Origin: Dermabacteraceae bacterium TAE3-ERU5
GTDB taxonomy: Bacteria > Actinomycetota > Actinomycetes > Actinomycetales > Dermabacteraceae
DNA length: 64,000 bases
Assembly (NCBI GenBank): GCA_019218375.1
Contig: JAHUUK010000001.1
Span: forward strand, 248,001-312,000
Direction: 5' to 3'
Part shown: positions 1 to 64,000 of the stretch, one piece after another
Position numbering within the stretch: position 1 is the stretch's first letter
How the letters are laid out: every line of letters begins with the position of its first letter
Notes under the pieces: model-generated
Databases searched by the model: none
Told to the model about the DNA's origin: nothing
What the model saw: only the letters and a program-made list of their open reading frames with translations
Translations under genes and position numbers: made by a program

Positions 1-2
1 AG

Positions 3-977
3 GAATACGGCAGCCACGACAAGACCCACCAGGTCACGCGGGACGGCCGCGTGGAGGTGCGCGACTCCGCAGGCAACGTGCTGCTCAGCCGCGAGGTGAA
101 GAGCGGGGATATTTTCCGCGCCTGCCTCACGGCCGACGCCGCCGTGCGCGACTGGGTGCGCCTGGCTGTCGAGCGTGCCCGCATCTCGGGTCAGCCCGCC
201 GTGTTCTGGCTGGATGATTCCCGCGCGCACGAGCGGGCCCTCGCCGAAAAGGTGGCCACGTACCTGCCACAGCACGATACGTCGGGCCTGGATATTCGCG
301 TGCTGGGGCAGCGCGAAGCCACCCGCTTCACGCTGGCGCGTTTCCGCGCGGGCGACGACACCATCGCGGTCACGGGGAACGTGCTGCGCGATTACCTGAC
401 GGATCTGTTCCCGATCATGGAGCTGGGTACGAGCGCCAAAATGCTTTCCGTGGTGCCGCTGCTCGCGGGCGGCAGCCTGTTCGAAACGGGCGCGGGCGGC
501 ACCGCCCCGAAGCTCGCGCAAATGCTTACCGACGCCAACCACCTGGCCTGGGACAGCCTGGGGGAATACCTGGCCGTGGGCGAATCGCTGCGGCTGCTGG
601 CGCGCGAAGGCAACGCCGCGGCCTCGCACCTGGCGAACGCTCTGGATAGCGCCGTGGCCAAAATGCTGGAGGAGGGCTGCTCCCCCAGCGAGGAAGAAGG
701 CGGGGTAGATACCCGGCAGAGCCATTTCTACCTGGCGCTTTTCTGGGCGCAGGAAATGGCCGCCTGCCCGGACGCAGACCTGGCGGGCCGCTTCGCCCCG
801 CTGGCAGATGCCCTCAGCTCCGCGAGCTGGCGCGTCCTGGAAGAGATCCAGCAACAGCGCGGGAATTGCGTCACTTTGGACGGTCACTATCTGCCCAGCG
901 CAGAAAGCCTGGCGCGCGCCATGCGCCCCTCCCCCACTTTCACGGAAATCATCGACTCCGCCCTCCTGGCGCATTAG
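3..977 (+). CDS. icd: Monomeric NADP-dependent isocitrate dehydrogenase, C-terminal part
   Basis: The 5' end lies outside the window. The frame is open from base 3 and the last 324 residues are present. The enzyme oxidises and decarboxylates isocitrate to 2-oxoglutarate with NADP in the TCA cycle. The stretches [41 protein letters not shown] and [15 protein letters not shown] are typical of the C-terminal half of the large (about 740 residue) monomeric IDH, a type common in actinobacteria and unrelated in length to the dimeric enzyme. A GTG at 51 is internal and not a start. The next gene follows on the same strand after about 70 bases. Confidence 0.93.
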
Positions 978-1047
978 TGAGTCTTTTCCGCCGCTAAACT
1001 GGGAATACCGTGAGAATTACCCTTGCCGTCTGCCTTAACATGAACGA

Positions 1048-1923
1048 ATGGCTTATCTGACCCGGCTAGAAGTGTGCCGTCGCTTCAGCATCGACCCTGC
1101 GAAGCTGCGCTCCGCTAGCGGTGTGCAGCTTCTGCTCGCGTTGAACAAACGCCGGGCCCAGGAAGTAGATTTCCTTGAGGAACTGCCGCTGCTGCTGCAG
1201 CGCGACCCGCAGGCGGCTTTCGCCCTGTTCGGCCAGCGCCTGCGGGATAGTCTGACGCGCGGCATGATCGTTTGGCTCGGGACGCTGTCCCCGCAGGCGC
1301 TGGCCGCCTGGCAGGAGCTGCTCGGCCACGATCTGGTGCAGGTGGTGGGCGGCATCCGCGACGGGCAGTATCCGGCGGTAATCACCCCCGGCGATCTAGC
1401 CCTATGCCTGGCGCAGGATGAGCGCTTTCACGGCCTCATGCGGGAGGCGCTGCACGGCCTGGACACGCTGCGCATTCCCCGCGATAGGGCCGAGGCGCTA
1501 GAGAACGCGGGCATCGGTATTCGCCATCGTTCGCGCTGGGAGCGCTGGCTGCGCGACCCTACCGTGATCGCGTACGTGGTGGTTTTTGTCTATTCGACCC
1601 TGCGGGTTCTGCCCGTAACCTTCGTGGATGGTTTTGAAGGCTCGCTGTGGGTGCTGTGGGGCCTGGATATCGCCACCGCCATCCCCTACACCTGGGGCGT
1701 GGTGACGATGGTGGCAGGAAAAACTAGCCGTCTGAGGCTCACCGGCCTGGCGGTCACCCTGATTACCTTCCTCACCCCGTACGCCTACTTCTGGCTGCGC
1801 GGGAGCAACTATCCCACCTACGTGGTGGTTGTGGTGTACGTGCTGATCGGCGCGAGCCTTCTGTACGAAGCGCTAAAGGTGCTGCGCTCGCGCAAACTGG
1901 ACCGGGATCTGCTGCACGTTTAA
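1048..1923 (+). CDS. Membrane protein of unknown function
   Basis: I do not recognise the family. The 291-residue product has a soluble, helical, charged N-terminal part (about residues 1-170). Four predicted membrane segments follow at roughly 172-190, 198-222, 231-250 and 256-276, and the tail is short and basic. There is no signal peptide, and no catalytic motif is visible. It lies downstream of icd on the same strand without an obvious terminator and is convergent with pcs. Base composition and codon use match the neighbours, so it looks native. The ATG at 1048 has no strong ribosome binding site. Confidence 0.75.
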   Translation: MAYLTRLEVCRRFSIDPAKLRSASGVQLLLALNKRRAQEVDFLEELPLLLQRDPQAAFALFGQRLRDSLTRGMIVWLGTLSPQALAAWQELLGHDLVQVVGGIRDGQYPAVITPGDLALCLAQDERFHGLMREALHGLDTLRIPRDRAEALENAGIGIRHRSRWERWLRDPTVIAYVVVFVYSTLRVLPVTFVDGFEGSLWVLWGLDIATAIPYTWGVVTMVAGKTSRLRLTGLAVTLITFLTPYAYFWLRGSNYPTYVVVVVYVLIGASLLYEALKVLRSRKLDRDLLHV

Positions 1924-2017
1924 AGCGCGAAAGCGCAGGGGCACGTTTAGCGGGCGGGCGCGCGTTTAGGGTACGGGCTCGGCTGCGCGCCCACCGCACT
2001 ACCGCGACAAGCGGCGC

Positions 2018-2746
2018 TTAGTCGGACGCGAGGATTCTGCCCCGCACGGTGCGTATCGCGCTCACGCCAATTACCCAGGCGGCGCTGCCCCACCAAACCA
2101 GATAAGCCCACAGCGGCAATTCCCTGTCGGCAGCCACGGCCCAGCCGGTAACCGCAATCCAGAGAGTCACGCTGATGATGTTGAACGGCATCAGTTCCTT
2201 TACCCGGAACGGGTGCAGGTATTTCCAGGGAATGAACGACAGCACCGCACAAATCAGAATCACGGTGACGTTAGCCCAGGCCGGGGTTTGTAATAGCCAT
2301 AGGGAGACGGCCACTATGTTCCAGGCGGCGGGGAAACCGACGAAGTAGTTGTCGGCGCTCTTCATACCCGTGTTGCAGAAACAGAACATGGAGGAAAGGC
2401 AGATTATCGCCGCCCACACGAACCCCCACGGTTCACCGCCGACGTTAACGTACAGGGCGATGAATGCGGCGGGAATGAAAGTCCAGGTCAGGTAGTCAAC
2501 CACCAGGTCCAAAACCACGCCGTCGAACCAGGGCACGACCTCCTTGACCCGGGCGTGACGCGCGAGGGTACCGTCCAGGCCGTCCACGATGAGGGCCACG
2601 CCAAGCCACAGCCAGACCCCCTTAATATCGCCCTGATTGAGCGCGGCCAGGGCAAGCAACGCCCAGAGCACCCCGCTCATGGTGAAGGCGTGCACCAGCC
2701 ACGCGTAAACATGCTGGGAGAGTGAGTATCTGTTTCGTGCGGCCAT
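2018..2746 (-). CDS. pcs: Phosphatidylcholine synthase (CDP-alcohol phosphatidyltransferase family)
   Basis: This predicted integral membrane enzyme of 243 residues would join CDP-diacylglycerol and choline to give phosphatidylcholine in one step. The CDP-alcohol motif is complete at residues 55-84 (DGLDGTLAR, then DG-VVLD-LVVD), with the order D-x2-DG-x2-AR and the later D-x3-D. Segments around VKEVVPWFDG, GEPWGF, GMKSADNYFVGFPAAWN and YLHPFRVKELMPFN match bacterial Pcs rather than PgsA, PssA or cardiolipin synthases. I chose the ATG at 2746 because upstream residues have no membrane or family character; a GTG sits directly before it. Choline would have to come from outside, which suits a host-associated organism. 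The substrate assignment rests on family resemblance. Confidence 0.82.
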   Translation of the reverse strand: MAARNRYSLSQHVYAWLVHAFTMSGVLWALLALAALNQGDIKGVWLWLGVALIVDGLDGTLARHARVKEVVPWFDGVVLDLVVDYLTWTFIPAAFIALYVNVGGEPWGFVWAAIICLSSMFCFCNTGMKSADNYFVGFPAAWNIVAVSLWLLQTPAWANVTVILICAVLSFIPWKYLHPFRVKELMPFNIISVTLWIAVTGWAVAADRELPLWAYLVWWGSAAWVIGVSAIRTVRGRILASD

Positions 2747-2801
2747 CACTCTATTGTGGCGAAAATGCCCGGAAGTTGCAGGGAGATGGCGAAAACGAAG
2801 G

Positions 2802-3359
2802 CTAGGAGAACTCGCGGCGCTGCCTGATTGTGCGAAGCAGCAGCAGGTCATCGAGGTCCTTCGGGCGGGGCGGACGGCCCATCCAGCCGGGGCTGGATTC
2901 CTTGCATTCGATCTGGGAGCTGACGCTGGAATACCAGGCCTCCACGCCGTGAATGGTGTTCTTTCCGGCCTCTTTCAGGGTGCTTTCCGGCCAGCGGGAA
3001 CCGGCCCAGGGACCGTAGGGCACGTGCGGATCGTGCAGGTTGCGATGCGCGATCGGGGTGAGGTAACAAGATTCCTGCTCATGCACGAAATTTGCCTGGA
3101 TGGAAAGCGAGTGCGGGTTGGTTAGCAGCCAGTGCCTTTCCACCAGTTTTTCCACGATCTCGTTATAAACGGCGTTGTCCACGAAGATGTCGATGTCGGA
3201 GTGCACGCGCGTAATTCGCCCCAGGGCAAAGTCCATGCCCCAGCCGCCGCGCAGCCAGGCCCTGGACTTTAGCGATTCAGCTACCTCGGTCACCGCTGAG
3301 ATCATTGCGAGCTGAACCGCAACAGAGTTCTTGAGATCCACGTCACCATAATTACACAT
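2802..3359 (-). CDS. Aminoglycoside 2''-nucleotidyltransferase-like protein
   Basis: The 185-residue protein carries the nucleotidyltransferase signature LRGGWGMDFALGR followed by THVHSDIDIF-like residues (GGW at 38-40, DID at 55-57). This resembles the ANT(2'')/LinB-type family, whose members adenylylate aminoglycosides or lincosamides. Chromosomal members often have unknown substrates, so resistance is not established. It sits just upstream of pcs on the same strand with a 55-base gap. The ATG at 3359 lacks a clear ribosome binding site, and a second ATG is in frame at 3305 but would cut into the fold. Composition is like the neighbours. Confidence 0.7.
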   Translation of the reverse strand: MCNYGDVDLKNSVAVQLAMISAVTEVAESLKSRAWLRGGWGMDFALGRITRVHSDIDIFVDNAVYNEIVEKLVERHWLLTNPHSLSIQANFVHEQESCYLTPIAHRNLHDPHVPYGPWAGSRWPESTLKEAGKNTIHGVEAWYSSVSSQIECKESSPGWMGRPPRPKDLDDLLLLRTIRQRREFS

Positions 3360-3484
3360 CGGACGAGTTGGCGGCGAGCCGCCCAGGTAATACCTCCCAT
3401 AAACCCCGTTCGTTTACCTTTTGTTAACCTGCGCGGCGCACGATTTCGGAGGTATCTCAACGCGAGTCAGAAAGCCTATCCGCC

Positions 3485-5098
3485 ATGCCGCAAGGATCGA
3501 CCACCCTGAACAAGCAGTCGCATCCAGGTTTCCTGGGGCCCGACCGCTGGTGGCATATTTCTTTCGGGGCCCTACTGGCCCTGTCGCTCGTAGTATTCAC
3601 CCTTTGGGCAAACGGCTACGTGGCCGCCCAGACCAGCCGGATCGTGCTGATAGTTTCCATCCTGTTCGGCGTCTTCATGGCGTTCAACATCGGCGGTAAC
3701 GACGTCGCGAACTCGTTCGGCACCAGCGTCGGCGCAAAAACCCTCACCATGAAGCAGGCGCTGATCGTCGCCGCCGTGTTCGAGGTAAGCGGCGCGGTGC
3801 TGGCGGGCGGCGAGGTGACGGACACGGTGCGTAGCGGCATCGTGGACCTGAACGCGATCGACCTCGATCCGATGAGTTTCGTCTACATCATGATGTCGGC
3901 ACTGCTCGGCGCGGCACTGTGGCTGCTGATTGCCACCCGCATGGGCTGGCCCGTTTCCACTACGCACGCGATCATCGGCGGCATTGTTGGCGCAGCGCTC
4001 ACCACCGGCTTCGTTACCGGCACGGGCGGCCTGGCGATGGTGCAGTGGGACAAGATCGGCCAGATCGCCATGAGCTGGGTTATCTCACCCGTGCTGGGCG
4101 CGTTGTTCTCCTACATCCTGTTCAGCATCGTTAAGAAGAACATCCTCGTCTATAACGAGGAGGCCGACGCTAAGTTGCAGGCCATTAAGCGTGAACGCAG
4201 CGAACACCGCAAGCGTCACAAGGCCGCGTTCGAGCGCCTGAACGAGATCCAGCAGGTGGCCTACGCCAACCAGATGGCGCGCGACCAGGTGATCGTTTCC
4301 CAGGGCGACTACACCCGCGACGAACTGGAATCTGACTTCTACCGCGAACTGTACGACATCGACGACAGGGCAAAGGCGCTCGAATCGCACCGCGCCCTCG
4401 TTACCTGGGTGCCGATGCTGGCGGCCCTCGGTTCGGTGGTTATTTCTTCGATGCTGCTGTTCAAGGGCCTCAAGCACCTGCACCTGAACCTGAACACCAC
4501 CGCCAACATTTTCATCATGGCGATGGTCGGCATGTTCATCTGGATCTCCGTCTACATCTTCGCGAAGGCGCTTAAGAAGAAGAACCTGAAGCGCTCCACC
4601 TTCCTGCTGTTTAGCTGGATGCAGGTGTTCACGGCGAGCGCGTTCGCGTTCAGCCACGGCAGTAACGACATCGCGAACGCGGTCGGCCCGTTCGCGGCGA
4701 TTCTGGACGTGTTGAAGAATCAGCAGATTAGCGAGAAATCGGCTGTGCCCACGGCGGTCATGGTGACCTTCGGTATCGCGCTGGTGGCGGGCCTGTGGTT
4801 CGTGGGACGCAACGTTATTCAGACGGTCGGTAACGGCCTGACCGAGATGCACCCGGCGTCGGGCTTTTCGGCCGAACTGGCGGCTGCCGCGGTAGTTATG
4901 GCCGCCAGCGTGCTGGGTCTGCCGGTTTCCTCCACCCACATCCTCATCGGTGCGGTGATCGGCGTCGGCATCGTTAATCGGGCCGCTAACTGGAATCTGA
5001 TGAAGCCGATCGCGCTGGCCTGGATCATCACCCTGCCCGCAGCGGCCGGAATCGGCGCGGTGGGCGTGCTGGCCCTGCGCGCCGTGTTCGGCAGCTAA
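3485..5098 (+). CDS. PiT-family inorganic phosphate transporter
   Basis: The 537-residue permease would import phosphate, possibly as a metal-phosphate complex, with protons or sodium. The two PiT signatures are present: [18 protein letters not shown] at 68-85 and [17 protein letters not shown] near 388-404. They lie in two membrane bundles split by a long charged cytoplasmic loop (about residues 220-300), the usual inverted-repeat layout. A good Shine-Dalgarno sequence (GGAGG at 3448-3452) lies about 30 bases before the ATG, too far to serve it, and I see no in-frame start closer. No PhoU-like gene is adjacent. Confidence 0.9.
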
Positions 5099-5113
5099 GT
5101 CGGAGGGGTTAGG

Positions 5114-5136
5114 AAGCTAGGGAAATGGCCTAGCTT
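5114..5136. terminator. Bidirectional terminator-like hairpin
   Basis: Perfect 8-base arms AAGCTAGG and CCTAGCTT with a 7-base loop lie between the convergent phosphate transporter and DoxX-like genes. The right arm overlaps the DoxX-like stop codon. Confidence 0.55.
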
Positions 5137-5501
5137 TCGCGCCGCACCTTACGGGCCTGCAGCAGCAGTAGCAGCTGGAGCGGCAGCCGCGCGATTAGGA
5201 CCGCCAGCTTGGTTTTGCTCGCACCCTCGGCTAACGCATCGCGCAGCATTTGGAAGTTTCCCGGCCATACCGCCAGGAACAGGGCGCTGGCCGCTACCGC
5301 GCCGAGCTTACGGGTGCGCGGGGCCGCGAGCAGCGCCGCCGTTCCCAGTTCCGCTACCCCGGAAGCGTGGGTGTAGAAGCGGGGATCGCCGGGCAGTTCC
5401 GGCGGAATCGCCGCGTCGAACGGTTCGGGCTTCGCGAAATGCAGGGTTCCCATCGCGGCGAGCGCAACGGACATGAATCGGGCATGGTTTTTAGCTTTCA
5501 T
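5130..5501 (-). CDS. DoxX-like small membrane protein
   Basis: The product is about 123 residues from the ATG at 5501, which removes an unconserved leader. It has a short N-terminal hydrophobic region, a mid segment rich in small residues (TAALLAAPRTRKLGAVAASALFLAVWPGNFQM split over two helices) and a C-terminal hydrophobic helix LIARLPLQLLLLLQ ending in a basic tail. The arrangement resembles DoxX/DoxD-like membrane proteins of four helices. Function is not known. It is a single gene convergent with the phosphate transporter and divergent from pncB. Confidence 0.65.
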   Translation of the reverse strand: MKAKNHARFMSVALAAMGTLHFAKPEPFDAAIPPELPGDPRFYTHASGVAELGTAALLAAPRTRKLGAVAASALFLAVWPGNFQMLRDALAEGASKTKLAVLIARLPLQLLLLLQARKVRRES

Positions 5502-5661
5502 ACCCGTAAGCCTAAGAGGCTTGTCACTGCCAGTGAGGGACACACCGCACTCGGAGTGTCGTGACCTGCCGGAGACGGGGAAAACGGGCTAATCTGCTGC
5601 GCAGGCACTCCCCCACCAGGGGCGCGGAGATTACGCGTTCCCCATTAATAAGAGACGAGGC

Positions 5662-6999
5662 GTGGTGACAGCGGAAACCAGGCGCGAGGGCCAGTCCCTG
5701 CCAGAGATCCCCGGCCCCAGCACGGCATTCCTGACCGACAAATACGAAGTGACCATGCTGCAGGCTGCGCTGCGCGCCGGTAACGCGCACCAAAAAACGG
5801 TTTTCGAACTGTTCGCCCGCCGTTTACCCAAGGGCCGCCGTTACGGCGTGGTTGGTGGCGTCAGTCGCGCAGTGGAGGCCGTGCGTAACTTCCGTTTCAC
5901 TCCCGAACAGCTCTCGCTGCTGAGCGAGGACCCGCTGATTGGCGAGGACACGATTGAGTACCTGCGCAACTATCGTTTCCGTGGCCGCATCTACGGCTAC
6001 CCGGAGGGCGAGGTTTTCTTCCCGCTCTCTCCCGTACTCACGGTGGAGGCGAGTTTTGCCGACGCGGTTTTGCTGGAAACCGTGCTGCTGTCGATCCTGA
6101 ACTACGATTCGGCGGTGATGTCCGCCGCCTCCCGTATGGTGAATGCCGCAAACGGGATTCCGCTTATCGAAATGGGGGCGCGCCGCGCTAACGAGTCGGC
6201 GGCGCTTTACGCTTCCCGCGCCGCCTACATTGCCGGCTTTACAGCCACTTCCCTGCTGGAGGCGGGGCTGCGCTACGGGATTCCCACCACGGGAACTTCG
6301 GCGCATTCGTTCACCCTGGCTTTCGCTGACGAACGTGAGGCGTTCCGAGCGCAGGTGTCGGCGCTCGGCAGCGACACCACGCTGCTGGTTGATACCTATG
6401 GGATTGCGCAGGGCATCCGCAACGCCGTGGCGATAGCGGGGACCGGCCTGGGCGGTATACGCATCGATTCGGGTAATTTCCGCGAGGAAGTGCCGCGCGC
6501 CCGCGCCCTGTTGGATGAGCTGGGCGCAACGAATACCCGCATCGTGCTTTCTTCCGACATCGACGAATACACGCTGGCGGAAATGACGGCGGCTAACCTG
6601 CCGGTGGATGCCGCGGGCGTGGGAACCCGTGTGGTTACCGGTTCCGGCGCTCCCACGGCAGAGATGGTCTACAAGCTGGTGGCGCGCGAGGGCGCAGACG
6701 GCCAGATGGTTCCCGTGCATAAGAACAGCGAGGGCAAGGCCAGCCGGGGTGGCCGTAAGATCGCTTACCGCAGCTACGACGATGACGGCGTAATGACGGC
6801 CGAACGCTTCTGCTACGGGGAGCACCGCGAGCTACCCGGCGGAGTGCAAAAGTTGCTGGTGGAGGATGATTTCTTCGCTAGCGAAAGCCTGGATACGGCC
6901 CGGCAGCGCCACGCCCGCGCGGTGGCCCGCCTGCCTAAGTCGGCACTCGCGATACACGCGGGAAACCCCGCTTTTACCGCGCAGGAAGATGACGCGTAA
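5662..6999 (+). CDS. pncB: Nicotinate phosphoribosyltransferase
   Basis: The 445-residue enzyme converts nicotinate and PRPP to nicotinate mononucleotide, the first step of NAD salvage. Family hallmarks are the start of the fold at TDKYEVTMLQAAL (about 25-37), the conserved GTSAHSF near 212-218, and IRIDSGN followed by a later IVLSSDIDEY for the phosphoribosyl site. Length agrees with bacterial PncB. Two adjacent GTG codons (5662, 5665) follow a purine-rich AGAGACGAGG, and either could be the start. A terminator-like hairpin follows at 7056. The next gene on the strand is an unrelated reductase. Confidence 0.92.
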   Translation: MVTAETRREGQSLPEIPGPSTAFLTDKYEVTMLQAALRAGNAHQKTVFELFARRLPKGRRYGVVGGVSRAVEAVRNFRFTPEQLSLLSEDPLIGEDTIEYLRNYRFRGRIYGYPEGEVFFPLSPVLTVEASFADAVLLETVLLSILNYDSAVMSAASRMVNAANGIPLIEMGARRANESAALYASRAAYIAGFTATSLLEAGLRYGIPTTGTSAHSFTLAFADEREAFRAQVSALGSDTTLLVDTYGIAQGIRNAVAIAGTGLGGIRIDSGNFREEVPRARALLDELGATNTRIVLSSDIDEYTLAEMTAANLPVDAAGVGTRVVTGSGAPTAEMVYKLVAREGADGQMVPVHKNSEGKASRGGRKIAYRSYDDDGVMTAERFCYGEHRELPGGVQKLLVEDDFFASESLDTARQRHARAVARLPKSALAIHAGNPAFTAQEDDA

Positions 7000-7055
7000 C
7001 GGGGAGAGCGTTTAGCAGAGCAGTCCCTCCTACCCCACACAGAAACCCGCTTTGC

Positions 7056-7082
7056 AGCGAGTAAAATGATTATCGCTTTTTC
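7056..7082 (+). terminator. Rho-independent terminator downstream of pncB
   Basis: Arms AGCGA...TCGCT enclose an inner TAA/TTA pairing with one bulged base and are followed directly by TTTTT. The position is right for ending pncB before the next gene. Confidence 0.5.
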
Positions 7083-7111
7083 CAGATAACTACTTCCGAA
7101 AGGTTTTTGCC

Positions 7112-8050
7112 GTGAAGATTGGTATTGCTGGCGCAGGCGCCCTGGGGTCTCGCTTCGGCTACATGCTGTCCGAGGCGGGGTACGACGTCACCCTGATCGA
7201 TATGTGGGACGAACATATCGCGGCCATCCGCGAAAACGGTCTCATCATCGACTGGGAGGGTGAGGAGCGCGTGGCTCGGTTACCGATCTTCTATCCGCAC
7301 GAACTGGAGGGCACTTTCGATCTGGTCTGCTGCTTCACTAAGGCGATGGGGCTGGATGCGATGCTGTCGGCCATTGAACACACCATTAGCGAAAACACGA
7401 GCCTGCTCTGCCTGCTGAACGGAATCGGCCACCGCGATACGATCCTGAAGCACGTTCCCGTCAGCAACTTCATCATCGGTAACACCATGTGGACTGCCGG
7501 GCTAACCGGGCCGGGCCACGCGCACCTAATCGGCAGTGGCTCCGTATCGCTGGAAAACGTGGGCGAGGGAGAGGCCGCTAAGGCGCGGGCAATCGAAGTC
7601 GCACGGTTGCTTAGCGACGCCGGGCTGAACGCGCAGTATTCGGCCGACGTCAAGTACACGACCTACCGGAAAGCCGCGCTGAACGGAGTCGTAAATACCA
7701 TGTGCACCCTGCTGGAATGCAATATGGCCAGCTTCGGCGCCACGAGTTCCGCCGAACCGATCCTGCAGCAGATAGTGAACGAGTTTGCCGACGTGGCCGC
7801 GCACGAAGGGGTCGAGCTGGATCGCGACGAGGTAATGGCTAACGTGCGCACCACTTTCCCGGCCGACACCATCGGCAAGCACTACCCCTCCATGTACCAG
7901 GACCTGGTGCGCAACAACCGCCGCACCGAGGTGGATTACATCAACGGCGCGATTTCCCGTAAGGGTAAGCAGTACGGCGTGCCGACCCCGTTCTGCGATC
8001 TGGTAACGCTACTGGTGCACGCCAAGGAAGAGATCCGGGACGCCGCCTAA
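7112..8050 (+). CDS. Ketopantoate reductase (PanE/ApbA) family protein
   Basis: The 312-residue NADPH-dependent oxidoreductase has a Rossmann motif GAGALGS at 7-13. A helical C-terminal domain carries the conserved lysine in YRKAALNGVVN (about residue 187) and the NNRRTEVDYINGAI segment that binds the substrate in PanE. This family makes pantoate for coenzyme A, but paralogues with other 2-oxo-acid substrates are common. No other pantothenate gene lies nearby, so the exact substrate is open. Its ATG is preceded by GAAAGG. A copy of the intergenic repeat and a strong hairpin lie between it and the convergent sugar-acid operon. Confidence 0.82.
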   Translation: MKIGIAGAGALGSRFGYMLSEAGYDVTLIDMWDEHIAAIRENGLIIDWEGEERVARLPIFYPHELEGTFDLVCCFTKAMGLDAMLSAIEHTISENTSLLCLLNGIGHRDTILKHVPVSNFIIGNTMWTAGLTGPGHAHLIGSGSVSLENVGEGEAAKARAIEVARLLSDAGLNAQYSADVKYTTYRKAALNGVVNTMCTLLECNMASFGATSSAEPILQQIVNEFADVAAHEGVELDRDEVMANVRTTFPADTIGKHYPSMYQDLVRNNRRTEVDYINGAISRKGKQYGVPTPFCDLVTLLVHAKEEIRDAA

Positions 8051-8090
8051 ATTCGGCGCTGTCTTTGGGGTGCCTGATGTTTGGGCGGCT

Positions 8091-8226
8091 GACATTTGGG
8101 TGCACTTTTGGTTGTGCCTAACGTCTGGGTGCACTTTTGGCCGGTTAAACCCCGTTTTCACAGCAGTTAGTGCACCCAAACGTTCGGGCGTAGGAATAAA
8201 CAGCGGTTAGTGCACCCAAACGTTAG
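8091..8226. repeat. Intergenic structured repeat, copy A
   Basis: The core is colinear with the copy at 21351: two left arms (ACATTTGGGTGCACTTTTGG at 8092-8111; a variant at 8121-8140), a spacer with GGTTAAAC and CGTTTTC, then two inverted right arms (TTAGTGCACCCAAACGTT at 8167-8184; another at 8207-8224). By hand count about 103 of 126 aligned bases match copy B. Degenerate extra arms lie outside at 8076-8085 and 8238-8254. It lies in the 321-base gap between convergent genes; nothing else was seen there except the hairpin at 8295. Confidence 0.85.
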
Positions 8227-8294
8227 CGCGAGTCCCTAGACCCAAACGTTAGTGAGAGGCCTGGCAGCCCAAAAACGCTTTCGTCCGCAAAAGT

Positions 8295-8328
8295 CGAGGG
8301 GTGCAGCAGACTTCTGCTGCACCCCTCG
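8295..8328. terminator. Strong bidirectional hairpin terminator
   Basis: Perfect 16-base arms (CGAGGGGTGCAGCAGA and its complement) with a 2-base loop lie between the convergent reductase and MFS genes. It is preceded by AAAAGT on the plus strand, and there is no long T-run. Confidence 0.7.
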
Positions 8329-8371
8329 CGCGGTTATCCGTAACCACTGCTGGCCGATGAGGCCATGTTTG

Positions 8372-9739
8372 TTAAATCTTTTCTAGCTGCACGGCCCTGG
8401 TTTCCTTGGCGAACAGGTAGGTGATGCCACCCATCGCCAGTAGCGCCGCGAAGAGGAAGAACGCCGGCGGCACCGCATCCAGGGTCGGCTTCGCTTTCAC
8501 GGCGGAGCCACCGATCAGGGCACCCATGAGCACGGGGCCGATGATCTTTGCGGTAGCGCCAATACCGTAACCGAGGCCGAGGCCGGTGGAGCGAACCTCG
8601 TTCGGGAACTGCTCAGCACCGAAAGCGTTCAGGATGCCGAACGCGCCATCACCGAACATCATGGCGATCAGGATGCCAGCGAAGAACATTTCACCGCTGG
8701 TGGACATGCCGGCAATAACGCAACCGACCGCACCGATCAGGCCGAACGACAGCATCACCATGCGGCGCCCGATGTAGTCCGACAGCCAGGCCGAGCCTAG
8801 ACGCCCCACCATGTCGGCGATGGAAACGAAGGTGAACAGCAGGCCCACGCTAGCGACGCTGTAGCCGTAGCCGTCCTTCAGCAGGGTCTGGCCCCACGAC
8901 TGGATGGTGAACGAACCGAGGATGAAGCAGAACGAACCGATCGTGATGATGGTGAGCGGCTTCAGATGCTCGCGGAAGAGCAGGCCGTAGCTGGCCTTCT
9001 TCTCGTCCTTGATTTCGGGCAGTGCCCCGACCTCGTTCTCCGGCACCATCAGCGCCCAGGCGTAGGCCCGACGCGCTTCGTCTTCACGCCCGTTAACCTG
9101 CAGGAAGCGGGGCGATTCGGGCACGTAACGCAGCCAGATGAGCAGGAACACCGGCAGGATGCCCAGCCCGATCAGGCCACGCCAGCCGAGCGGTTCCGCA
9201 AGCCACTGCTGCGCCTGCGCGCCCAGTAGCAGGCCGAACGGGATGAATACGGATGCCAGGCCAGCCAGCAGGCCGCGATGCTTCGCGGGCACGAATTCCT
9301 GCACGTAGGGGATGGAGGTGATGTTCAGGCCACCCACACCCATGCCTACGCCGACGCGCAGGATGGCGAGCATCCACCAGCCCCTGTCGGGAGTCACCAC
9401 GCAGAGCGCGGTGAATACGACCAGGACGACGATGCACCAGAAGAAGGAGCCGCGCCTGCCTAGTTTGTCGGAAAGCCTGCCCCAGACTATAGCGCCGGCC
9501 ACGGTGCCGAGGCCCGCGCAGGCCAGGATCGTGCCGGTTTCAAAACCGTTCAGGTTCCAGGGCTTTACCAGCAGGGAGACGACGAAGCCGATTAGGAAGA
9601 TGTCGAAGAATTCGGCAATGTTGCCGACCACGACCAGGCCGATAATCGACTTTTGGTTGCGGGTGAGTGGGCGGGAATCGATTTGTTCCGCGGCCGTTAG
9701 GCCCGCGGGGGGTTGTGTTGTTGTCATTTCGGTAGCCAA
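8372..9739 (-). CDS. MFS permease of the sugar-acid operon
   Basis: The 455-residue protein has 12 predicted membrane helices of the major facilitator superfamily. It carries the loop 2-3 motif GRLSDKLGRRG and the matching second-half motif GSAWLSDYIGRRM, as in metabolite:H+ symporters of the NiaP/aromatic-acid/sugar type. It is the last gene of the minus-strand operon starting at 13875, so it probably brings in the operon's substrate without phosphorylating it. That differs from classical ula systems, in which a PTS does both. The substrate is not readable from the sequence. Confidence 0.85.
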   Translation of the reverse strand: MATEMTTTQPPAGLTAAEQIDSRPLTRNQKSIIGLVVVGNIAEFFDIFLIGFVVSLLVKPWNLNGFETGTILACAGLGTVAGAIVWGRLSDKLGRRGSFFWCIVVLVVFTALCVVTPDRGWWMLAILRVGVGMGVGGLNITSIPYVQEFVPAKHRGLLAGLASVFIPFGLLLGAQAQQWLAEPLGWRGLIGLGILPVFLLIWLRYVPESPRFLQVNGREDEARRAYAWALMVPENEVGALPEIKDEKKASYGLLFREHLKPLTIITIGSFCFILGSFTIQSWGQTLLKDGYGYSVASVGLLFTFVSIADMVGRLGSAWLSDYIGRRMVMLSFGLIGAVGCVIAGMSTSGEMFFAGILIAMMFGDGAFGILNAFGAEQFPNEVRSTGLGLGYGIGATAKIIGPVLMGALIGGSAVKAKPTLDAVPPAFFLFAALLAMGGITYLFAKETRAVQLEKI

Positions 9740-9760
9740 TCTATGCGCCGGTGCAGAGCC

Positions 9761-10705
9761 TTACCGGATGATGTCTGTCGTGGTGGGAATGGAGAGCTCA
9801 GCGGGATTGATGTGCGTGAGGTCCCCATGGTGGGTGAGCGCATACTTGGCTACGCGCTTACCGAACTCGATCCCCTGCCGGACGTCTCCGGAAAGGAAAC
9901 CGTGCAGCGTGCCTGCGACGAAGCTGTCGCCCGCACCCGGACGGTCAATGATCGGCACTACCTCGACCGGGAAGTTTTCCTCCCCGTCGGGGCCGGAGGA
10001 ATAGACGCCGTTGGTCTGATCCGTCGAAACGACGTATTCGGCACCGAAGCGTTCGCGCAGTTTGCGTGAGCATTCCGCGCCCTCACCAACGATGCCGAAC
10101 ACTTCTTTCGCGTCTTTGCGCGAGCAGAACAGGATGCGCGCCTTTTCCGCTATCGGGGTCAGCACCTCGGCGGCGCGCTCGGCACTCCACAGCAGGCTGC
10201 GGTAGTTGACGTCGAGCGCGATGTCCACGCCGCGCTTTTCCGCTTCGTCTACGAAGTGGCGGATCACCCTGCAGGTGTTTTCAGTGAGCGCCGTGGTGAT
10301 GCCGGTGACGAACACGAGGCGGGTATCCAGCATGGAATCCCAGTTGATGTCCTCGATGCTGATGTCCCTGAACGGCGTGTGCAGCCGGTCGTAGATGACG
10401 CGGGAGGGCATGGGCGGTTCGCCCGGCTCCATGAAGTAGAGCGCGGTGCGGCCTTCCTCCACACGGATCATGTTGGAAAGGTCCACGCCGACCGAACGGT
10501 ATTCGGAAAGGCAGCGGCTCGCCAGATCTCCCTTGGGAAGCACCGAGCACCAGGATGCTTGCCGCCCGAGCTGGGACAGCACGCCGCACACGTTCGCTTC
10601 GGAGCAGGCTGCGGTCATGCGCAGGGTGCGGCAGTTCGAGAGTCGCTCCCCGCGAGGGGCGGTGAGGCGAATCTGGCCCTCACCGATAGAAGTAATATCG
10701 AACAT
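9761..10705 (-). CDS. PfkB-family sugar or sugar-acid kinase
   Basis: The 314-residue ribokinase-fold kinase has the catalytic GAGD at 257-260 (within DRPGAGDSF) and the segment DVNYRSLLW at 165-173. That segment recalls 2-keto-3-deoxygluconate kinases, suggesting an acidic or keto-sugar substrate. It starts one base before the end of the upstream epimerase gene's stop and is followed by the permease after 21 bases. In this operon it would supply the phosphate that a PTS would otherwise add during import. KdgK is an alternative, but no KDPG aldolase is nearby. Confidence 0.82.
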   Translation of the reverse strand: MFDITSIGEGQIRLTAPRGERLSNCRTLRMTAACSEANVCGVLSQLGRQASWCSVLPKGDLASRCLSEYRSVGVDLSNMIRVEEGRTALYFMEPGEPPMPSRVIYDRLHTPFRDISIEDINWDSMLDTRLVFVTGITTALTENTCRVIRHFVDEAEKRGVDIALDVNYRSLLWSAERAAEVLTPIAEKARILFCSRKDAKEVFGIVGEGAECSRKLRERFGAEYVVSTDQTNGVYSSGPDGEENFPVEVVPIIDRPGAGDSFVAGTLHGFLSGDVRQGIEFGKRVAKYALTHHGDLTHINPAELSIPTTTDIIR

Positions 10706-11374
10706 TTAGCTCACTCCTTCGGAAGCTTGCGCGGTTCCGTAGCGGTTTGTGTAGCGGTCAAAGTTAGCGGCGATTTCCTCTTCGGGAAGCTCGATAACTT
10801 TACCCATTAGGCGCGCCGCCCACACAGTGTGGGCGACGTCCTCCACCATCACTGCGGCCTGCAGGGCCTTGGTGATGCTGGGGCCGATGGTGAAAACACC
10901 GTGCTGCTGCATCAGGATCGCCGGGGAATGCCCGATGGAACGCAGCACCTCTTCGCCGATGGCGTCCCCGCCGATGCGGGCGTAGCCGCCGCACGGGACG
11001 GGCCCACCGAATTCGTCGGAGATAGCGGTCAGGCAGCAAGGAATCGGTTCTCCTAGCGCGGCCCAGGCGGTCGCGTAGGTGGAGTGGGTGTGCACCACGG
11101 AACGCACGTCACTCCTGCCCTTGTAGATGCCGATGTGGGAGCTGGTGTCCGACGACGGCCCGTGTTTTCCTTCGATGATCTTGCCGTCTAGGCCGACCAC
11201 CACCATGTCTTCCGGCGTCATCTGCGAATACAGCATGCCGGAGGGTTTAATTACGATCCGGTCGCCGGAGTCTGCCAGGGCCGACAGGTTACCGCCGGTC
11301 CACGCCACCAGCCCGTTGCGGGCCAGTTCCAGGTTGCCTTCGCAAACCTGTCTTTTTAGTTCGAGTAGCTCCAT
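10706..11374 (-). CDS. L-ribulose-5-phosphate 4-epimerase (UlaF/AraD type)
   Basis: The class II aldolase/epimerase-fold protein has 222 residues from the ATG at 11374, which follows GGGGAGAG. Residues match AraD numbering closely: D76, H95 and H97 for zinc (SSD, VHTHS), D120 (AISDE) as catalytic acid/base, another zinc histidine at 158 (QQHG), and a tyrosine near the C-terminus (NRYG). D76 in place of glutamate and the presence of D120 favour epimerase over fuculose-phosphate aldolase. It would convert L-ribulose 5-phosphate to D-xylulose 5-phosphate, which enters the pentose phosphate pathway. The gene lies 14 bases after the UlaE-like gene. Confidence 0.85.
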   Translation of the reverse strand: MELLELKRQVCEGNLELARNGLVAWTGGNLSALADSGDRIVIKPSGMLYSQMTPEDMVVVGLDGKIIEGKHGPSSDTSSHIGIYKGRSDVRSVVHTHSTYATAWAALGEPIPCCLTAISDEFGGPVPCGGYARIGGDAIGEEVLRSIGHSPAILMQQHGVFTIGPSITKALQAAVMVEDVAHTVWAARLMGKVIELPEEEIAANFDRYTNRYGTAQASEGVS

Positions 11375-11388
11375 TGCTCTCCCCCGTA

Positions 11389-12237
11389 CTAGATACTTTC
11401 CACCGCGTAGCCTGCGGCGGCGAGTTTTTGCTCGATGAAGTGGCGGGCGGATACGCAGGTCGCTATCGAATCCGGCGCGTCGTCGTTCCACATTTCGAGC
11501 ATGATCCGGCCCTGCCAGCGCTGGCGTGCCAGCTCTGTGAAGGCCGTATCGAAGTCGGCCACGCCCTGGCCGAACGGTATCCGCCGGGGCTCACCCGGCA
11601 GCACATCCTTTACGTGCAGGGCGACCATCCGCCCCTCCCCCGCAGCGAGTTCCTCGGTGGCTTCACCGCCGTGTTCGGCGATGTTGCCGACGTCCGGGTA
11701 ACACTGCAACCAGGGGCTGTCGCATTCGCGCACTACCGCCATCGCGTCCGGAATGGAGGCGATATCGTGGCCGTCCACGTTTTCGATGGCTAGCACGACG
11801 CCCTGGCATGCCGCGTAGGGCAGTGCGGCTTTCAGAGTGTCGATATAGCGTTCGCGGGCCGCCGGATCGTCGGCCTCGTAGTGGGCGTAATACCCGGCCA
11901 CCTGCACCACCGATACGCCGAGGTCGGCCGCCAGGTCGATCCCCTTGCGGTAAACCTCGAGCGCCTGGCGGCGCACCTCCGGGTCTGCCGAACCGGGCAT
12001 GATGCGCCTGTGCAGTGAGAGGCAGAGCGCCCCGATCTGCACCCCGGCGTCGCGGGCCGCCTCGCGCACCCGCAGGCGTTCCTCGGGGCTCCAGTCCAGC
12101 CGCGCCGCCCGCTCGGGGGTTTCGTCAATCGAAAGATCCACGAAACTGAACCCTGCCTCGCGTACCTGGGGGAAAAATTCCGGCCAGGGTGCCGACACGA
12201 GCGCTTTCTCGTAGATGCCGAGCCTGACGGTGTTCAC
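11389..12237 (-). CDS. L-xylulose-5-phosphate 3-epimerase (UlaE type)
   Basis: The 282-residue xylose-isomerase-like TIM barrel has the UlaE opening LGIYEKAL and FVDLSIDET and all four metal ligands, E152 (AIEN), D182 (YPDVGN), H208 (ALHVKD) and E248 (LEMW). Their spacing is the same as in E. coli UlaE. It would turn L-xylulose 5-phosphate into L-ribulose 5-phosphate for the next enzyme. Its start overlaps the stop of the UlaD-like gene by four bases (ATGA), showing translational coupling. Length is normal for the family. Confidence 0.9.
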   Translation of the reverse strand: MNTVRLGIYEKALVSAPWPEFFPQVREAGFSFVDLSIDETPERAARLDWSPEERLRVREAARDAGVQIGALCLSLHRRIMPGSADPEVRRQALEVYRKGIDLAADLGVSVVQVAGYYAHYEADDPAARERYIDTLKAALPYAACQGVVLAIENVDGHDIASIPDAMAVVRECDSPWLQCYPDVGNIAEHGGEATEELAAGEGRMVALHVKDVLPGEPRRIPFGQGVADFDTAFTELARQRWQGRIMLEMWNDDAPDSIATCVSARHFIEQKLAAAGYAVESI

Positions 12238-12884
12238 GGCCAGACCCTTTCGATGGCGTCGCGCATCTCCAAGGCGGCGGCCTCAGGATCGTCGGCCTTC
12301 ATGATGCCGCGCCCGGCGATGACCACGCCGACCGGGCGGCCCTTAAAGACGTCCAGCTCGTTCGCTTTGATGCCGCCCGTGACGGTGACGGTAAAGCCCA
12401 TCTCGGCGAGTTCACTAACGCGGGAAACGTCGGATTCACCCCAGGAGAGGTCGCCTGCGGCCTCGCGGTCGCGGGAACGCTTCACGATCACGTGCTTAAC
12501 GCCCAGTTCGCGCCAGGCGCGGGCGCGTTCGGCGCTGTAGGTTTCGCCCAGCTCCACCTGCACTTCGCCGCCGAACTCTTCGGCCACCTTTACTACCTGG
12601 CCGATGGTGGCGAGCGAGGCCCCGGCAACGCAGGAAACCCAGTCGGCACCGGCCTCGAAGCACTGGCGCGAGATCAGGCTGCCAGCTTCCGCGATGCGCA
12701 CGTCGGCCAGGATCGTTTTTTCGGGGTAGAGGGCGCGCACCTCGCGCACCACCTTCAGTCCCTCTGCGATCACCCAGATGGTGCCGCATTCGATGACGTC
12801 TACGTGGGCAACCGCCTTGTTGAGCGGGCCGAGCGCGGAGACCATATCGGTGGCGTCTACCGCCACCTGTAGGCGGGGCCGCAT
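12234..12884 (-). CDS. UlaD-like decarboxylase with altered active site
   Basis: The 216-residue TIM barrel of the orotidylate-decarboxylase suprafamily aligns along its length with E. coli UlaD/SgbH (3-keto-L-gulonate-6-phosphate decarboxylase): LQVAVD, EVRALYPEKTILAD, QVELGE, WGESDVS and FTVTVTGG. E32, D61, E111 and R138 correspond to UlaD E33, D62, E112 and R139. Three key positions differ, however: R63 replaces K64, E66 replaces D67 (the motif reads DVRIAE, not DxKxxD), and K135 replaces H136. I checked both stretches on the DNA. It may decarboxylate a related 3-keto acid phosphate. The exact reaction is uncertain. Confidence 0.82.
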   Translation of the reverse strand: MRPRLQVAVDATDMVSALGPLNKAVAHVDVIECGTIWVIAEGLKVVREVRALYPEKTILADVRIAEAGSLISRQCFEAGADWVSCVAGASLATIGQVVKVAEEFGGEVQVELGETYSAERARAWRELGVKHVIVKRSRDREAAGDLSWGESDVSRVSELAEMGFTVTVTGGIKANELDVFKGRPVGVVIAGRGIMKADDPEAAALEMRDAIERVWP

Positions 12885-12885
12885 C

Positions 12886-13875
12886 TCAAGCCTCCTTGCG
12901 AACGGTGAAGAAGCGCTGGCCGTTGGTGCACAGCAGCTTGTTCACGTATTCGGGGTCGAAGCCTTCCGCGATCATGCGCGGGCCGTCCACGGAGGCGTTG
13001 TAATCGACGCCGGTGACCGCTCCGTATGCCTTCTGGTAGCCGCGTTTGCCGGAGTCGGTGCCGAGCAGGATGCGATCGCCGTAGCCCTTTTCGCCCAGTT
13101 CGCGCAGTTCCATGATGCGGTTGCTGTCGGGCTGGTACTTGATGCGGTAGGTGCCGTCGATTTCCAGCCAGGCCCCGGTATCGAGGATCTGCTGCAGGTA
13201 GTAGACGTCCGCGTTGCGCTGGATGTGGCCGATGGCGATCTGGTCGGCGGGTACGCCGAGCTTGATCATTTCCTGCGCCTGTTCGAGGCCGCAGGTGCCG
13301 TAGGTGGTATGGGTGTTGATCGGGACGCCGGTCTCGATGGAGGCGATAGCGCAGGCCTCCATGCACTTGCGTTCGAACTTGGTGATCTTGCCGTAGGCGG
13401 TGGCGACCTTAATAACGCCCGCCTTGTATTCGGTGCGGTCCACAATCGGGCCGGAGTAGTCGTGGCGGTCGATGCCGACGGTGATGTCGTCAATCAGCAA
13501 CTGTGCGATCTGATCTACCGTGTAGCGGCTAACCCAGTGGGACTGGGTCTCCAGGTAGACGTGCTCGCGGTGGAAGCCGGTCGCGGCGATCACCTGCAGG
13601 CCGGGCACTGCGCGGTTTACCTCTGCCAGCTTGTCGAGGTCGCGGCCGCAGTTTGCGGGGCACATATCGACGACGGTGCCGCCGTCGGCCCAACGCTTGG
13701 AGGCGTCTACGAAGTAGTTGGCCTCTTCGATTGCCTTGTCTACGTCGGCCAGCTGGTGATCGGCGTCGATGTAGACCTCGCCCGCGCCTACGCGGATCAG
13801 GTGGTCGTGGGCGTTCACCACGCCCAGGGTTGCGGGGTCTACGTCGCCGAGGATGGTGCGTGCGAACTTAGCCAT
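12886..13875 (-). CDS. Phosphotriesterase-family (COG1735) lactonase
   Basis: The 329-residue amidohydrolase-fold protein has the full binuclear metal set of the family: H23 and H25 (NAHDHL), carboxylated lysine K156 (GVIKVAT), H189 (INTHT), H217 (GHIQRN) and D274 (LGTDSGKRGY). Characterised relatives in sugar operons open phosphorylated pentono- or hexonolactones. Here it could take the place of UlaG, the unrelated ascorbate-6-phosphate lactonase. It is the first gene of the operon, and the ATG at 13875 follows AAGGAGA at good spacing. One base separates it from the UlaD-like gene. Lactonase activity is inferred from context. Confidence 0.82.
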   Translation of the reverse strand: MAKFARTILGDVDPATLGVVNAHDHLIRVGAGEVYIDADHQLADVDKAIEEANYFVDASKRWADGGTVVDMCPANCGRDLDKLAEVNRAVPGLQVIAATGFHREHVYLETQSHWVSRYTVDQIAQLLIDDITVGIDRHDYSGPIVDRTEYKAGVIKVATAYGKITKFERKCMEACAIASIETGVPINTHTTYGTCGLEQAQEMIKLGVPADQIAIGHIQRNADVYYLQQILDTGAWLEIDGTYRIKYQPDSNRIMELRELGEKGYGDRILLGTDSGKRGYQKAYGAVTGVDYNASVDGPRMIAEGFDPEYVNKLLCTNGQRFFTVRKEA

Positions 13876-13966
13876 TGGGGTCTCCTTCTTTGGATACTGC
13901 TGGCCACCGGGGCCGGGCTGGTGACTACAGAGTTCGCCCGCCGAGTCGGGCCTTACAAGGCGAAAA

Positions 13967-13983
13967 GCGCAAATATTTGCAGC
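13967..13983 (+). promoter_or_regulatory. Operator-like palindrome O1 of the sugar-acid operon
   Basis: GCGCAAATATTTGCAGC contains a perfect 12-base palindrome (GCAAATATTTGC, 13969-13980). It lies 92 bases upstream of the lactonase start. On the opposite strand, the site at 14084 matches it at 16 of 17 bases. It is probably bound by the adjacent SorC-type regulator. Confidence 0.65.
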
Positions 13984-14083
13984 TTTAAGAAAACCCAGGC
14001 CCGATATCACCCCTTGCTAGGCCCGGTGCAAGGCGTAAAAATATGGCTAAACAGCATCTAACGTTTCAACGCCGCAACGAAAG

Positions 14084-14100
14084 GCTGCAAATATGTGCGC
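14084..14100 (-). promoter_or_regulatory. Operator-like site O2 overlapping the regulator start
   Basis: Read on the minus strand this is GCGCACATATTTGCAGC, the same as O1 with one change and in opposite orientation. It covers the regulator's ATG (14093), which suggests autoregulation. Confidence 0.6.
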
Positions 14101-15061
14101 AGATTCCGTCTCTAATGAACGCGACCGAGTGCGTGAACTGCTGCAGGTTGCGCGTATGTATTACGAACAGGAGATGGACCAGGGCGATATCGCGGAGCGC
14201 ATGAACTGCTCCCGCTCGCGCGTTTCCCGCCTACTGAAAGAGGCGCGCGAAAAGCAGATGGTGCGCACCACGGTGCACCACCCGCTGGAGCAATCGTTCG
14301 AACTGGAAAGGAAGCTGCGGCGCAAGCTCGGGCTGGAACGGGTGTACGTGGCCCCCCAGGAAACGGGCGCGCGGCCGGAGCAAACCGTGGGACGCCTGGC
14401 CGCGGAAACGATAGCGCGCGCCGGTCACCGCCAGACCGCGCTCGCCCTTTCCAACGGCCGGGCGGTGGCAGCCGTGGTGGATGCTATGCCGCAGCAGCAG
14501 TGGCCGCTCTCCATGGTGTGCCAGATGATCGGCTCCTACGGCGGTTCGGCGCATCACCTGCTCGATTCCCCCGATCTGTGTCGGCGCATGGCGGGCAGGC
14601 TAGGGGGCGGCTACCGGGCGCTCCCCGTGCCGATCGTGCTGCGCTCGGCCACTGCCGCGCGCGGGGTGCGCCGGGAAGAAATGGTGGTGACCACGCTGGA
14701 ACTGGCGGCGCGGGCCGACATAGCGGTGGTCGGGGTCGGTGCCGTCGGCCAAGGCCCAACCAGCGAACTGCTGCGCCCGTTCATGACCAGCGAACTGGTC
14801 AACGAACTGCGCAGGCAGGGCGCGGTGGCACACATTTCCGGGCACCATTTCGACGCGCACGGCAGGCACGTGCCCACCGCCCTGTGCGAGCGCACCATCG
14901 CTATGGAACCGGAGCGGCTGGCCAGCATAAAACTGCCGATGCTGGTGGCCTGGGGCAGCGAAAAGGTGCCCGCCATATATGCCGTGGTGCGTAGCGGACT
15001 AAACCTGGCGCTAACCACGGACGAGGCGACGGCGACGATGCTGCTTAGCTACCAGCCATAG
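14093..15061 (+). CDS. SorC/DeoR-type sugar-responsive transcriptional regulator
   Basis: The 322-residue protein has an N-terminal helix-turn-helix (about residues 22-52, YYEQEMDQGDIAERMNCSRS then RVSRLLKEA). A long C-terminal domain of the SorC sugar-binding type follows (LALSNGRAVAAVVDAM, GVGAVGQGP, and a final region with VVRSGLNLALTTDEATA). Such regulators bind a phosphorylated sugar and control the adjacent operon. It is divergent from that operon, and the two matched palindromes lie in the shared 217-base region. AAAGG lies 8 bases before the ATG. It ends 9 bases from the convergent ABC ATPase gene. Confidence 0.88.
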   Translation: MCADSVSNERDRVRELLQVARMYYEQEMDQGDIAERMNCSRSRVSRLLKEAREKQMVRTTVHHPLEQSFELERKLRRKLGLERVYVAPQETGARPEQTVGRLAAETIARAGHRQTALALSNGRAVAAVVDAMPQQQWPLSMVCQMIGSYGGSAHHLLDSPDLCRRMAGRLGGGYRALPVPIVLRSATAARGVRREEMVVTTLELAARADIAVVGVGAVGQGPTSELLRPFMTSELVNELRRQGAVAHISGHHFDAHGRHVPTALCERTIAMEPERLASIKLPMLVAWGSEKVPAIYAVVRSGLNLALTTDEATATMLLSYQP

Positions 15062-15070
15062 CTATCCCGG

Positions 15071-15886
15071 TTAAACCACCGCTGCGGGATGCCCCTGCGC
15101 GTGCGGCACCACCATCGGGGTGCCGGTCTGCGGGTCCGGGATTACGTCGCAAGGCAGTTGGTAGACGTCCTCCACCAGTTCGGCGTTCATAACCTCGGCC
15201 GGGTCTCCCGCCGCCACCACCCTGCCGTCTTTCATCACGATCAGGTGGGTGGCGTAACGGCAGGCCTGGTTTAGATCGTGCAGCACCGCAACCACGGTAC
15301 GCCCGCCCTCTCTGCGCAGCCTGTCGCTCAGGTTGAGCAGGGAATACTGGTGGGCGATGTCCAGGAAGGTGGTCGGTTCATCGAGCAGCAGCACGTCAGT
15401 TTGCTGGGCCAGCAGCAGGGCCAGCCAGACGCGCTGACGCTGGCCGCCGGAGAGTTCCTGCACCACGCGCTGCGAAAGGTCTAGCACCCCGGCGGTTTCC
15501 ATCGCCTCGGCAACAACCCGCTCGTCCTCCGCGCTCCAGCGGGAGAACAAGCCCTGGTGGGGGCTGCGGCCACGCGCCACCAGGTCCACCACGCGAATCC
15601 CGTCGGGCGCTATGGCCGACTGCGGCAGCAGGCCCAGGTGTCGCGCCAGCTCTCCGGTCGGCCACTTGGCAAGTTCCCTGCCTTCCAGCAAAATCTCCCC
15701 CGCGCGCGGGGACAGCAGACGGGCCATGGCTTTCAGCACGGTGGATTTGCCGCAGGCGTTCGGCCCGAGAATTACCGTGAAGCTGCCGCGCGGCACCTCC
15801 AGAGAAATATCGCGGCAGATGTCGGCTCCCCCGCCGTAGCCGAGGGTGATTCCCCGCAGGGAGAGTGCCGCTTGTTTGTCTGTCAC
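15071..15886 (-). CDS. Iron-siderophore-type ABC transporter, ATPase
   Basis: The 271-residue FecE/FhuC-like ATPase powers import through the two permeases encoded upstream. It has Walker A GPNACGKST (41-49), signature LSGGQRQR, Walker B VLLLDEPT and the H-loop VLHD. I chose the GTG at 15886 because GGGAGG lies 7 bases before it and it overlaps the permease stop (GTGA); a longer start at 15913 would run deep into the permease gene. It is the last gene of a five-gene unit. The cargo could be a ferric siderophore or haem, and the sequence does not decide. Confidence 0.9.
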   Translation of the reverse strand: MTDKQAALSLRGITLGYGGGADICRDISLEVPRGSFTVILGPNACGKSTVLKAMARLLSPRAGEILLEGRELAKWPTGELARHLGLLPQSAIAPDGIRVVDLVARGRSPHQGLFSRWSAEDERVVAEAMETAGVLDLSQRVVQELSGGQRQRVWLALLLAQQTDVLLLDEPTTFLDIAHQYSLLNLSDRLRREGGRTVVAVLHDLNQACRYATHLIVMKDGRVVAAGDPAEVMNAELVEDVYQLPCDVIPDPQTGTPMVVPHAQGHPAAVV

Positions 15887-16968
15887 TTTCGGACCTCCCG
15901 AATCAGCAGCCACACGAAGTAGCCGCCGCCCAGGCTTACGGTTACCACCCCGACGGGTAGCGGGCTGGGCGGATAAATGTTTTGCGCGATCATGTCGCTA
16001 ACGAGAAGCAGCACCCCGCCCATCAGGGCGGTGCTGAAGATCGGCACGCCAGCGCAGTTCTCGAGCCTGCGGGCGATCTGGGGAGCCACCAGCGCCACGA
16101 AACTGATCGGCCCGGCTACCGCTGCACAGATCGCCGTCAGGAACACGGCGAGCACGATGAGCAGGGGCCGTTTCAGGCTCAGCCTGCCGCCGAGGGTGGT
16201 GGCCAGTTCGTCCCCCATTTCGCTGAGCCGCATGGCGGGAAGCAGGAAGGAAAGCAGCAGGATGCTCAGCAGCACCATCGCGACGGCGGGATACACGTTC
16301 TCCGCCGTCACCCCGTTCAGACTGCCCGCGCCCCAGAGTGATACCTGCAGGGCCTGTTCGATATCCGCATTAACGATCATCCAGGTGGTGAGGGACGACA
16401 GCATGGCGGAAACCGCGATACCGATAATGATGAGACGGAAGCTGCGGAAGGTGCCGTTTACACGCGAAAGCAGATAAACCGCGAAGGCTGTGGCCATGCC
16501 GCCCAGGAAGGCGCCGAGGGCGGTGGTGACGAAAGTGGCCTGGGTATAGAGGATGATCGCGGTGGCACCGGCGAAAGCACCGGAGTTGAAGCCAATCACG
16601 TCCGGGCTGCCCAGTGGGTTTCGGGTTAAGGTCTGGAACACGGCACCGGATACTCCGAGTGCGGCCCCCAGCCCGAGGGCGGCGATGGCGCGCGGCAGGC
16701 GCCAGGTGCGTACCACCAGTTCCTGGCCAGGGTCTCCCTTTCCGAGCAGGGCATCCAGGACCTCACCGCTGGTCAGGGTGTAATCGCCGGTTCGCAGCGC
16801 GGTGATGAAGCAAGCGAGCGAAATAATTGCGAGCACTAACGCCGTGGTGATGCTGCGCTTGTCCCAATAACCGCTGAACAGGTTGTTACGCAGCAGCAGG
16901 ATGGGCCGACCGTAGTCGATTTTCCCCCTTCGCGTCTGCTCCCCCGCGCGGGCGGTCTGCGCGCTCAC
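15883..16968 (-). CDS. Iron-siderophore-type ABC transporter, FecCD permease 2
   Basis: The 361-residue membrane subunit of the FecCD/BtuC family has about ten helices after a basic cytoplasmic leader. It carries the typical RLPRAIAALGLGAALGVSGAVFQTLTRNPLGSPDVIGFNSGA segment and the later GPISFVALVAPQIAR that contacts the ATPase. It pairs with the permease encoded just upstream. The GTG start overlaps that gene's stop by four bases, and its own stop overlaps the ATPase start. Confidence 0.92.
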   Translation of the reverse strand: MSAQTARAGEQTRRGKIDYGRPILLLRNNLFSGYWDKRSITTALVLAIISLACFITALRTGDYTLTSGEVLDALLGKGDPGQELVVRTWRLPRAIAALGLGAALGVSGAVFQTLTRNPLGSPDVIGFNSGAFAGATAIILYTQATFVTTALGAFLGGMATAFAVYLLSRVNGTFRSFRLIIIGIAVSAMLSSLTTWMIVNADIEQALQVSLWGAGSLNGVTAENVYPAVAMVLLSILLLSFLLPAMRLSEMGDELATTLGGRLSLKRPLLIVLAVFLTAICAAVAGPISFVALVAPQIARRLENCAGVPIFSTALMGGVLLLVSDMIAQNIYPPSPLPVGVVTVSLGGGYFVWLLIREVRK

Positions 16969-17960
16969 AGCCCGGCCAGCCTTGGCCGACGGGCAAGCAC
17001 GATCAGCACGGGCGCGCCCAGGAAGGCGGTGACGATACCGACCTGCAGCTCGCCAGTGGAGGCGACGCGGCCCAGGATGTCGCTAAACAGCAGCAGCACA
17101 GGCGCGGCCAGCACCGTGAAGGTCATGATTCGCATGTTGTTTGCTCCGACTAATGCGCGGGCGAAATGGGGCACCATCAGGCCGATGAAACCGATGGGAC
17201 CGGCGATCGCGGTTCCCGCTCCCGCCAGCAGGGTCACCGCCACGATGGCGGCGCTGCGGGTGCGCGACAGGTTGGTTCCGAGGGAAGACGCCATTTCGTC
17301 CCCGAGCGCCAGCGCATCCAGCTTTTTGCCGATCACCACCGCAATCACGATGCCTAGCAGCACCAGCGGGGCACCCACCGCGATGGCGTCAAAGCCGCGA
17401 TTCACGAGCGATCCCGCTCCCCAGAAGCGCATCTTGTCGAAGACTTCCTTATGGGTCAGGGTGATGCCGCTCGAAATGCCGGTAAGCAGCGCTCCGAGCG
17501 CTACGCCCGCGAGGGTGATCGTGACCGGGTCGGCCTTGCGCCTCACCCCTCCCCCGATGGCGTAAACCGCCACCGTGGCAAGCACCGCGCCGGCGAGCGC
17601 GAACCAGATATAGCCGAGCGGGGTCACGGCGTTAAAGAGCAGCACGCCAAGCACCACGGCGAACGATGCTCCCGCGTTAACGCCGAGGATGCCGGGGTCC
17701 GCCAGCGGGTTGCGGGTAAACGCCTGGATTAAGGCTCCGGCCACCCCGAATGCGGCACCGACCACGATCCCCGCGAGGGTGCGGGGCACGCGGGAGCTGT
17801 GCACGACGATGCTGTTTGCGCTGTCGCCACCGTGAACCAGCGCCTGCCAAACCTCCGCCGCAGGGATCGGGCGCGCCCCGATCAGCAGGCTGGCGGCCGC
17901 CACCGCCACAAGAGCGAGGGCGGCCGCCAGGTATGCCAGGGTGATGCGACTAGTCGACAA
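16965..17960 (-). CDS. Iron-siderophore-type ABC transporter, FecCD permease 1
   Basis: The 331-residue FecCD-family permease shows SRVPRTLAGIVVGAAFGVAG, ALIQAFTRNPLADPGILGVNAGAS and the coupling segment GPIGFIGLMVPHFAR. It forms the heteromeric channel with the next gene product. The start is a TTG at 17960 that overlaps the end of the binding-protein gene by 11 bases, indicating coupled translation. Confidence 0.92.
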   Translation of the reverse strand: MSTSRITLAYLAAALALVAVAAASLLIGARPIPAAEVWQALVHGGDSANSIVVHSSRVPRTLAGIVVGAAFGVAGALIQAFTRNPLADPGILGVNAGASFAVVLGVLLFNAVTPLGYIWFALAGAVLATVAVYAIGGGVRRKADPVTITLAGVALGALLTGISSGITLTHKEVFDKMRFWGAGSLVNRGFDAIAVGAPLVLLGIVIAVVIGKKLDALALGDEMASSLGTNLSRTRSAAIVAVTLLAGAGTAIAGPIGFIGLMVPHFARALVGANNMRIMTFTVLAAPVLLLFSDILGRVASTGELQVGIVTAFLGAPVLIVLARRPRLAGL

Positions 17961-18957
17961 CGTTCTTCGCGTTTTCTACCTGGCCCGCGAACTCGTTCAG
18001 CCAGGCCGCATAGTTTTCGTAGGTGTAGGGGCGCTTGTCGTCCCATTCGTACGTCTGCCCGGCCTTCGCGGCGGCGGTCTGCTTGAATAGGGCGTTATCA
18101 AGCACGCCCTCAGAACCTTGGGTGTTGGTGAGGATGATGTCGGCCTTGAGGGCAGGCATGTTTTCCCAGGTTTCCTCCGCCCACGGTCCCTCCTCGATAA
18201 CGGGGCCGACGGTCTTGATGCCCAGTTCCTTGAGCAGCTTCACCTGTGCCATGCGGTCCATGCCGAAGTAGACCTTGTCCTTGGTGGGGGCGGTGAGGGC
18301 GACGGTGATTTCGGGACGTGCCGCGAATGCCTTCTTCAGGCGCTCCTTGGCGGCCTCGTAGTCCTGCTTGCTCTTTTTGACCTCGGGAGTATCGACCTTG
18401 CCGCCGAGGGATTTAGCGAGGTCCTGATACATGCCGATGATGCCGTCCACCGTCTGATCGCCGGTGCGGCCGCCGAAGTTAATCGCCAGGTAGGGCGCGA
18501 CCTTGGTGGCCTGCGCGGTCACCTTTTCGTCCCACCAGGTGTAGCCGCTGGCGTCCTTGTTGCCGTAACCGATCAGCAGATCGGGCTTGAGGGAGGCGAG
18601 CTTTTCCAGGCTGAATTCGCCGTCCTTGCCGACGACCGTCATGCTGGATACGTCCACGCCCTGCATGGCCTTTTCTTCCTGGCCGTAACCCCACATGCCG
18701 ACGGGACGGACGCCGTAGGGCCACAGAGCCTGGGTCGAGTAAGCGTCTGCGACGATACGTTCCGGGGCCTTATCCAGTTTGACGGTCTTACCGTCGTAGC
18801 CGGGAGCGTCGTAGCTCCAGGGGCCGGAGGGGGTTTCGGCGGCGGGAGCCTTAGCGGCGGAAGAAGTACCCGCGGCTTCTTTCTTTTCGCCTCCGCAAGC
18901 GGTCAGGGTGAGGCCACCGAGCGCGGCGGCAAGAATGAAGGAACGACGGTTAAGCAC
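17950..18957 (-). CDS. Siderophore-type substrate-binding lipoprotein, copy 2
   Basis: The product has 335 residues from the GTG at 18957, which follows AGGAG with a 5-base gap; the 24 residues before it have no signal character. The leader LNRRSFILAAALGG ends in the lipobox LTAC with the lipidated cysteine at 21, so the protein is anchored outside the membrane. The FepB/FhuD-like fold follows (MTVVGKDGEFSLEKLASLKPDLLIGYG). It is very close to the gene just upstream, with the same leader and the same GPWSYDAPGYDGKTVKLDK stretch, and differs mainly in the C-terminal ligand-contact half. This suggests duplication and divergence. Confidence 0.9.
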   Translation of the reverse strand: MLNRRSFILAAALGGLTLTACGGEKKEAAGTSSAAKAPAAETPSGPWSYDAPGYDGKTVKLDKAPERIVADAYSTQALWPYGVRPVGMWGYGQEEKAMQGVDVSSMTVVGKDGEFSLEKLASLKPDLLIGYGNKDASGYTWWDEKVTAQATKVAPYLAINFGGRTGDQTVDGIIGMYQDLAKSLGGKVDTPEVKKSKQDYEAAKERLKKAFAARPEITVALTAPTKDKVYFGMDRMAQVKLLKELGIKTVGPVIEEGPWAEETWENMPALKADIILTNTQGSEGVLDNALFKQTAAAKAGQTYEWDDKRPYTYENYAAWLNEFAGQVENAKNVVD

Positions 18958-19043
18958 AAAAACTCCTAGGGGAAAGCTGAGAGAAACCGGGCGCGGGCAG
19001 CGCCCAACACGCGGAAGCGCATCGGACACTGCCCGGCAGGAAA

Positions 19044-20045
19044 TTAGTCAATTACGTTCTTGGCACCGCTTAGCTGATCGGCAAACTGATTCAGCCATGT
19101 CGCATAGTTTTCGTAGGTGTAGGGGCGCTTGTCGTTCCAGCTGTATACCTGGCCGGCTTTCGCCGCTGCGGTCTGTTTAAAGAGAGGCCGTTCAACAAGG
19201 GATTTTTCGATACCCAGGTTCGTAAAGATAACGTCGGCTTTCAGGGAAGGCACGTTCTCCCAGCTATCAGATACCCAGGCTCCCTCTCCCTTAACCGGCA
19301 TCACTACGTTGACGCCAAGGTCTTGCACAAGCGCAACAGTCGGAATGTTCCTCATGGCGTAGTAGAAACTGTCATCAAGAGGTGCGGTGAGCGCGATGGA
19401 AATGTCGGGCCGTTCTTTGGCGATCTTGCGCACCCGTTCCTTAGCGGCCTCGTAGTCCTGCTTGCTCTTTTCGACCTCGGGGGTATCGACCTTGCCGCCG
19501 AGCGCTTTCGCGAGGTTTCGGTAAAGCTCGATGATCGAGTCCACGCTCTGTCCGCCCAGGCGCCCACCGTAGTTGATCGCCAGGTAGGGCGCGACCTTCG
19601 TAGCCTGGTTGGTTACCTTTTCGTCCCACCAGGTGTAGCCGGTCGCGTCATCATTACCGAATCCGACCAGCAGATCAGGCTTGAGCGCGGCCAGCTTTTC
19701 CAGGCTGAACTCGTCATCCTTACCCACGATGGTCATTTTGGAGGTGTCGATGCCTTTCATCGGCTCTTCCTCCTGGCCCCAGCCCCACATGCCGACGGGG
19801 CGAATACCGTAGGGCCACATCGCCTGGGTCGAGTAGGCGTCTACCACCAGGCGTTCCGGCACCTTATCGAGCTTGACGGTCTTGCCGTCGTAGCCGGGAG
19901 CGTCGTAGCTCCAGGGGCCGCTGGCTGCGGCCGATGCGGTTGAATTATTCGCGGCAGGTTTAGCCTCTTTCTTCTCACCACCGCAGGCAGTCAGGGTGAG
20001 GCCACCGAGCGCGGCGGCGAGAATGAAAGAACGACGGTTAAGCAC
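19044..20045 (-). CDS. Siderophore-type substrate-binding lipoprotein, copy 1
   Basis: First gene of the uptake unit, 333 residues, with GTG start at 20045 after GGGGAG. The lipoprotein signal (LNRRSFILAAALGG, LTAC, cysteine 21) is almost identical to that of the downstream copy. The binding-protein core includes MTIVGKDDEFSLEKLAALKPDLLVGFG and YTWWDEKVTNQATKVAPYLAINYGG. Two binding proteins sharing one permease/ATPase set would allow two ligands or two affinities. A DtxR-like sequence lies about 75 bases upstream. Confidence 0.9.
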   Translation of the reverse strand: MLNRRSFILAAALGGLTLTACGGEKKEAKPAANNSTASAAASGPWSYDAPGYDGKTVKLDKVPERLVVDAYSTQAMWPYGIRPVGMWGWGQEEEPMKGIDTSKMTIVGKDDEFSLEKLAALKPDLLVGFGNDDATGYTWWDEKVTNQATKVAPYLAINYGGRLGGQSVDSIIELYRNLAKALGGKVDTPEVEKSKQDYEAAKERVRKIAKERPDISIALTAPLDDSFYYAMRNIPTVALVQDLGVNVVMPVKGEGAWVSDSWENVPSLKADVIFTNLGIEKSLVERPLFKQTAAAKAGQVYSWNDKRPYTYENYATWLNQFADQLSGAKNVID

Positions 20046-20118
20046 GGGGCTCCCCTAAAAATTAGTAGCAGTAAGGCCGGGGCGAACTTCAAGTAAACAC
20101 TTCTTACCAACACCCAAC

Positions 20119-20137
20119 TAAGGTGATACTAAGCGGA
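20119..20137. promoter_or_regulatory. Possible DtxR/IdeR iron-regulator site
   Basis: TAAGGTGATACTAAGCGGA agrees with the 19-base DtxR consensus (TWAGGTTAGSCTAACCTWA) at 13 positions by hand count, with the left half well matched and the right half poor. It lies upstream of the binding-protein gene of the iron-type transporter. Confidence 0.4.
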
Positions 20138-20218
20138 ATACAAAAGTTCAGCAATGCGTAATTGAATGTCCGTTTGTGTCACATATTGCACACTTTGCAG
20201 CTTTGCTACGGTTGCCTC

Positions 20219-20740
20219 ATGGCGCTACCCAACCGAGAACTAATGACATGCGCGAACGGTCCCGTTCGCCCCCTGCGTGCCGACGACGCTGCGGCGGTGC
20301 TTACCGCGTTCACGACAGACGCGGCTGAGATGTCCAGGCAGGGCACGGTGCGCGACGCTGCGGAGGCGAGCGCCTACGTGGAGCACATGACCAGCGGGGA
20401 AAACTACGCCTGGGCCATAACTGCCGACAGCGACGAAGCGGTGGGGATGGTCGCTTTCAGCGTTGACGAAGAAAACCGCAACGCCTGGTTCTTCTATTGG
20501 CTGGATCGGCGCTATCGCGGGCGCGGCCTCACCTCGCGCGCCGCGCGTGCCGTGGCCGACTGGGCGCTAAGCACCGGCGGACTGCACCGGTTGGAACTGG
20601 GACACCGCGCCAACAATCCGGCGTCGGGCGGGGTGGCCCGCGCGGCCGGTTTCGTGCAAGAGGGCGTGGAGCGGGAGAAATTCCTGGTCAACGGGGAACG
20701 CGTGGACGTCTACACGTACGGGCGGCTGGCGAGCGACTAG
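20219..20740 (+). CDS. GNAT acetyltransferase (RimJ/RimL-like)
   Basis: The protein is about 173 residues from the ATG at 20219; a second ATG at 20243 is equally possible because the fold begins only at PVRPLRADD. It contains the acetyl-CoA loop region DRRYRGRGLTSRAARAV, GLHRLELGHRANNPASGGVARAAGF and a closing FLVNGERVDVYTYGRL. These are typical of acetyltransferases that modify ribosomal protein or other N-terminal amines. The substrate is unknown. It is convergent with the second GNAT gene. Confidence 0.82.
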   Translation: MALPNRELMTCANGPVRPLRADDAAAVLTAFTTDAAEMSRQGTVRDAAEASAYVEHMTSGENYAWAITADSDEAVGMVAFSVDEENRNAWFFYWLDRRYRGRGLTSRAARAVADWALSTGGLHRLELGHRANNPASGGVARAAGFVQEGVEREKFLVNGERVDVYTYGRLASD

Positions 20741-20795
20741 ATACAGTCGCGAAAAGCCGGTGTAATCCCGTGTCCATACTGGCGCACAGTAACGC

Positions 20796-21266
20796 TTAAT
20801 TGAAGCGCACGAACGCCCGCCCAGGCGTGCCCTCCCCCAGCTGTTTAAACCCTACGGCTTCGTAGAACGCTTTTTGCCCCGGCTCCTCGTCGGTGATGAG
20901 CACGTGCTGGCGCACACGCGGGAACGGGGCGAACGCGGCCTCGATCAGCCGGGCACCGATTCCCGCGCGGCGATAGTCGGGGTGCACCAGGATGTCTTGC
21001 AGGTAGCAGATCGTCGCACCGTCTCCCACCACTCTGGCCAGGCCGATAAGTCGGCCCCGGTTTTCCTTCCCCGCTGGGCCGCACGCGTTCACGTCGGCCA
21101 CCTCCCTGGCGGTGACCACGTGCAGCGATCCGCGCACGCCAGCCAAAAGCGCTTCGGGAACCTGCGTGTAGGCGCTCCAGCCCACCGAATCGTAAAGATC
21201 CAGCAGTTCGGGGAGGTCTGGGAGCTGCGCCGCTTCGCTGCAGGAGGCGATCACTGTTTCGGCCAT
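20796..21266 (-). CDS. GNAT family N-acetyltransferase
   Basis: The 156-residue GNAT protein has the core YLQDILVHPDYRRAGIGARLIEAAF (motif A, acetyl-CoA pyrophosphate binding at RRAGIG) and DEEPGQKAFYEAVGFK (motif B). The N-terminal LPELLDLYDSVGWSAY is common in small GNATs of unknown substrate. It is a single gene whose upstream region contains copy B of the intergenic repeat. Confidence 0.82.
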   Translation of the reverse strand: MAETVIASCSEAAQLPDLPELLDLYDSVGWSAYTQVPEALLAGVRGSLHVVTAREVADVNACGPAGKENRGRLIGLARVVGDGATICYLQDILVHPDYRRAGIGARLIEAAFAPFPRVRQHVLITDEEPGQKAFYEAVGFKQLGEGTPGRAFVRFN

Positions 21267-21350
21267 GCGTAGAGCCTACCGGCCACGCCTGGTTTAGTGT
21301 CCCAGCTTAGCGCCCCGGCTTAGTTTCCCCCTCGAGCGAAGACCCGGTTT

Positions 21351-21486
21351 TACGTTTGGGTGCACTTTTGGTGGGGCGTTACGTTCGGGTGCACTTTCGG
21401 TGGGTTAAACGGCGTTTTCGCAGCCGTTAGTGCACCCAAATGTTAAGAGGTGGGAATTACCAGCGGTTACTGCACCCAAACGTCAG
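21351..21486. repeat. Intergenic structured repeat, copy B
   Basis: Left arms are TACGTTTGGGTGCACTTTTG (21351-21370) and a variant at 21381-21400. The spacer is GGTTAAACGGCGTTTTCGC. Inverted right arms follow at 21426-21444 (GTTAGTGCACCCAAATGTT) and 21466-21484 (GTTACTGCACCCAAACGTC). A degenerate fifth arm lies at 21502-21525. The 317-base gap is between two minus-strand genes (downstream of SulP, upstream of the GNAT start), and nothing else is apparent in it. Confidence 0.87.
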
Positions 21487-21583
21487 CCCCCTGGAATAGG
21501 CAACCGAAAATGCGCCCAAACAGTAGAGGTAGGGCATGAAGCGCTCCGATACGGCCTAAGCGAAAAGGGTTTGTCCCTTTCGC

Positions 21584-23161
21584 CTAGTGCCCCTCCCCCA
21601 GGTGGCCCGACAGCAGCCCGTGACGGGCGGCGGAGGCATCATTCAGGCCGACGATCTCCACCGTCTTGCCCTTGCTCGCATACTTGGTGCGGATGCCATC
21701 GAGCGCGGCCACGGTGGAGGCGTCCCAGATGTGGGAGTCGGAGAGGTCAATGACTACGCGGGCCGGATCGCCCGTGTAGTCGAACTGGTAGACCAGATCG
21801 TTGCTGGAAGCAAAGAAGAGTTCGCCGCTCACCCGGTAGGTGGCGGTATCCACGGTGCCGTCGCCGTTCGTGTCGGCCGTCTCGATGCGTTCCACGCTGG
21901 TGAAGTGGGCGACGCGGCGGGCGAACACGACGAACGCGGCCAGCACGCCCAGCACCACACCGTAGGCCAGGTTATGGCTGAGCACGGTCACGCCGACGGT
22001 CACGGCCATCACTGCCAGTTCGCTGAGCGGCATCCGCTTCAGCGTGGCGGGGGCGATCGAATGCCAGTCAAACGTGGCGTAGCTAACCAGGATCATCACG
22101 GCTACCAGGGCGGCCATCGGGATACGAGCCACCAGATCGCCACCCACCACGACCAGGGCCAGCAGGAAGATACCCGCCAGGAACGTGGAGATACGGGTGC
22201 GGGCGCCGGACGCCTTCACGTTGATCATGGTCTGCCCGATCATCGCGCAGCCTCCCATGCCGCCAAAGAAACCGGTGATGGTGTTGGCGATGCCCTGGCC
22301 CCAGCCCTCGCGGGTCTTGCTGGAGTGGGTGTCGGTAATGTCGTCCACCAGCTTCGCCGTCATCAGCGATTCCAGCAGGCCGACCAGGGCCATAGTGGCG
22401 GCGTAGGGGGCGATGATGCGCAGGGTTTCCAGGGTAAACGGCACGTTCGGAATCAGGAAGGTGGGCAGGGAACCGGGTAGTTCGCCCATATCGCCGACCG
22501 TCGGCACCGACCAGCCCCACGCGACGGCGGCGGCCGTCAGCACCAGGATCGCGACCAGCGGTGCGGGCACCACGTTGGTTACCTTCGGCAGCAGGAACAT
22601 GATGGCAAGGCCAAGCGCCACCATCGGGTAAACGAGCCAGGGCACTCCGATAAGGTGCGGCAACTGCGCCAGGAAAATCAGGATCGCCAGCGAATTTACG
22701 AAGCCGACCATCACCATGCGGGGAATGAAGCGCATTAATTTCGCGACGCCGAGGGCGGCCAACACCATCTGGAACAGGCCCGCCAGGATCACGGTGGCCA
22801 GGAAATAGTCCATGCCGTATTCGCGGGCGACGGGCGCGATCACCAGGGCAACCGCGCCGGTCGCGGCCGACACCATGGCGGGGCGTCCGCCCACGATGGC
22901 AATGGTGCAGGCCATGGTGAACGATGCGAATAGACCGAGGCGCGGATCGACGCCGGCAATGATCGAGAACGAAATCGCCTCAGGAATCAGCGCGAGCGCC
23001 ACCACCAGGCCCGCGAGGACCTCGGTGCGCAGGCGGGAAGGATCGCGCAGGGCGGCGCGGACGCTGGTGGGGCTGGGGACGAGCGGGAAATCTTCACTGC
23101 CGTTTTTATTTTGCGCGCTTTTACTTTGCGTACGTTCAGGGGCAGGGCTAGCTAAAGTCAC
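21584..23161 (-). CDS. SulP-family anion transporter with STAS domain
   Basis: The 525-residue protein has the SulP membrane domain (about residues 40-420, opening LVVALALIPEAISFSIIAGVDP) and a C-terminal STAS domain (about 440-515, VVIDLSDSHIWDASTVAALDGI). Members carry sulfate, bicarbonate or dicarboxylates, and the substrate cannot be read here. Between the two domains sits DTNGDGTVDTAT, which follows the calcium-loop pattern DxNxDGxxD; most SulP proteins go directly into the STAS domain here. A single gene, divergent from mcrB. Confidence 0.88.
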   Translation of the reverse strand: MTLASPAPERTQSKSAQNKNGSEDFPLVPSPTSVRAALRDPSRLRTEVLAGLVVALALIPEAISFSIIAGVDPRLGLFASFTMACTIAIVGGRPAMVSAATGAVALVIAPVAREYGMDYFLATVILAGLFQMVLAALGVAKLMRFIPRMVMVGFVNSLAILIFLAQLPHLIGVPWLVYPMVALGLAIMFLLPKVTNVVPAPLVAILVLTAAAVAWGWSVPTVGDMGELPGSLPTFLIPNVPFTLETLRIIAPYAATMALVGLLESLMTAKLVDDITDTHSSKTREGWGQGIANTITGFFGGMGGCAMIGQTMINVKASGARTRISTFLAGIFLLALVVVGGDLVARIPMAALVAVMILVSYATFDWHSIAPATLKRMPLSELAVMAVTVGVTVLSHNLAYGVVLGVLAAFVVFARRVAHFTSVERIETADTNGDGTVDTATYRVSGELFFASSNDLVYQFDYTGDPARVVIDLSDSHIWDASTVAALDGIRTKYASKGKTVEIVGLNDASAARHGLLSGHLGEGH

Positions 23162-23457
23162 GGTTCTCCGGGAATAGAAAAAAGGGGGAATCTGCGCCGC
23201 CGTGGCGCGAACCTGACGGGATGCGCCAAGTAATAGATGAGACGAGGCGCCGTCAGATGAGGAACGTTCAGTATGTCAGCGAAACCCGCGCGGGACGCTA
23301 TCGCGGGCGTTTAACCGGGGCAATGACACACGTCGTTGCTAGCATGGGAAACGCAGCAAACCCGTAGCTATAAAGAGACGCTATATACGCAAAAACATGT
23401 GTTAAGCAGCTCTTTTCTACGCGTATTACGTTCGGTATCGCGACTTCAGGAGGCAGG
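23162..23457. other. Divergent promoter region between sulP and mcrB
   Basis: This 296-base region has no gene. AT-rich runs (23360-23400) probably hold the mcrB promoter, but no well-spaced -35/-10 pair could be fixed. AGGAGG for mcrB is at 23448-23453. Confidence 0.4.
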
Positions 23458-25215
23458 GTGGCCCTCTACGGCAACTACAGGCTGGTGGACGAGTTCGGCA
23501 GGCGGCTGCGCGACACGGCGCTGCTGGGCGGGGTGTCCCTGCTCGACGGCCGCCCCATATGGAACGCCGACAATTTCGCTGAGCTGGACAGGTGCTACTG
23601 CCAGCAGCCGGACGATTCGGCAGACACTTTCGATACGAAGCTGCGCAGGCAGCTTGCCGGTGCCTCCCCGGACGCGGTGCAGCTTTTCGCGGAGCTTTAC
23701 GCGGTGCATTTCGCGGCGCTCGGCAACGTAACCAGTAGTAAGAAGCTCGTCATGATGGATATTCTCCTCGATATAGCCGAGTCACCGATACAGCTTCTGG
23801 AGAGCACTAAGCCGACGTATGAGGGCGCGGCTTTCCTCAGGGAAGTGTTCACCCACGGCGGCGTGCTGAACGGCGGGCCGGGCTATAACATATCCCGCTG
23901 GCGGCAGATGCAGCACCTCGTCTACCTGGGGCGGGCCTGGTGCGCACTGCCCGACGGTGAGAAGCGGAGAATCCTGGCCGACCCCGAGGGGCTGGCCGAT
24001 TCCCTGCACGGCCTGGTCCCGGACGACGTGCGCGAGCCGCAGATAGAGAAGGTCCTGCTGTACCTGCTCGCGCCCGACTTTTACGTACCGATCTGCTCTT
24101 CCAGGCATCTTGCGAAGATTTTGTCGGCTTTCCCAGACAAGGTGCCGCCGGGGCTTGAGGGGTCCTCCCCGCAGCGGCAGGCGTCGGCCATCAGGGACGC
24201 ACTGCGGCGCGAGCGCGGCGAAGAGTGGGACTTCTACGACGATCGCGAGGAGTGGGACGCCTCCACCGCGAAGGCGGAGCCGCCGTCACCCAGAACCCCA
24301 GCCCAGGCCGTGGATGCCCCTGAGGACGCCCCCGGCGGCGCCCTACCCGAGTTCACCGCGCAGGACGCCAGCAACCTGCTCGTGCCCGAGGAGTGGCTGG
24401 GCCGCGTGCGGGGGCTGCTGCAACGGCGCAGGCAGGTCGTGTTCCAGGGGCCGCCCGGGACCGGAAAAACCTACCTGGCGCGTAAGATAGCGGCCCGCCT
24501 GGCGGGGACCAGCAAGCGGGTGCGGCTGGTGCAGTTCCACCCGGCCTACACCTACGAGGACTTCTTCGAGGGGTTCCGCCCCACCCCGGAGGGCCGGCTG
24601 GAGCTGCGCCCCGGGCCGCTGCGGCTGCTGGCGGAGGAGGCCGAGGAGCAGCCCGAGCTGAACTTCTTCCTGGTGATCGACGAGATTAACCGCGGCAACC
24701 TGGCAAAGATCTTCGGCGAGCTGTACTTTCTGCTCGAGTACCGCAGCGAGGGCGTGCAGCTGATGTATTCGCAGCAGCGCTTCACCCTGCCGGAGAACCT
24801 GTTCATCATCGCCACCATGAACAGCGCCGACAGGTCCATCGCGCTGGTGGACGCCGCGATGCGCAGGCGTTTCGCCTTCCTCGACCTGGACCCCGGTTGC
24901 GAGCCGACTGCGGGCCTGCTCGGCCGCTACTGCCGCCGGGCTGGTGTGGGCGGCCAGCTGGACGCCCTGTGGCGGGAGCTGAACCGGCGCGTGCGGGAGC
25001 GGAACCCCGAGTCTCAAGTAGGCCCCTCCTATCTCATGTCGGAGGAACTGACGGCGAGCGGGCAGTTGGATATGGCTTTGCTGGCGGAGATCTGGGAAAC
25101 AGAGGTACTGCCTCAGCTCAGGGAGTCTTTCTACGGCGACGAGGAATGGGTCGATCGTGAGCTGTCCCTGGCTGCTCTGACCACGGGATGGGCTACGCCG
25201 GAAGGCGCAAATTGA
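23458..25215 (+). CDS. McrB-like AAA+ restriction GTPase subunit
   Basis: The 585-residue motor subunit of an McrBC-type modification-dependent restriction system hydrolyses nucleotide to drive McrC along DNA. The N-terminal half (about 1-290) is an unrecognised, probably DNA-recognising region, followed by a Pro/Ala-rich linker. The AAA+ domain has Walker A GPPGTGKT (331-338), the McrB hallmark LVIDEINRGN (Walker B, about 405-413), sensor TMNSADRS and AMRRRF. The GTG start follows AGGAGG. AGG arginine codons are frequent, unlike the CGC-rich neighbours, which hints at transfer. It overlaps mcrC. Confidence 0.9.
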   Translation: MALYGNYRLVDEFGRRLRDTALLGGVSLLDGRPIWNADNFAELDRCYCQQPDDSADTFDTKLRRQLAGASPDAVQLFAELYAVHFAALGNVTSSKKLVMMDILLDIAESPIQLLESTKPTYEGAAFLREVFTHGGVLNGGPGYNISRWRQMQHLVYLGRAWCALPDGEKRRILADPEGLADSLHGLVPDDVREPQIEKVLLYLLAPDFYVPICSSRHLAKILSAFPDKVPPGLEGSSPQRQASAIRDALRRERGEEWDFYDDREEWDASTAKAEPPSPRTPAQAVDAPEDAPGGALPEFTAQDASNLLVPEEWLGRVRGLLQRRRQVVFQGPPGTGKTYLARKIAARLAGTSKRVRLVQFHPAYTYEDFFEGFRPTPEGRLELRPGPLRLLAEEAEEQPELNFFLVIDEINRGNLAKIFGELYFLLEYRSEGVQLMYSQQRFTLPENLFIIATMNSADRSIALVDAAMRRRFAFLDLDPGCEPTAGLLGRYCRRAGVGGQLDALWRELNRRVRERNPESQVGPSYLMSEELTASGQLDMALLAEIWETEVLPQLRESFYGDEEWVDRELSLAALTTGWATPEGAN

Positions 25216-26417
25216 CCCTGCTGTTGCGCGAGGCTGGGCTGCACGCATCGCTCCCCCTCACGACTACCCAGGCCAGGTGGCTGGGGCGGAACGGGATCGG
25301 TGTGGCAGACACAGTGCAGCCTGGCCGGGAACCGGGCACGTTCGATGTGCGGGTGGGTAACCTGGCGGGAGCGGTGAGTGGCCACGGGCTGGACGTGGTT
25401 ATTGAGCCGAAGCTGCCGGTTTCTTCGCTGCTTTGGCTGGTCGGGTATGCCACTTGCGGGATGCGGTTGGAGCCGCACGCGGTGGCCGGGCGCAGTGACC
25501 TGACATCGGGTTTCGCCGCGCTGTTCTTGGACGTGGCACGGGAGGCGATAGAGCCCGGTTTGTTACGCGGCTACTGGCCGCTCGACGAACAGACTTCTGC
25601 TCTGCGCGGGCGTATCCGCATGGCGGAGCAGGTGAGCAGGCATCACGGCAGGCTTTACCCGTTGGAGGTGAGCCATGAAGAGCACGGGGTGGATATTCCC
25701 GAGAACCGAATTTTGCGGGCCGCCACCGGGGAACTTTTACGTACGGCCCGCGCTGGATCGGCGGCACCGATTGGTGTTGGTTTACGCAGGGTTTATCGGA
25801 CGTTGGCTGAGGCCGGGCCTCTACGTGCCGCGGATTTGTCTGTTTGGCGGCCGACGCGTCTGAATTCCCGTTACCACCGCGTGCTTAAGCTTTGCGAGCT
25901 GGTGCTATCTGAGCGCGGAGTCGAGGCGCGGGCCGGGCAAATCGAGACGCGCGGGTTTTTAATCAACACGCCGCAGGTTTTTGAGGCCGCGTTCGCCCGG
26001 GCTCTAGGCGAGCAGTCGGATTCTTTGCTTGCCGGGTGTCGCGTGGAGACGCAGCGTAGTCTGCCTTACGTGGAGGAACTGCCCGACTATCGGCTCCGCC
26101 CGGACATAGTGCTCACACGGGGCGGCGCACCGGTGGCGGTACTGGACACAAAATATAAGCGGGCCGGCTCCGGGCCGTCCCGCGAGGACATGTATCAGAT
26201 GGTGACGTATGCGCTCTGCCACGGGCTGCGCGACGCCCACCTGGTCTACGCGGAGCCGCTACCGCCGGGGCTACCTGAGGTGCTGCACGTAAGCGAGGCC
26301 GGGGTCAGGGTGCACCTGCACGGGATGGACCTGGGGCAGGGGCCGGACGGGTTCTTGGCGCAGGTTTCGGCTCTAACTGAGGAGCTTCTGACACCATGGC
26401 GACGCTCCGCGCCATAA
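25212..26417 (+). CDS. McrC-like nuclease subunit
   Basis: The product is about 401 residues from a TTG at 25212 that overlaps the mcrB stop and has GGAAGG 6 bases upstream; an ATG at 25188 is possible but has no ribosome binding site. The C-terminal PD-(D/E)xK site is visible as YRLRPDIVLTRGG followed by VLDTKYKR, the metal-binding D and D-x-K of McrC endonucleases. The middle has the conserved HEEHGVDIPENRIL and the YHRVLKLCELVL region. With McrB it would cut DNA carrying a modified base. No cognate methyltransferase is nearby, as expected for this type. Confidence 0.9.
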   Translation: MTLLLREAGLHASLPLTTTQARWLGRNGIGVADTVQPGREPGTFDVRVGNLAGAVSGHGLDVVIEPKLPVSSLLWLVGYATCGMRLEPHAVAGRSDLTSGFAALFLDVAREAIEPGLLRGYWPLDEQTSALRGRIRMAEQVSRHHGRLYPLEVSHEEHGVDIPENRILRAATGELLRTARAGSAAPIGVGLRRVYRTLAEAGPLRAADLSVWRPTRLNSRYHRVLKLCELVLSERGVEARAGQIETRGFLINTPQVFEAAFARALGEQSDSLLAGCRVETQRSLPYVEELPDYRLRPDIVLTRGGAPVAVLDTKYKRAGSGPSREDMYQMVTYALCHGLRDAHLVYAEPLPPGLPEVLHVSEAGVRVHLHGMDLGQGPDGFLAQVSALTEELLTPWRRSAP

Positions 26418-27573
26418 CCTCGCTAGATATACGGGTCGGCGATCCGCGAGTTTTCTGAACCTTAGTACCAAGACTAGATGGGCCTGTTATTCTCTGCCGG
26501 AGGATCCCTTACCTTCAGTTTGCACAATACGTTAGGCGCAACACTTTGTGCGAGCACCTAAATCGCCGAGTGCAGGATCTATATAGCGCTTGCGCATTGA
26601 CCTTCAAAACGCACACAGCACGCACGGTGACGCTCTGGCTATGGCAAATCTACTCAGGCACTATAAGTTTCCTTCCGTGGAGCAACGTCTTTGCAAAAGC
26701 CGGACACTACCTCTGACCAGTTACCGTAAGCTCTTCTGCGGCCCCACGTTCCTACCTTCTACCCCATACCGGTTCGCGCGAGGGACGCCCATATGCCCGG
26801 CTCGATTCCCTCATTTTCCGTATGCTGAAGCCTGAAAACGCTGGCCTAAATTTCTCTCTGCCACGCTTGAGAGGGCACTTCTGGACAGGTTCTTGACCGA
26901 GCATGAGAAAGACCAGTCACTGTCAGACGCTGCAGAATTTGGCTCCAGCAACGAAAAGGAGAATTCGCTGCATAGGCAACCTAGTGGCACTCGAGGAACG
27001 GGTTTAAGAGAACGGTGTTTCACAGACGACGAGCGCAGCAAAATATTTTCTGTAGCGGAAATACTGGAAATGTAAGAATCTGTTGCCAGCGAGATTCTCA
27101 CTACATACCGGGCTGAAGCTGTTAAAGTGGGACCTGGCGGCAAGTCTTGGACAGGACACAAAGCTGGAACTGAGAGATAAGGCCTGCTTTACGGGCGTGA
27201 TGAAACGCCGCTCCAATAGCTGGAAGCAAAGGGAGCAGGAAAAGGATACGTGCCGTACAGCCTGGTAAATCAACTACCCTACTGGTAGCATCAAAGATAA
27301 CACTCTCATCTACACAACCAATAGATCAAAGAAAAGTACATCCCCGTAGTCACGAAAGGTGGCTTTGAAAATGTTTACGGCAATAAATAAAGTTTCCCCA
27401 AACATACAGCATGCAGTTTACTGCCAATAAACACTTCTTGCCTTCTCCCGACACGGCTCGCGTAATGTCGGCTTTTCGATTCCCCAGATCGATCCAAAGC
27501 TAAAACAGCAATCTCATGCAATACACCCAATTTCTAAATTGGTTCAAATGGACACATAACCAAGGATGATTAC
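26418..27573. other. 1.15-kb stretch without a convincing gene
   Basis: Composition falls sharply towards AT here. A frame from about 26836 to 27075 reads LDRFLTEHEKDQSL... then stops, and continues after the stop as SEILTTYRAEAVKVGPGG up to another stop near 27178. This may be a decayed gene of unknown type, but nothing is recognisable. No tRNA, inverted terminal repeat or transposase is seen. AAGGA at 27563-27567 is the ribosome binding site of the next gene. Confidence 0.4.
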
Positions 27574-29667
27574 ATGCACATCTCCGAAGTCAAGATTGAA
27601 AATTTTCGCGCCCACTCATCCACATTCATACCGTTAACTCAATTAGGATGCCTCATAGGCGAAAACAACTCTGGAAAATCCTCAATCCTTCATGCGATAC
27701 AATTTGCTTTAGAGGAGCGCTCCCTCCACGAAGAAGATTTTAGAGATCCCCTTCTACAAGTCAAAGTAACCCTTAAAATTGAAGGCATTACAAGCCAAGA
27801 TTTACAGAGGATAACAAACGAGTCCCACAGAACGAGCGTAGCGAATATCATAAACGACGGGACTCTCACAATATTTCGGAGGCAAGCACCTAAAGGGAAG
27901 GCCGAATCTGGATACTTAAAGATCGGGCCCAAAAATCCCAATTGGGATTTGCAAAAACTTTCTAATGCAATGAAAGGGAAAAAAGGAAATGAATGCCTTG
28001 ACGAGGCCGCAAAGCTAATTCCCGAGATTCGAAATAAAGTAACTACGTTCACAACTCAGAAACAAATTAAGGAAGCCTTTGAAGAACTTGTAGAAGAACT
28101 CCCGCCCACAGAACTAGCAGAAGTGGGGGCTTCGTACCCCACAGGAATTGCCAACGCGATAACCCCTCTTTTGCCCTCTATAATCTATGTTGAAGCAGTC
28201 AAAGACGTGTCTGCGGAAGCAAAGGCAAGCGGCAATTCGGCATTTAGCAAGATGCTCAAATTGCTATTTGAAAGCGTTTCGGACAATTTTACTGATATTG
28301 CCAACGAGTTTATGTCGGTATACGAAAAACTAAATATCTCCTTATCCGAGGATGGTCAAAAAGTAGATAACCGCTTAGATGCTGTCCGAAAGATCGAATC
28401 AACAATCGAATCCTTTGTGCAGGAAAGCTTTCCTGGAATTTCACTACATATGGAGGTACCTGCCCCCTCGCTATCTATGTTACTCGCTGGAGCTACTATA
28501 AGTATTGATGATGGACATCAAGGACCTGTAACAAATAAGGGAGATGGGCTAAAAAGGACTGTTTTATTCGCCCTCCTTCGCGCCTATGCGAGAATTAAAG
28601 ACACCGGCCTAGGTAGCGAAATGAACTCTGATCCCTCCCCATACTTACTGCTGTTTGAAGAACCTGAACTATATTTACATCCAAAAGCTCAGAAACAGCT
28701 AATGGGCGCTTTGGAGGTATTTTCACACGACCACCAGGTATTAGTCACCACCCATTCCCCGAGTTTTTTCTTACCTAATACCAAAGGATTCATAAAGCTA
28801 AGCAAGACTAAGAGTGGAGTATCCACACTTCCCGTAGACCTTACCCTAACAAACCGCGACGCCTACCAAATAATTCAGTATGAAAATAATGAAGCCGCTT
28901 TCTTCGCCCAAACTGTAGTTCTGGTCGAGGGCGATAGCGACACATTTATTTATCCACATCTGGCCAAAGTAATAAATCCTAAATGGAATAACATAGATCA
29001 GAATGTTATGTTCACAAAAATAAACGGCAAGGGAAATATTAAACGTTACAGAAACTTTTTCTCCAAATTCAATGTTCCAGTGCATGTTATCACGGACCTA
29101 GATTCGCTTACGCGAGGATTCGACCAGCTTACCGATAATGCAGAAATAAAAGCTGAACACAATAAGTTAATGCAGCTGATAGATCAATATATACAGCGCA
29201 CGAGCGACGTTAAAGCAAAGGAAATTAGAAAGATTTGTGGTCGTGGAGACGCTAAAGAACTCTGGACCAGTGCTCAGCAATATCTATCCGACTGGATACA
29301 AGCCCCTCAGATAGACACTGCAAAAAATATAAAAAATACACTCCACACCTTATTTGACTTAGGTAAAAAGAGCAATAAGACGGACCAGTTGACAAATCCG
29401 GAAAATCCAGAAATTACTCTTGCTAAAATTTCCGTAATCTCTCTGTTAAGCAAGGAGCACACATACGTGCTACAACGTGGGAGTCTAGAAAACTACTACG
29501 GATCAAATGCAACGACAGACAAAATTACCGAGGCAATAAATTTCCGCGAAAAAGTCTCAAGTATCGCAGAATTTAGACAAGTACTAGGTGATAATAGTGA
29601 CGCCATAGTTGGAGAGCTATCTAGTATATTTACCAGTATATACGACGGCCCAAAATCCTCAGCTTAG
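27574..29667 (+). CDS. OLD-family ATPase/TOPRIM nuclease
   Basis: The 697-residue protein of the overcoming-lysogenization-defect family, a likely phage-defence effector, has an SMC-like ATPase first: Walker A GENNSGKSS (29-37), Walker B LLLFEEPE (about 358-364) and the switch TTHS (392-395). The TOPRIM nuclease follows with VLVEGDSD (449-456) and VITDLDS (D508, D510). The domain order and length fit stand-alone OLD proteins. No UvrD-like helicase (Gabija) or reverse transcriptase (retron) lies next to it. The gene is much richer in AT than the chromosome around it, a strong sign of horizontal transfer. ATG after AAGGA. Confidence 0.9.
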   Translation: MHISEVKIENFRAHSSTFIPLTQLGCLIGENNSGKSSILHAIQFALEERSLHEEDFRDPLLQVKVTLKIEGITSQDLQRITNESHRTSVANIINDGTLTIFRRQAPKGKAESGYLKIGPKNPNWDLQKLSNAMKGKKGNECLDEAAKLIPEIRNKVTTFTTQKQIKEAFEELVEELPPTELAEVGASYPTGIANAITPLLPSIIYVEAVKDVSAEAKASGNSAFSKMLKLLFESVSDNFTDIANEFMSVYEKLNISLSEDGQKVDNRLDAVRKIESTIESFVQESFPGISLHMEVPAPSLSMLLAGATISIDDGHQGPVTNKGDGLKRTVLFALLRAYARIKDTGLGSEMNSDPSPYLLLFEEPELYLHPKAQKQLMGALEVFSHDHQVLVTTHSPSFFLPNTKGFIKLSKTKSGVSTLPVDLTLTNRDAYQIIQYENNEAAFFAQTVVLVEGDSDTFIYPHLAKVINPKWNNIDQNVMFTKINGKGNIKRYRNFFSKFNVPVHVITDLDSLTRGFDQLTDNAEIKAEHNKLMQLIDQYIQRTSDVKAKEIRKICGRGDAKELWTSAQQYLSDWIQAPQIDTAKNIKNTLHTLFDLGKKSNKTDQLTNPENPEITLAKISVISLLSKEHTYVLQRGSLENYYGSNATTDKITEAINFREKVSSIAEFRQVLGDNSDAIVGELSSIFTSIYDGPKSSA

Positions 29668-29871
29668 CTACCGCAAGTCAGTACACCCACACCTCGTGAT
29701 ATCGAGCCAACACTGGCTAGTAATCGCCAGATTTGCCAACAGAACCCAGAAAGCACCCGAACGGCACCGCTCTTTTATTTAGCAGACAGATAGGTCAAAT
29801 TAGGCTTTAATGGGGGAATTATACGGACATTTGATTAATAGGGAATTATGCCCGGGGGGGGCGGAGAGAGA

Positions 29872-29889
29872 GTTGGATTTAAATCCAAC
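29872..29889. terminator. 18-base perfect palindrome between convergent genes
   Basis: GTTGGATTTAAATCCAAC, flanked by GGAGAGAGA and CAGCTCC, can extend the stem with a bulge. It could end transcription of the OLD gene and of the opposing small gene, or be an operator. The rest of the 271-base gap shows no gene. Confidence 0.4.
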
Positions 29890-29938
29890 CAGCTCCCTTC
29901 ATGACAAGTAATTTACCTCCACTCTCTAAGTCTCGCCA

Positions 29939-30394
29939 CTACGTTTGACGTTTCTCATCAAGATATCTATTAATCACTGTCACCAGTCTCGTCTGCTCAA
30001 TTCTATATATATTGCTGAAGACCGGCGGCTCTGTATATAGCTCGGATATTCTGCTCTGGATTCCAGAAATTTGGCTCGCTAGGTTTTCCGTGGCCTTCTT
30101 GAACGCTACACGCTCAGCCTTCTGAGTTTCGGTTATCTTCCTCCGTCCCTTTAGCGCTTCGTATTTGGCTATTGCCTCCAGCCGCTCTTCTTCAAGCTCT
30201 AGCAATTTTACCCTAAGTAACTCTGCCGCATCAGTTGCTGTTTTAGTCAATTCATTATTGATGTGGCGAACAAAAAGAAGTTCATTTATTTGAGTGGGCA
30301 ATGGCCGTAAAACCATCCGGTAAAATGCAAATAAAATCCCGATTTGAGCTGCCAGGAATACCAATAGTGCTAGAATTATCACTCCTGCCTCCAT
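29939..30394 (-). CDS. Small membrane-anchored coiled-coil protein
   Basis: The family is not recognised. The 151-residue product starts with one strong membrane helix (VIILALLVFLAAQIGILFAFY, about 5-25). A long charged helical region follows (about 45-125: LLRVKLLELEEERLEAIAKYE and ERVAFKKATENLASQISGIQ) that should form a coiled coil. Composition is AT-rich like the OLD gene, so both probably arrived together. Whether it works with the nuclease is unknown. It is convergent with the OLD gene and lies upstream of ychF on the same strand. Confidence 0.65.
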   Translation of the reverse strand: MEAGVIILALLVFLAAQIGILFAFYRMVLRPLPTQINELLFVRHINNELTKTATDAAELLRVKLLELEEERLEAIAKYEALKGRRKITETQKAERVAFKKATENLASQISGIQSRISELYTEPPVFSNIYRIEQTRLVTVINRYLDEKRQT

Positions 30395-30461
30395 TTAGTA
30401 ATCGAAATCTTCGGCATGGATCAAGCGCAAAATTAAAATCTTATTTCCATGGCTTTAGAGC

Positions 30462-31547
30462 CTAAACATTAAACCTAAACTCGACCACGTCCCCGTCAAC
30501 CATCACGTAGTCCTTGCCTTCCATGCGCACCCACCCTTTAGCTTTGGCTTCGGCCATGGATCCGGCCTCCATGAGGTGGTCGAACGATACGATTTCGGCT
30601 TTGATAAAGCCCTTCTGGAAATCGGTGTGGATCACGCCGGCGGCTTCGGGGGCGGTCGCTCCCTTGCGGATGGTCCAGGCGCGGGCTTCTTTCGGCCCGG
30701 CGGTCAGGTAGGTCTGCAGGCCGAGGGTGTCGTAGCCGACGCGCGCCAGCTTGTCGAGCCCGGACTCGGTCTGGCCGGTCGACTCGAGCATCTCGGCGGC
30801 CTCTTCCGGTTCCAGCTCGATCAGTTCGGACTCGAACTTGGCGTCCAGGAAGATCGCTTCGGCGGGGGCCACGTCGGCGCGCACGCGCTCCTGCATCGCC
30901 TTGTCGGCCAGGCCCGCTTCGTCGGTGTTGAACACGTAAATGAACGGCTTCGCGGTCATCAGGTGCAGCTCGCGCAGCTCGGCCAGGTCGATCCCGGCGT
31001 CCTTCGCGCCCTGGAACAGGGTCTTGCCGGTCTCGAGCAGGTCGCGGGCGGCATCCATCGCGGTAAGCACGGACGCCTCCATGGTCTTGCGCTTGACCTC
31101 TTTCTCGATGCGCGGGCGCGCGTTTTCGAGGGTCTGCAGGTCGGCCAGGATCAGCTCGGTGGTGATGACCTCCATGTCGGATACCGGGTCTACTTTGCCG
31201 GATACGTGGGTCACGTCCGGGTCTGCGAACGCGCGGGTCACCTGGCAGATCGCGTCGGCCTCGCGAATGTTGGCGAGGAACTTGTTACCCAGGCCCTCGC
31301 CCTCGCTGGCGCCCTTCACGATGCCCGCGATGTCGACGAACGACACGGTGGCGGGCACCAGGCGCTGGCTGCCGAAGACCTCGGCCAGCTGGCCAAGACG
31401 TTCATCCGGCAGGGGGACCATCCCGACGTTCGGGTCGATGGTTGCGAACGGGTAGTTCGCCGCCAGTACCTCGGCGCGGGTGAGTGCATTGAACAGGGTG
31501 GACTTGCCAACGTTGGGCAGGCCGACGATTCCGATTGTTAGAGCCAC
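30462..31547 (-). CDS. ychF: Redox-regulated ATPase YchF (Obg-family GTPase fold)
   Basis: The product has 361 residues from the GTG at 31547, preceded by GAGGG; the longer open frame upstream overlaps the divergent rmuC and has no family character. P-loop GLPNVGKST is at 9-17, with DIAGIVKGASEGEGLGNKFL after it, NTDE (in VFNTDEAGLA) in place of NKxD, which underlies the ATP preference of YchF, and a TGS-like C-terminal domain ending DVVEFRFNV. It binds ribosomes and is conserved in nearly all bacteria. Confidence 0.95.
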   Translation of the reverse strand: MALTIGIVGLPNVGKSTLFNALTRAEVLAANYPFATIDPNVGMVPLPDERLGQLAEVFGSQRLVPATVSFVDIAGIVKGASEGEGLGNKFLANIREADAICQVTRAFADPDVTHVSGKVDPVSDMEVITTELILADLQTLENARPRIEKEVKRKTMEASVLTAMDAARDLLETGKTLFQGAKDAGIDLAELRELHLMTAKPFIYVFNTDEAGLADKAMQERVRADVAPAEAIFLDAKFESELIELEPEEAAEMLESTGQTESGLDKLARVGYDTLGLQTYLTAGPKEARAWTIRKGATAPEAAGVIHTDFQKGFIKAEIVSFDHLMEAGSMAEAKAKGWVRMEGKDYVMVDGDVVEFRFNV

Positions 31548-31670
31548 GCCCTCAATTCTAGGGGGTATGAGGCGAAAACGCCCGCTCACCGCGCCGCCCG
31601 CAGGTACACGCCACACACCGCCCCGGGCCCTTCCCCTTACGCCGTCACCCCCGCGTGTTTTGCTTGTGCC

Positions 31671-32822
31671 ATGGATCCTTTGGTTTTCGCGGCACTGTTC
31701 GGCGCGCTGCTCGGCTTCGTGGCCGGGGCCGCACTGGTGTTTTTCGTGTTCCAGCGGGCGGCGCAGGGGCAGCGTTTGGATGCCGACGTGCTGCGCAGCG
31801 AGTGGCGGCGCGAGCAGGCTGAGCTTTCCCAGCGCGATACGCAGCGGGATGCGGCGCTGCGGGACACGGTGCAGCCGGTCGCGCAGACCCTGGCGCTGCT
31901 GGAGCGGCAGCTCTCGGCCTCGCACGAGGCGCGGCTGCGCGCCGAAGGCGAGCTGCGCGAACACCTGGCGCACCTGGGCAGGCAGTCGGCCACTCTAGGC
32001 CAGCAGACCCACGCCCTCACCTCGGCGCTGCGCTCCCCCACCCAGCGGGGCCGCTGGGGCGAACTACAGCTACGCCGGGTGGTGGAGGCGGCGGGGATGC
32101 TGCCGCACTGCGATTTCAGCGAACAGTCCAGCCAGGCCAACGACGCCGTATCGGCCAGCCCCAGCGCCACGCAGCGCCCGGACCTGCTGATTCACCTGAC
32201 GCACGGCCGCAGCCTGGTGGTGGACGCAAAGGTGCCGATGGACGCCTACCTGGACGCGCTAGAGGGTGACACCCCCGAGCTCCAGGCGCGCCACGCCCGC
32301 GCGCTGCGCGAGCACGTGAAGCGTCTCTCGGACAAGAAATACTGGGCCGCGCTGCCCGATAACCCCGAGTTCGTGGTGCTGTTCGTGCCGTCGGAGGGCA
32401 TGGTCGCGGCGGCAGCACAGGCAGATCCGGGCGTGTTCGAATACGGCTTCTCCCGCAACGTGGTGATCGCTACCCCGGCCACGCTGGTGGCGCTGCTGAA
32501 AACGGCCGCGCACGCCTGGCGCACGGACGCCCTCAACCAGAACGCACAGCAGATAGTCGCCACCGGCAAGACCCTGCACCAGCGGCTAAACACCTACCTG
32601 GGGCATGTGGCAAAACTGGGCCGCAGCCTGGACGCCTCCGTCGGCGCGTATAACGACGCGCTCGGTTCGCTGCGCTCGCGCGTACTCGTCAGCGTGCGGG
32701 CGCTGGAAAGCTACGGCGTTTCCGGGGAGGAACTGAGCGAACCGGCAGATCTGGAACGTCGGCCCGCCCCGCTCCCGGCGCAGGAAACACCGCAGCAGCC
32801 GGGGCAGGAACCCGGCGCTTAG
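31671..32822 (+). CDS. rmuC: RmuC-family DNA recombination protein
   Basis: The 383-residue protein has an N-terminal membrane helix (about 4-28), a coiled-coil region (about 35-110) and the conserved RmuC core. The core includes [43 protein letters not shown] and FVPSEG, of restriction-endonuclease-like fold. In E. coli, loss of RmuC raises inversion at short repeats; its biochemistry is unclear. The Pro/Gln-rich C-terminus is not conserved. Divergent from ychF; its stop overlaps the end of ispH. Confidence 0.9.
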
Positions 32823-33844
32823 GCCAGGCCGTCGTTGCAGCCGTCGTTTTTGCGTGCCGACGGGCGCTGGCGGGTGTCGTCCTGGCCCTTCTTCTTGAGG
32901 TCCTGGCGCAGTTCGCGCGGTAGCGAGAACATGAGGTCCTCGCTCGCGGTGCGCACGGCCTCCACGTCGGCGTAGCCGCGCTTTGCGAGGTCGGCCAGCA
33001 GTTCCTCAACCAGCAGTTCGGGGACGGACGCGCCGGAGGTCACGCCCACGGTCTCCACGCCCTCGAACCATTCGTCCTTGAGCTCGGCCACCGAGTCGAT
33101 GCGCTGCGAATCGCCCGCACCGGCCTCTTTGGCAACCTCCATCAGGCGCACGGAGTTAGACGAGTTCGCGGAACCAACCACCAGCACCAGATCGCTTTCG
33201 GGGGCGATCTTCTTGACCGCCACCTGGCGGTTCTGGGTGGCGTAGCAGATGTCGTCGCTCGGCGGCGAAACCAGCAGCGGGAAGCGGGTGCGCAGGCGAT
33301 CCACGGTTTCCATCGCCTCGTCCACGCTCAGCGTGGTCTGCGACAGCCAAACCACCTTTTCGGGGTCGCGCACCTCGATGCTGTCTACTTCGTCGATCGA
33401 GTCCACTACCTGCACGTGATCGGGCGCTTCGCCCGCCGTGCCCTGCACTTCCTCGTGACCGCGGTGGCCGACGAGCAGGATGTCGTAATCGTCCTTCGCG
33501 AAACGCACGGCCTCGCGGTGCACCTTGGTCACCAGCGGGCAGGTGGCGTCGATGGTGCGCAGGCCGCGTTCTTCGGCCATTTCGCGCACCTTCGGGGAGA
33601 CGCCGTGCGCGGAGAAGATGACGAGCGCGCCTTCGGGCACCTCGTCTACCTCTTTCACGAACACCGCGCCCTTTTTCCGCAGCGTCTCCACCACGTATTT
33701 GTTGTGCACAATTTCGTGGCGCACGTAAACCGTCTCGTCGTAATGATCGAGGGCGCGCTCCACCGCAACTACCGCCCGATCAACGCCCGCGCAGTAGCCG
33801 CGCGGTTCGGCAAGAAGAACTCGTTTCGTCACGTTCGCCATCAT
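32819..33844 (-). CDS. ispH: 4-hydroxy-3-methylbut-2-enyl diphosphate reductase
   Basis: The 341-residue final enzyme of the MEP isoprenoid pathway makes IPP and DMAPP using a [4Fe-4S] cluster. The three cluster cysteines are C18 (GYCAGV), C102 (DATCPLV) and C200 ([10 protein letters not shown]), and the substrate-binding histidines are in HEIVHNK and SAHG. The last 30 residues are a charged tail outside the fold. Convergent with rmuC, overlapping it by four bases, and divergent from xseA. Confidence 0.96.
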
Positions 33845-33943
33845 ATGCAGGGCGCGGCGTAGCGTCTGCGGCGTATCGCGCAGTTATCCCCCGCGATACT
33901 CTCGATCTCACATTCTGCGGCGTACTCGTGCCACAGTAGTGTC

Positions 33944-35176
33944 ATGGCCGATAACCCCGCCCCCGCCGCGACCGCGGCAGAAACCACGCCCGATAACCCG
34001 TGGCCGCTGCGGCTGCTCTCCGTGAACGTGGAGAAGTATGTTTCGCGCATGTCGGCGCTCTGGGTGGAGGGCGAACTGGTGCAGCTGAACCGCCGCCCCG
34101 GCAGCGGCCTGGCGTTTATGACGGTGCGCGATGCGGAAGTGGATATGTCTTTCAGCGTGCCGGTACGCGAGGTGCATTTGAAGCGGGCGGGCGTGGATCT
34201 GCTGCCCGGCTCGCGGATCGTATTCCATGCGAAGCCGACATTTTGGAGCAAGCGCGGCAGCCTGCAGCTTGAGGCGGACGAGGTGCGCCCGGTGGGGATC
34301 GGGGAGCTGCTGGCCCGCTTGGAGAAGCTGAAACAGGCGCTCGCGGCGGAGGGTCTGTTCGACGCCGCCCGCAAGCGCCCGCTGCCTTTCCTGCCGCGCC
34401 GCGTGGGTTTGATCTGCGGGCGCCAGTCCGCGGCCGAAAAAGACGTGGTGGTGAACGGCGAGCGCCGCTGGCCCGGTATCGAGTTCGTAATCCGGGAGGT
34501 CGCGGTGCAGGGCGAACGGGCGGTGCGCGAGGTGACCGCCGCACTTAACGAGCTGGACGGCATGCCGGGAGTGGACGTCATCATCATTTCGCGCGGCGGC
34601 GGCAGCATAGAGGATCTGTTGCCGTTCTCGGACGAGTCTTTGGTGCGCCGGGTGGCTGCCACGAGCGTGCCGGTGGTTTCCGCCATCGGCCACGAGGTTG
34701 ATACGCCGTTGCTTGATCTGGTGGCCGACCTGCGTGCTTCCACCCCGACGGACGCGGCGAAGCGCGTGGTCCCGGATTTTTGGCAGGAGCGGGAGCTGGC
34801 GGAGCAGGCGCGGCTGCGGCTGCGCAGCGCTTTGCGGGCACGGCTTTCGCGCGAGCGGGAGGGGCTGGCGCAGGTGCGTTCGCGCCCGGTGCTGGCCAGG
34901 CCGCTCACGCTGATTGAGGGTCCGCGCCGCGAGGTGCGGGAACAGGTGGTTTTGGCGCGCACCCGTATGCGGGCTTTGTTTGCCGAGCGGATGCGGGAGG
35001 TCGATTTCTTCCGCCAGCAGGTGCGGGCCCTTTCCCCGTTGAGCACGCTGCGGCGCGGCTACGCGGTGGTGCAGGACGAGGAGGGCCGCACGGTGACCGA
35101 CCCGGCACAGGTGGCAAGCGGCGCGGCGCTCTCGCTGCGACTGGCAGAGGGCAGGCTGGCGGCCCGCGCCGAATAA
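33944..35176 (+). CDS. xseA: Exodeoxyribonuclease VII large subunit
   Basis: The 410-residue catalytic subunit of the single-strand exonuclease has an N-terminal OB-fold (about 20-125, VEGELVQLNRRPGSGLAFM). The catalytic core follows with PRRVGLICGRQSAAEKDVVVN, IIISRGGGSIEDLLPFSDE and SAIGHEVDTPLLDLVADLRASTPTDAAK. A long coiled coil and the closing TLRRGYAVVQDE come last. The small subunit gene follows after 74 bases. Confidence 0.95.
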   Translation: MADNPAPAATAAETTPDNPWPLRLLSVNVEKYVSRMSALWVEGELVQLNRRPGSGLAFMTVRDAEVDMSFSVPVREVHLKRAGVDLLPGSRIVFHAKPTFWSKRGSLQLEADEVRPVGIGELLARLEKLKQALAAEGLFDAARKRPLPFLPRRVGLICGRQSAAEKDVVVNGERRWPGIEFVIREVAVQGERAVREVTAALNELDGMPGVDVIIISRGGGSIEDLLPFSDESLVRRVAATSVPVVSAIGHEVDTPLLDLVADLRASTPTDAAKRVVPDFWQERELAEQARLRLRSALRARLSREREGLAQVRSRPVLARPLTLIEGPRREVREQVVLARTRMRALFAERMREVDFFRQQVRALSPLSTLRRGYAVVQDEEGRTVTDPAQVASGAALSLRLAEGRLAARAE

Positions 35177-35250
35177 ACCGGTGGCCCGCGCGGAATCGCT
35201 TGAGCAGCCGGGCATTCATTTAAGACTTTGGCACGTTAAGGAGTTAATTC

Positions 35251-35526
35251 ATGGCAGGTAAGCAAAACGACGCGAATAGCGGCGCAGCGGTGCAGGTTTC
35301 GCCCGAGGTGGCGGCCCTCGGTTATGAGGAGGCGCGGGATCGGCTGATCGCCACGGTGCGTCAGTTAGAGGCCGGGGATGTTCCGTTGGAGCAGGCGATT
35401 TCCCTGTGGGAGCGCGGCGAGGAACTGGCTGCGCACTGCCAGTCCTGGCTGGACAACGCCAGCAGCAAGCTGGAGGCGGCCGTGGCGCGCGGTCAAGAAG
35501 GGCAGGCGGGCCAGGGCGAAAGCTAA
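35251..35526 (+). CDS. xseB: Exodeoxyribonuclease VII small subunit
   Basis: The 91-residue helical protein binds the coiled coil of XseA in several copies. The family core reads GYEEARDRLIATVRQLEAGDVPLEQAISLWERGEELAAHCQSWLDNA. AAGGAG lies before the ATG. Just after the stop there are two 18-base tandem units (35530-35565). Confidence 0.94.
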   Translation: MAGKQNDANSGAAVQVSPEVAALGYEEARDRLIATVRQLEAGDVPLEQAISLWERGEELAAHCQSWLDNASSKLEAAVARGQEGQAGQGES

Positions 35527-35529
35527 CGG

Positions 35530-35565
35530 GCAGGCGCTGCTCAACAAGCAGGCGCTACCCAACAA
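35530..35565 (+). repeat. Tandem 18-base direct repeat
   Basis: Two adjoining units, GCAGGCGCTGCTCAACAA and GCAGGCGCTACCCAACAA, differ at two bases and lie just past the xseB stop. A third, decayed unit may follow. Confidence 0.6.
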
Positions 35566-35622
35566 GCTGCCCAGCAACTCGGGCAACGCCCCAGTAATTT
35601 AGCGTGCCGACCCTAAGTTAAT

Positions 35623-36171
35623 TCATCGCGCCGACGCAGGCAGCGAGGCGATGGCGGCGCGGGCCAGTTTTTCTACGTTTTCCGGCCCGCCCGTGCCGGA
35701 GGCGATGAACGCCCAGCCCTTGCCCGCGCATTGCAGGGCGTCGTGCCCGGCTTCGCCGCTAAAGCGTTCGCATTTCACGCCGTCTAGCTCCACCGTGCCC
35801 TGCGAGCTAGCCTTGCCCAGGGTGTCTACCACCAGCCCGGCGGTGGCCTCTTTGCGTTCCACCAGTTGCAGCGGTTTCGCGTCGGCGCTGTAGCGCAGGG
35901 TCCAGCTCACGGGCGTGCCGGTGGCCAGTTTTGCCTGCCGCACGGTGAATCCCTGCGGGGTCTGCGGCGCTACCAGAGGAAAGCCCACCACCGGCTGGGC
36001 GCGGCGCGCGGTGTCGGCCACGTCCACTTCGGGCTGACTGTACTTGTTGCCCTCACGCGGGAACGCCACCAGCGCGGCTACGACGATCACGATGGCTAGA
36101 TTTAGGCCTATCGCCCACACCATGTTTTTCACGGATGTGTTCTTGCGGGTGGGGATGCGGGATGAGGCCAT
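35623..36171 (-). CDS. DUF4245 membrane-anchored protein
   Basis: The product is about 182 residues from the ATG at 36171. It has a short basic N-terminus, one membrane helix (MVWAIGLNLAIVIVVAALVAF, about 16-36) and an extracellular domain of about 140 residues. That domain contains two cysteines (VKCERF, ALQCAG) that could form a disulfide. It matches DUF4245, a family confined to actinobacteria and of unknown function, often encoded near xseAB and fum/glpX as here. Convergent with xseB. Confidence 0.82.
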   Translation of the reverse strand: MASSRIPTRKNTSVKNMVWAIGLNLAIVIVVAALVAFPREGNKYSQPEVDVADTARRAQPVVGFPLVAPQTPQGFTVRQAKLATGTPVSWTLRYSADAKPLQLVERKEATAGLVVDTLGKASSQGTVELDGVKCERFSGEAGHDALQCAGKGWAFIASGTGGPENVEKLARAAIASLPASAR

Positions 36172-36307
36172 GCCCCCTATTCTCACCCAACTCTCCCCCG
36201 CATACCCAACAGGGCACCTAACGCGGCCCTGCCAGTTTTCTTTGCGAACGCCTTTCTGGGGGCCTTACCGGTGGCTTGACCGCGCCTTTTAATGCGATGA
36301 TCGAGGG

Positions 36308-37234
36308 GTGGACGCTACCTTTTTGACGGCCGGCGAGGCCCTGACAGACATCGTTATCAGCCCGGACGGTTCCACTAGCGAACATCCCGGCGGTTCCCCG
36401 ATGAACACTGCGGTGGCTCTGGGGCGCTTGGGCTACCCCTCCCACCTGTTTACCGACCTCGGGGACGACGCTAGGGGCCAAGCCATCAGCGCTCACCTGG
36501 CCGAGTCCGGGGCAAGCCTGATTCCGGGCAGTGTTAATCCGGGTGCCGACACTTCGCTGGCCAGGGCGATCCTGAACGCGCACGGGGTAGCCGAATACGA
36601 GTTCGATTTTTCCTGGCGGCCCAGCAGCGATGCGCAGGTCCCCGATGGTGTTTCGGCTTTCCATTTCGGTTCGCTCGGGGCGCTGGTGCACCCCGGCGCG
36701 GAGACGGTGGAGAAGCTGGCGCGCTCCCTGCGCGGCACGGCCACGATCTCTTTTGACCCGAACATCCGCCCCTCGCTGCTCCCCGGCGCTGCGCAGGTGC
36801 TGCCCGACGTGCAGCGGCTGGTGGCGCTGGCCGACGTGGTAAAGGCATCCGACGCCGACGTGCAGTGGCTTATGCCCAACGATGACCCGCGAGAGATAGC
36901 GCGGCTCTGGCTACAGACCGGCCCCGCCCTGGTGGTGGTCACGCACGGCGGCGATGGTGCCTGGGCGGTATGCGCCGCGGGCGAGGTGGAGGTTCCGGCA
37001 CCCGATTGCGAGGTGGTGGATACCGTCGGCGCGGGCGATACTTTTACCGCCGGGCTGCTGGACGCGCTCGCGCAGCGCGGCCTGCTCGGTGCGGATAACC
37101 GCCGGGAACTGCACGGCATCGATACCGATACGCTGCGCGCCGTCGTAACCCACGCCTCCCGCTGCGCGGGCGTGGCGGTTGCGCGGCCGGGCGCGAACCC
37201 GCCCTGGCGCGGCGATGTGGAGGCGGCCCTGTGA
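36308..37234 (+). CDS. PfkB-family carbohydrate kinase, probably fructokinase
   Basis: The 308-residue ribokinase-like kinase opens with the substrate site AGEALTDIV and [15 protein letters not shown]. It has ISFDPNIRP near the middle and the catalytic [13 protein letters not shown] close to the C-terminus. The opening and the DPNIRP segment favour fructokinase over ribokinase or KdgK. The GTG at 36308 follows GAGGG directly. Its stop overlaps the GTG of fumC by four bases, though no metabolic link is obvious. Confidence 0.85.
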
Positions 37235-38655
37235 ACCGGCAAAGCGACGGCAGTGGCATGCCCTCCCCCACGCGTATCGAACGGGACACGATGGGCGAGG
37301 TAGCCGTCCCGGCGGATGCCCTTTACGGGGCGCAGACCCAGCGCGCGGTGGAAAACTTCCCCGTCTCGGGTCAGCGGCTAGAGCCGGCGCAGGTGGTGGC
37401 GCTCGCGCAGGTTAAGAAGGCGGCGGCCCGTGCCAACCGCGAGCTGGGCGTGCTTTCCCCCGAGGTTTCCGCCGCCCTGGTGACGGCGGCCGATGAGGTG
37501 ATCGCGGGCGCGCACGCGGATCAGTTCCCGGTGGATGTCTACCAGACCGGTTCCGGCACCAGTTCCAACATGAACATGAACGAGGTGCTTTCCCGCCGTG
37601 CTCGCGAGCTTTCGGGCCTGGATGTGCACCCGAACGATCACGCGAACGCCAGCCAGTCCTCTAACGATGTTTTTCCGTCGTCGGTGCACGTGGCTGCGGC
37701 GACGGTGCTGACAGGTGAGGTGCTGCCCACGCTGGCTCACCTGGAGCTGGCTTTGATGGCCAAGGCAGACGAGTTTGCGGACGTGGTTAAGCCCGGCCGC
37801 ACGCACCTGATGGACGCCACCCCGGTCACGCTCGGCCAGGAGTTCGCCGGATACGCGGCTGCCGTTCGCTACGGTCACCAGCGTCTTAGCGATTGCCTGC
37901 CCCGGCTTTCGGAACTGCCCCTCGGCGGCACGGCGGTCGGCACCGGCATTAATACCCCCGCCGGTTTCGCCCCGCGCGCGATAGAGTTTTTGGCGCAGCA
38001 GACCGGCCTGCCGCTACGCGAGGCGGCGAACCATTTCGAGGCGCAGTCCGGCCGGGACGCTCTGGTGGAAACGTCGGGTGCGCTGCGCACCTGCGCCGTT
38101 TCCCTCACCAAAATCTGTAACGACCTGCGTTGGATGGCGTCCGGCCCGAACACCGGCCTGGGCGAGATCCTGCTGCCGGACCTGCAACCGGGCAGTTCGA
38201 TCATGCCGGGCAAGGTGAACCCGGTAGTGCCGGAATCGGTGCTGATGGTGTGCTCCCGGATAGTCGGCAACGACGCGGCCATCGCCTGGGGCGGGGCGCA
38301 GGGAAGTTTCGAGCTGAACGTGCAGATCCCGCTGATGGGGACTGCCCTGCTGGAATCGCTGCGGCTGCTTGCCAGCTCCTCCAGGCTGCTGGCCGACAGG
38401 GCCGTTTGCGGTATTCGTGCGAACCGGGAACATGCGGCGCGGCTCGCCGGGATGTCTCCGGCCACCGCCACCCCGCTGAACCGGCTGATCGGCTACGAGG
38501 AGGCGGCGAAGATCGCCAAGCACGCGGTGGCCGAGGGGCTGACGGTGGCGGAATCGGCCCGCGCCCTGGGCTACGTGGCGCGCGGGGAGATCAGCGAGGA
38601 AGAACTGCACACGGCCCTCGATCCGCTGCGCATGACGGGGATCGGCCGGGCGTAA
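37231..38655 (+). CDS. fumC: Class II fumarate hydratase
   Basis: The 474-residue homotetrameric, iron-free fumarase interconverts fumarate and malate. It shows [20 protein letters not shown] near the start, [28 protein letters not shown] and the superfamily signature [11 protein letters not shown] (about 321-331). The start is a GTG overlapping the kinase stop, and the first 15 residues are a non-conserved leader, so an internal start is possible. Copy C of the repeat follows. Confidence 0.94.
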
Positions 38656-38828
38656 CCGACACCGGCCCTACCCCACCACTCCTAGCTCACCAGCCCTAAC
38701 GCGCCAAGCCTAAAGGGCCCGATAGCAGCCTAAGAGGCCCGCTGCCGCGGTATGCCGGGGCGGAGCAACCGGTAAGGCGATCGGGCTTTCGGAGCGGTAG
38801 TCAGCCTCCCCCGGATAAGTAAAACGGT

Positions 38829-38962
38829 TACGTTTGGGTGCAGTTTTAGCTACCCCTTACGTTTGGGTGCACTTTCAGTGGGTTAAACCGCGTTTTTGTA
38901 GCGCTTAGTGCACCCAAACGTCATGGCGTGGGAATAACAGCGGTTACTGCACCCAAACGTTA
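38829..38962. repeat. Intergenic structured repeat, copy C
   Basis: Left arms are TACGTTTGGGTGCAGTTTT (38829-38847) and ACGTTTGGGTGCACTTTC (38859-38876). The spacer contains GGTTAAACCGCGTTTTTG. Inverted right arms are TTAGTGCACCCAAACGTC (38905-38922) and GTTACTGCACCCAAACGTTA (38943-38962). It lies in the 353-base gap between the convergent fumC and uppS genes; the rest of the gap shows no gene. Confidence 0.86.
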
Positions 38963-39008
38963 AACCGGCAACCCGCGCCAGGCAGTCAGGCCCGCCACTC
39001 CCCCACGT

Positions 39009-39767
39009 TTACGCCCCAAAGCGGCGTTCGCGGCGGGTGTAGTCGCGCAGAGCGCGCAGGAAATCTACCCGGCGAAATTCGGGCCAGAACGTTTCCGCGA
39101 AATAGAACTCGGAATGCACGGACTGCCACATCATGAAGCCGGAAAGACGCTGTTCCCCGGAGGTGCGGATGATGAGGTCGGGATCGGGCTGGCCGCGCGT
39201 GTAAAGGTGCTGGCCGATAGCGTCCGGCGTGAGTTCGTTCGCCACCTGCGCGATGTCTTTGCCCTCCGCCTGCGCGGCTTTCAGCAGGGAGCGCACGGCA
39301 TCGGTGATCTCCTGCCTGCCGCCGTAACCGATCGCCACGTTTACGGTGAGCGCCGCGCCCTGGGCGGAAGATTCCTCCAGTTCACGCAGCCGCGTCACCA
39401 CGTCGCAGGGCAGGGTGTCGGTGGCTCCCGCCAGTTTCACGGTGTATCCGGCGGCGTGCACGCGTTCTACCACGCCCAGGATGATCTGGAACAGCGCGTC
39501 TAGTTCCTTGGGGGAACGGGAAAGGTTGTCCGTGGAAAGCAGCCAGACGGTAACCACCGGGATACCCAGGCCCTCGCACCAGGTGAGGAACTCGGAAATC
39601 TTGGCGGCGCCCTGCCTGTGGCCTTCTTCGGTGCTGGCACCGAAACTGCGCGCCCAGCGGCGGTTTCCGTCCACGATGACAGCTACGTGCTGGGGCAGCA
39701 GGCTCCCCTCGATCTCGCACTGCAGGCGACGTTCGTACACCCGGTATAGCAGCGACGGCAGATGCAT
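39009..39767 (-). CDS. uppS: Isoprenyl (polyprenyl) diphosphate synthase, cis type
   Basis: The 252-residue cis-prenyltransferase makes the polyprenyl diphosphate carrier for cell-wall synthesis. The catalytic Asp33 is in IVDGNRRWAR. VWLLSTDNLSRSPKEL, GYGGRQEI and PDLIIRTSGEQRLSGFMMWQ are also present. Actinobacteria have cis-synthases for shorter E,Z products too, and chain length cannot be read here. Divergent from the TrhA-like gene. Confidence 0.93.
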   Translation of the reverse strand: MHLPSLLYRVYERRLQCEIEGSLLPQHVAVIVDGNRRWARSFGASTEEGHRQGAAKISEFLTWCEGLGIPVVTVWLLSTDNLSRSPKELDALFQIILGVVERVHAAGYTVKLAGATDTLPCDVVTRLRELEESSAQGAALTVNVAIGYGGRQEITDAVRSLLKAAQAEGKDIAQVANELTPDAIGQHLYTRGQPDPDLIIRTSGEQRLSGFMMWQSVHSEFYFAETFWPEFRRVDFLRALRDYTRRERRFGA

Positions 39768-39891
39768 GGGTGTGACCTCCTTCTTCGCCCGGATCGGTTT
39801 TGCCTGTGCTTTCTCTCCCTATTATTACGCCGCGCGCGGCCCTTTTCTGACATCTGAGCGTTTTCGCAGGTCCGTGGGCTAGGCTGAAGTA

Positions 39892-40611
39892 ATGAGGCAG
39901 GCACCTTCCCAAAATCCGGCCGACGATTCCGATTCGCTCCTAGAGCTGGCGGAAAAAAGCGTTAAAACCGTCGTAGAGCAGGCGAAGCCTAAGCTGCGCG
40001 GCTGGATTCACCTGGTCACTTTCCCCATTTCCCTCTGTGCGGGGCTGCTGCTGATCGCCTTCGGGCCGACGCTCGGCACCCGCCTGGCCTGCGCGGTTTT
40101 CGTGCTCACTTCCGGCATGCTGTTCGGGATTAGCGCCACCTATCACCGAGGAACCTGGACCCAGCGCGGCGCGCTCATGCTGCGCCGCTTCGATCACGCC
40201 AACATCTTTTTGATCATCGCGGGCACATACACCCCCATCGCGGTATCCCTACTAAGCCCTCACGATGCCGCCGTGCTGCTAACCATCTGCTGGTCGGGGG
40301 CCGCGCTCGGCGTCGGTTTCCGGCTCTTTTGGACCACGGCCCCGCGCTGGCTTTACGTCCCGGCCTACGTAGCGCTCGGCTGGGTCGCGATCTTCTACAT
40401 GCCGCAGTTGCTCGCTGGCGGCGGCTGGGGCGTGGTGGGGCTGATCATCGCGGGTGGCGTGCTCTACACGCTCGGCGCCATCGTCTACGCCACGAAGTTC
40501 CCCAAGCCGTCGGCCACCTATTTCGGCTTCCACGAAATCTTCCATTCGTTTACGGCAGCGGCGTTTATCTGTCATTTCATCGCCGTCTGGCTGGCTGTCG
40601 CCAGCGTGTGA
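39892..40611 (+). CDS. Hemolysin III / TrhA-family membrane protein
   Basis: The 239-residue protein has seven predicted helices of the PAQR/HlyIII family. The metal-ligand motifs are present: SATYHRG (after helix 2), RFDHANIFLIIAGTYTP and the C-terminal FHEIFHSFTAAAFICHF. Bacterial members are linked with membrane energetics or fluidity, and haemolysis is not a safe inference from the name. ATG at 39892; strong hairpin downstream. Confidence 0.88.
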   Translation: MRQAPSQNPADDSDSLLELAEKSVKTVVEQAKPKLRGWIHLVTFPISLCAGLLLIAFGPTLGTRLACAVFVLTSGMLFGISATYHRGTWTQRGALMLRRFDHANIFLIIAGTYTPIAVSLLSPHDAAVLLTICWSGAALGVGFRLFWTTAPRWLYVPAYVALGWVAIFYMPQLLAGGGWGVVGLIIAGGVLYTLGAIVYATKFPKPSATYFGFHEIFHSFTAAAFICHFIAVWLAVASV

Positions 40612-40661
40612 GCGCCCCGTAAAACCGCTTCCCTTAGGGGCGGTCTTTGCCTACGGGGCGC
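40612..40661. terminator. Nested bidirectional terminator hairpin
   Basis: Outer perfect arms GCGCCCCGTA and TACGGGGCGC (40612-40621, 40652-40661) enclose an inner ACCGC/GCGGT stem followed by CTTT. It lies between the convergent trhA-like gene and the small membrane gene. Confidence 0.65.
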
Positions 40662-40681
40662 CCGCCCGCTTTAGCCGCGCT

Positions 40682-40936
40682 TTAGGCTTCTTCCTGCGCA
40701 GTCTCTTTCTGCCCAGCTTCTTCCTGTGCCTGTTCCGCTGCCGCTTCGGCATGGCGCTGTTCGGCATCTCCCAGGGCCTGTGCGCGCCTGACGCGGCGCG
40801 ACATGTCCATGATGAGGGCCACGGTCACCAGCGCCACCAGGAACACGGCGATGAATCCGGCCAGGCCGGGGCTTACCGTGGCGGCGTTTAATTCTTTGGG
40901 GCGTTCGCTAACGATCTGCCCGATCAGGGTAATCAT
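40682..40936 (-). CDS. Small membrane protein downstream of mca
   Basis: The 84-residue product has one membrane helix (PGLAGFIAVFLVALVTVALIM, about 23-43) followed by a charged, Glu/Ala/Gln-rich helix. Function is unknown. It overlaps the mca stop by four bases, and actinobacterial genomes commonly keep a similar small gene next to mca and greA. This supports it as a real gene. Confidence 0.72.
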   Translation of the reverse strand: MITLIGQIVSERPKELNAATVSPGLAGFIAVFLVALVTVALIMDMSRRVRRAQALGDAEQRHAEAAAEQAQEEAGQKETAQEEA

Positions 40937-41844
40937 GCTGTCTCTTTCTGCGCCGTTTCGCTTCGCGGTGCGGCATTTACGGTTTCGCGGATGCCCGCGA
41001 AAAGGTCTGTTTCGGGAAGTTCTACCCCGATCCGGCTGGCGCGCAGTTCGTAATCGTCGCTGGGCCAGATTTCGCGCAGCACCGGCGTGGGGATGGCGAA
41101 GAAGATGCCGTCGGGGTCCACCTGGGTGGCGTGCGCCAGCAGTGCTTCTTCCCGTTTGTGCAGGTAGTCGGCCACGTCAACGCGCGTGGTGAGCAGCCGC
41201 TGGGGGCGTTTCGCAGCGGATTCCATGAACTCCCGGTAGGGGGTTTCCTGGCCGGTGCGTTCCAGGTAATCGAGGAATGCCTGTATCCGCTGGGGCTGGA
41301 AAGCGTGCACGTAGTAGAGCTTGCTTATCTCCCATGCCGGGCCGAGGTCCGGCCGGTAGGCCGGGTCGGCGGCGTCACGGTAGGCGGCAACGCTCACCAG
41401 GTGGCACATAATGTGATCGGGGTGGGGGTAGCCGCCGATCTCGTCGTAGGTGACCAGCACCTGCGGTTTTTCTTCGCGGATCAGTTTCACCAGGCTGGCG
41501 GTGGCCTCATCCAGCGGGGTGCGGGCGAAGCAACCTTCGGGGAGGTCTTCCAGCGCACCTCCCTCCACGTAACCGGAGTCTTCGTACCCCAGCCAGTGGT
41601 GTTTGATTCCGAGCGCAGCCACGCAGCGCGCCATTTCTTCCCGGCGCACGCTGGGCAGGTTTTCCTCGATGTCGGCTTGCCCGGCCAGGCGCGGGTTGAG
41701 GACTTCTCCCCTTTCGCCGCCCGTGCAGGTGACGACGCTGACGTGGCAGCCTTCCGCGGCGTAGCGGGCCAGCGTGGCCGCGCCCTTGCTCGCCTCATCG
41801 TCCGGGTGGGCGTGCACCGCCATCAGGCGTAACGCTTCGTTCAA
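40933..41844 (-). CDS. mca: Mycothiol S-conjugate amidase
   Basis: The product is about 303 residues from a TTG at 41844 that follows GAGGGG. This zinc amidase splits mycothiol conjugates of toxins, releasing a mercapturic acid and glucosaminyl-inositol for reuse. The LmbE-like site shows AHPDDE (about 12-17) and HPDH (about 141-144). Length and the longer C-terminus fit Mca better than MshB, which is shorter and less rich in this tail. It marks the organism as a mycothiol user. Next to greA, as in many actinobacteria. Confidence 0.88.
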   Translation of the reverse strand: MNEALRLMAVHAHPDDEASKGAATLARYAAEGCHVSVVTCTGGERGEVLNPRLAGQADIEENLPSVRREEMARCVAALGIKHHWLGYEDSGYVEGGALEDLPEGCFARTPLDEATASLVKLIREEKPQVLVTYDEIGGYPHPDHIMCHLVSVAAYRDAADPAYRPDLGPAWEISKLYYVHAFQPQRIQAFLDYLERTGQETPYREFMESAAKRPQRLLTTRVDVADYLHKREEALLAHATQVDPDGIFFAIPTPVLREIWPSDDYELRASRIGVELPETDLFAGIRETVNAAPRSETAQKETA

Positions 41845-41885
41845 TGTTTCCCCTCGCAGTAGTTTCTCTCTGTCACAATAGTGGC

Positions 41886-42287
41886 ATGGAAACTCTGCCC
41901 GCCCATCTTCAAGATAGGTACGGCACGTCGGTTTCACTGACCGGTAAGCGCCTGCGCCTGGCCGGGATCGTGGCGCTCGGCGTGCTTTTTCTTGCTGCGG
42001 TGCTCTGGGTCGCCTGGAGCGTCTCCTCCCCCGACGTGCGCAGCAAGATGGTTTCCTATCAGCACGTTAGCGACACCGAGATGCGCCTTGAGTTTCAGGT
42101 GTCCCGCACCCCCGGCACTGTACTTTCCTGCGCTGTGCAGGCGTTAGATTCGCATCGCGCGCAGGTCGGCTTCGCAAACGTGCCCGTTCCCGCCTCCGAT
42201 AGCCGCGATTCTCTGGTTAGCGCCGACGTCACCACCGTGGGCGGCGCCGTGAGCGCGGAGGTCATGCGCTGCGAGCCGCAGAAATAA
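41886..42287 (+). CDS. DUF4307 membrane-anchored protein
   Basis: The 133-residue product starts at the ATG at 41886. A short polar N-terminus (LPAHLQDRYG, a conserved DUF4307 opening) is followed by one membrane helix (about 24-45) and an extracellular beta-rich domain with two cysteines. The function is unknown. The position between mca and greA is common in actinobacteria. No strong ribosome binding site. Confidence 0.8.
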   Translation: METLPAHLQDRYGTSVSLTGKRLRLAGIVALGVLFLAAVLWVAWSVSSPDVRSKMVSYQHVSDTEMRLEFQVSRTPGTVLSCAVQALDSHRAQVGFANVPVPASDSRDSLVSADVTTVGGAVSAEVMRCEPQK

Positions 42288-42375
42288 CGCTTCCCGCTTT
42301 TCTGCCCACTCTGGGCTGGCCCGTGTAGAATCCACCAGGACCAGCATTTCCTCTTAGTAACAGGAGTTAACAGAC

Positions 42376-42858
42376 GTGAGCAAAGAAACCTGGCTTACAC
42401 AGGAGGCGTTCGATCGTCTCACCGCCGAGCTCGCGCACCTGGAGGGTCCCGCTCGCACGGAAATCGCGGAGCGCATCGCTGCGGCCCGCGACGAGGGAGA
42501 CCTGAAAGAGAACGGCGGCTACCACGCCGCCCGCGAAGAGCAGGGCAAGCTTGAGGCCCGCATCAACGAGCTGAAGGTTCTGCTCAAGAACGCTGTGGTG
42601 GGCGACGCCCCGAAGGATAACGGCGTGGTCGAACCTGGCATGGTGGTGACCATTTCGATGTTGAACATGGAGCGCACCTTCCTGCTCGGTAACCGCGAGA
42701 TTGCCGACGGCGAGGACGATCTGGAGGTCTTTTCGACCGACTCCCCGCTGGGCGCTGCCATTAAGGGCTCCAAGGTGGGAGACACCGTGCAGTACGTTGC
42801 CCCGAACGGCAAGGAGCTGTCGGTAGAGATCAAGAAGGCTTCGCCCTACAAGGGCTGA
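42376..42858 (+). CDS. greA: Transcription elongation factor GreA
   Basis: The 160-residue protein has an N-terminal coiled coil (about 1-75, with the acidic tip AARDEGDLKENGGYHAAREEQG) that reaches into the RNA polymerase secondary channel to stimulate cleavage of backtracked RNA. A C-terminal globular domain follows (DSPLGAAIKGSKVGDTV). GTG start after CAGGAG. A strong terminator follows. Confidence 0.96.
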   Translation: MSKETWLTQEAFDRLTAELAHLEGPARTEIAERIAAARDEGDLKENGGYHAAREEQGKLEARINELKVLLKNAVVGDAPKDNGVVEPGMVVTISMLNMERTFLLGNREIADGEDDLEVFSTDSPLGAAIKGSKVGDTVQYVAPNGKELSVEIKKASPYKG

Positions 42859-42887
42859 CGTTTCCGGGCCAGAAAAGCCCGCTAACG

Positions 42888-42923
42888 AAAAGGCGCGGTC
42901 CCCGTTTTGGGGGCCGCGCCTTT
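42888..42923. terminator. Strong terminator between greA and the AI-2E-family gene
   Basis: AAAGGCGCGG..CCCC pairs with GGGG..CCGCGCCTTTT around a GTTTT loop. A run of A on the left and T on the right lets it work for both convergent genes. Confidence 0.8.
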
Positions 42924-42939
42924 TAGCTGCGTTTGGAGG

Positions 42940-44178
42940 TTAAGCGGGGTTTTCCGCGGTTTCCTCACCGTTTTCGTCCAGTTTTACCGCCTGCGGTTCA
43001 CGCAGGTACGCCGGAGCGTCCGGGCTTTCCAGGTAGGCGGCGGACTTGCCGGGGAAGAACTGCCGGTGCAGCGCCCGGTCCTCCCCCAGATCGTCGTCTT
43101 CCGCGCGGCCCGTGGCGTAAACCAGGGTCGAGTTGATGAACGCCATCGCGGGAACGGAGAACAGCGCGCCGGGGATACCCGCCACCAGGGTGCCGACGGC
43201 TACGCCGAGGAACACGGCCAGCGGGTGCAGGTTCACGGCCTGCCCCATCAGGAACGGCTGCAGGATGTTGCTTTCGAGCTGCTGCACCACCAGTACCACG
43301 GCCATCACGATGAGGGCTGCAACCCAGCCCTTTAGCACCAGCGCGAGCAGCACGGCGATAGCGCCGGAAACAATCGCGCCCACGATCGGAATGAACGAGA
43401 ACAGGAACACGACCAGGCCGATGGGGACCGCGTAGCCGCCCAGGCTGACGATCACCATGCCAAGCGCGATGCCGACTGCGTCAACGGCTGCCACCAGGAT
43501 CTGGGTGCGCACGTAGCCCGACAGCGCCTGCCAGCCGCGGCGGAAGGATTCGTGCGCGGGGATGCGCGCCTCGGCCGGAAGCAGGCAGACCATCCAGCGC
43601 CAGATTCGTTCACCGCCGCTGAGCAGGAAGAACAGGGTGAACAGGGAGATGATGATGCCGGCGAGCACGTTGCTGGCGGTCGAGAAACCGGACAGCGCAC
43701 CGCTCAGGATGGTGCCCGAGTTTTCCTGCAGCTTGTCGGTAATCTGCGAAACATAGTTCTGCAGGGTGGTGTCGTTGAGCTGGAAGGTGTTTCCGGCGAA
43801 GTCGGTTACCTGTCTAAAGCCCTGAATGGCCGCCTTTTCGATGTCTTCCCACTGGGAAGTGAGCTGCCTGCCCGCCAGGGTGAACATGCCGCCGACGAGC
43901 ACGATCAGGCCCAGCATCGCCACGGCTGCGGAGGCGCTGCGGGGCAGGAAGGTGTGCCGAGTGAGCAGTTTGACCAGGGGCAGCAGCAGGGAGGCCAGCA
44001 GCGCCGCGATCAGGACGGGGATCACCAGCGTGGTGATTTCGGCAATTGCCTGCACCAGCACCCAGCCGACGGCCACGATCACCAGAAAGCGCCAGCCCCA
44101 GGCTGCCATGCGGCGGTATGCCATGGGAATTTCCGCGACCTCGGCCGGAACCGGGGCGGTATTTTTGTTTCGCTGCAA
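42940..44178 (-). CDS. AI-2E/PerM-family transporter
   Basis: The 412-residue membrane protein has paired helices at each end and a long soluble loop in the middle (about 105-165). The family segments are GYVRTQILVAAVDAVGIALG, FLFSFIPIVGAIVSG and QQLESNILQPFLMGQAVNLHPLAVFLGVAVG. The acidic C-terminal tail is not conserved. Family members include exporters of the AI-2 signal and permeases of unknown role, so the cargo is open. TTG start at 44178 after AGGTAGG; an ATG at 44124 is the alternative. Confidence 0.85.
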   Translation of the reverse strand: MQRNKNTAPVPAEVAEIPMAYRRMAAWGWRFLVIVAVGWVLVQAIAEITTLVIPVLIAALLASLLLPLVKLLTRHTFLPRSASAAVAMLGLIVLVGGMFTLAGRQLTSQWEDIEKAAIQGFRQVTDFAGNTFQLNDTTLQNYVSQITDKLQENSGTILSGALSGFSTASNVLAGIIISLFTLFFLLSGGERIWRWMVCLLPAEARIPAHESFRRGWQALSGYVRTQILVAAVDAVGIALGMVIVSLGGYAVPIGLVVFLFSFIPIVGAIVSGAIAVLLALVLKGWVAALIVMAVVLVVQQLESNILQPFLMGQAVNLHPLAVFLGVAVGTLVAGIPGALFSVPAMAFINSTLVYATGRAEDDDLGEDRALHRQFFPGKSAAYLESPDAPAYLREPQAVKLDENGEETAENPA

Positions 44179-44287
44179 GGCAGCCTACCTTTCACTCGTT
44201 TTAGCTAACTCGCATAATCTACCTGCATAAACACTGTTCGATAAGCATTAGGGTGAGCTAGTCGGCATAACCCGGCGCAAGGAAATA

Positions 44288-44320
44288 GACGAAAGTAGGT
44301 ACTCGCTTTTACTTTCTGTC
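44288..44320. promoter_or_regulatory. Inverted repeat upstream of the ABC exporter operon
   Basis: GACGAAAGTA (44288-44297) and TACTTTCTGTC (44310-44320) form an imperfect inverted repeat 37 bases before the ATPase start, in a suitable place for an operator. No regulator gene is adjacent. Confidence 0.35.
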
Positions 44321-44356
44321 GTTTCCCGGTCACAGCCGCACTGTTAAAAATAAGGT

Positions 44357-45124
44357 ATGGACACACAAAGCGCTCCGGCCCTACAGATTTCTTCTCTCAC
44401 GAAGTCGTTCGGCAAGAAGGAAGTAGTCCACGGCGTGGACCTCACGATTCCCCGAGGTTCTTTCTACGGTCTTGTCGGCCCGAACGGCGCCGGTAAGACG
44501 ACCACTCTTTCCATGGCTACGGGCCTGCTGCGCCCCACGTCGGGCAGCGCCCAGGTGCTGGGCCACGACGTTTGGCAGGATCCGCAGCGCGCCAAGCAGT
44601 TGATCGGCGTTCTGGCCGACAACCTGCCTACCTTTGACCGCCTGACCGCGCGGGAAATACTCAGCTACATCGGCCTGCTGCGCCGCATGGACCGAGACCT
44701 AATCGCGCAGCGCAGCGACGATCTGCTGGACGCGCTCGATCTGGCCGACCAAGACGGCAAGTACATTGCCGAGTATTCGGCTGGCATGACGAAGAAGATC
44801 CTGCTCGCCTGCGCCCTGCTGCACGGCCCGCGGCTGCTGGTGCTGGACGAGCCGTTCGAGTCGGTCGATCCGGTGTCGGCCCACACGATCCGCGAGCTGC
44901 TGCGCCGCTACACGGCGGGCGGCGGCACCGTAATCCTTTCCTCGCACGTGATGGAAATGGTGGAGGGCCTGTGCGATCACGTCGCGATCATGGTCGACGG
45001 CAACGTGCTGGTCTCCGGCACCACCGACGAGGTGCGGGCGGGCAAGCCGCTGCAGGACCGCTTCATCGAGCTGGTGGGCGTGAAGGCTCAGCGCGAGGGA
45101 GGGTTCTCGTGGCTCGACTCCTGA
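44357..45124 (+). CDS. ABC exporter ATPase
   Basis: The 255-residue ATPase of the ABC-2/DrrA-like type has Walker A GPNGAGKTT (41-49), an unusual signature YSAGMTKK (140-147) in place of LSGGQ, Walker B LVLDEP (161-166) and the H-loop SSH. The altered signature is typical of a subgroup encoded with large two-half permeases. The cargo is unknown. It is cotranscribed with the permease, which it overlaps. Confidence 0.88.
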   Translation: MDTQSAPALQISSLTKSFGKKEVVHGVDLTIPRGSFYGLVGPNGAGKTTTLSMATGLLRPTSGSAQVLGHDVWQDPQRAKQLIGVLADNLPTFDRLTAREILSYIGLLRRMDRDLIAQRSDDLLDALDLADQDGKYIAEYSAGMTKKILLACALLHGPRLLVLDEPFESVDPVSAHTIRELLRRYTAGGGTVILSSHVMEMVEGLCDHVAIMVDGNVLVSGTTDEVRAGKPLQDRFIELVGVKAQREGGFSWLDS

Positions 45125-46749
45125 TGAAGATGTCGCTCACCCTGTGGTGGCGCGGCATTAAAGGCAATGTGGGCCGCATGATCGGCCTCGGCATCGGGCT
45201 GCTTTACGGCCTCGGCCTGGCGGGGACGGTCAGCTTTTTCCTGCTCAGCGCGGCCGCCTCCCGGCAGGCAGAGACCGGCCTTGCCGTGGTGGTAGTTTCC
45301 ACCTGCATCACATTCGCATGGCTCTTTACCTCGCTGACGGCGTTCAGCCCGGAAACCCCGCTGGAAACCAAGCGCTTCAGCCTGCTCGGGGTGAGGGCGA
45401 AGGAACTTTGCGTCGGTTTATTAGCGGCCAGGCTGGTCAGCCTGGGCGGTATCCTCACGGCGCTTATGACTCTGGTGCTGACCGCGACGGGTCTGCTGTG
45501 GCTGTTTACCGTTTCCGGCGCTGCCGGGGCCGGGCTTTGGCTGGCCGCAGCCGGTATGGTTGCCGCCGCCCCGCTGACCATGCTGACATGCTTCCTGCTG
45601 TTTAACACGCTGGTTGCGGTAACGGATCGGCTGGTCACTTCGAAAAAGGCGCAGAACATTCTGGCCACCGTCGTCATCCTCGTGGTCTTTGGGATCGTCT
45701 TTGCTTTCAACGCCATTTTGCAGACGGATTCAGACGCCCTGTTCAACGTAGTCTTTAACCTGAACAACCTTCACTTGGCAGTCACCTATCTCCCCTTCAC
45801 CCCGCTGGCTGCGGCCTACGGCGCGCCTCTGACCATCGCGGAAGGACAGCCGCTACTGGGCCTGGCCCAGTACGCGATTCTCGCCGTCTCCCTGGTGCTG
45901 CTCTGGGCGGTTTACGTCACCCATACCAGGCACGTGCTGGAAGAACCGCTTCGGGTAGCTAACCGGCGCGGGCGCAGCAAGAAGAACCAGGAACGTCCGT
46001 TCTTGCTGCCGTTGGTTCCCGCCACGCCATTCGGCGCTGTGCTAACCCGCTCCCTGCGTTATTGGGTGCGTGACAGTCGCTATTCGGTGGCGCTGCTGGT
46101 TTCCTTCATTATGGTTGGCCTGCTGTTGGCAATGGCCTGGCTGAACCCGAGCACCTCCTCTGGCTTGATAGGCGCGGTGGTGGTGATGCTGAGCATGGCT
46201 GCCGGCAGCACCATGAACGATTTCGGCATGGACGGCCCGTCCGGTTGGGTGAACATCACCTCGGGCGTGTCGGCCAGGGACAACGTGCTGGGCCGTATTG
46301 TGGCGAACATCCTGGTGATCCTGCCGCTGATGCTGGTCTCCACCATCGTGATGCCGCTGGCGCTCGGCCAGGGCCAGCACATCCCGATCTTCCTCGGGCT
46401 GGGCGCGTACCTGCTGGTGACAAACAGCGGCTTCGGTATGGTGTTGGCCGTACTGCTGCCGTTCCCGGCACCCGCCCCCGGCGTCAGCCCGCTGCGGCAA
46501 AAGAACAATTCCGGTACCGCGTTCTTCTCGACCCTGCTAGTCATGTTCGGGATCTGGCTGCCGCTGATTCCCAGCGCCGCCCTCGGCATCTGGCACCTGG
46601 CGGGAGGCCCCGCCTGGGCGCTCTACCTGGCGATAGCGCTGGCCCTGGTGATCTGTGCGGTGGTGTTTACGCTGAGCGTGCGCTTCGCCATCCGTAAGCT
46701 GGATCAGGACTACGTGGATATCTTCGCCAAGGTGCAGCACTACGCCTAA
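45109..46749 (+). CDS. ABC exporter permease
   Basis: The 546-residue membrane protein has about 12 helices in two halves, joined by a basic loop (RGRSKKNQERP). I placed the start at the GTG at 45109 because GAGGGAGGG precedes it; an ATG at 45124, overlapping the ATPase stop, is the other choice. The longer open frame upstream overlaps the ATPase and is not coding. Conserved SAGSTMNDFG-like and GPSGWVNITSGVSARDNVLGR segments recall permeases found with such ATPases in actinobacteria. The substrate is not known. Confidence 0.82.
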   Translation: MARLLMKMSLTLWWRGIKGNVGRMIGLGIGLLYGLGLAGTVSFFLLSAAASRQAETGLAVVVVSTCITFAWLFTSLTAFSPETPLETKRFSLLGVRAKELCVGLLAARLVSLGGILTALMTLVLTATGLLWLFTVSGAAGAGLWLAAAGMVAAAPLTMLTCFLLFNTLVAVTDRLVTSKKAQNILATVVILVVFGIVFAFNAILQTDSDALFNVVFNLNNLHLAVTYLPFTPLAAAYGAPLTIAEGQPLLGLAQYAILAVSLVLLWAVYVTHTRHVLEEPLRVANRRGRSKKNQERPFLLPLVPATPFGAVLTRSLRYWVRDSRYSVALLVSFIMVGLLLAMAWLNPSTSSGLIGAVVVMLSMAAGSTMNDFGMDGPSGWVNITSGVSARDNVLGRIVANILVILPLMLVSTIVMPLALGQGQHIPIFLGLGAYLLVTNSGFGMVLAVLLPFPAPAPGVSPLRQKNNSGTAFFSTLLVMFGIWLPLIPSAALGIWHLAGGPAWALYLAIALALVICAVVFTLSVRFAIRKLDQDYVDIFAKVQHYA

Positions 46750-46771
46750 CCCTCGGCGAGGTCTAGCGTTT

Positions 46772-46802
46772 AACGCCCCGGTGTCTGGTGCACCGGGGCG
46801 TT
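46772..46802. terminator. Bidirectional terminator hairpin
   Basis: Perfect 12-base arms AACGCCCCGGTG and CACCGGGGCGTT with a 7-base loop lie between the convergent permease and rimI genes. Confidence 0.75.
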
Positions 46803-46837
46803 GCCTTACCTACCTGCTTTTGCGCCTATAGAGATAG

Positions 46838-47302
46838 CTAAAGATCGCGGCTAAAAATCAGCGCATCAACGCCGTGATAGTAGCCGCGCCGCACCGCGAT
46901 CTGTTCGTACCCGTGGCGGCGGTAGACGGCCTGCGCCCGCAGGTTATCGATGCGCACCTCCAGCATCATGCGTTCGGCTCCCCTGGCCCTGGCCTCGTTG
47001 TGCAGGGCGTTCAGAAGCAGCGTGCCGATGCCCTTTCCTGGTTCGGTGGTGGTGATATTTTGCACGTCGCAGATGTCGCCGCCCATCATCAGGCCCGCAT
47101 AGCCGATAGCCCTCCCCGGTTCATCCACCGGGTGCGCTACCACGTACCAGCGGTCCGGGTGCGTGATCTCGGAAAGCAGCATGGGAATGTCCCAGAAATC
47201 GTCCGGGAACAGGTCGTACTCGATCAGGGCCACCTGTTCGGCGTCCTCCGGCGTGAAGCGCCTGAGCGCCACGCCCGGCACTTCGCAGCCGGGCACGCGC
47301 AC
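46838..47302 (-). CDS. rimI: Ribosomal-protein S18 alanine N-acetyltransferase-like (RimI)
   Basis: The GNAT protein has about 154 residues from a GTG at 47302 that follows AGGA; a TTG at 47335, overlapping tsaB, is the alternative. The acetyl-CoA segment reads ITTTEPGKGIGTLLLNALHNEA, with LEVRIDNLRAQAVYRRHGYEQI and a closing RRGYYHGVDALIF, all RimI-like. The position after tsaB supports this. In many actinobacteria tsaD comes next; here the operon ends instead. Confidence 0.86.
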   Translation of the reverse strand: MRVPGCEVPGVALRRFTPEDAEQVALIEYDLFPDDFWDIPMLLSEITHPDRWYVVAHPVDEPGRAIGYAGLMMGGDICDVQNITTTEPGKGIGTLLLNALHNEARARGAERMMLEVRIDNLRAQAVYRRHGYEQIAVRRGYYHGVDALIFSRDL

Positions 47303-47324
47303 CGGGGGTCCTGCCGGGTGCGTA

Positions 47325-48017
47325 TCAGAGGCCAAGGGCGCTCTTTCGCTTGGTCGGCAGCGCCGCGTCCGGCTCACGCAGGTAGAGCGGCTCGCTCGAT
47401 GAGGTATCCATACCGCCCAGGGGCTGACGCGCGAAAGCGGCACGGATCAGCCATTCGGCGGAGACGTCGGCCAGTTCCTCCCCCGCGCCGGGGGCGAGCA
47501 GGTCCGGGTAGGCCAGCGCGCCCCGGCCGACGCGTAGGTCGGCACCCGCGAACTGTTCTGCCACGTCGGCGGGCTTGGCTACGGCAGGCTCGCCCTCGGC
47601 CCGCCAGCCGTCGGCGGTGAACTCGTAGCTGCGGTAGTAGACCTCGCGGCGGCGGGCATCCAGCGCCACGGCGATCCTGCCGCGTTTACCCGGCAGCGCC
47701 TCCTGCGCGGCCTGCAGCGCCAGGCCATCCAGCGAACAGACGCCGTGCAGTGGCACGCCGAGGACGGCGGCGATGCTGCGGGCGGTGACCAGGCCGACGC
47801 GCAGGCCCGTGAACGGTCCGGGGCCGCGCCCCACCACGACCGCGCTTACGTCTGCGCGAGTGCCGCCCGCCTGTTCCAGGGTGGCGTCGATAAGCGGCAC
47901 CAGCACCTCGGCGTGGTGGCGGGAGCGGGAGTCCAGGTTCGCGGCCAGCACCTTTTCGCCGTCGTCGTCGCAGACGGCAACCGAGATCGCGCCCGAAGTA
48001 TCCAGGCCAAGAATCAT
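47325..48017 (-). CDS. tsaB: tRNA threonylcarbamoyladenosine biosynthesis protein TsaB
   Basis: The 230-residue ASKHA-fold protein supports TsaD in making the t6A37 modification of ANN-decoding tRNAs. LGLDTSGAISVAV, the shared motif GRGPGPFTGLRVGLVTARSIA and ALDARRREVYY are diagnostic. It is truncated relative to TsaD and lacks the catalytic metal site, as expected. It starts on the last base of tsaE. Confidence 0.93.
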   Translation of the reverse strand: MILGLDTSGAISVAVCDDDGEKVLAANLDSRSRHHAEVLVPLIDATLEQAGGTRADVSAVVVGRGPGPFTGLRVGLVTARSIAAVLGVPLHGVCSLDGLALQAAQEALPGKRGRIAVALDARRREVYYRSYEFTADGWRAEGEPAVAKPADVAEQFAGADLRVGRGALAYPDLLAPGAGEELADVSAEWLIRAAFARQPLGGMDTSSSEPLYLREPDAALPTKRKSALGL

Positions 48018-48541
48018 TACGCCACGCTCCTTACCGCGTTCACGAGTTCGTCCCAGGCCTGCCCGGCCCAGCGGGGGCCGTGCCCGGCCAGGGTGATGCT
48101 GCGTTCTTCGTCCAGGCTGTCGGTTTCACCGGGGGCCTCGCTCACGGAGCGGTCAAGCTGCACCAGCAGGTGGGAATCCGCCAGGTGTTCCACCCGGTCG
48201 CGCCCCCATTCCACCACGGTGACGGCACGATCCATGTCGGCATCCAAATCGAGATCGTCGATCTCGAAGCCTCCCTGCAGCCGGTAGGCGTCCACGTGCA
48301 CCAGTTCGCTACCACCCACCAGGCTGGGGTGCACGCGGGCGATCACGAAGGTAGGCGATGCCACCGGGCCACGCACCCCCAGGGCCTCCCCCAGCCCCTG
48401 CGTGAAGGTGGTTTTGCCCGCGCCGAGGGCGCCGTCTAACACCAGCAGATCGCCGGGGCGCAGCACACCGGCGAGCGCCCGCGCAACATCGCGGGTGTCT
48501 TCCGCCCCGGCGGTGGCCAGGGTGAGCGATTGGGACGGCAT
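48017..48541 (-). CDS. tsaE: tRNA threonylcarbamoyladenosine biosynthesis ATPase TsaE
   Basis: The 174-residue P-loop ATPase of the t6A complex has Walker A GALGAGKT (37-44), SPTFVIARVHPS and HVDAYRL. Residues VVEWGRDRVE form the conserved WGE-like region, with D in place of the last base pairing acid. Its ATG follows the alr stop without a gap, so the two are coupled. Confidence 0.93.
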   Translation of the reverse strand: MPSQSLTLATAGAEDTRDVARALAGVLRPGDLLVLDGALGAGKTTFTQGLGEALGVRGPVASPTFVIARVHPSLVGGSELVHVDAYRLQGGFEIDDLDLDADMDRAVTVVEWGRDRVEHLADSHLLVQLDRSVSEAPGETDSLDEERSITLAGHGPRWAGQAWDELVNAVRSVA

Positions 48542-49672
48542 TTAAGCCTCGCTTTCGACCCTCGGCACGCGGGTGCTGAGGGAGGTCAGGATTTCGTAGT
48601 CAATGGTGCCTGCGGCGGCGGCCAGGTGCTTAGCGGTCAGTTCGCCGGGGCCGAACACGGTGACGCGGTCACCCGCGGCGGCGTCGGGCACCGTGGACAG
48701 GTCTACCACGATCTGGTCCATGCAAATGCGGCCGCGCTGCGGCACCATTACGCTGCCGCTGCGGGCGTGCACGATGACGCTCATTTTGCCGGAGGCCGCG
48801 CGGTGCAGGCCGTCGGCGTAGCCGAGGGGCACGATCCCGAGCAGGCTGTCGCTCGGGCAAACGTAGCGGTGCCCGTAGGACACGCCCTGCCCGGCGGGCA
48901 CCTGTTTCACCAGTGCCAGGCTGCTTTCCAGCGTGAGGGCGGGCACCAGCGGCAGGTCGCAGGGCAGCGGCGCGTAGCCGTATATTGCCAGGCCGCAGCG
49001 CACCATTTCGAAGTGCAGGTCCGGCCGGGTGAGGGTTGCCGCCGAGTTTGCCAGGTGGCGCAGTTGCAGCGGGCCGACGTGGGCGCTGAGCTGTTCGCAG
49101 GCCGTGTTAAATGCCCTGGCCTGGGCGTTCACTACGGCCTCGCCGTCCGGTTCGTCTGCCGTGGCGAGGTGGCTCCAGGCACCTACCACCTCGACTTCGC
49201 GGGAGGCGGCGGCCAGCATGCGGGCCAGGCGCGCCACGCCGTCGGCCGGGACGCCGTTGCGCCCCATGCCGGTATCCAGTTTGACGTGTACACGGGCGCG
49301 TTTTCCGAGCTGGCGCGCCACGCGCTGCACGGCTGCCAGCATTTCGTGGGAGCCGAGCGAAAGATCGATTCCGGCAGCGATGGCGCGCGGCAGGGCTTCG
49401 TCTATCGCATCGGGGGTCCACAGCCAGGCCAGCACCGGCGCGTCGATTCCCGCTTCGCGCAGCCTGAGCGCGCTTTCGATGTGCGCTACGCCGAGCCAGG
49501 TGGCCCCGCCCGCGAGCGCGGCTTTTGCCGCACGCACCAGGCCGTGCCCGTAGGCGTCGGCCTTAACCACCGCCATCAGGGCCGTGTTTTCGCGCAGCAG
49601 GTCGTGCAGCAGGCGCGTGTTGTTTGTGATTGCCGACGTGGAAACGACGGCGCGGGAAGGCATGATGCTCAT
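48542..49672 (-). CDS. alr: Alanine racemase
   Basis: The 376-residue PLP enzyme makes D-alanine for peptidoglycan. The PLP lysine K37 is in MAVVKADAYGHG. LDTGMGRNGV, RCGLAIYGYAP, GYADG and RGRICMDQ follow in the usual order. It overlaps nnr by four bases upstream. Confidence 0.95.
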   Translation of the reverse strand: MSIMPSRAVVSTSAITNNTRLLHDLLRENTALMAVVKADAYGHGLVRAAKAALAGGATWLGVAHIESALRLREAGIDAPVLAWLWTPDAIDEALPRAIAAGIDLSLGSHEMLAAVQRVARQLGKRARVHVKLDTGMGRNGVPADGVARLARMLAAASREVEVVGAWSHLATADEPDGEAVVNAQARAFNTACEQLSAHVGPLQLRHLANSAATLTRPDLHFEMVRCGLAIYGYAPLPCDLPLVPALTLESSLALVKQVPAGQGVSYGHRYVCPSDSLLGIVPLGYADGLHRAASGKMSVIVHARSGSVMVPQRGRICMDQIVVDLSTVPDAAAGDRVTVFGPGELTAKHLAAAAGTIDYEILTSLSTRVPRVESEA

Positions 49673-51123
49673 GCTCCCTCCCCCGTCAGAGCGGCGAGCG
49701 CGGCGGGCAGTTCGCGCGCGACGTCCTCCGCCACGATGGGGGCGATGCCGCCGCGCGAAGCGATCTTGGCGGCGGTGCCGTGCAGCATGGCCCCGAGCAC
49801 AGCCGCACGGGGACCGTCCACACCCGCCGCGAGCAGGGTGCCGATCACCCCGGCAAGGACGTCCCCGGCCCCGGCCGTGGCCAGGAACGGGGTGGCGTCG
49901 GCCTGCGTGATTAGGTGCTGCGGGTCGCTGCCGGGGGCGATCACGGTGGTAGCGCCCTTCAGCAGCACGGTTGCGCCGGTCATTTGGGCGAGCAGGCTCG
50001 CGACCGCGCCCGGTCGCTCCGCGACTGCCGCAGCCGAGAGCGGGTGGCCGAGGATGCTGGCCAGCCGCGCGGCTTCTGTGGCGTGCGGGGTCAGCACGAT
50101 GTTGTCGGTGTAGCGTTCGCCGGGGCGGATTAGATCGAGCGCCCCCGCATCGACCACGCCCACACGCGCACGGGCGAGTACGGCGCGTGCCTTGGCGTGC
50201 TGCCCGTCGTCCACCTGCGGGTCAAGCCCCGCGCCGATCACCCAGGCCTGCACCTTGCCCTGCGCGCCGACAACTTCGGGGCGGGCGTGCAGCACCTGGC
50301 GCAGTACCTCGCGCGGGCCGAGGTAGCGCACCATACCCGCTCCGGCGCGGCAGGCACCCTGACAGGTGAGTACGGCAGCACCGGGATAGGTGGTGGAGCC
50401 AGCGATCACGCCGACCACGCCGCGACTGTATTTGTTGCTGCTGCTGTCCGGGTAGGGCCAGTGGGAGGCGACGTCCACCGCCTCTAGCCGGGTCAGGTTC
50501 GGTTCGGGAAGTTCCAGGCCGATGTCTGCCACCACGATTTCGCCGCAGTAGTTTTCGCCCGGCGGCAGCAACATGCCGCGTTTCAGGCCGCCGAAGGTGA
50601 CGGTCAGATCGGCCGCTACCGCGTCCGCCGGAACCTCCCCCGTATCCGGGTGCATGCCGGAGGGAACATCGGCCGCGATCAGGTACGCCCCGCACGCCTG
50701 CGCCCAGGCGAGGGCGCGGGCCGCGGCGGGCCGCAGATAGGCCTGTTCGATACCGATGCCGAGGATCGCGTCTATCACGACGTCTGCCGGGTGCATGGTG
50801 GCGCTCCAACGCTGGATACGGCCACCGGCGCGGCGCAGCTTAGCTTCGCCTTCCGGGTGCAGGCGGTCAAAGATTTGGATGGCGGTAACGGCTACACCCA
50901 TTTTGCGCAGGTAGGCCCCCGCGTAGAGGGCGTCTCCACCGTTGTTTCCGGTGCCGACCAGGAGCGTCACGCTGCTGCCGGGAACGCGGCCACGCAGACG
51001 ACGCAGCGCGGCGGCGGTGTGGTGAGCGAGGGCTGTGGCGGCGCGCGACATGAGCGGGACGCCGGCCGCTAACAGCGGAGCTTCCGCGTCCCGGATTTGC
51101 CGGGCGGTGTATGCACGTTTCAT
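49669..51123 (-). CDS. nnr: Bifunctional NAD(P)H-hydrate repair enzyme Nnr
   Basis: The product is about 484 residues from the ATG at 51123; nine extra residues upstream are not conserved. The N-terminal epimerase domain (about 1-215) has VGTGNNGGDALYAGAYL and AADVPSGMHPDTGEV. The C-terminal ADP-dependent dehydratase domain (about 225-484) has GVVGVIAGSTTYPGAAVLTCQGACRAGAGMVR, VLTPHATEAARL, LLKGATTVI and FLATAGAGDVLAGVIGTLLA. Together they restore NAD(P)H damaged by hydration. Start of the nnr-alr-tsaE-tsaB-rimI run. Confidence 0.94.
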   Translation of the reverse strand: MKRAYTARQIRDAEAPLLAAGVPLMSRAATALAHHTAAALRRLRGRVPGSSVTLLVGTGNNGGDALYAGAYLRKMGVAVTAIQIFDRLHPEGEAKLRRAGGRIQRWSATMHPADVVIDAILGIGIEQAYLRPAAARALAWAQACGAYLIAADVPSGMHPDTGEVPADAVAADLTVTFGGLKRGMLLPPGENYCGEIVVADIGLELPEPNLTRLEAVDVASHWPYPDSSSNKYSRGVVGVIAGSTTYPGAAVLTCQGACRAGAGMVRYLGPREVLRQVLHARPEVVGAQGKVQAWVIGAGLDPQVDDGQHAKARAVLARARVGVVDAGALDLIRPGERYTDNIVLTPHATEAARLASILGHPLSAAAVAERPGAVASLLAQMTGATVLLKGATTVIAPGSDPQHLITQADATPFLATAGAGDVLAGVIGTLLAAGVDGPRAAVLGAMLHGTAAKIASRGGIAPIVAEDVARELPAALAALTGEGA

Positions 51124-51205
51124 CGTGACCAGTTTACGAGCATTAGTCACGGTTCAGGAACCGATGTTCCTGGTGGCGGTGGCCCTATTTGCCGTAGCGG
51201 TGGCC

Positions 51206-51631
51206 CTATTCGCCGCGTTCGGCCACCACTATTGCCTGCGCTATCCCGGCATCGTGGCTGAGGGATAGGTGCAGCCTGGCAACGCCGAGCGCACGGGCGG
51301 TTTGCGCTACCTTGCCGCGCACCGTGAAGTATGGCCTGCCGGTCCGGGTGTGCTGCACGGTGACGTCGCGCCAGGACAGCTCTTCGGGGTTGCCGAGCGC
51401 TTTACCGAGCGCCTCTTTCGCGGCGGCAGCGGCGGCTAGGGAACGGCTAGGCAAAGCTAGTTCCGGGCCGTTAAATAGCCTTTCGCGTAGCGCGGGCACG
51501 CGCGCGAGCCTGCCCTCCAGCGCCGCTATATCGACCACGTCTATGCCGACGCCGCACACCCCTTTGCCGGGAGCGGGAAGAAAGGTTGTTTCTTCCCCTC
51601 CCTCGGTGGGCGGGTGCGCGGCGTCGGTCAT
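51206..51631 (-). CDS. acpS: Holo-[acyl-carrier-protein] synthase
   Basis: The 141-residue 4'-phosphopantetheinyl transferase loads ACP for fatty-acid synthesis. GVGIDVVDIAALE holds the metal-binding aspartate, AAAAAKEALGKALG the conserved KEAxxKA helix and LHLSLSHDAGIAQAIVV the C-terminal strand. The first 25 residues are a non-conserved leader. It lies between glmS and nnr on the same strand. Confidence 0.93.
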   Translation of the reverse strand: MTDAAHPPTEGGEETTFLPAPGKGVCGVGIDVVDIAALEGRLARVPALRERLFNGPELALPSRSLAAAAAAKEALGKALGNPEELSWRDVTVQHTRTGRPYFTVRGKVAQTARALGVARLHLSLSHDAGIAQAIVVAERGE

Positions 51632-51650
51632 GACTGCTATTTTTGCGTGC

Positions 51651-53525
51651 TTATTCGACGGTGACTGACTTCGCGAGGTTACGCGGCTGGTCTACGTCCA
51701 GGCCCTTCGCGGTGGCCAGCTCGCAGGCGAACACCTGCAGCGGGATGATCGAAAGCAGCGGCGCGAACAGTACCGGGGTCTGCGGGATACGGATCACCTC
51801 GTCGGCGAACTGGTTTACCTCGTTGTCGCCCTCCTCCGCGATAACCAGGGTGAGCGCGCCACGGGCACGCACCTCCTGGATGTTGGAGACGACCTTCGAA
51901 TGCAGCGAGTGGCGGCCGCGCGGGGACGGCACCACAACAAACACCGGCTGCCCCTCATCCACCAGGGCGATGGGGCCGTGCTTGAGCTCGCCCGCCGCGA
52001 AACCTTCCGCGTGAATGTAGGCGATTTCCTTGAGCTTGAGCGCGCCCTCCATCGCGGTCGGGTAGCCGACGTGACGGCCCAGGAACAGCACCGACTGGGT
52101 ATCAACCATGCGGCGGGCCAGATCGCGCACCTGGTCCATGCCGTCGAGCACCTGCTGGATCTTGCCGGGAATCTGCTGCAGTTCGTGCATCTTCTGCGCG
52201 ATTTCGTCCGGGAACAGGTTGCCGCGCACCTGCGCCAGGTAAAGACCGAGCAGGTAGCAGGCGGTGATCTGACCCAGGTATGCCTTGGTGGAGGCGACGG
52301 CGATCTCGGGGCCGACGTGCAGGTAAAGCGCCGCATCGGATTCGCGCGGAATGGTGGAGCCGCGCGTGTTGCAGATGGCAACCACCTTCGCGCCCTGTTC
52401 CTGCGCGTGACGCACAGCCATCAGGGTGTCCATGGTTTCGCCCGACTGGGAGATCGCCACCACGAGGGTCTTTTCGTTCACTACCGGATCGCGGTAGCGG
52501 AACTCGTGTGCCAGCTCTACCTCTACGGGAATGCGGCACCAGTGTTCGATCGCGTACTTGACTACTTCGCCGGCGTTCGCGGCGGTGCCGCAGGCAACCA
52601 CCACGATCTTGTCGATGCGGCGCAGCACGGCTTCGTCGATGCGCATTTCGTCGAGCTGCAGCTTGCCGTCCTCGGAACGGCCCAGCAGCGTGTCGGCCAC
52701 GGCCTGCGACTGTTCCATGATTTCTTTCGCCATGAACGAGTCGTAGCCGCCCTTTTGCGCGGCGGTGGCGTCCCATTCAACCTCGTAGCGTTTCGAGTCC
52801 GTGACCGGGTTACCGTCGAAATCGATCACGTCTACGGAATCGGCGGTCAGGGTGACGATGTTGTCCTGACCGATCTCCATGGCGCGGCTCGTGTAGTTAA
52901 TGAACGCGGCAACGTCGGAACCGAGGAAGTTTTCGCCTTCGCCCAGGCCGACCACCAGCGGGGAGTTACGGCGCGCGGCAACGATGGTGCCCGGCTCGTC
53001 GTGGTGGATCGCGAGGAGGGTGAACGCGCCCTCCAGCATGGAGACGACCTCGCGCATGGCGGTGGTCAGGTTACCGGTAGCGTCGTAGGCGCGCGCCACC
53101 AGGTGCGCGGCTACCTCGGAGTCGGTCTGCGAATGGAACTCGTAGCCCTCGGCCAGCAAAAGTTCCTTCAGGTGCGCAAAGTTTTCGATGATGCCGTTGT
53201 GCACCAGCGCCAGCTTGCCCTGCTTGCCACCGATATGGGGGTGGGCGTTTTCGTTCGTCGGCCCGCCGTGGGTCGCCCAGCGGGTGTGCCCGATGGCTAC
53301 GGCCGATTCGCTGACGGCCTCGGATTCCAGGGCTTCTTTCAGGTTTACGATCTTGCCCGCACGCTTCACAACGTGGGCACCCTCGCCGTCTAGCACCGCC
53401 ACACCGGCAGAGTCATAGCCGCGATATTCGAGGCGGGTAAGCCCTTCCAGGACTACCTCAATCGGACGGGAGTGTTCTTTAGCGCCGCCACCAATCGGGC
53501 CGGCATATCCTACAATTCCACACAT
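51651..53525 (-). CDS. glmS: Glutamine-fructose-6-phosphate aminotransferase
   Basis: The 624-residue enzyme commits fructose 6-phosphate to cell-wall amino sugars. The N-terminal glutaminase has the nucleophile Cys2 (MCGIVGYAG), RLEYRGYDSAGVAV and HTRWATHGGPT. Two SIS isomerase domains follow (about 300-600; VVACGTAANAG, ISQSGETMDTL, STKAYLGQ). The C-terminus DQPRNLAKSVTVE is the usual ending. glmM is three genes away, so both early UDP-GlcNAc steps are close. No glmS riboswitch is apparent in the short divergent region to coaA. Confidence 0.96.
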   Translation of the reverse strand: MCGIVGYAGPIGGGAKEHSRPIEVVLEGLTRLEYRGYDSAGVAVLDGEGAHVVKRAGKIVNLKEALESEAVSESAVAIGHTRWATHGGPTNENAHPHIGGKQGKLALVHNGIIENFAHLKELLLAEGYEFHSQTDSEVAAHLVARAYDATGNLTTAMREVVSMLEGAFTLLAIHHDEPGTIVAARRNSPLVVGLGEGENFLGSDVAAFINYTSRAMEIGQDNIVTLTADSVDVIDFDGNPVTDSKRYEVEWDATAAQKGGYDSFMAKEIMEQSQAVADTLLGRSEDGKLQLDEMRIDEAVLRRIDKIVVVACGTAANAGEVVKYAIEHWCRIPVEVELAHEFRYRDPVVNEKTLVVAISQSGETMDTLMAVRHAQEQGAKVVAICNTRGSTIPRESDAALYLHVGPEIAVASTKAYLGQITACYLLGLYLAQVRGNLFPDEIAQKMHELQQIPGKIQQVLDGMDQVRDLARRMVDTQSVLFLGRHVGYPTAMEGALKLKEIAYIHAEGFAAGELKHGPIALVDEGQPVFVVVPSPRGRHSLHSKVVSNIQEVRARGALTLVIAEEGDNEVNQFADEVIRIPQTPVLFAPLLSIIPLQVFACELATAKGLDVDQPRNLAKSVTVE

Positions 53526-53616
53526 GGGGCAAGACTACCGCGCATGAATGGGTTCCCCCTCACCTAGAGCCGCCAATAGGCTGAAAGTCCCATCGAGACT
53601 GGCAAAATATTGGATT

Positions 53617-54570
53617 ATGCGTCCTCTCTCCCACGCCTCCCCCAGTCCGTTTAGCGAAATTCCGCGCGCCGACTGGGCACGGCTTTCAGAACAAACCCCG
53701 CTCCCCCTGACGGCGGCGGATGTGGAGCGGCTACGCGGCTTGGGAGACGCGGTAGACCTGCGCGAGGTGGACGACGTCTATCGTCCGCTGTCCCGCTTGC
53801 TCAGCATGAACGTGGAGGCCGCGCAGCACCTGCGGGCCGAACGCGGCCGTTTCCTCGGCGAGGCGCCGCCGCACACCCCCTACGTGATCGGCATTGCCGG
53901 TTCCGTGGCCGTCGGCAAATCCACCGTGGCGCGCCTGCTGCGCGAACTAATGTGCCGCTGGCCCTCTACGCCCCGCGTGGAACTGGTGACCACGGACGGC
54001 TTCTTGCTGCCAAACGCGCAGCTCACCAAGCGCGGCATCATGCACCGCAAGGGGTTCCCCGAATCTTACGACCGGCGCGCGCTGCTGCGTTTTATTTCCG
54101 ACGTGAAGGCCGGTAAGGAAAACGTGCAGGCTCCCGTCTATTCCCACAAGGTTTACGACATCGTGCCGGGCGAGCACGTGGTGGTGCATCGGCCAGACGT
54201 GCTGATTATCGAGGGGCTTAACGTGTTGCAGCCCGCGCGCGCCCGCGCAGACGGCCTGCTGGGTGTGGCCGTATCGGACTTCTTCGACTTCTCCATTTAC
54301 GTGGACGCCCGCACGGAAGATATTCGCCGCTGGTACGTGAATCGTTTTCTTTCCCTGCGCGATACCTCGTTCAGCGAACCCGGCTCCTACTTCAAACGGT
54401 ACGCGGACCTGACCGACGCGGAGGCGATTGCGAAGGCCGAGGCGATCTGGGAGGCCATTAACGAACCGAACCTGAACCTGAACGTGCGCCCCACCAGGGG
54501 CAGGGCAGATCTGGTGCTGCGCAAGAGCGATAACCACCAGGTACACAGCGTGCTGCTGCGCCACATTTAA
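53617..54570 (+). CDS. coaA: Type I pantothenate kinase
   Basis: The product has 317 residues from the ATG at 53617; 23 residues upstream are not conserved. The P-loop is GSVAVGKST (95-103). VTTDGFLLPN, RKGFPESYD, PVYSHKVYDIVP and IIEGLNVLQ fit bacterial type I PanK, the first and feedback-controlled step of coenzyme A synthesis. It is divergent from glmS and convergent with glmM. Confidence 0.95.
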   Translation: MRPLSHASPSPFSEIPRADWARLSEQTPLPLTAADVERLRGLGDAVDLREVDDVYRPLSRLLSMNVEAAQHLRAERGRFLGEAPPHTPYVIGIAGSVAVGKSTVARLLRELMCRWPSTPRVELVTTDGFLLPNAQLTKRGIMHRKGFPESYDRRALLRFISDVKAGKENVQAPVYSHKVYDIVPGEHVVVHRPDVLIIEGLNVLQPARARADGLLGVAVSDFFDFSIYVDARTEDIRRWYVNRFLSLRDTSFSEPGSYFKRYADLTDAEAIAKAEAIWEAINEPNLNLNVRPTRGRADLVLRKSDNHQVHSVLLRHI

Positions 54571-54582
54571 CGTTCTTAGCCG

Positions 54583-54644
54583 CGTAAAAGAAGCGGGGGC
54601 GGTAGCCGGTCTTTCGATCCGGCACCCGCCCCCGCTCTTTTACG
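54583..54644. terminator. Long bidirectional terminator between coaA and glmM
   Basis: CGTAAAAG and AGCGGGGGCGG on the left pair with CCGCCCCCGCT and CTTTTACG on the right, with an inner GCCGG/CCGGC. Strong GC stem with A-run and T-run flanks for both directions. Confidence 0.8.
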
Positions 54645-54669
54645 TTTTAACGCTTTTGTTTACGCGAAA

Positions 54670-56016
54670 TTACAGCGCGAGGCGTTCCTTGACCACGCCC
54701 GCGAGGCGCTCTGCGGTTTCCTGCGCGAGTTCCTGCGTGGCGGCTTCCACCATCACGCGTACGACGGGTTCGGTGCCGGAGGGGCGCAGGAGCACGCGGC
54801 CTTCGTCTCCGAGCGCCTTTTCCTCCGCCGCCACCGCGTCGAGCACGCCACGGTCGATGCTGGCGCGGGCCTTATCTACGCCGGACACGTTGATCATCAC
54901 CTGGGGTAGGCGCTGCACCAGGGAGGCCAGTTCGCGCAGGGTCTTGCCGGTGCGCACCATGCGGGCCAGGATGTGCAGCGCGGTCAGTTCGCCGTCGCCA
55001 GTGGTGGCGAATTCGCTCATCACGACGTGGCCGGACTGTTCGCCGCCCAGGCGGTAGCCGCAGCGGTTCATTTCTTCCAGCACGTAGCGGTCGCCCACAG
55101 CCGTCTGGATGAGGGAGATACCGTTTTCGCGCATGGCGATCTTCAGGCCGAGGTTGCTCATAACGGTGGTGACAAGCACGTCGTCTACCAGTTCGCCGGC
55201 TTCTTTCATGGCGAGCGCGAGCACGCCCATGATCTGGTCGCCGTCCACGATTTCGCCGGTGTGATCGACCGCGAGGAACCGGTCGGCGTCGCCGTCGAAT
55301 GCCACGCCCGCGTCGGCACCGAGGCGCACGACCTCTGCCTGCAAGCGTTCCAGGTGGGTGGAGCCGCAGTCCTCGTTGATCTGCTTACCATCGGTGCAGT
55401 CACCGATCACGTGCACGGTGGCCCCCGCCTCGCGCAGCACGCGCGGGCCGGTGACAGCCGCCGCGCCGTTGGCGCAGTCGGCCACCACGGTCAGGCCCTC
55501 CAGGGAAACGCCGACGCTACGCACCAGGTGGGAAACGTATTCGTCGATGCCGTTTTCGTAAACGCTAATGTGGCCGACGTTGTTGCCGAGGGGGCGGTCC
55601 CATTCTTCGCCCATGCGCGCTTCGATGGCGTCCTCTACCTCGTCGGGCAGCTTCACGCCGCCGCGCGCGAAGAACTTGATGCCGTTATCGGGGGCGGGGT
55701 TGTGGGAGGCGGAGATCATCACGCCGAGGTCGGCCCCGGTGGATTCCACCAGGTAGGCGAGGCCGGGGGTGGGCAGCACGCCCGCATCCTGCACGTCTAC
55801 GCCCGCGGAGGCGAGCCCTGCGCTGATCGCGGAGGCCAGGAACGGGCCGGAGGGGCGGGTGTCGCGGGCCACGATGGCGCGGGCACGCCCGTTTTCGAAC
55901 GCCCCGAAGGTGGCGAGTACGTGGGCGGCGGCTACCGCGAGTTCTACCGCGAGTTCAGCGGTGATGTCGGCGTTTGCGAGGCCGCGTACGCCGTCCGTAC
56001 CGAATAGACGGGGCAT
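54670..56016 (-). CDS. glmM: Phosphoglucosamine mutase
   Basis: The product has 448 residues from the ATG at 56016, which follows AAAGGA. It converts glucosamine 6-phosphate to 1-phosphate on the route to UDP-GlcNAc. The phosphorylated serine S104 is in MISASHNP, the magnesium loop is FDGDADR (about 245), the sugar loop is GGEQSGHVV, and [12 protein letters not shown] near the end binds phosphate. The upstream neighbour D-LDH is set off by a terminator. Confidence 0.96.
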
Positions 56017-56038
56017 GTTTCTTCCTTTCAATGCGGAA

Positions 56039-56067
56039 ACCGCCCCGGCCAGTGTTGCCGGGGCGGT
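56039..56067 (-). terminator. Terminator after the D-lactate dehydrogenase gene
   Basis: Perfect 11-base arms ACCGCCCCGGC and GCCGGGGCGGT with a 7-base loop. On the minus strand it follows the ldh stop and precedes the glmM ribosome binding site. Confidence 0.75.
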
Positions 56068-56111
56068 CCGTTTCTGGTCTGCTGCCAGGTTAGCAGCGCC
56101 AGTGCGGGTGG

Positions 56112-57104
56112 TTAGTTGACGACCGACGGGCAGGTGCCTGTGGTCTTTACCTCAACCGCGTTGTCCAGGCCGCCGTAGACGAGGTTCTGGACGGCGGTTT
56201 CGGTGTAGAACGCGACGTGCGGGGTAACCAGTACGTCGTCACGATCGAGGAGCTGTTCCAGAACCGGATCGCCCAGGTCCTTATCGCTCCAGTCGTAACG
56301 GAAGTACTTCTGCTCGTTTTCGTAGGTGTCGAGCGCGGCACCGGAAAGGTGGCCTTCCTCGAGCACCTCGAGCAGAGCCTCGGTGTCCACGAGCGCGCCG
56401 CGTGCCGCGTTCACCAGCACCGCGCCGGGCGCGAAACGCTGCAGCATTTCCTTGCCGAACAGGTGGTGGTTTTCTGCGGTGGCAGGCATGTGCAGCGAAA
56501 CGATATCGGCGCCGGTGACGGCCTCTTCGATCGAATCGACGTAGGTGCCGACCTCGCGGAACTCGTCACGCGGGTAGAGGTCGAAGCCGACGATCTGCGC
56601 GCCGAGCGCCTTGAAGTGGCGGGCCGTGATGGTGCCGATTGCGCCGGTGCCGAGGATCGCTACCTTCATGGTGGCGATTTCGCGGCCGATCATGCCTGCG
56701 AAACGGAAGTCACGCTTGGCGTTGCGTTCCAGGATTACCGGGAAGCGGCGGGTCAGGTAGAGGGCCGACGTCAGTGCGAACTCCGCGATTGCGTTCGGGG
56801 AGTAAACCGGAACGTTCGAGATGGCGATGCCGTTTTCGCGGGCGGCCACCAGATCGTACATGTCCACACCGGCGGTGCGGGACGAGAGCTGGGTGATGCC
56901 GTATTCCTTTAGCCGGGTGTAAACCTCGGCTTCGGGAACCAGCACCTGCTGCACGGTGAGGGCGTCGAAGCCTTCCACCATTTCGATGTTTTCCAGCGTC
57001 AGGTTCTTGGTGGTGGTGACCACCTCGTGCTCGGGGTGGTTAGCAATCCACTCGTTGACGGCGGGCATTTCGTCGTCACGGACGCCAGTAAACAGGATCC
57101 TCAT
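56112..57104 (-). CDS. D-lactate dehydrogenase
   Basis: The 330-residue NAD-dependent D-2-hydroxyacid dehydrogenase has the nucleotide site GTGAIG at 152-157. The catalytic R235 (AARGALVD), E264 (TYENEQ) and H296 (TPHVAFY) are at the same numbers as in Lactobacillus D-LDH. It would reduce pyruvate to D-lactate in fermentation. AAGGAAGG precedes the ATG. It follows the orphan EIIC gene on the same strand after about 30 bases, so the two are probably cotranscribed. Confidence 0.9.
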
Positions 57105-57135
57105 GCTTTTCCTTCCTTACGATGCGTTTTGCTGG

Positions 57136-58293
57136 TTAGTTCTTTGCCGGTTCGGCGGTGCCGTTGGCTGCTTCGAGTGCTTCGTCGGCCTCTTCCGCTT
57201 CATCCTTGCCGGGTTTGTCGGTGGTGCCGAAACGGTAGATCTCGGGCGAGTAAATCTTGAGTACCGAGGTGAACAGCCAGTGGAACAGCACGGCGAGGGC
57301 GATCGGGATGACGAAGTAGATCATCGCGAGGATGAACACCTTCATAGCAGCCGGGGTGTCGCCCATGCCTGCGGCGGCAGCGATCGGGCCGACCAGACCG
57401 GACTGGCCGAAGCCTGCCGAGGCGGGGGTGCCAGTGATGTTGAGGTAGTTGCCGATCAGGCCGGTGATGCCGGCTACCGTGACGAGCGGCAGGGACATGA
57501 CCGGGTGCTTGATGATGTTGCCCATCATCATCTTCATGGCGCCGAGGAACACGGACCAGGTGACGCCCGCGTTGTTGACGCGGAAGCTACCGACCATGAG
57601 CACGGCGGCCGCGGCGGCAACGCCCAGGTTGGCGGCACCGGAGGCGGCACCGTCGATGCCGATGGCCAGCGCGATGCCGACGGTGGAGATCGGGGAGACG
57701 ATCAGGATTGCGAAGATCATGGCGATCAGCACGGAGGCGAACGCGCCAAGGCTGGTGGATTCGGCAATCTTGTTTACGAGGTCACCGATGCTGCTGCTGA
57801 TGTACTTCACGTAGGGCAGGGTGAGGATGCCGATGAAGCCGGAGATACCGCCGCCGATGAGGGGCAGGAACAGGATCGTGAGGCTGCCGAGTTTGTTGCC
57901 CACCCAGGCCAGGATCAGCACCGCGATGGCGGCGGTGAGCATGGTGTTGATGAGGTCGCCGATGCCTTTCAGCATCACTCCCTTTTCGGTGAAGTGCAGC
58001 GCGCCGGAGCCGACGAAGGAGGCGGTGGCGACGATAACGGTCTGCACCGAGGTCATCGAGAACTGCATCGCGATCAGGATGCCGACGATGACGGGGACGG
58101 TGAACTGGATGCCGAATACAACCTGGTAGAGGGTGTTGAAGAGCTCTACGCTCGGGAAGGTCGCGTAAAGGAACTTCCACAGCTGGCCGGTCATGGCGTT
58201 GGGAATAAGACCTACGACGATGCCTACTGCTGCACCGTTCAGTACGCGGTCAATAAATAGCTTGGGGGTCATTGGCGTGTCGAACACGTTCAA
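57136..58293 (-). CDS. Orphan EIIC-like membrane protein (PTS_EIIC_2 / PfoR type)
   Basis: The 385-residue membrane protein has about ten helices of the PTS_EIIC_2 type, a family that includes the so-called PfoR regulators. Segments GSGALHFTEKGVMLKGIGDLIN, VSPISTVGIALAIGIDGAASGAANLG and TGTPASAGFGQSGLVGPI are typical. No EIIA or EIIB gene is in the window, so a normal phosphotransfer role is doubtful. A long acidic C-terminal tail is present (about 345-385). Pairing with D-LDH suggests a role in carboxylate or lactate movement, but this is inference. TTG at 58293 or GTG at 58287 (better spaced from GAGAG) as start. Confidence 0.78.
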   Translation of the reverse strand: MNVFDTPMTPKLFIDRVLNGAAVGIVVGLIPNAMTGQLWKFLYATFPSVELFNTLYQVVFGIQFTVPVIVGILIAMQFSMTSVQTVIVATASFVGSGALHFTEKGVMLKGIGDLINTMLTAAIAVLILAWVGNKLGSLTILFLPLIGGGISGFIGILTLPYVKYISSSIGDLVNKIAESTSLGAFASVLIAMIFAILIVSPISTVGIALAIGIDGAASGAANLGVAAAAAVLMVGSFRVNNAGVTWSVFLGAMKMMMGNIIKHPVMSLPLVTVAGITGLIGNYLNITGTPASAGFGQSGLVGPIAAAAGMGDTPAAMKVFILAMIYFVIPIALAVLFHWLFTSVLKIYSPEIYRFGTTDKPGKDEAEEADEALEAANGTAEPAKN

Positions 58294-58608
58294 TCTCTCG
58301 GTTTCTACCGCTGCATAGCGGGTTGCTCGGGCATGGGAAAGCGGACGCCGCCGAGCATCATTGGTTGGCCGTGGCGGGCCCGCTGGAAGCCTGTCGTGGC
58401 TTCGTCTCTACGCTATGCGATACGAGTCGGGTTTTGTCCCGCTCAAAGGCCCATTTTGTCCCGAATGGTGTGCCAACCGACGTTGCTTGTGTCACACAGT
58501 GTAATGATTGGTTTGAACTCGTAATTTCGCCTAGTGCGCCGACATGCGGAAAGCCCCCGCGCCGGTTTTCCGGTGCGGGGGCTTTTCGGTTGGTACTGCG
58601 GAGCGGGT
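58294..58608. other. Regulatory region upstream of the EIIC/D-LDH pair
   Basis: This 315-base region without a gene contains direct repeats TTTTGTCCCG at 58432-58441 and 58454-58463 (22 bases apart, two helical turns). It also has TGTGTCACACA (58488-58498), followed by GTGT, which forms overlapping small palindromes, and the rpsI terminator at 58550. These may be operators for the EIIC/D-LDH pair. Confidence 0.4.
58550..58586 (-). terminator. Terminator of the rplM-rpsI operon
   Basis: AAAGCCCCCGC and GCGGGGGCTTTT arms with an inner CCGG pairing lie just beyond the rpsI stop on the minus strand, with A/T runs on both sides. Confidence 0.85.
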
Positions 58609-59103
58609 TTAGCGCTTCGAGTACTGGGGGGCCTTGCGTGCCTTCTTGAGGCCTGCCTTCTTACGCTCGATGACGCGGGCGTCACGGGTAAGGAAGCCAG
58701 CCTTCTTGAGGGTGGGCCGGTTGTTCTCTTCGTCGATCTGGTTCAGCGCACGCGAGATGCCGAGGCGGAGGGCACCGGCCTGGCCGGAGATGCCGCCGCC
58801 GTCGATGCGCGCGATGACGTCGAAACGACCCTGCAGGTCGAGGACCTTGAAGGGCTCGTTAACGAGCTGCTGGTGAACCTTGTTCGGGAAGTACTCTTCC
58901 AGGGTGCGGCCGTTGACCTTCCATTCACCGGTACCGGGAATGAGTCGAACGCGGGCTACGGCTTCCTTGCGGCGGCCGGTGCCTGCACCGGGGGCGGTGA
59001 TGGACGACCCGCGGCCTACGGGAGCCTCTTCGACCGTTTCGGTCGTGTAGCTCTCGGGCGCAGCGTCGACATCAATGTCTTCGATGGTGGTGGTGTCAGC
59101 CAC
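58609..59103 (-). CDS. rpsI: 30S ribosomal protein S9 (uS9)
   Basis: The 164-residue protein has a non-conserved acidic N-terminal extension of about 35 residues, usual in actinobacteria. The core follows ([24 protein letters not shown]) and the basic C-terminal tail ends PQYSKR, which reaches the ribosomal P site. GAGGAG precedes the GTG. Second gene of the rplM-rpsI pair. Confidence 0.97.
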
Positions 59104-59136
59104 GTTTCTCCTCGATGTCTTTCGTCACGGCGGGCG

Positions 59137-59580
59137 TTACTGCGCCACCTGGTCGATGGTGAACACGGCGGGCTTCTGTGCCGTGTGCGGGTGTTCTGCG
59201 CCGCGGTAAACCTTGAGCTTCTTGATCTGCTGAGCGGCCAGCTTGTTCTTGGGCAGCATGCCCTTGATGGCCTTCTCTACAGCGCGCTCGGGGTTCTTCT
59301 CGAGCAGCTCGGAGTACTTGACTGCGCGGAGGCCACCCGGGTAACCGGAGTGGCGGTATGCCAGCTTGTTTTCACGCTTGTTGCCGGTCAGGGCAACCTT
59401 TTCAGCGTTGATGATGATGACGTGATCGCCCGCATCCACGTGGGGTGCGAAGACCGGCTTGTGCTTGCCGCGCAGAAGGGTGGCAGCCTGGGAAGCGAGC
59501 CGGCCGAGGACGACATCGGTCGCGTCAATGACGTACCAGGAGCGCTCGACATCGTCGGGCTTCGGGGTGAACGTACGCAC
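59137..59580 (-). CDS. rplM: 50S ribosomal protein L13 (uL13)
   Basis: 147 residues with [49 protein letters not shown] and [17 protein letters not shown], diagnostic of L13. GAAGG precedes the GTG by five bases. A small hairpin (59607-59623) stands 27 bases before the start in the leader. Confidence 0.97.
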
Positions 59581-59893
59581 TCGTGCCTTCTTCTCTAGTT
59601 GATGATGCCCGCGGTTTGCGGGCCCAGTTCAATTGGACCGAGGACAAGCTTTCTTCGGCTAAAGCATGACCTTCTTCGCTGCTCCCTATTACCGCCCTCC
59701 AAACATGGAATGCGGGATGCGTGTGAGGACCCCACCTGCGCCGGGCGTGAGAAACGGCTGCGAGGGTTGGGCGCGCATCAGGGCACAACGAGTTCCAAGA
59801 GTATCCCCGACCAGGCCCGAGGGTCAACCGCTAAGACGGGAACGTGACGCGCGGCGCAGGGACGAGCATCCGCCAATCGCAACCCCGCAAAAC
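59581..59893. other. Leader and promoter region of rplM-rpsI
   Basis: This 313-base gap has no gene. A hairpin GCCCGC-GGTTT-GCGGGC lies at 59607-59623 near the rplM start. The remainder has no clear conserved element. It may hold the operon promoter and a leader for autoregulation, which cannot be shown from one sequence. Confidence 0.35.
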
Positions 59894-60802
59894 CTACGAA
59901 ATAGCTGTGGCCGACATTAACTCCGGGGACTCATCCCGCCGCCGCCGCGTAAGTACGGCCTGCGCGGCGTAGTCGGCCTCGTCAGCCGGGTATTCGACCG
60001 CTTCCAGCGTTAGTCCCTGCGGTGGGGCCATCGGGGCCGCGAGCGCGCCCTCGCGGCTGCACGCAGCCAGGATCTCGGCCGGATGGCTGACCGGCCTGCG
60101 GCCCTCCCCCACGGCCATCATCTCGCCCACGATGGAGCGCACCATGTGGTGGCAGAAAGCGTCGGCCTGCACGGTGGCCACCACCAGGCCCGCGTCGGCG
60201 CGGTCCCCCTCGGGGCGCTCGAAGTCGCAGCGCAGCAGGGTGCGGATGGTCGTCGCCCCCTCGCGCGGCTTGCTGTAGGAAAGAAAATCGTGTTCGCCCA
60301 GCAGCGCCTGCGCCGCCTCGTGCATCCGCGCCACGTCCAGTACCCGCCGGTGGCGCAGCACGTCCCGGCGCATCGGGTCGCGCAGATCCAGCCTGTCGCT
60401 GATCCGGTAGCGATAGGTACGGCTGATCGCGCTAAAGCGCGCGTCGAACCCCTCCGGCACCTCGCGGGCCGCGTGTACTGCGATATCGTCCGGCAGCACC
60501 GCCGCCAGGCGGGAAACCAGCGCTTCTCCCGGCCGCCTATCGCTGCGGCCCGGCAGCGCCAGCCAGGCGGCGCGCTCCACCTCGAAATGGCAGGCCTGAC
60601 CGCGCGAATGCACGCCCGCGTCGGTGCGCCCCGCCACGGTCACGGAAACCTCGCTGCGCAGCAGCACACCCAGGGCTTTTTCCAGTTCGCCCTGCACGGT
60701 GCGCAGGCCGGGCTGCCTAGCCCAGCCGTGAAAGCCCGTGCCGTCGTACGCCAGATCCAGCCGGATACGGCCGCTGAAAGGCTCGCCAGAAAAATAATTC
60801 AT
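59894..60802 (-). CDS. truA: tRNA pseudouridine(38-40) synthase
   Basis: The 302-residue enzyme modifies the anticodon stem of many tRNAs. DLAYDGTGFHGWARQ opens the fold, and the catalytic D61 is in AGRTDAGVHSRGQ. YRYRI, HDFLSYSK and FCHHMVRSIVGEMMAVGEG complete the family set. It lies upstream of rplM, as in other actinobacteria, and is divergent from purD with only 41 bases between starts. Confidence 0.94.
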   Translation of the reverse strand: MNYFSGEPFSGRIRLDLAYDGTGFHGWARQPGLRTVQGELEKALGVLLRSEVSVTVAGRTDAGVHSRGQACHFEVERAAWLALPGRSDRRPGEALVSRLAAVLPDDIAVHAAREVPEGFDARFSAISRTYRYRISDRLDLRDPMRRDVLRHRRVLDVARMHEAAQALLGEHDFLSYSKPREGATTIRTLLRCDFERPEGDRADAGLVVATVQADAFCHHMVRSIVGEMMAVGEGRRPVSHPAEILAACSREGALAAPMAPPQGLTLEAVEYPADEADYAAQAVLTRRRRDESPELMSATAIS

Positions 60803-60843
60803 AAACAGATCCTAAACGGCGCGAGAAACGTTACTCTGGTCAC

Positions 60844-62172
60844 GTGAAGATTCTTGTGATCGGATCAGGGGGCCGCGAACATGCTCTCGTCGCCCGCCTG
60901 GCCCGTGACCCGCAGGCCCATGTTCTCCACTCAGCCCCCGGCAACCCCGGCATAGCCGAGCAAGCCGAAACCCATCCCGTAGACGCGAACGATCCCGCCG
61001 CCGTCTGCGCCCTGGCCCGTAGCCTGGGAGTCGATCTGGTAGTGATCGGCCCCGAAGCGCCGCTGGTAGCCGGGGTGGCCGACGCCCTACGCGCCGCGCA
61101 AATCCCCGTTTTCGGGCCGAGCGCCGACGCCGCCCGGCTAGAAGGCTCCAAGAGCTTCGCAAAAGACGTCATGGCGGCCGCGCAGATCCCCACCGCCGCC
61201 TGGGTCACCTGCACCTCCCCCGATCAGCTCCCCACCGCGCTGGAAACCACGAATCCCGGCGGGGAAAACCCGTACGTGGTTAAGGCCGACGGCCTGGCGG
61301 CGGGCAAGGGCGTAGTAGTCACCAAAGACTTCACGGCGGCAATCGCGCACGGCGAAGCCTGCCTGTCGGCACCCGGCGGCAGCGTGGTAATCGAGGAATA
61401 CCTGGACGGCCCCGAAGTCTCGCTGTTTTGCGTCAGCGACGGCGAAACCGTGCGGCCCCTGGCACCGGCGCAGGACTACAAGCGTGCGCTGGACGGCAAC
61501 GACGGGCCAAACACCGGCGGCATGGGTGCATATTCGCCCCTGCCCTGGGCCCCGGCAGACCTCACCGAACAGGTGCTGGATAGCGTGGCGCGCCCTCTGG
61601 TGGCCGAGATGGCCCGGCGCGGCACTCCCTTTAGCGGCCTGCTCTACTGCGGGCTAGCGCTCACCCGGCGCGGCCTGCGCGTGGTCGAATTCAACGCCCG
61701 TTTTGGCGACCCCGAAACGCAGGTGGTGTTGGAGCGCCTAACCAGTCCGCTGGGCGAACTGCTGCACGCGGCAGCCACCGGCGCGCTGGCCGATCTGCCG
61801 CCGCTTACCTGGAGCGATGACGCCGCCGTCACGGTCGTGCTCGCCAGCCCCGGCTACCCCGAAACCTCTACTTCCGATCTTCCGGTGCGCGGCGTCAAGG
61901 AAGCCGCCGCCACCGGTTGCCGCATCATCCACGCGGGCACCAAAACCGGGCCGGGCGGTGAACTGCTCACCGCCGGGGGCCGGGTGCTGTGCGTGGTCGG
62001 TACCGGAAAAACCGTGGCCGACGCACGCGCCGCCGCCTATCGGGGCGTTGCTGAGATTGAGATACCCGGTGGCCATAACCGCAGCGATATCGCTGCTCTC
62101 GCAGAGGATGCTGCGTCGGCCCCGCCCCGCCCCAGTGAAGAGAAAAGCCCGGCTGCGGGCGGGAATAAATAG
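60844..62172 (+). CDS. purD: Phosphoribosylamine-glycine ligase
   Basis: The 442-residue ATP-grasp enzyme makes GAR in purine synthesis. It has VIGSGGREHALVARL, GPEAPLVAGVADAL, YVVKADGLAAGKGVVV, GMGAYSPLP and VVEFNARFGDPETQ. The last 25 residues (after IAALAEDA) are not conserved. GTG start with no clear ribosome binding site; a weak-leader or leaderless message is possible because truA starts so close. purC follows after 36 bases. Confidence 0.95.
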   Translation: MKILVIGSGGREHALVARLARDPQAHVLHSAPGNPGIAEQAETHPVDANDPAAVCALARSLGVDLVVIGPEAPLVAGVADALRAAQIPVFGPSADAARLEGSKSFAKDVMAAAQIPTAAWVTCTSPDQLPTALETTNPGGENPYVVKADGLAAGKGVVVTKDFTAAIAHGEACLSAPGGSVVIEEYLDGPEVSLFCVSDGETVRPLAPAQDYKRALDGNDGPNTGGMGAYSPLPWAPADLTEQVLDSVARPLVAEMARRGTPFSGLLYCGLALTRRGLRVVEFNARFGDPETQVVLERLTSPLGELLHAAATGALADLPPLTWSDDAAVTVVLASPGYPETSTSDLPVRGVKEAAATGCRIIHAGTKTGPGGELLTAGGRVLCVVGTGKTVADARAAAYRGVAEIEIPGGHNRSDIAALAEDAASAPPRPSEEKSPAAGGNK

Positions 62173-62208
62173 CCCGATGCCGCGCGCCGCCATACCGAAG
62201 GAGAAACA

Positions 62209-63090
62209 GTGACTGAGAAACTGCCCGGTTGGCGGCACGTTGCCGCCGGTAAGGTACGCGATCTGTACGTGCCGGAAACCCCCGGTCAAGACACGGTGCT
62301 GCTCGTGGCGAGCGACCGCATCAGTGCCTACGACGCCGTGCTCAGCCCGGAAATCCCCGACAAGGGCCGGGTACTGACGGCGCTCACGCTTTGGTGGCTG
62401 GAGCGGCTCGACGATCTGATCCCCCACCACGTAATCAGCGCCGACGACGTGCCCGCGCCCGTGCGCGGGCGGGCGCTGCTGTGCCGCAGGCTAGACATGC
62501 TGCCGCTCGAAGCGGTGGTGCGCGGCTACCTGGCGGGAAGCGGGCTCGCGGAATACCGTGTGGACGGCAAAGTGGGGGGCCACTCCCTGCCGCCCGACCT
62601 CGTAACGGCGAGCGCCCTGCCCTCCCCCATCTTCACCCCGGCCCGCAAGGCCCCGCAGGGCGAGCACGACGAAAACATTACGGTGGCGCAGGCGCGCGAA
62701 CTGCTCGGCACGGAAACCGCCGACGCGGTCGAGGCCGCATCCCTCGCGATCTACGAGCGGGCCGCGAAGCTGTCAAAGGAGCGCGGCCTGCTGCTGGCCG
62801 ACACGAAGTTCGAATACGGCATCAACCCGGAAAACGGCGCTTTGACGCTGGGCGATGAGGTGCTGACCCCGGATTCGTCGCGGTTCTGGCTGGCCAGTGA
62901 ACACCGCCCGGGCCGTTCCCCCGCGAGTTTCGATAAGCAGTACGTGCGCGACTGGCTGACCTCGCCCGCTTCCGGCTGGGACAAAAACGGCAGGGAGCGC
63001 CCGCCACGCCTGCCGGAACGCGTGGTGGCGGCCACTCGGGACCGCTACCTGGACGCCTACCGAAGGCTGACGGGTCACTCCCTGCCGTGA
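62209..63090 (+). CDS. purC: SAICAR synthetase
   Basis: The 293-residue enzyme joins aspartate to CAIR. GKVRDLYV, VASDRISAYDAVL, MLPLEAVVRGYLAGSGLAEY, TPARKAPQGEHDENI and DTKFEYGI are family signatures of the longer, Gram-positive/fungal-like type. GAAGGAGAAAC precedes the GTG. It ends at a terminator, so purS downstream has its own promoter. Confidence 0.96.
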   Translation: MTEKLPGWRHVAAGKVRDLYVPETPGQDTVLLVASDRISAYDAVLSPEIPDKGRVLTALTLWWLERLDDLIPHHVISADDVPAPVRGRALLCRRLDMLPLEAVVRGYLAGSGLAEYRVDGKVGGHSLPPDLVTASALPSPIFTPARKAPQGEHDENITVAQARELLGTETADAVEAASLAIYERAAKLSKERGLLLADTKFEYGINPENGALTLGDEVLTPDSSRFWLASEHRPGRSPASFDKQYVRDWLTSPASGWDKNGRERPPRLPERVVAATRDRYLDAYRRLTGHSLP

Positions 63091-63107
63091 GGATTAAGGC
63101 CCCAGGG

Positions 63108-63128
63108 TCCGGGAACCCGGTTCCCGGA
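63108..63128. terminator. Bidirectional terminator after purC
   Basis: TCCGGGAAC and GTTCCCGGA arms around CCG lie immediately before the stop of the convergent metallo-beta-lactamase-fold gene. Confidence 0.65.
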
Positions 63129-63818
63129 TCAGAAGTCGAGGCTTTCGAAGTCGTGTTTCACCTGCAACGTGCCCTGTTCGTTCCATTCGACGACGCTGGT
63201 ACGCGGTTCGACGGCGTTCTTGATCTGCTCGACGAAGATGCGGCGGCCCGCCTTGGACAGGATCGCGTCGTGCACGGGCAGGTAACGCTTGGGGTGGGAG
63301 GCGCGCAGGAAGTCGATGGTTTCCTGCAGGCTCGACCACGGGGCGGCGACGGGGGCGGCCAGCAGATCAACCCCGGTCCATTCGGACTGCGGATGCAGGG
63401 AATCGCCGGTGACACCGAGGCGCGGTTCTCCCGGCGCGGTGAGCACGAAGCCGATGTTGCCGATGGGTTCGAGGTCCCGATGAATCTGCGCGTGGCGCCC
63501 GCCGACGGCGAGGATCTCAACTCCGCCGTCAAGGGTGATGACCTGGCCGGGGCGGATCGGTTCGATGTTTCGCCCGGCCTTGCTGAGCTTCAGCGCGGCC
63601 TCCGGCTCGGCATAGATCGGGATGCCCTTGTTGCGCAGCAGCAGATCGTCGATGAAATCGGGGTCGGCATGGTCGGGATGCGCGTGGGTAATCAGGATCG
63701 CGTCAATCCCGGTGCGGTGGCCTACGTTCGGGTCGGCCAGGTTGCCCGGATCAATCAGCACTCGCTTGCCCGCGAGGGTGACTGTCATGCAAGAGTGGCG
63801 GTGATGGCGGATCTTCAC
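63129..63818 (-). CDS. Small metallo-beta-lactamase-fold hydrolase
   Basis: The 229-residue protein has the metal motif HAHPDH at 45-50 (ITHAHPDHAD), a later GVTGDS and a final histidine in YLPVHDAIL. It belongs to the stand-alone UPF0173/YtkL-like MBL proteins. The substrate is unknown. It is shorter than UlaG, so I do not take it for an ascorbate-phosphate lactonase. It stands against the direction of the pur genes between purC and purS. GTG start at 63818. Confidence 0.82.
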   Translation of the reverse strand: MKIRHHRHSCMTVTLAGKRVLIDPGNLADPNVGHRTGIDAILITHAHPDHADPDFIDDLLLRNKGIPIYAEPEAALKLSKAGRNIEPIRPGQVITLDGGVEILAVGGRHAQIHRDLEPIGNIGFVLTAPGEPRLGVTGDSLHPQSEWTGVDLLAAPVAAPWSSLQETIDFLRASHPKRYLPVHDAILSKAGRRIFVEQIKNAVEPRTSVVEWNEQGTLQVKHDFESLDF

Positions 63819-63948
63819 TGTGTGCCTCCGTGATTGAGGTGTGCGACCCCGCCGGACGACGGTGTCTCAACCCCAATTTTACCTGTCCCTTTCCCGTTTA
63901 CACCAAATTTTTCATCCCTCGTTATCCCCTTTCGATAGGAGCACAACC

Positions 63949-64000
63949 ATGGCCCGTGTAATCGTTGAAGTAATGCCGAAACCGGAGATTTTGGACCCGC
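63949..64000 (+). CDS. purS: FGAM synthase subunit PurS, start only
   Basis: The first 17 residues (MARVIVEVMPKPEILDP) are present before the window ends. The opening is that of PurS, the small subunit that channels ammonia between PurQ and PurL. AGGAG lies 7 bases before the ATG. The position after purC fits, with purQ and purL expected beyond. Confidence 0.85.
   Translation, partial: MARVIVEVMPKPEILDP

Follow-up and report, generated by a model that had tools for sequence, protein, structure and literature searches.

A six-gene operon and its divergent regulator

The 64,000-nt window, by which we mean the whole stretch of Dermabacteraceae bacterium TAE3-ERU5 DNA that was analysed, contains six genes arranged as one tight minus-strand operon with gaps of −4 to +21 nt (Table 1). 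The PTE and UlaD genes are separated by 1 nt, UlaD and UlaE overlap by 4 nt, UlaE and AraD lie 14 nt apart, AraD and PfkB abut (0 nt) and 21 nt separate PfkB from the MFS gene. The first-pass annotation had described six minus-strand genes with overlaps or short gaps, and all six were recovered. It did not mention the SorC-family regulator that is encoded divergently from the operon.

Table 1 Features of the operon and its upstream region (window coordinates)
Feature	Position	Strand	Support
MFS permease, 455 aa; predicted ascorbate importer	8372–9739	−	PF00083, 164 bits
PfkB-family kinase, 314 aa; predicted ascorbate (6-O) kinase	9761–10705	−	PF00294, 100 bits
AraD/UlaF-like L-ribulose-5-phosphate 4-epimerase, 222 aa	10706–11374	−	NF005123, 312 bits (cut-off 251 passed)
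UlaE-like L-xylulose/L-ribulose-5-phosphate 3-epimerase, 282 aa	11389–12237	−	NF009688, 329.9 bits (cut-off 317 passed)
UlaD-like (KGPDC) decarboxylase, 216 aa	12234–12884	−	PF00215, 102 bits
PTE-family (amidohydrolase) lactonase, 329 aa; predicted ascorbate-6-phosphate (phospho-furanose) lactonase	12886–13875	−	PF02126, 151 bits
Candidate operator, perfect 12-nt palindrome GCAAATATTTGC	13969–13980		Operator search
Second candidate operator copy, 92%; overlaps the regulator's start codon	14087–14098		
SorC/DeoR-type sugar-binding regulator, divergent; predicted operon control	14093–15061	+	PF04198, 181 bits

The cassette recurs in ~70 actinobacterial genomes, including Bifidobacterium, Actinomyces, Cutibacterium and Corynebacterium, a recurrence that places the gene order far beyond chance. 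Across 70 actinobacterial loci, the MFS gene is present in 65, the SorC-family regulator adjoins the operon in 67 and PfkB is found in 68, the two exceptions being a locus truncated at the end of its contig and a copy that appears to have decayed.

Conserved epimerases and putatively replaced entry steps

Among solved structures, UlaE and AraD match E. coli UlaE (3cqh) and AraD (1jdi) most closely, and alignments to such structures were unambiguous for UlaD, the lactonase, UlaE and AraD. The residues that had been named as intact, E152, D182, H208 and E248 of UlaE and D76, H95, H97 and D120 of AraD, are correct in window numbering and conserved in homologues: the UlaE residues at no less than 97% in 68 actinobacterial homologues and also in E. 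coli UlaE, the AraD residues together with H158 at no less than 97% in 62 actinobacterial homologues and also in E. coli UlaF. The window UlaE thus retains the metal-ligand feature of the classical enzyme, and the window AraD the metal ligands and D120 of classical UlaF/AraD. UlaE carries zero group-specific fixed changes between kinase-linked and PTS-linked copies; therefore, it should act on L-xylulose 5-phosphate as UlaE enzymes usually do.

Classical ula operons use the UlaABC PTS and the MBL-fold lactonase UlaG. No UlaABC importer is encoded in the operon. The genome holds Enzyme I and one UlaA-family EIIC ~140 kb away, which we rejected as a hidden UlaABC: it lies without IIA or IIB neighbours among genes for KDPG aldolase, KDG kinase and KduI- and KduD-like proteins (names taken from translations). 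The description of the pathway as PTS-independent hence holds for the locus, with the genome's one UlaA-family EIIC sitting in a KDG/uronate operon. We likewise rejected the sole EIIA_2 match as part of a ula PTS; it is located on contig C5 next to a UlaB-like ORF and a second SorC regulator, with no ula cluster. In B. psychraerophilum (locus L076), UlaC/B/A-like genes occur 3′ of the cassette behind a LacI-type regulator, HPr and Enzyme I; the UlaA-like protein shows an identity of only 27%, and these genes were dismissed as a direct PTS link.

A search for UlaG (metallo-beta-lactamase fold) gave no match in the genome, and the same query gave none in 395 class genomes at E 1e-50, a negative that carries little information on its own. 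With the UlaG of locus L079 as query, one match was obtained among 347 order genomes, so the search is able to detect UlaG. The PTE lactonase is most similar to 3msr/3ovg (E 1.5e-60), and its metal ligands H23, H25, K156, H189, H217 and D274 are conserved. Both the binuclear metal site and the five phosphate contacts of the NF045706/MS53_0025 feature are present. The contacts, as reportedly identified in the 3ovg paper and in line with residue numbers that are shifted by 2 throughout, are R220, K246, Y247, K277 and Y280, two of them via a conservative K/R swap that is reciprocal and fixed in the group (K220R and R277K). Retention of phosphate-binding residues would be expected if the kinase acts before the lactonase. 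At 244.6 bits against an equivalog cut-off of 630, the protein is a member of the NF045706 family and a different equivalog. A phosphotriesterase-like gene, MHP_7448_0377, has been proposed as the missing UlaG in mycoplasmas (PMC4866288).

The closest solved relatives of the PfkB kinase are the KDG kinases 2afb, 4gm6 and 1v19. Residues Y105, R107 and R169 and the base D260 are conserved in 70 kinases and equivalent to Y103, R105, R167 and D251 of T. thermophilus KDGK, where the Tyr/Arg/Arg set binds the substrate. The kinase thus shares fold family, Tyr/Arg/Arg and catalytic Asp with 2-keto-3-deoxygluconate kinases, but it differs from them in its genomic partners and scores below every curated cut-off, including that of the NCBIfam KDG kinase (203.4 against 440 bits); its nearness to KDG kinases and these low scores both count against the ascorbate model. 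A literature search for 'L-ascorbate kinase' found no paper. The MFS permease scores 205 bits with TIGR00895, under the cut-off of 418.

Distribution of kinase and PTS among related loci

PfkB is found in 0 of 10 loci that combine UlaD with Ula-type PTS genes (mycoplasmas, Lentisphaerota and one Bacillota MAG); these loci encode the same PTE, UlaD, UlaE and AraD and lack PfkB and MFS. In two loci (L083 and L111) ABC importers take the place of MFS while PfkB is retained, and three importer types, MFS and two ABC types, are found beside a constant kinase. Since PTS loci lack PfkB and MFS and PTS-free loci carry PfkB with MFS or ABC importers, the replacements suggested in the first-pass annotation (import by MFS, phosphorylation by PfkB and ring opening by PTE) gain computational support from comparative context.

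An order-wide sample of 347 genomes, seeded on UlaD rather than PTE, contained UlaD in 15 genomes, adjoining PTE in 14 and accompanied by UlaG in one; all copies read carry the motif DxRxxE. At L079, PfkB-MFS-UlaG adjoins PTE-UlaD-UlaE-AraD, with a UlaG 61% identical to that of E. coli. G757 combines UlaG (68% identical to the E. coli protein) and an ABC importer with SorC, UlaD (DxRxxE), UlaE and PfkB, and has no PTE. Because these two actinobacterial loci pair true UlaG with PfkB, the product of the kinase is tied to L-ascorbate 6-phosphate. UlaG and PTE may be non-interchangeable in L079, where both occur, a point against the ascorbate model.

The E. coli ulaG/ulaABCDEF system has homologous UlaD, UlaE and AraD/UlaF in the same gene order and the same expected intermediates; it differs in having UlaABC and UlaG where the window has MFS, PfkB and PTE, UlaR where the window has SorC, and a UlaD without DxRxxE. 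Mycoplasma PTE-UlaABC-UlaD-UlaE-AraD operons (MS53_0025 family) share a homologous PTE (~36–40% identity), UlaD, UlaE and AraD, but use a PTS and a DxKxxD UlaD and lack PfkB and MFS. The E. coli yiaK-S operon (2,3-diketo-L-gulonate) is similarly PTS-independent and kinase-dependent and encodes the UlaD/UlaE/UlaF paralogues SgbH, SgbU and SgbE; in contrast to the window, it has a TRAP importer, the reductase YiaK, the FGGY kinase LyxK and a DxKxxD SgbH, and no lactonase.

An altered motif in the UlaD-like enzyme

The window UlaD is 45% identical to E. coli UlaD and has DxRxxE where DxKxxD is expected (K64R, D67E), a change absent from the first-pass annotation; Lys stands at the position of H136. 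DxRxxE is found in 72 of 72 kinase-linked UlaD copies with data and in no PTS-linked copy. DxKxxD is kept in the HPS homologues read here and in the KGPDC, HPS and OMPDC structures tabulated in PMC5980557, which counts Lys64, Asp67 and His136 among the functional residues of KGPDC and HPS. The kinase-linked enzymes lack Lys64 and Asp67 and often His136, and the window protein falls below both NCBIfam KGPDC/UlaD cut-offs (239.7 against 250 and 200.9 against 294 bits); both observations weigh against the ascorbate model. Without the canonical Lys and Asp, the decarboxylation step is less secure than the family name suggests.

Six changes are fixed between the groups, four of which (K64R, D67E, I87V and C88A) fall at listed active-site positions (hypergeometric P ~0.0015). 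In the UlaD tree the kinase-linked copies form two clades, with a support of only 0.40 for the placement of the small clade; a single origin is favoured by a one-residue insertion common to all kinase-linked alignment rows and absent from PTS-linked rows. All DxRxxE copies are actinobacterial, so the contrast between kinase and PTS is confounded with phylogeny, which also counts against the ascorbate model.

Proposed pathway and competing substrates

Judged from sequence, the operon probably encodes a version of the L-ascorbate (ula) pathway that does without a PTS, a reading to which we assign a probability of roughly two in three. The MFS protein would import L-ascorbate, and PfkB would convert it to ascorbate 6-phosphate, O6 presumably being the site of phosphorylation. 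Opening of the 1,4-lactone by the PTE-family lactonase would give 3-keto-L-gulonate 6-phosphate, which the UlaD-like enzyme, with Arg-Glu for Lys-Asp, may decarboxylate to L-xylulose 5-phosphate. UlaE would then yield L-ribulose 5-phosphate and AraD D-xylulose 5-phosphate, which could enter the pentose phosphate or phosphoketolase pathway.

Ascorbate, a gulono- or galactono-lactone and another sugar acid had all been considered as substrates. Ascorbate is now favoured over the two lactones, which need oxidation to the 3-keto level, for which the conserved cassette has no dehydrogenase. We rejected a PanE-like oxidoreductase (7112–8050) as the missing enzyme, since outside the genus it does not adjoin the operon. 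It is quite improbable that the substrate is a simple aldonate or aldonolactone (L-gulono-, L-galactono- or pentono-lactone) oxidized by an unlinked dehydrogenase: the kinase does resemble sugar-acid kinases, and MS53_0025, a close relative of the lactonase, hydrolyses pentono-1,4-lactone 5-phosphates and is not known to have another activity, which speaks against ascorbate; yet oxidation would have to precede UlaD, and pentonates would lead to tetruloses, which are not substrates of UlaE.

The clustering of UlaD changes at the active site, like the exchange of phosphate ligands in the lactonase, could instead reflect another reductone or 3-keto-aldonolactone (e.g. erythorbate or a substituted ascorbate) processed by the same logic. 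We regard this as unlikely, given the unchanged UlaE and the authentic UlaG orthologues linked to the same kinase and a DxRxxE UlaD; moreover, the R-for-K and E-for-D exchanges preserve charge, as compensating changes would. Loss of the motif shared by KGPDC, HPS and OMPDC might even mark a new activity of the OMPDC suprafamily, at which the pathway would diverge, but E33, D62, E112, R139, T169, G171, G191 and R192 of UlaD are retained and the adjoining UlaE and AraD steps require L-xylulose 5-phosphate, which makes a departure from 3-keto-L-gulonate 6-phosphate decarboxylation very unlikely.

Under the ascorbate pathway, we tentatively propose that actinobacteria possess (i) a dedicated PfkB-family ascorbate kinase, undescribed in the literature searched, and (ii) a UlaD subfamily with paired Lys-Asp to Arg-Glu replacement. 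Many host-associated actinobacteria, among them bifidobacteria, oral Actinomyces and skin Cutibacterium, would then be predicted to catabolize vitamin C by a route distinct from the known ula PTS. In the UlaD group, nature has in effect carried out a K64R/D67E exchange in a well-studied model system for enzyme evolution, with unchanged pathway neighbours; should the pair change alter reaction or substrate, the OMPDC suprafamily would have gained a new function.

The SorC protein is predicted to regulate the operon. The candidate operator palindrome is weakly echoed in other loci, and this signal is in part inseparable from the opening codons of the regulator gene. In B. bifidum, an SgaR regulon has been assigned to L-xylulose/L-xylonate (PMC4746261), a point against the ascorbate model should that regulon correspond to this operon.

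Architecture of the operon

By sequence comparison, this widespread cassette probably encodes a variant ula pathway; its kinase is predicted to act on ascorbate, and its decarboxylase is assigned to a subfamily with a substituted catalytic motif. The first-pass annotation had described the operon correctly: six minus-strand genes (8372-13875), separated by gaps of -4 to +21 nt, were confirmed in position and family, and the catalytic residues it gave for UlaE and AraD proved right and are shared by the homologues examined.

Operon genes and regulator, with Pfam families and solved-structure matches from protein-level comparison
Feature	Position	Orientation	Pfam	Structure match
SorC-family regulator	14093-15061	divergent from operon	PF04198	
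Lactonase		minus	PTE	3msr/3ovg, 3pnz
UlaD-like protein		minus	OMPdecase/HUMPS	E. coli KGPDC 1kv8
UlaE		minus	AP_endonuc_2	3cqh
AraD		minus	Aldolase_II	1jdi
PfkB kinase		minus	PfkB	KDG kinases
MFS permease		minus	Sugar_tr/MFS	

Distribution of the cassette

We scanned species genomes with an alignment of the lactonase and took the best 80 of 203 loci; five loci from whole-genome searches were added and two duplicates removed, resulting in 83 loci for comparison. Seventy are actinobacterial, and carry SorC (67), UlaD (69), UlaE (67), AraD (61), PfkB (68) and MFS (65), most commonly in the order SorC < > PTE-UlaD-UlaE-AraD-PfkB-MFS, with AraD inverted or placed last in some. Mycoplasma and Lentisphaerota loci show the order PTE-UlaA-UlaB-UlaC-UlaD-UlaE-AraD, and a Bacillota MAG has PTE-UlaD-UlaE-AraD with UlaC/UlaA-like genes ~7 kb further on; neither PfkB nor MFS is present in the loci of these three groups. 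Among UlaD-bearing loci, PfkB occurs in 68/69 actinobacterial versus 0/10 other loci, a split that coincides with phylogeny and is confounded by it, but within the actinobacteria the importer varies while PfkB stays: judged from translations, a dipeptide-type (locus L083) or an iron-type (L111) ABC importer stands in place of MFS, and both loci keep PfkB.

An Anaerolineaceae locus (L110) carries PTE, UlaE and UlaABC-like genes, UlaD not being detected within the stretch examined. In Bifidobacterium subtile (L112:8824-10525), a regulator and a lactonase match over residues 4-177 only were seen and no other cassette genes; this cassette has apparently decayed.

Probable link to ascorbate

The PfkB kinase scores under every curated cut-off. 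A Tyr-Arg-Arg set, which we take to contact the substrate in T. thermophilus KDG kinase, is conserved together with the catalytic Asp across 70 kinase sequences; these residues would fit some acidic sugar as the substrate.

UlaG, the lactonase acting on ascorbate 6-phosphate, is carried by two actinobacterial loci. In a Propionibacteriaceae MAG (L079), PfkB-MFS-UlaG (5278-8691; UlaG 61% identical to that of E. coli) directly adjoins SorC and PTE-UlaD-UlaE-AraD. The second, in genome G757 (L136/L137, G757:C7:35500-68000), has UlaG (68% identity to E. coli UlaG) and, as importer, an ABC system of the dipeptide type, together with SorC, a DxRxxE UlaD, UlaE, PfkB and a LysR-type regulator; PTE and MFS were absent from the stretch read, and the locus is a further PTS-free variant. 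Given the substrate of UlaG, the kinase of both loci most likely makes ascorbate 6-phosphate. No dehydrogenase was seen among the cassette genes, in keeping with a substrate that is at the 3-keto level from the start. The distribution of PfkB and importers, together with the UlaG-bearing loci, makes the earlier reading of the operon as a PTS-free ascorbate-type pathway probably right.

Searching across the order with UlaD as the seed turned up the gene in 15/347 genomes, with PTE beside it in 14 and UlaG present in one (G757). L079 holds two unrelated lactonases, UlaG and PTE, within one locus. In swine mycoplasmas UlaG is missing, and a phosphotriesterase-like gene has been named as its likely replacement (PMC4866288). 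The SgaR regulon of B. bifidum, assigned to L-xylulose/L-xylonate (PMC4746261), may be the same cassette and hence an earlier, different annotation of it.

Residues of the lactonase and decarboxylase

Metal ligands H23, H25, K156, H189, H217 and D274 are conserved in lactonase homologues. The phosphate contacts of the mycoplasma phospho-furanose lactonase MS53_0025, which we take to be K217, K244, Y245, R275 and Y278, correspond at a constant offset of 2 to K219, K246, Y247, R277 and Y280 of the solved chain and to R220, K246, Y247, K277 and Y280 in the window. Kinase-linked and PTS-linked lactonases differ at eleven group-fixed positions, two of which are phosphate contacts where the kinase-linked enzymes have R for K and K for R. 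Since the contacts are kept, the lactonase substrate is likely phosphorylated, and the PfkB kinase should then act ahead of the PTE lactonase.

Aligned functional residues of KGPDC include D11, E33, D62, K64, D67, E112, H136 and T169, and its D-x-K-x-x-D motif is also present in HPS and OMPDC (PMC5980557). The window UlaD and all 72 kinase-linked copies in which these positions could be read carry Arg in place of K64 and Glu in place of D67; 12/12 PTS-linked or E. coli copies retain Lys and Asp (the counts take in two duplicated records and a copy interrupted by a frame break); position 136 is Lys in 50 kinase-linked copies and His in 22. In other actinobacteria, D-K-D is intact in the HPS homologues, going by the rows translated on the correct strand; several wrong-strand rows were left out. 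Only six UlaD positions are group-fixed, and 4/6 appear among the 24 positions of the published active-site list (hypergeometric P about 0.0015, relatedness being ignored); in UlaE, no position is fixed differently between the two groups.

The two kinase-linked UlaD clades are no closer to each other (44-47% identity) than to E. coli UlaD (39-45%), yet have in common the Arg, the Glu and a one-residue insertion near W148, which indicates that the change is old and maintained. With charge retained and both side chains longer, we favour a compensating pair that would preserve the UlaD reaction over an altered substrate or reaction, which could also underlie the motif change.

Other features of the window and genome

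Beyond the regulator, 15071-19029 (minus strand) encodes, judged from translations, an iron-siderophore-type ABC transporter (ATPase, two permeases, binding protein). Genes for a McrB-like AAA ATPase, a McrBC component and an OLD-family protein (AAA_15 plus TOPRIM) occupy 23458-29667, likely an acquired defence island; GC at 24-32 kb is 0.52-0.59, below the remainder of the window. Outside the window, the source genome encodes a UlaA-family EIIC (L131, G000:C1:108000-126000, at about 117179-118369; PF03611 341 bits; 23% identity to E. coli UlaA) with no adjoining IIA/IIB. The protein might function as a secondary transporter, and its operon partners are KDPG aldolase, a KDG-type PfkB kinase, KduI-, KduD- and cupin-like genes and an IclR-type regulator.
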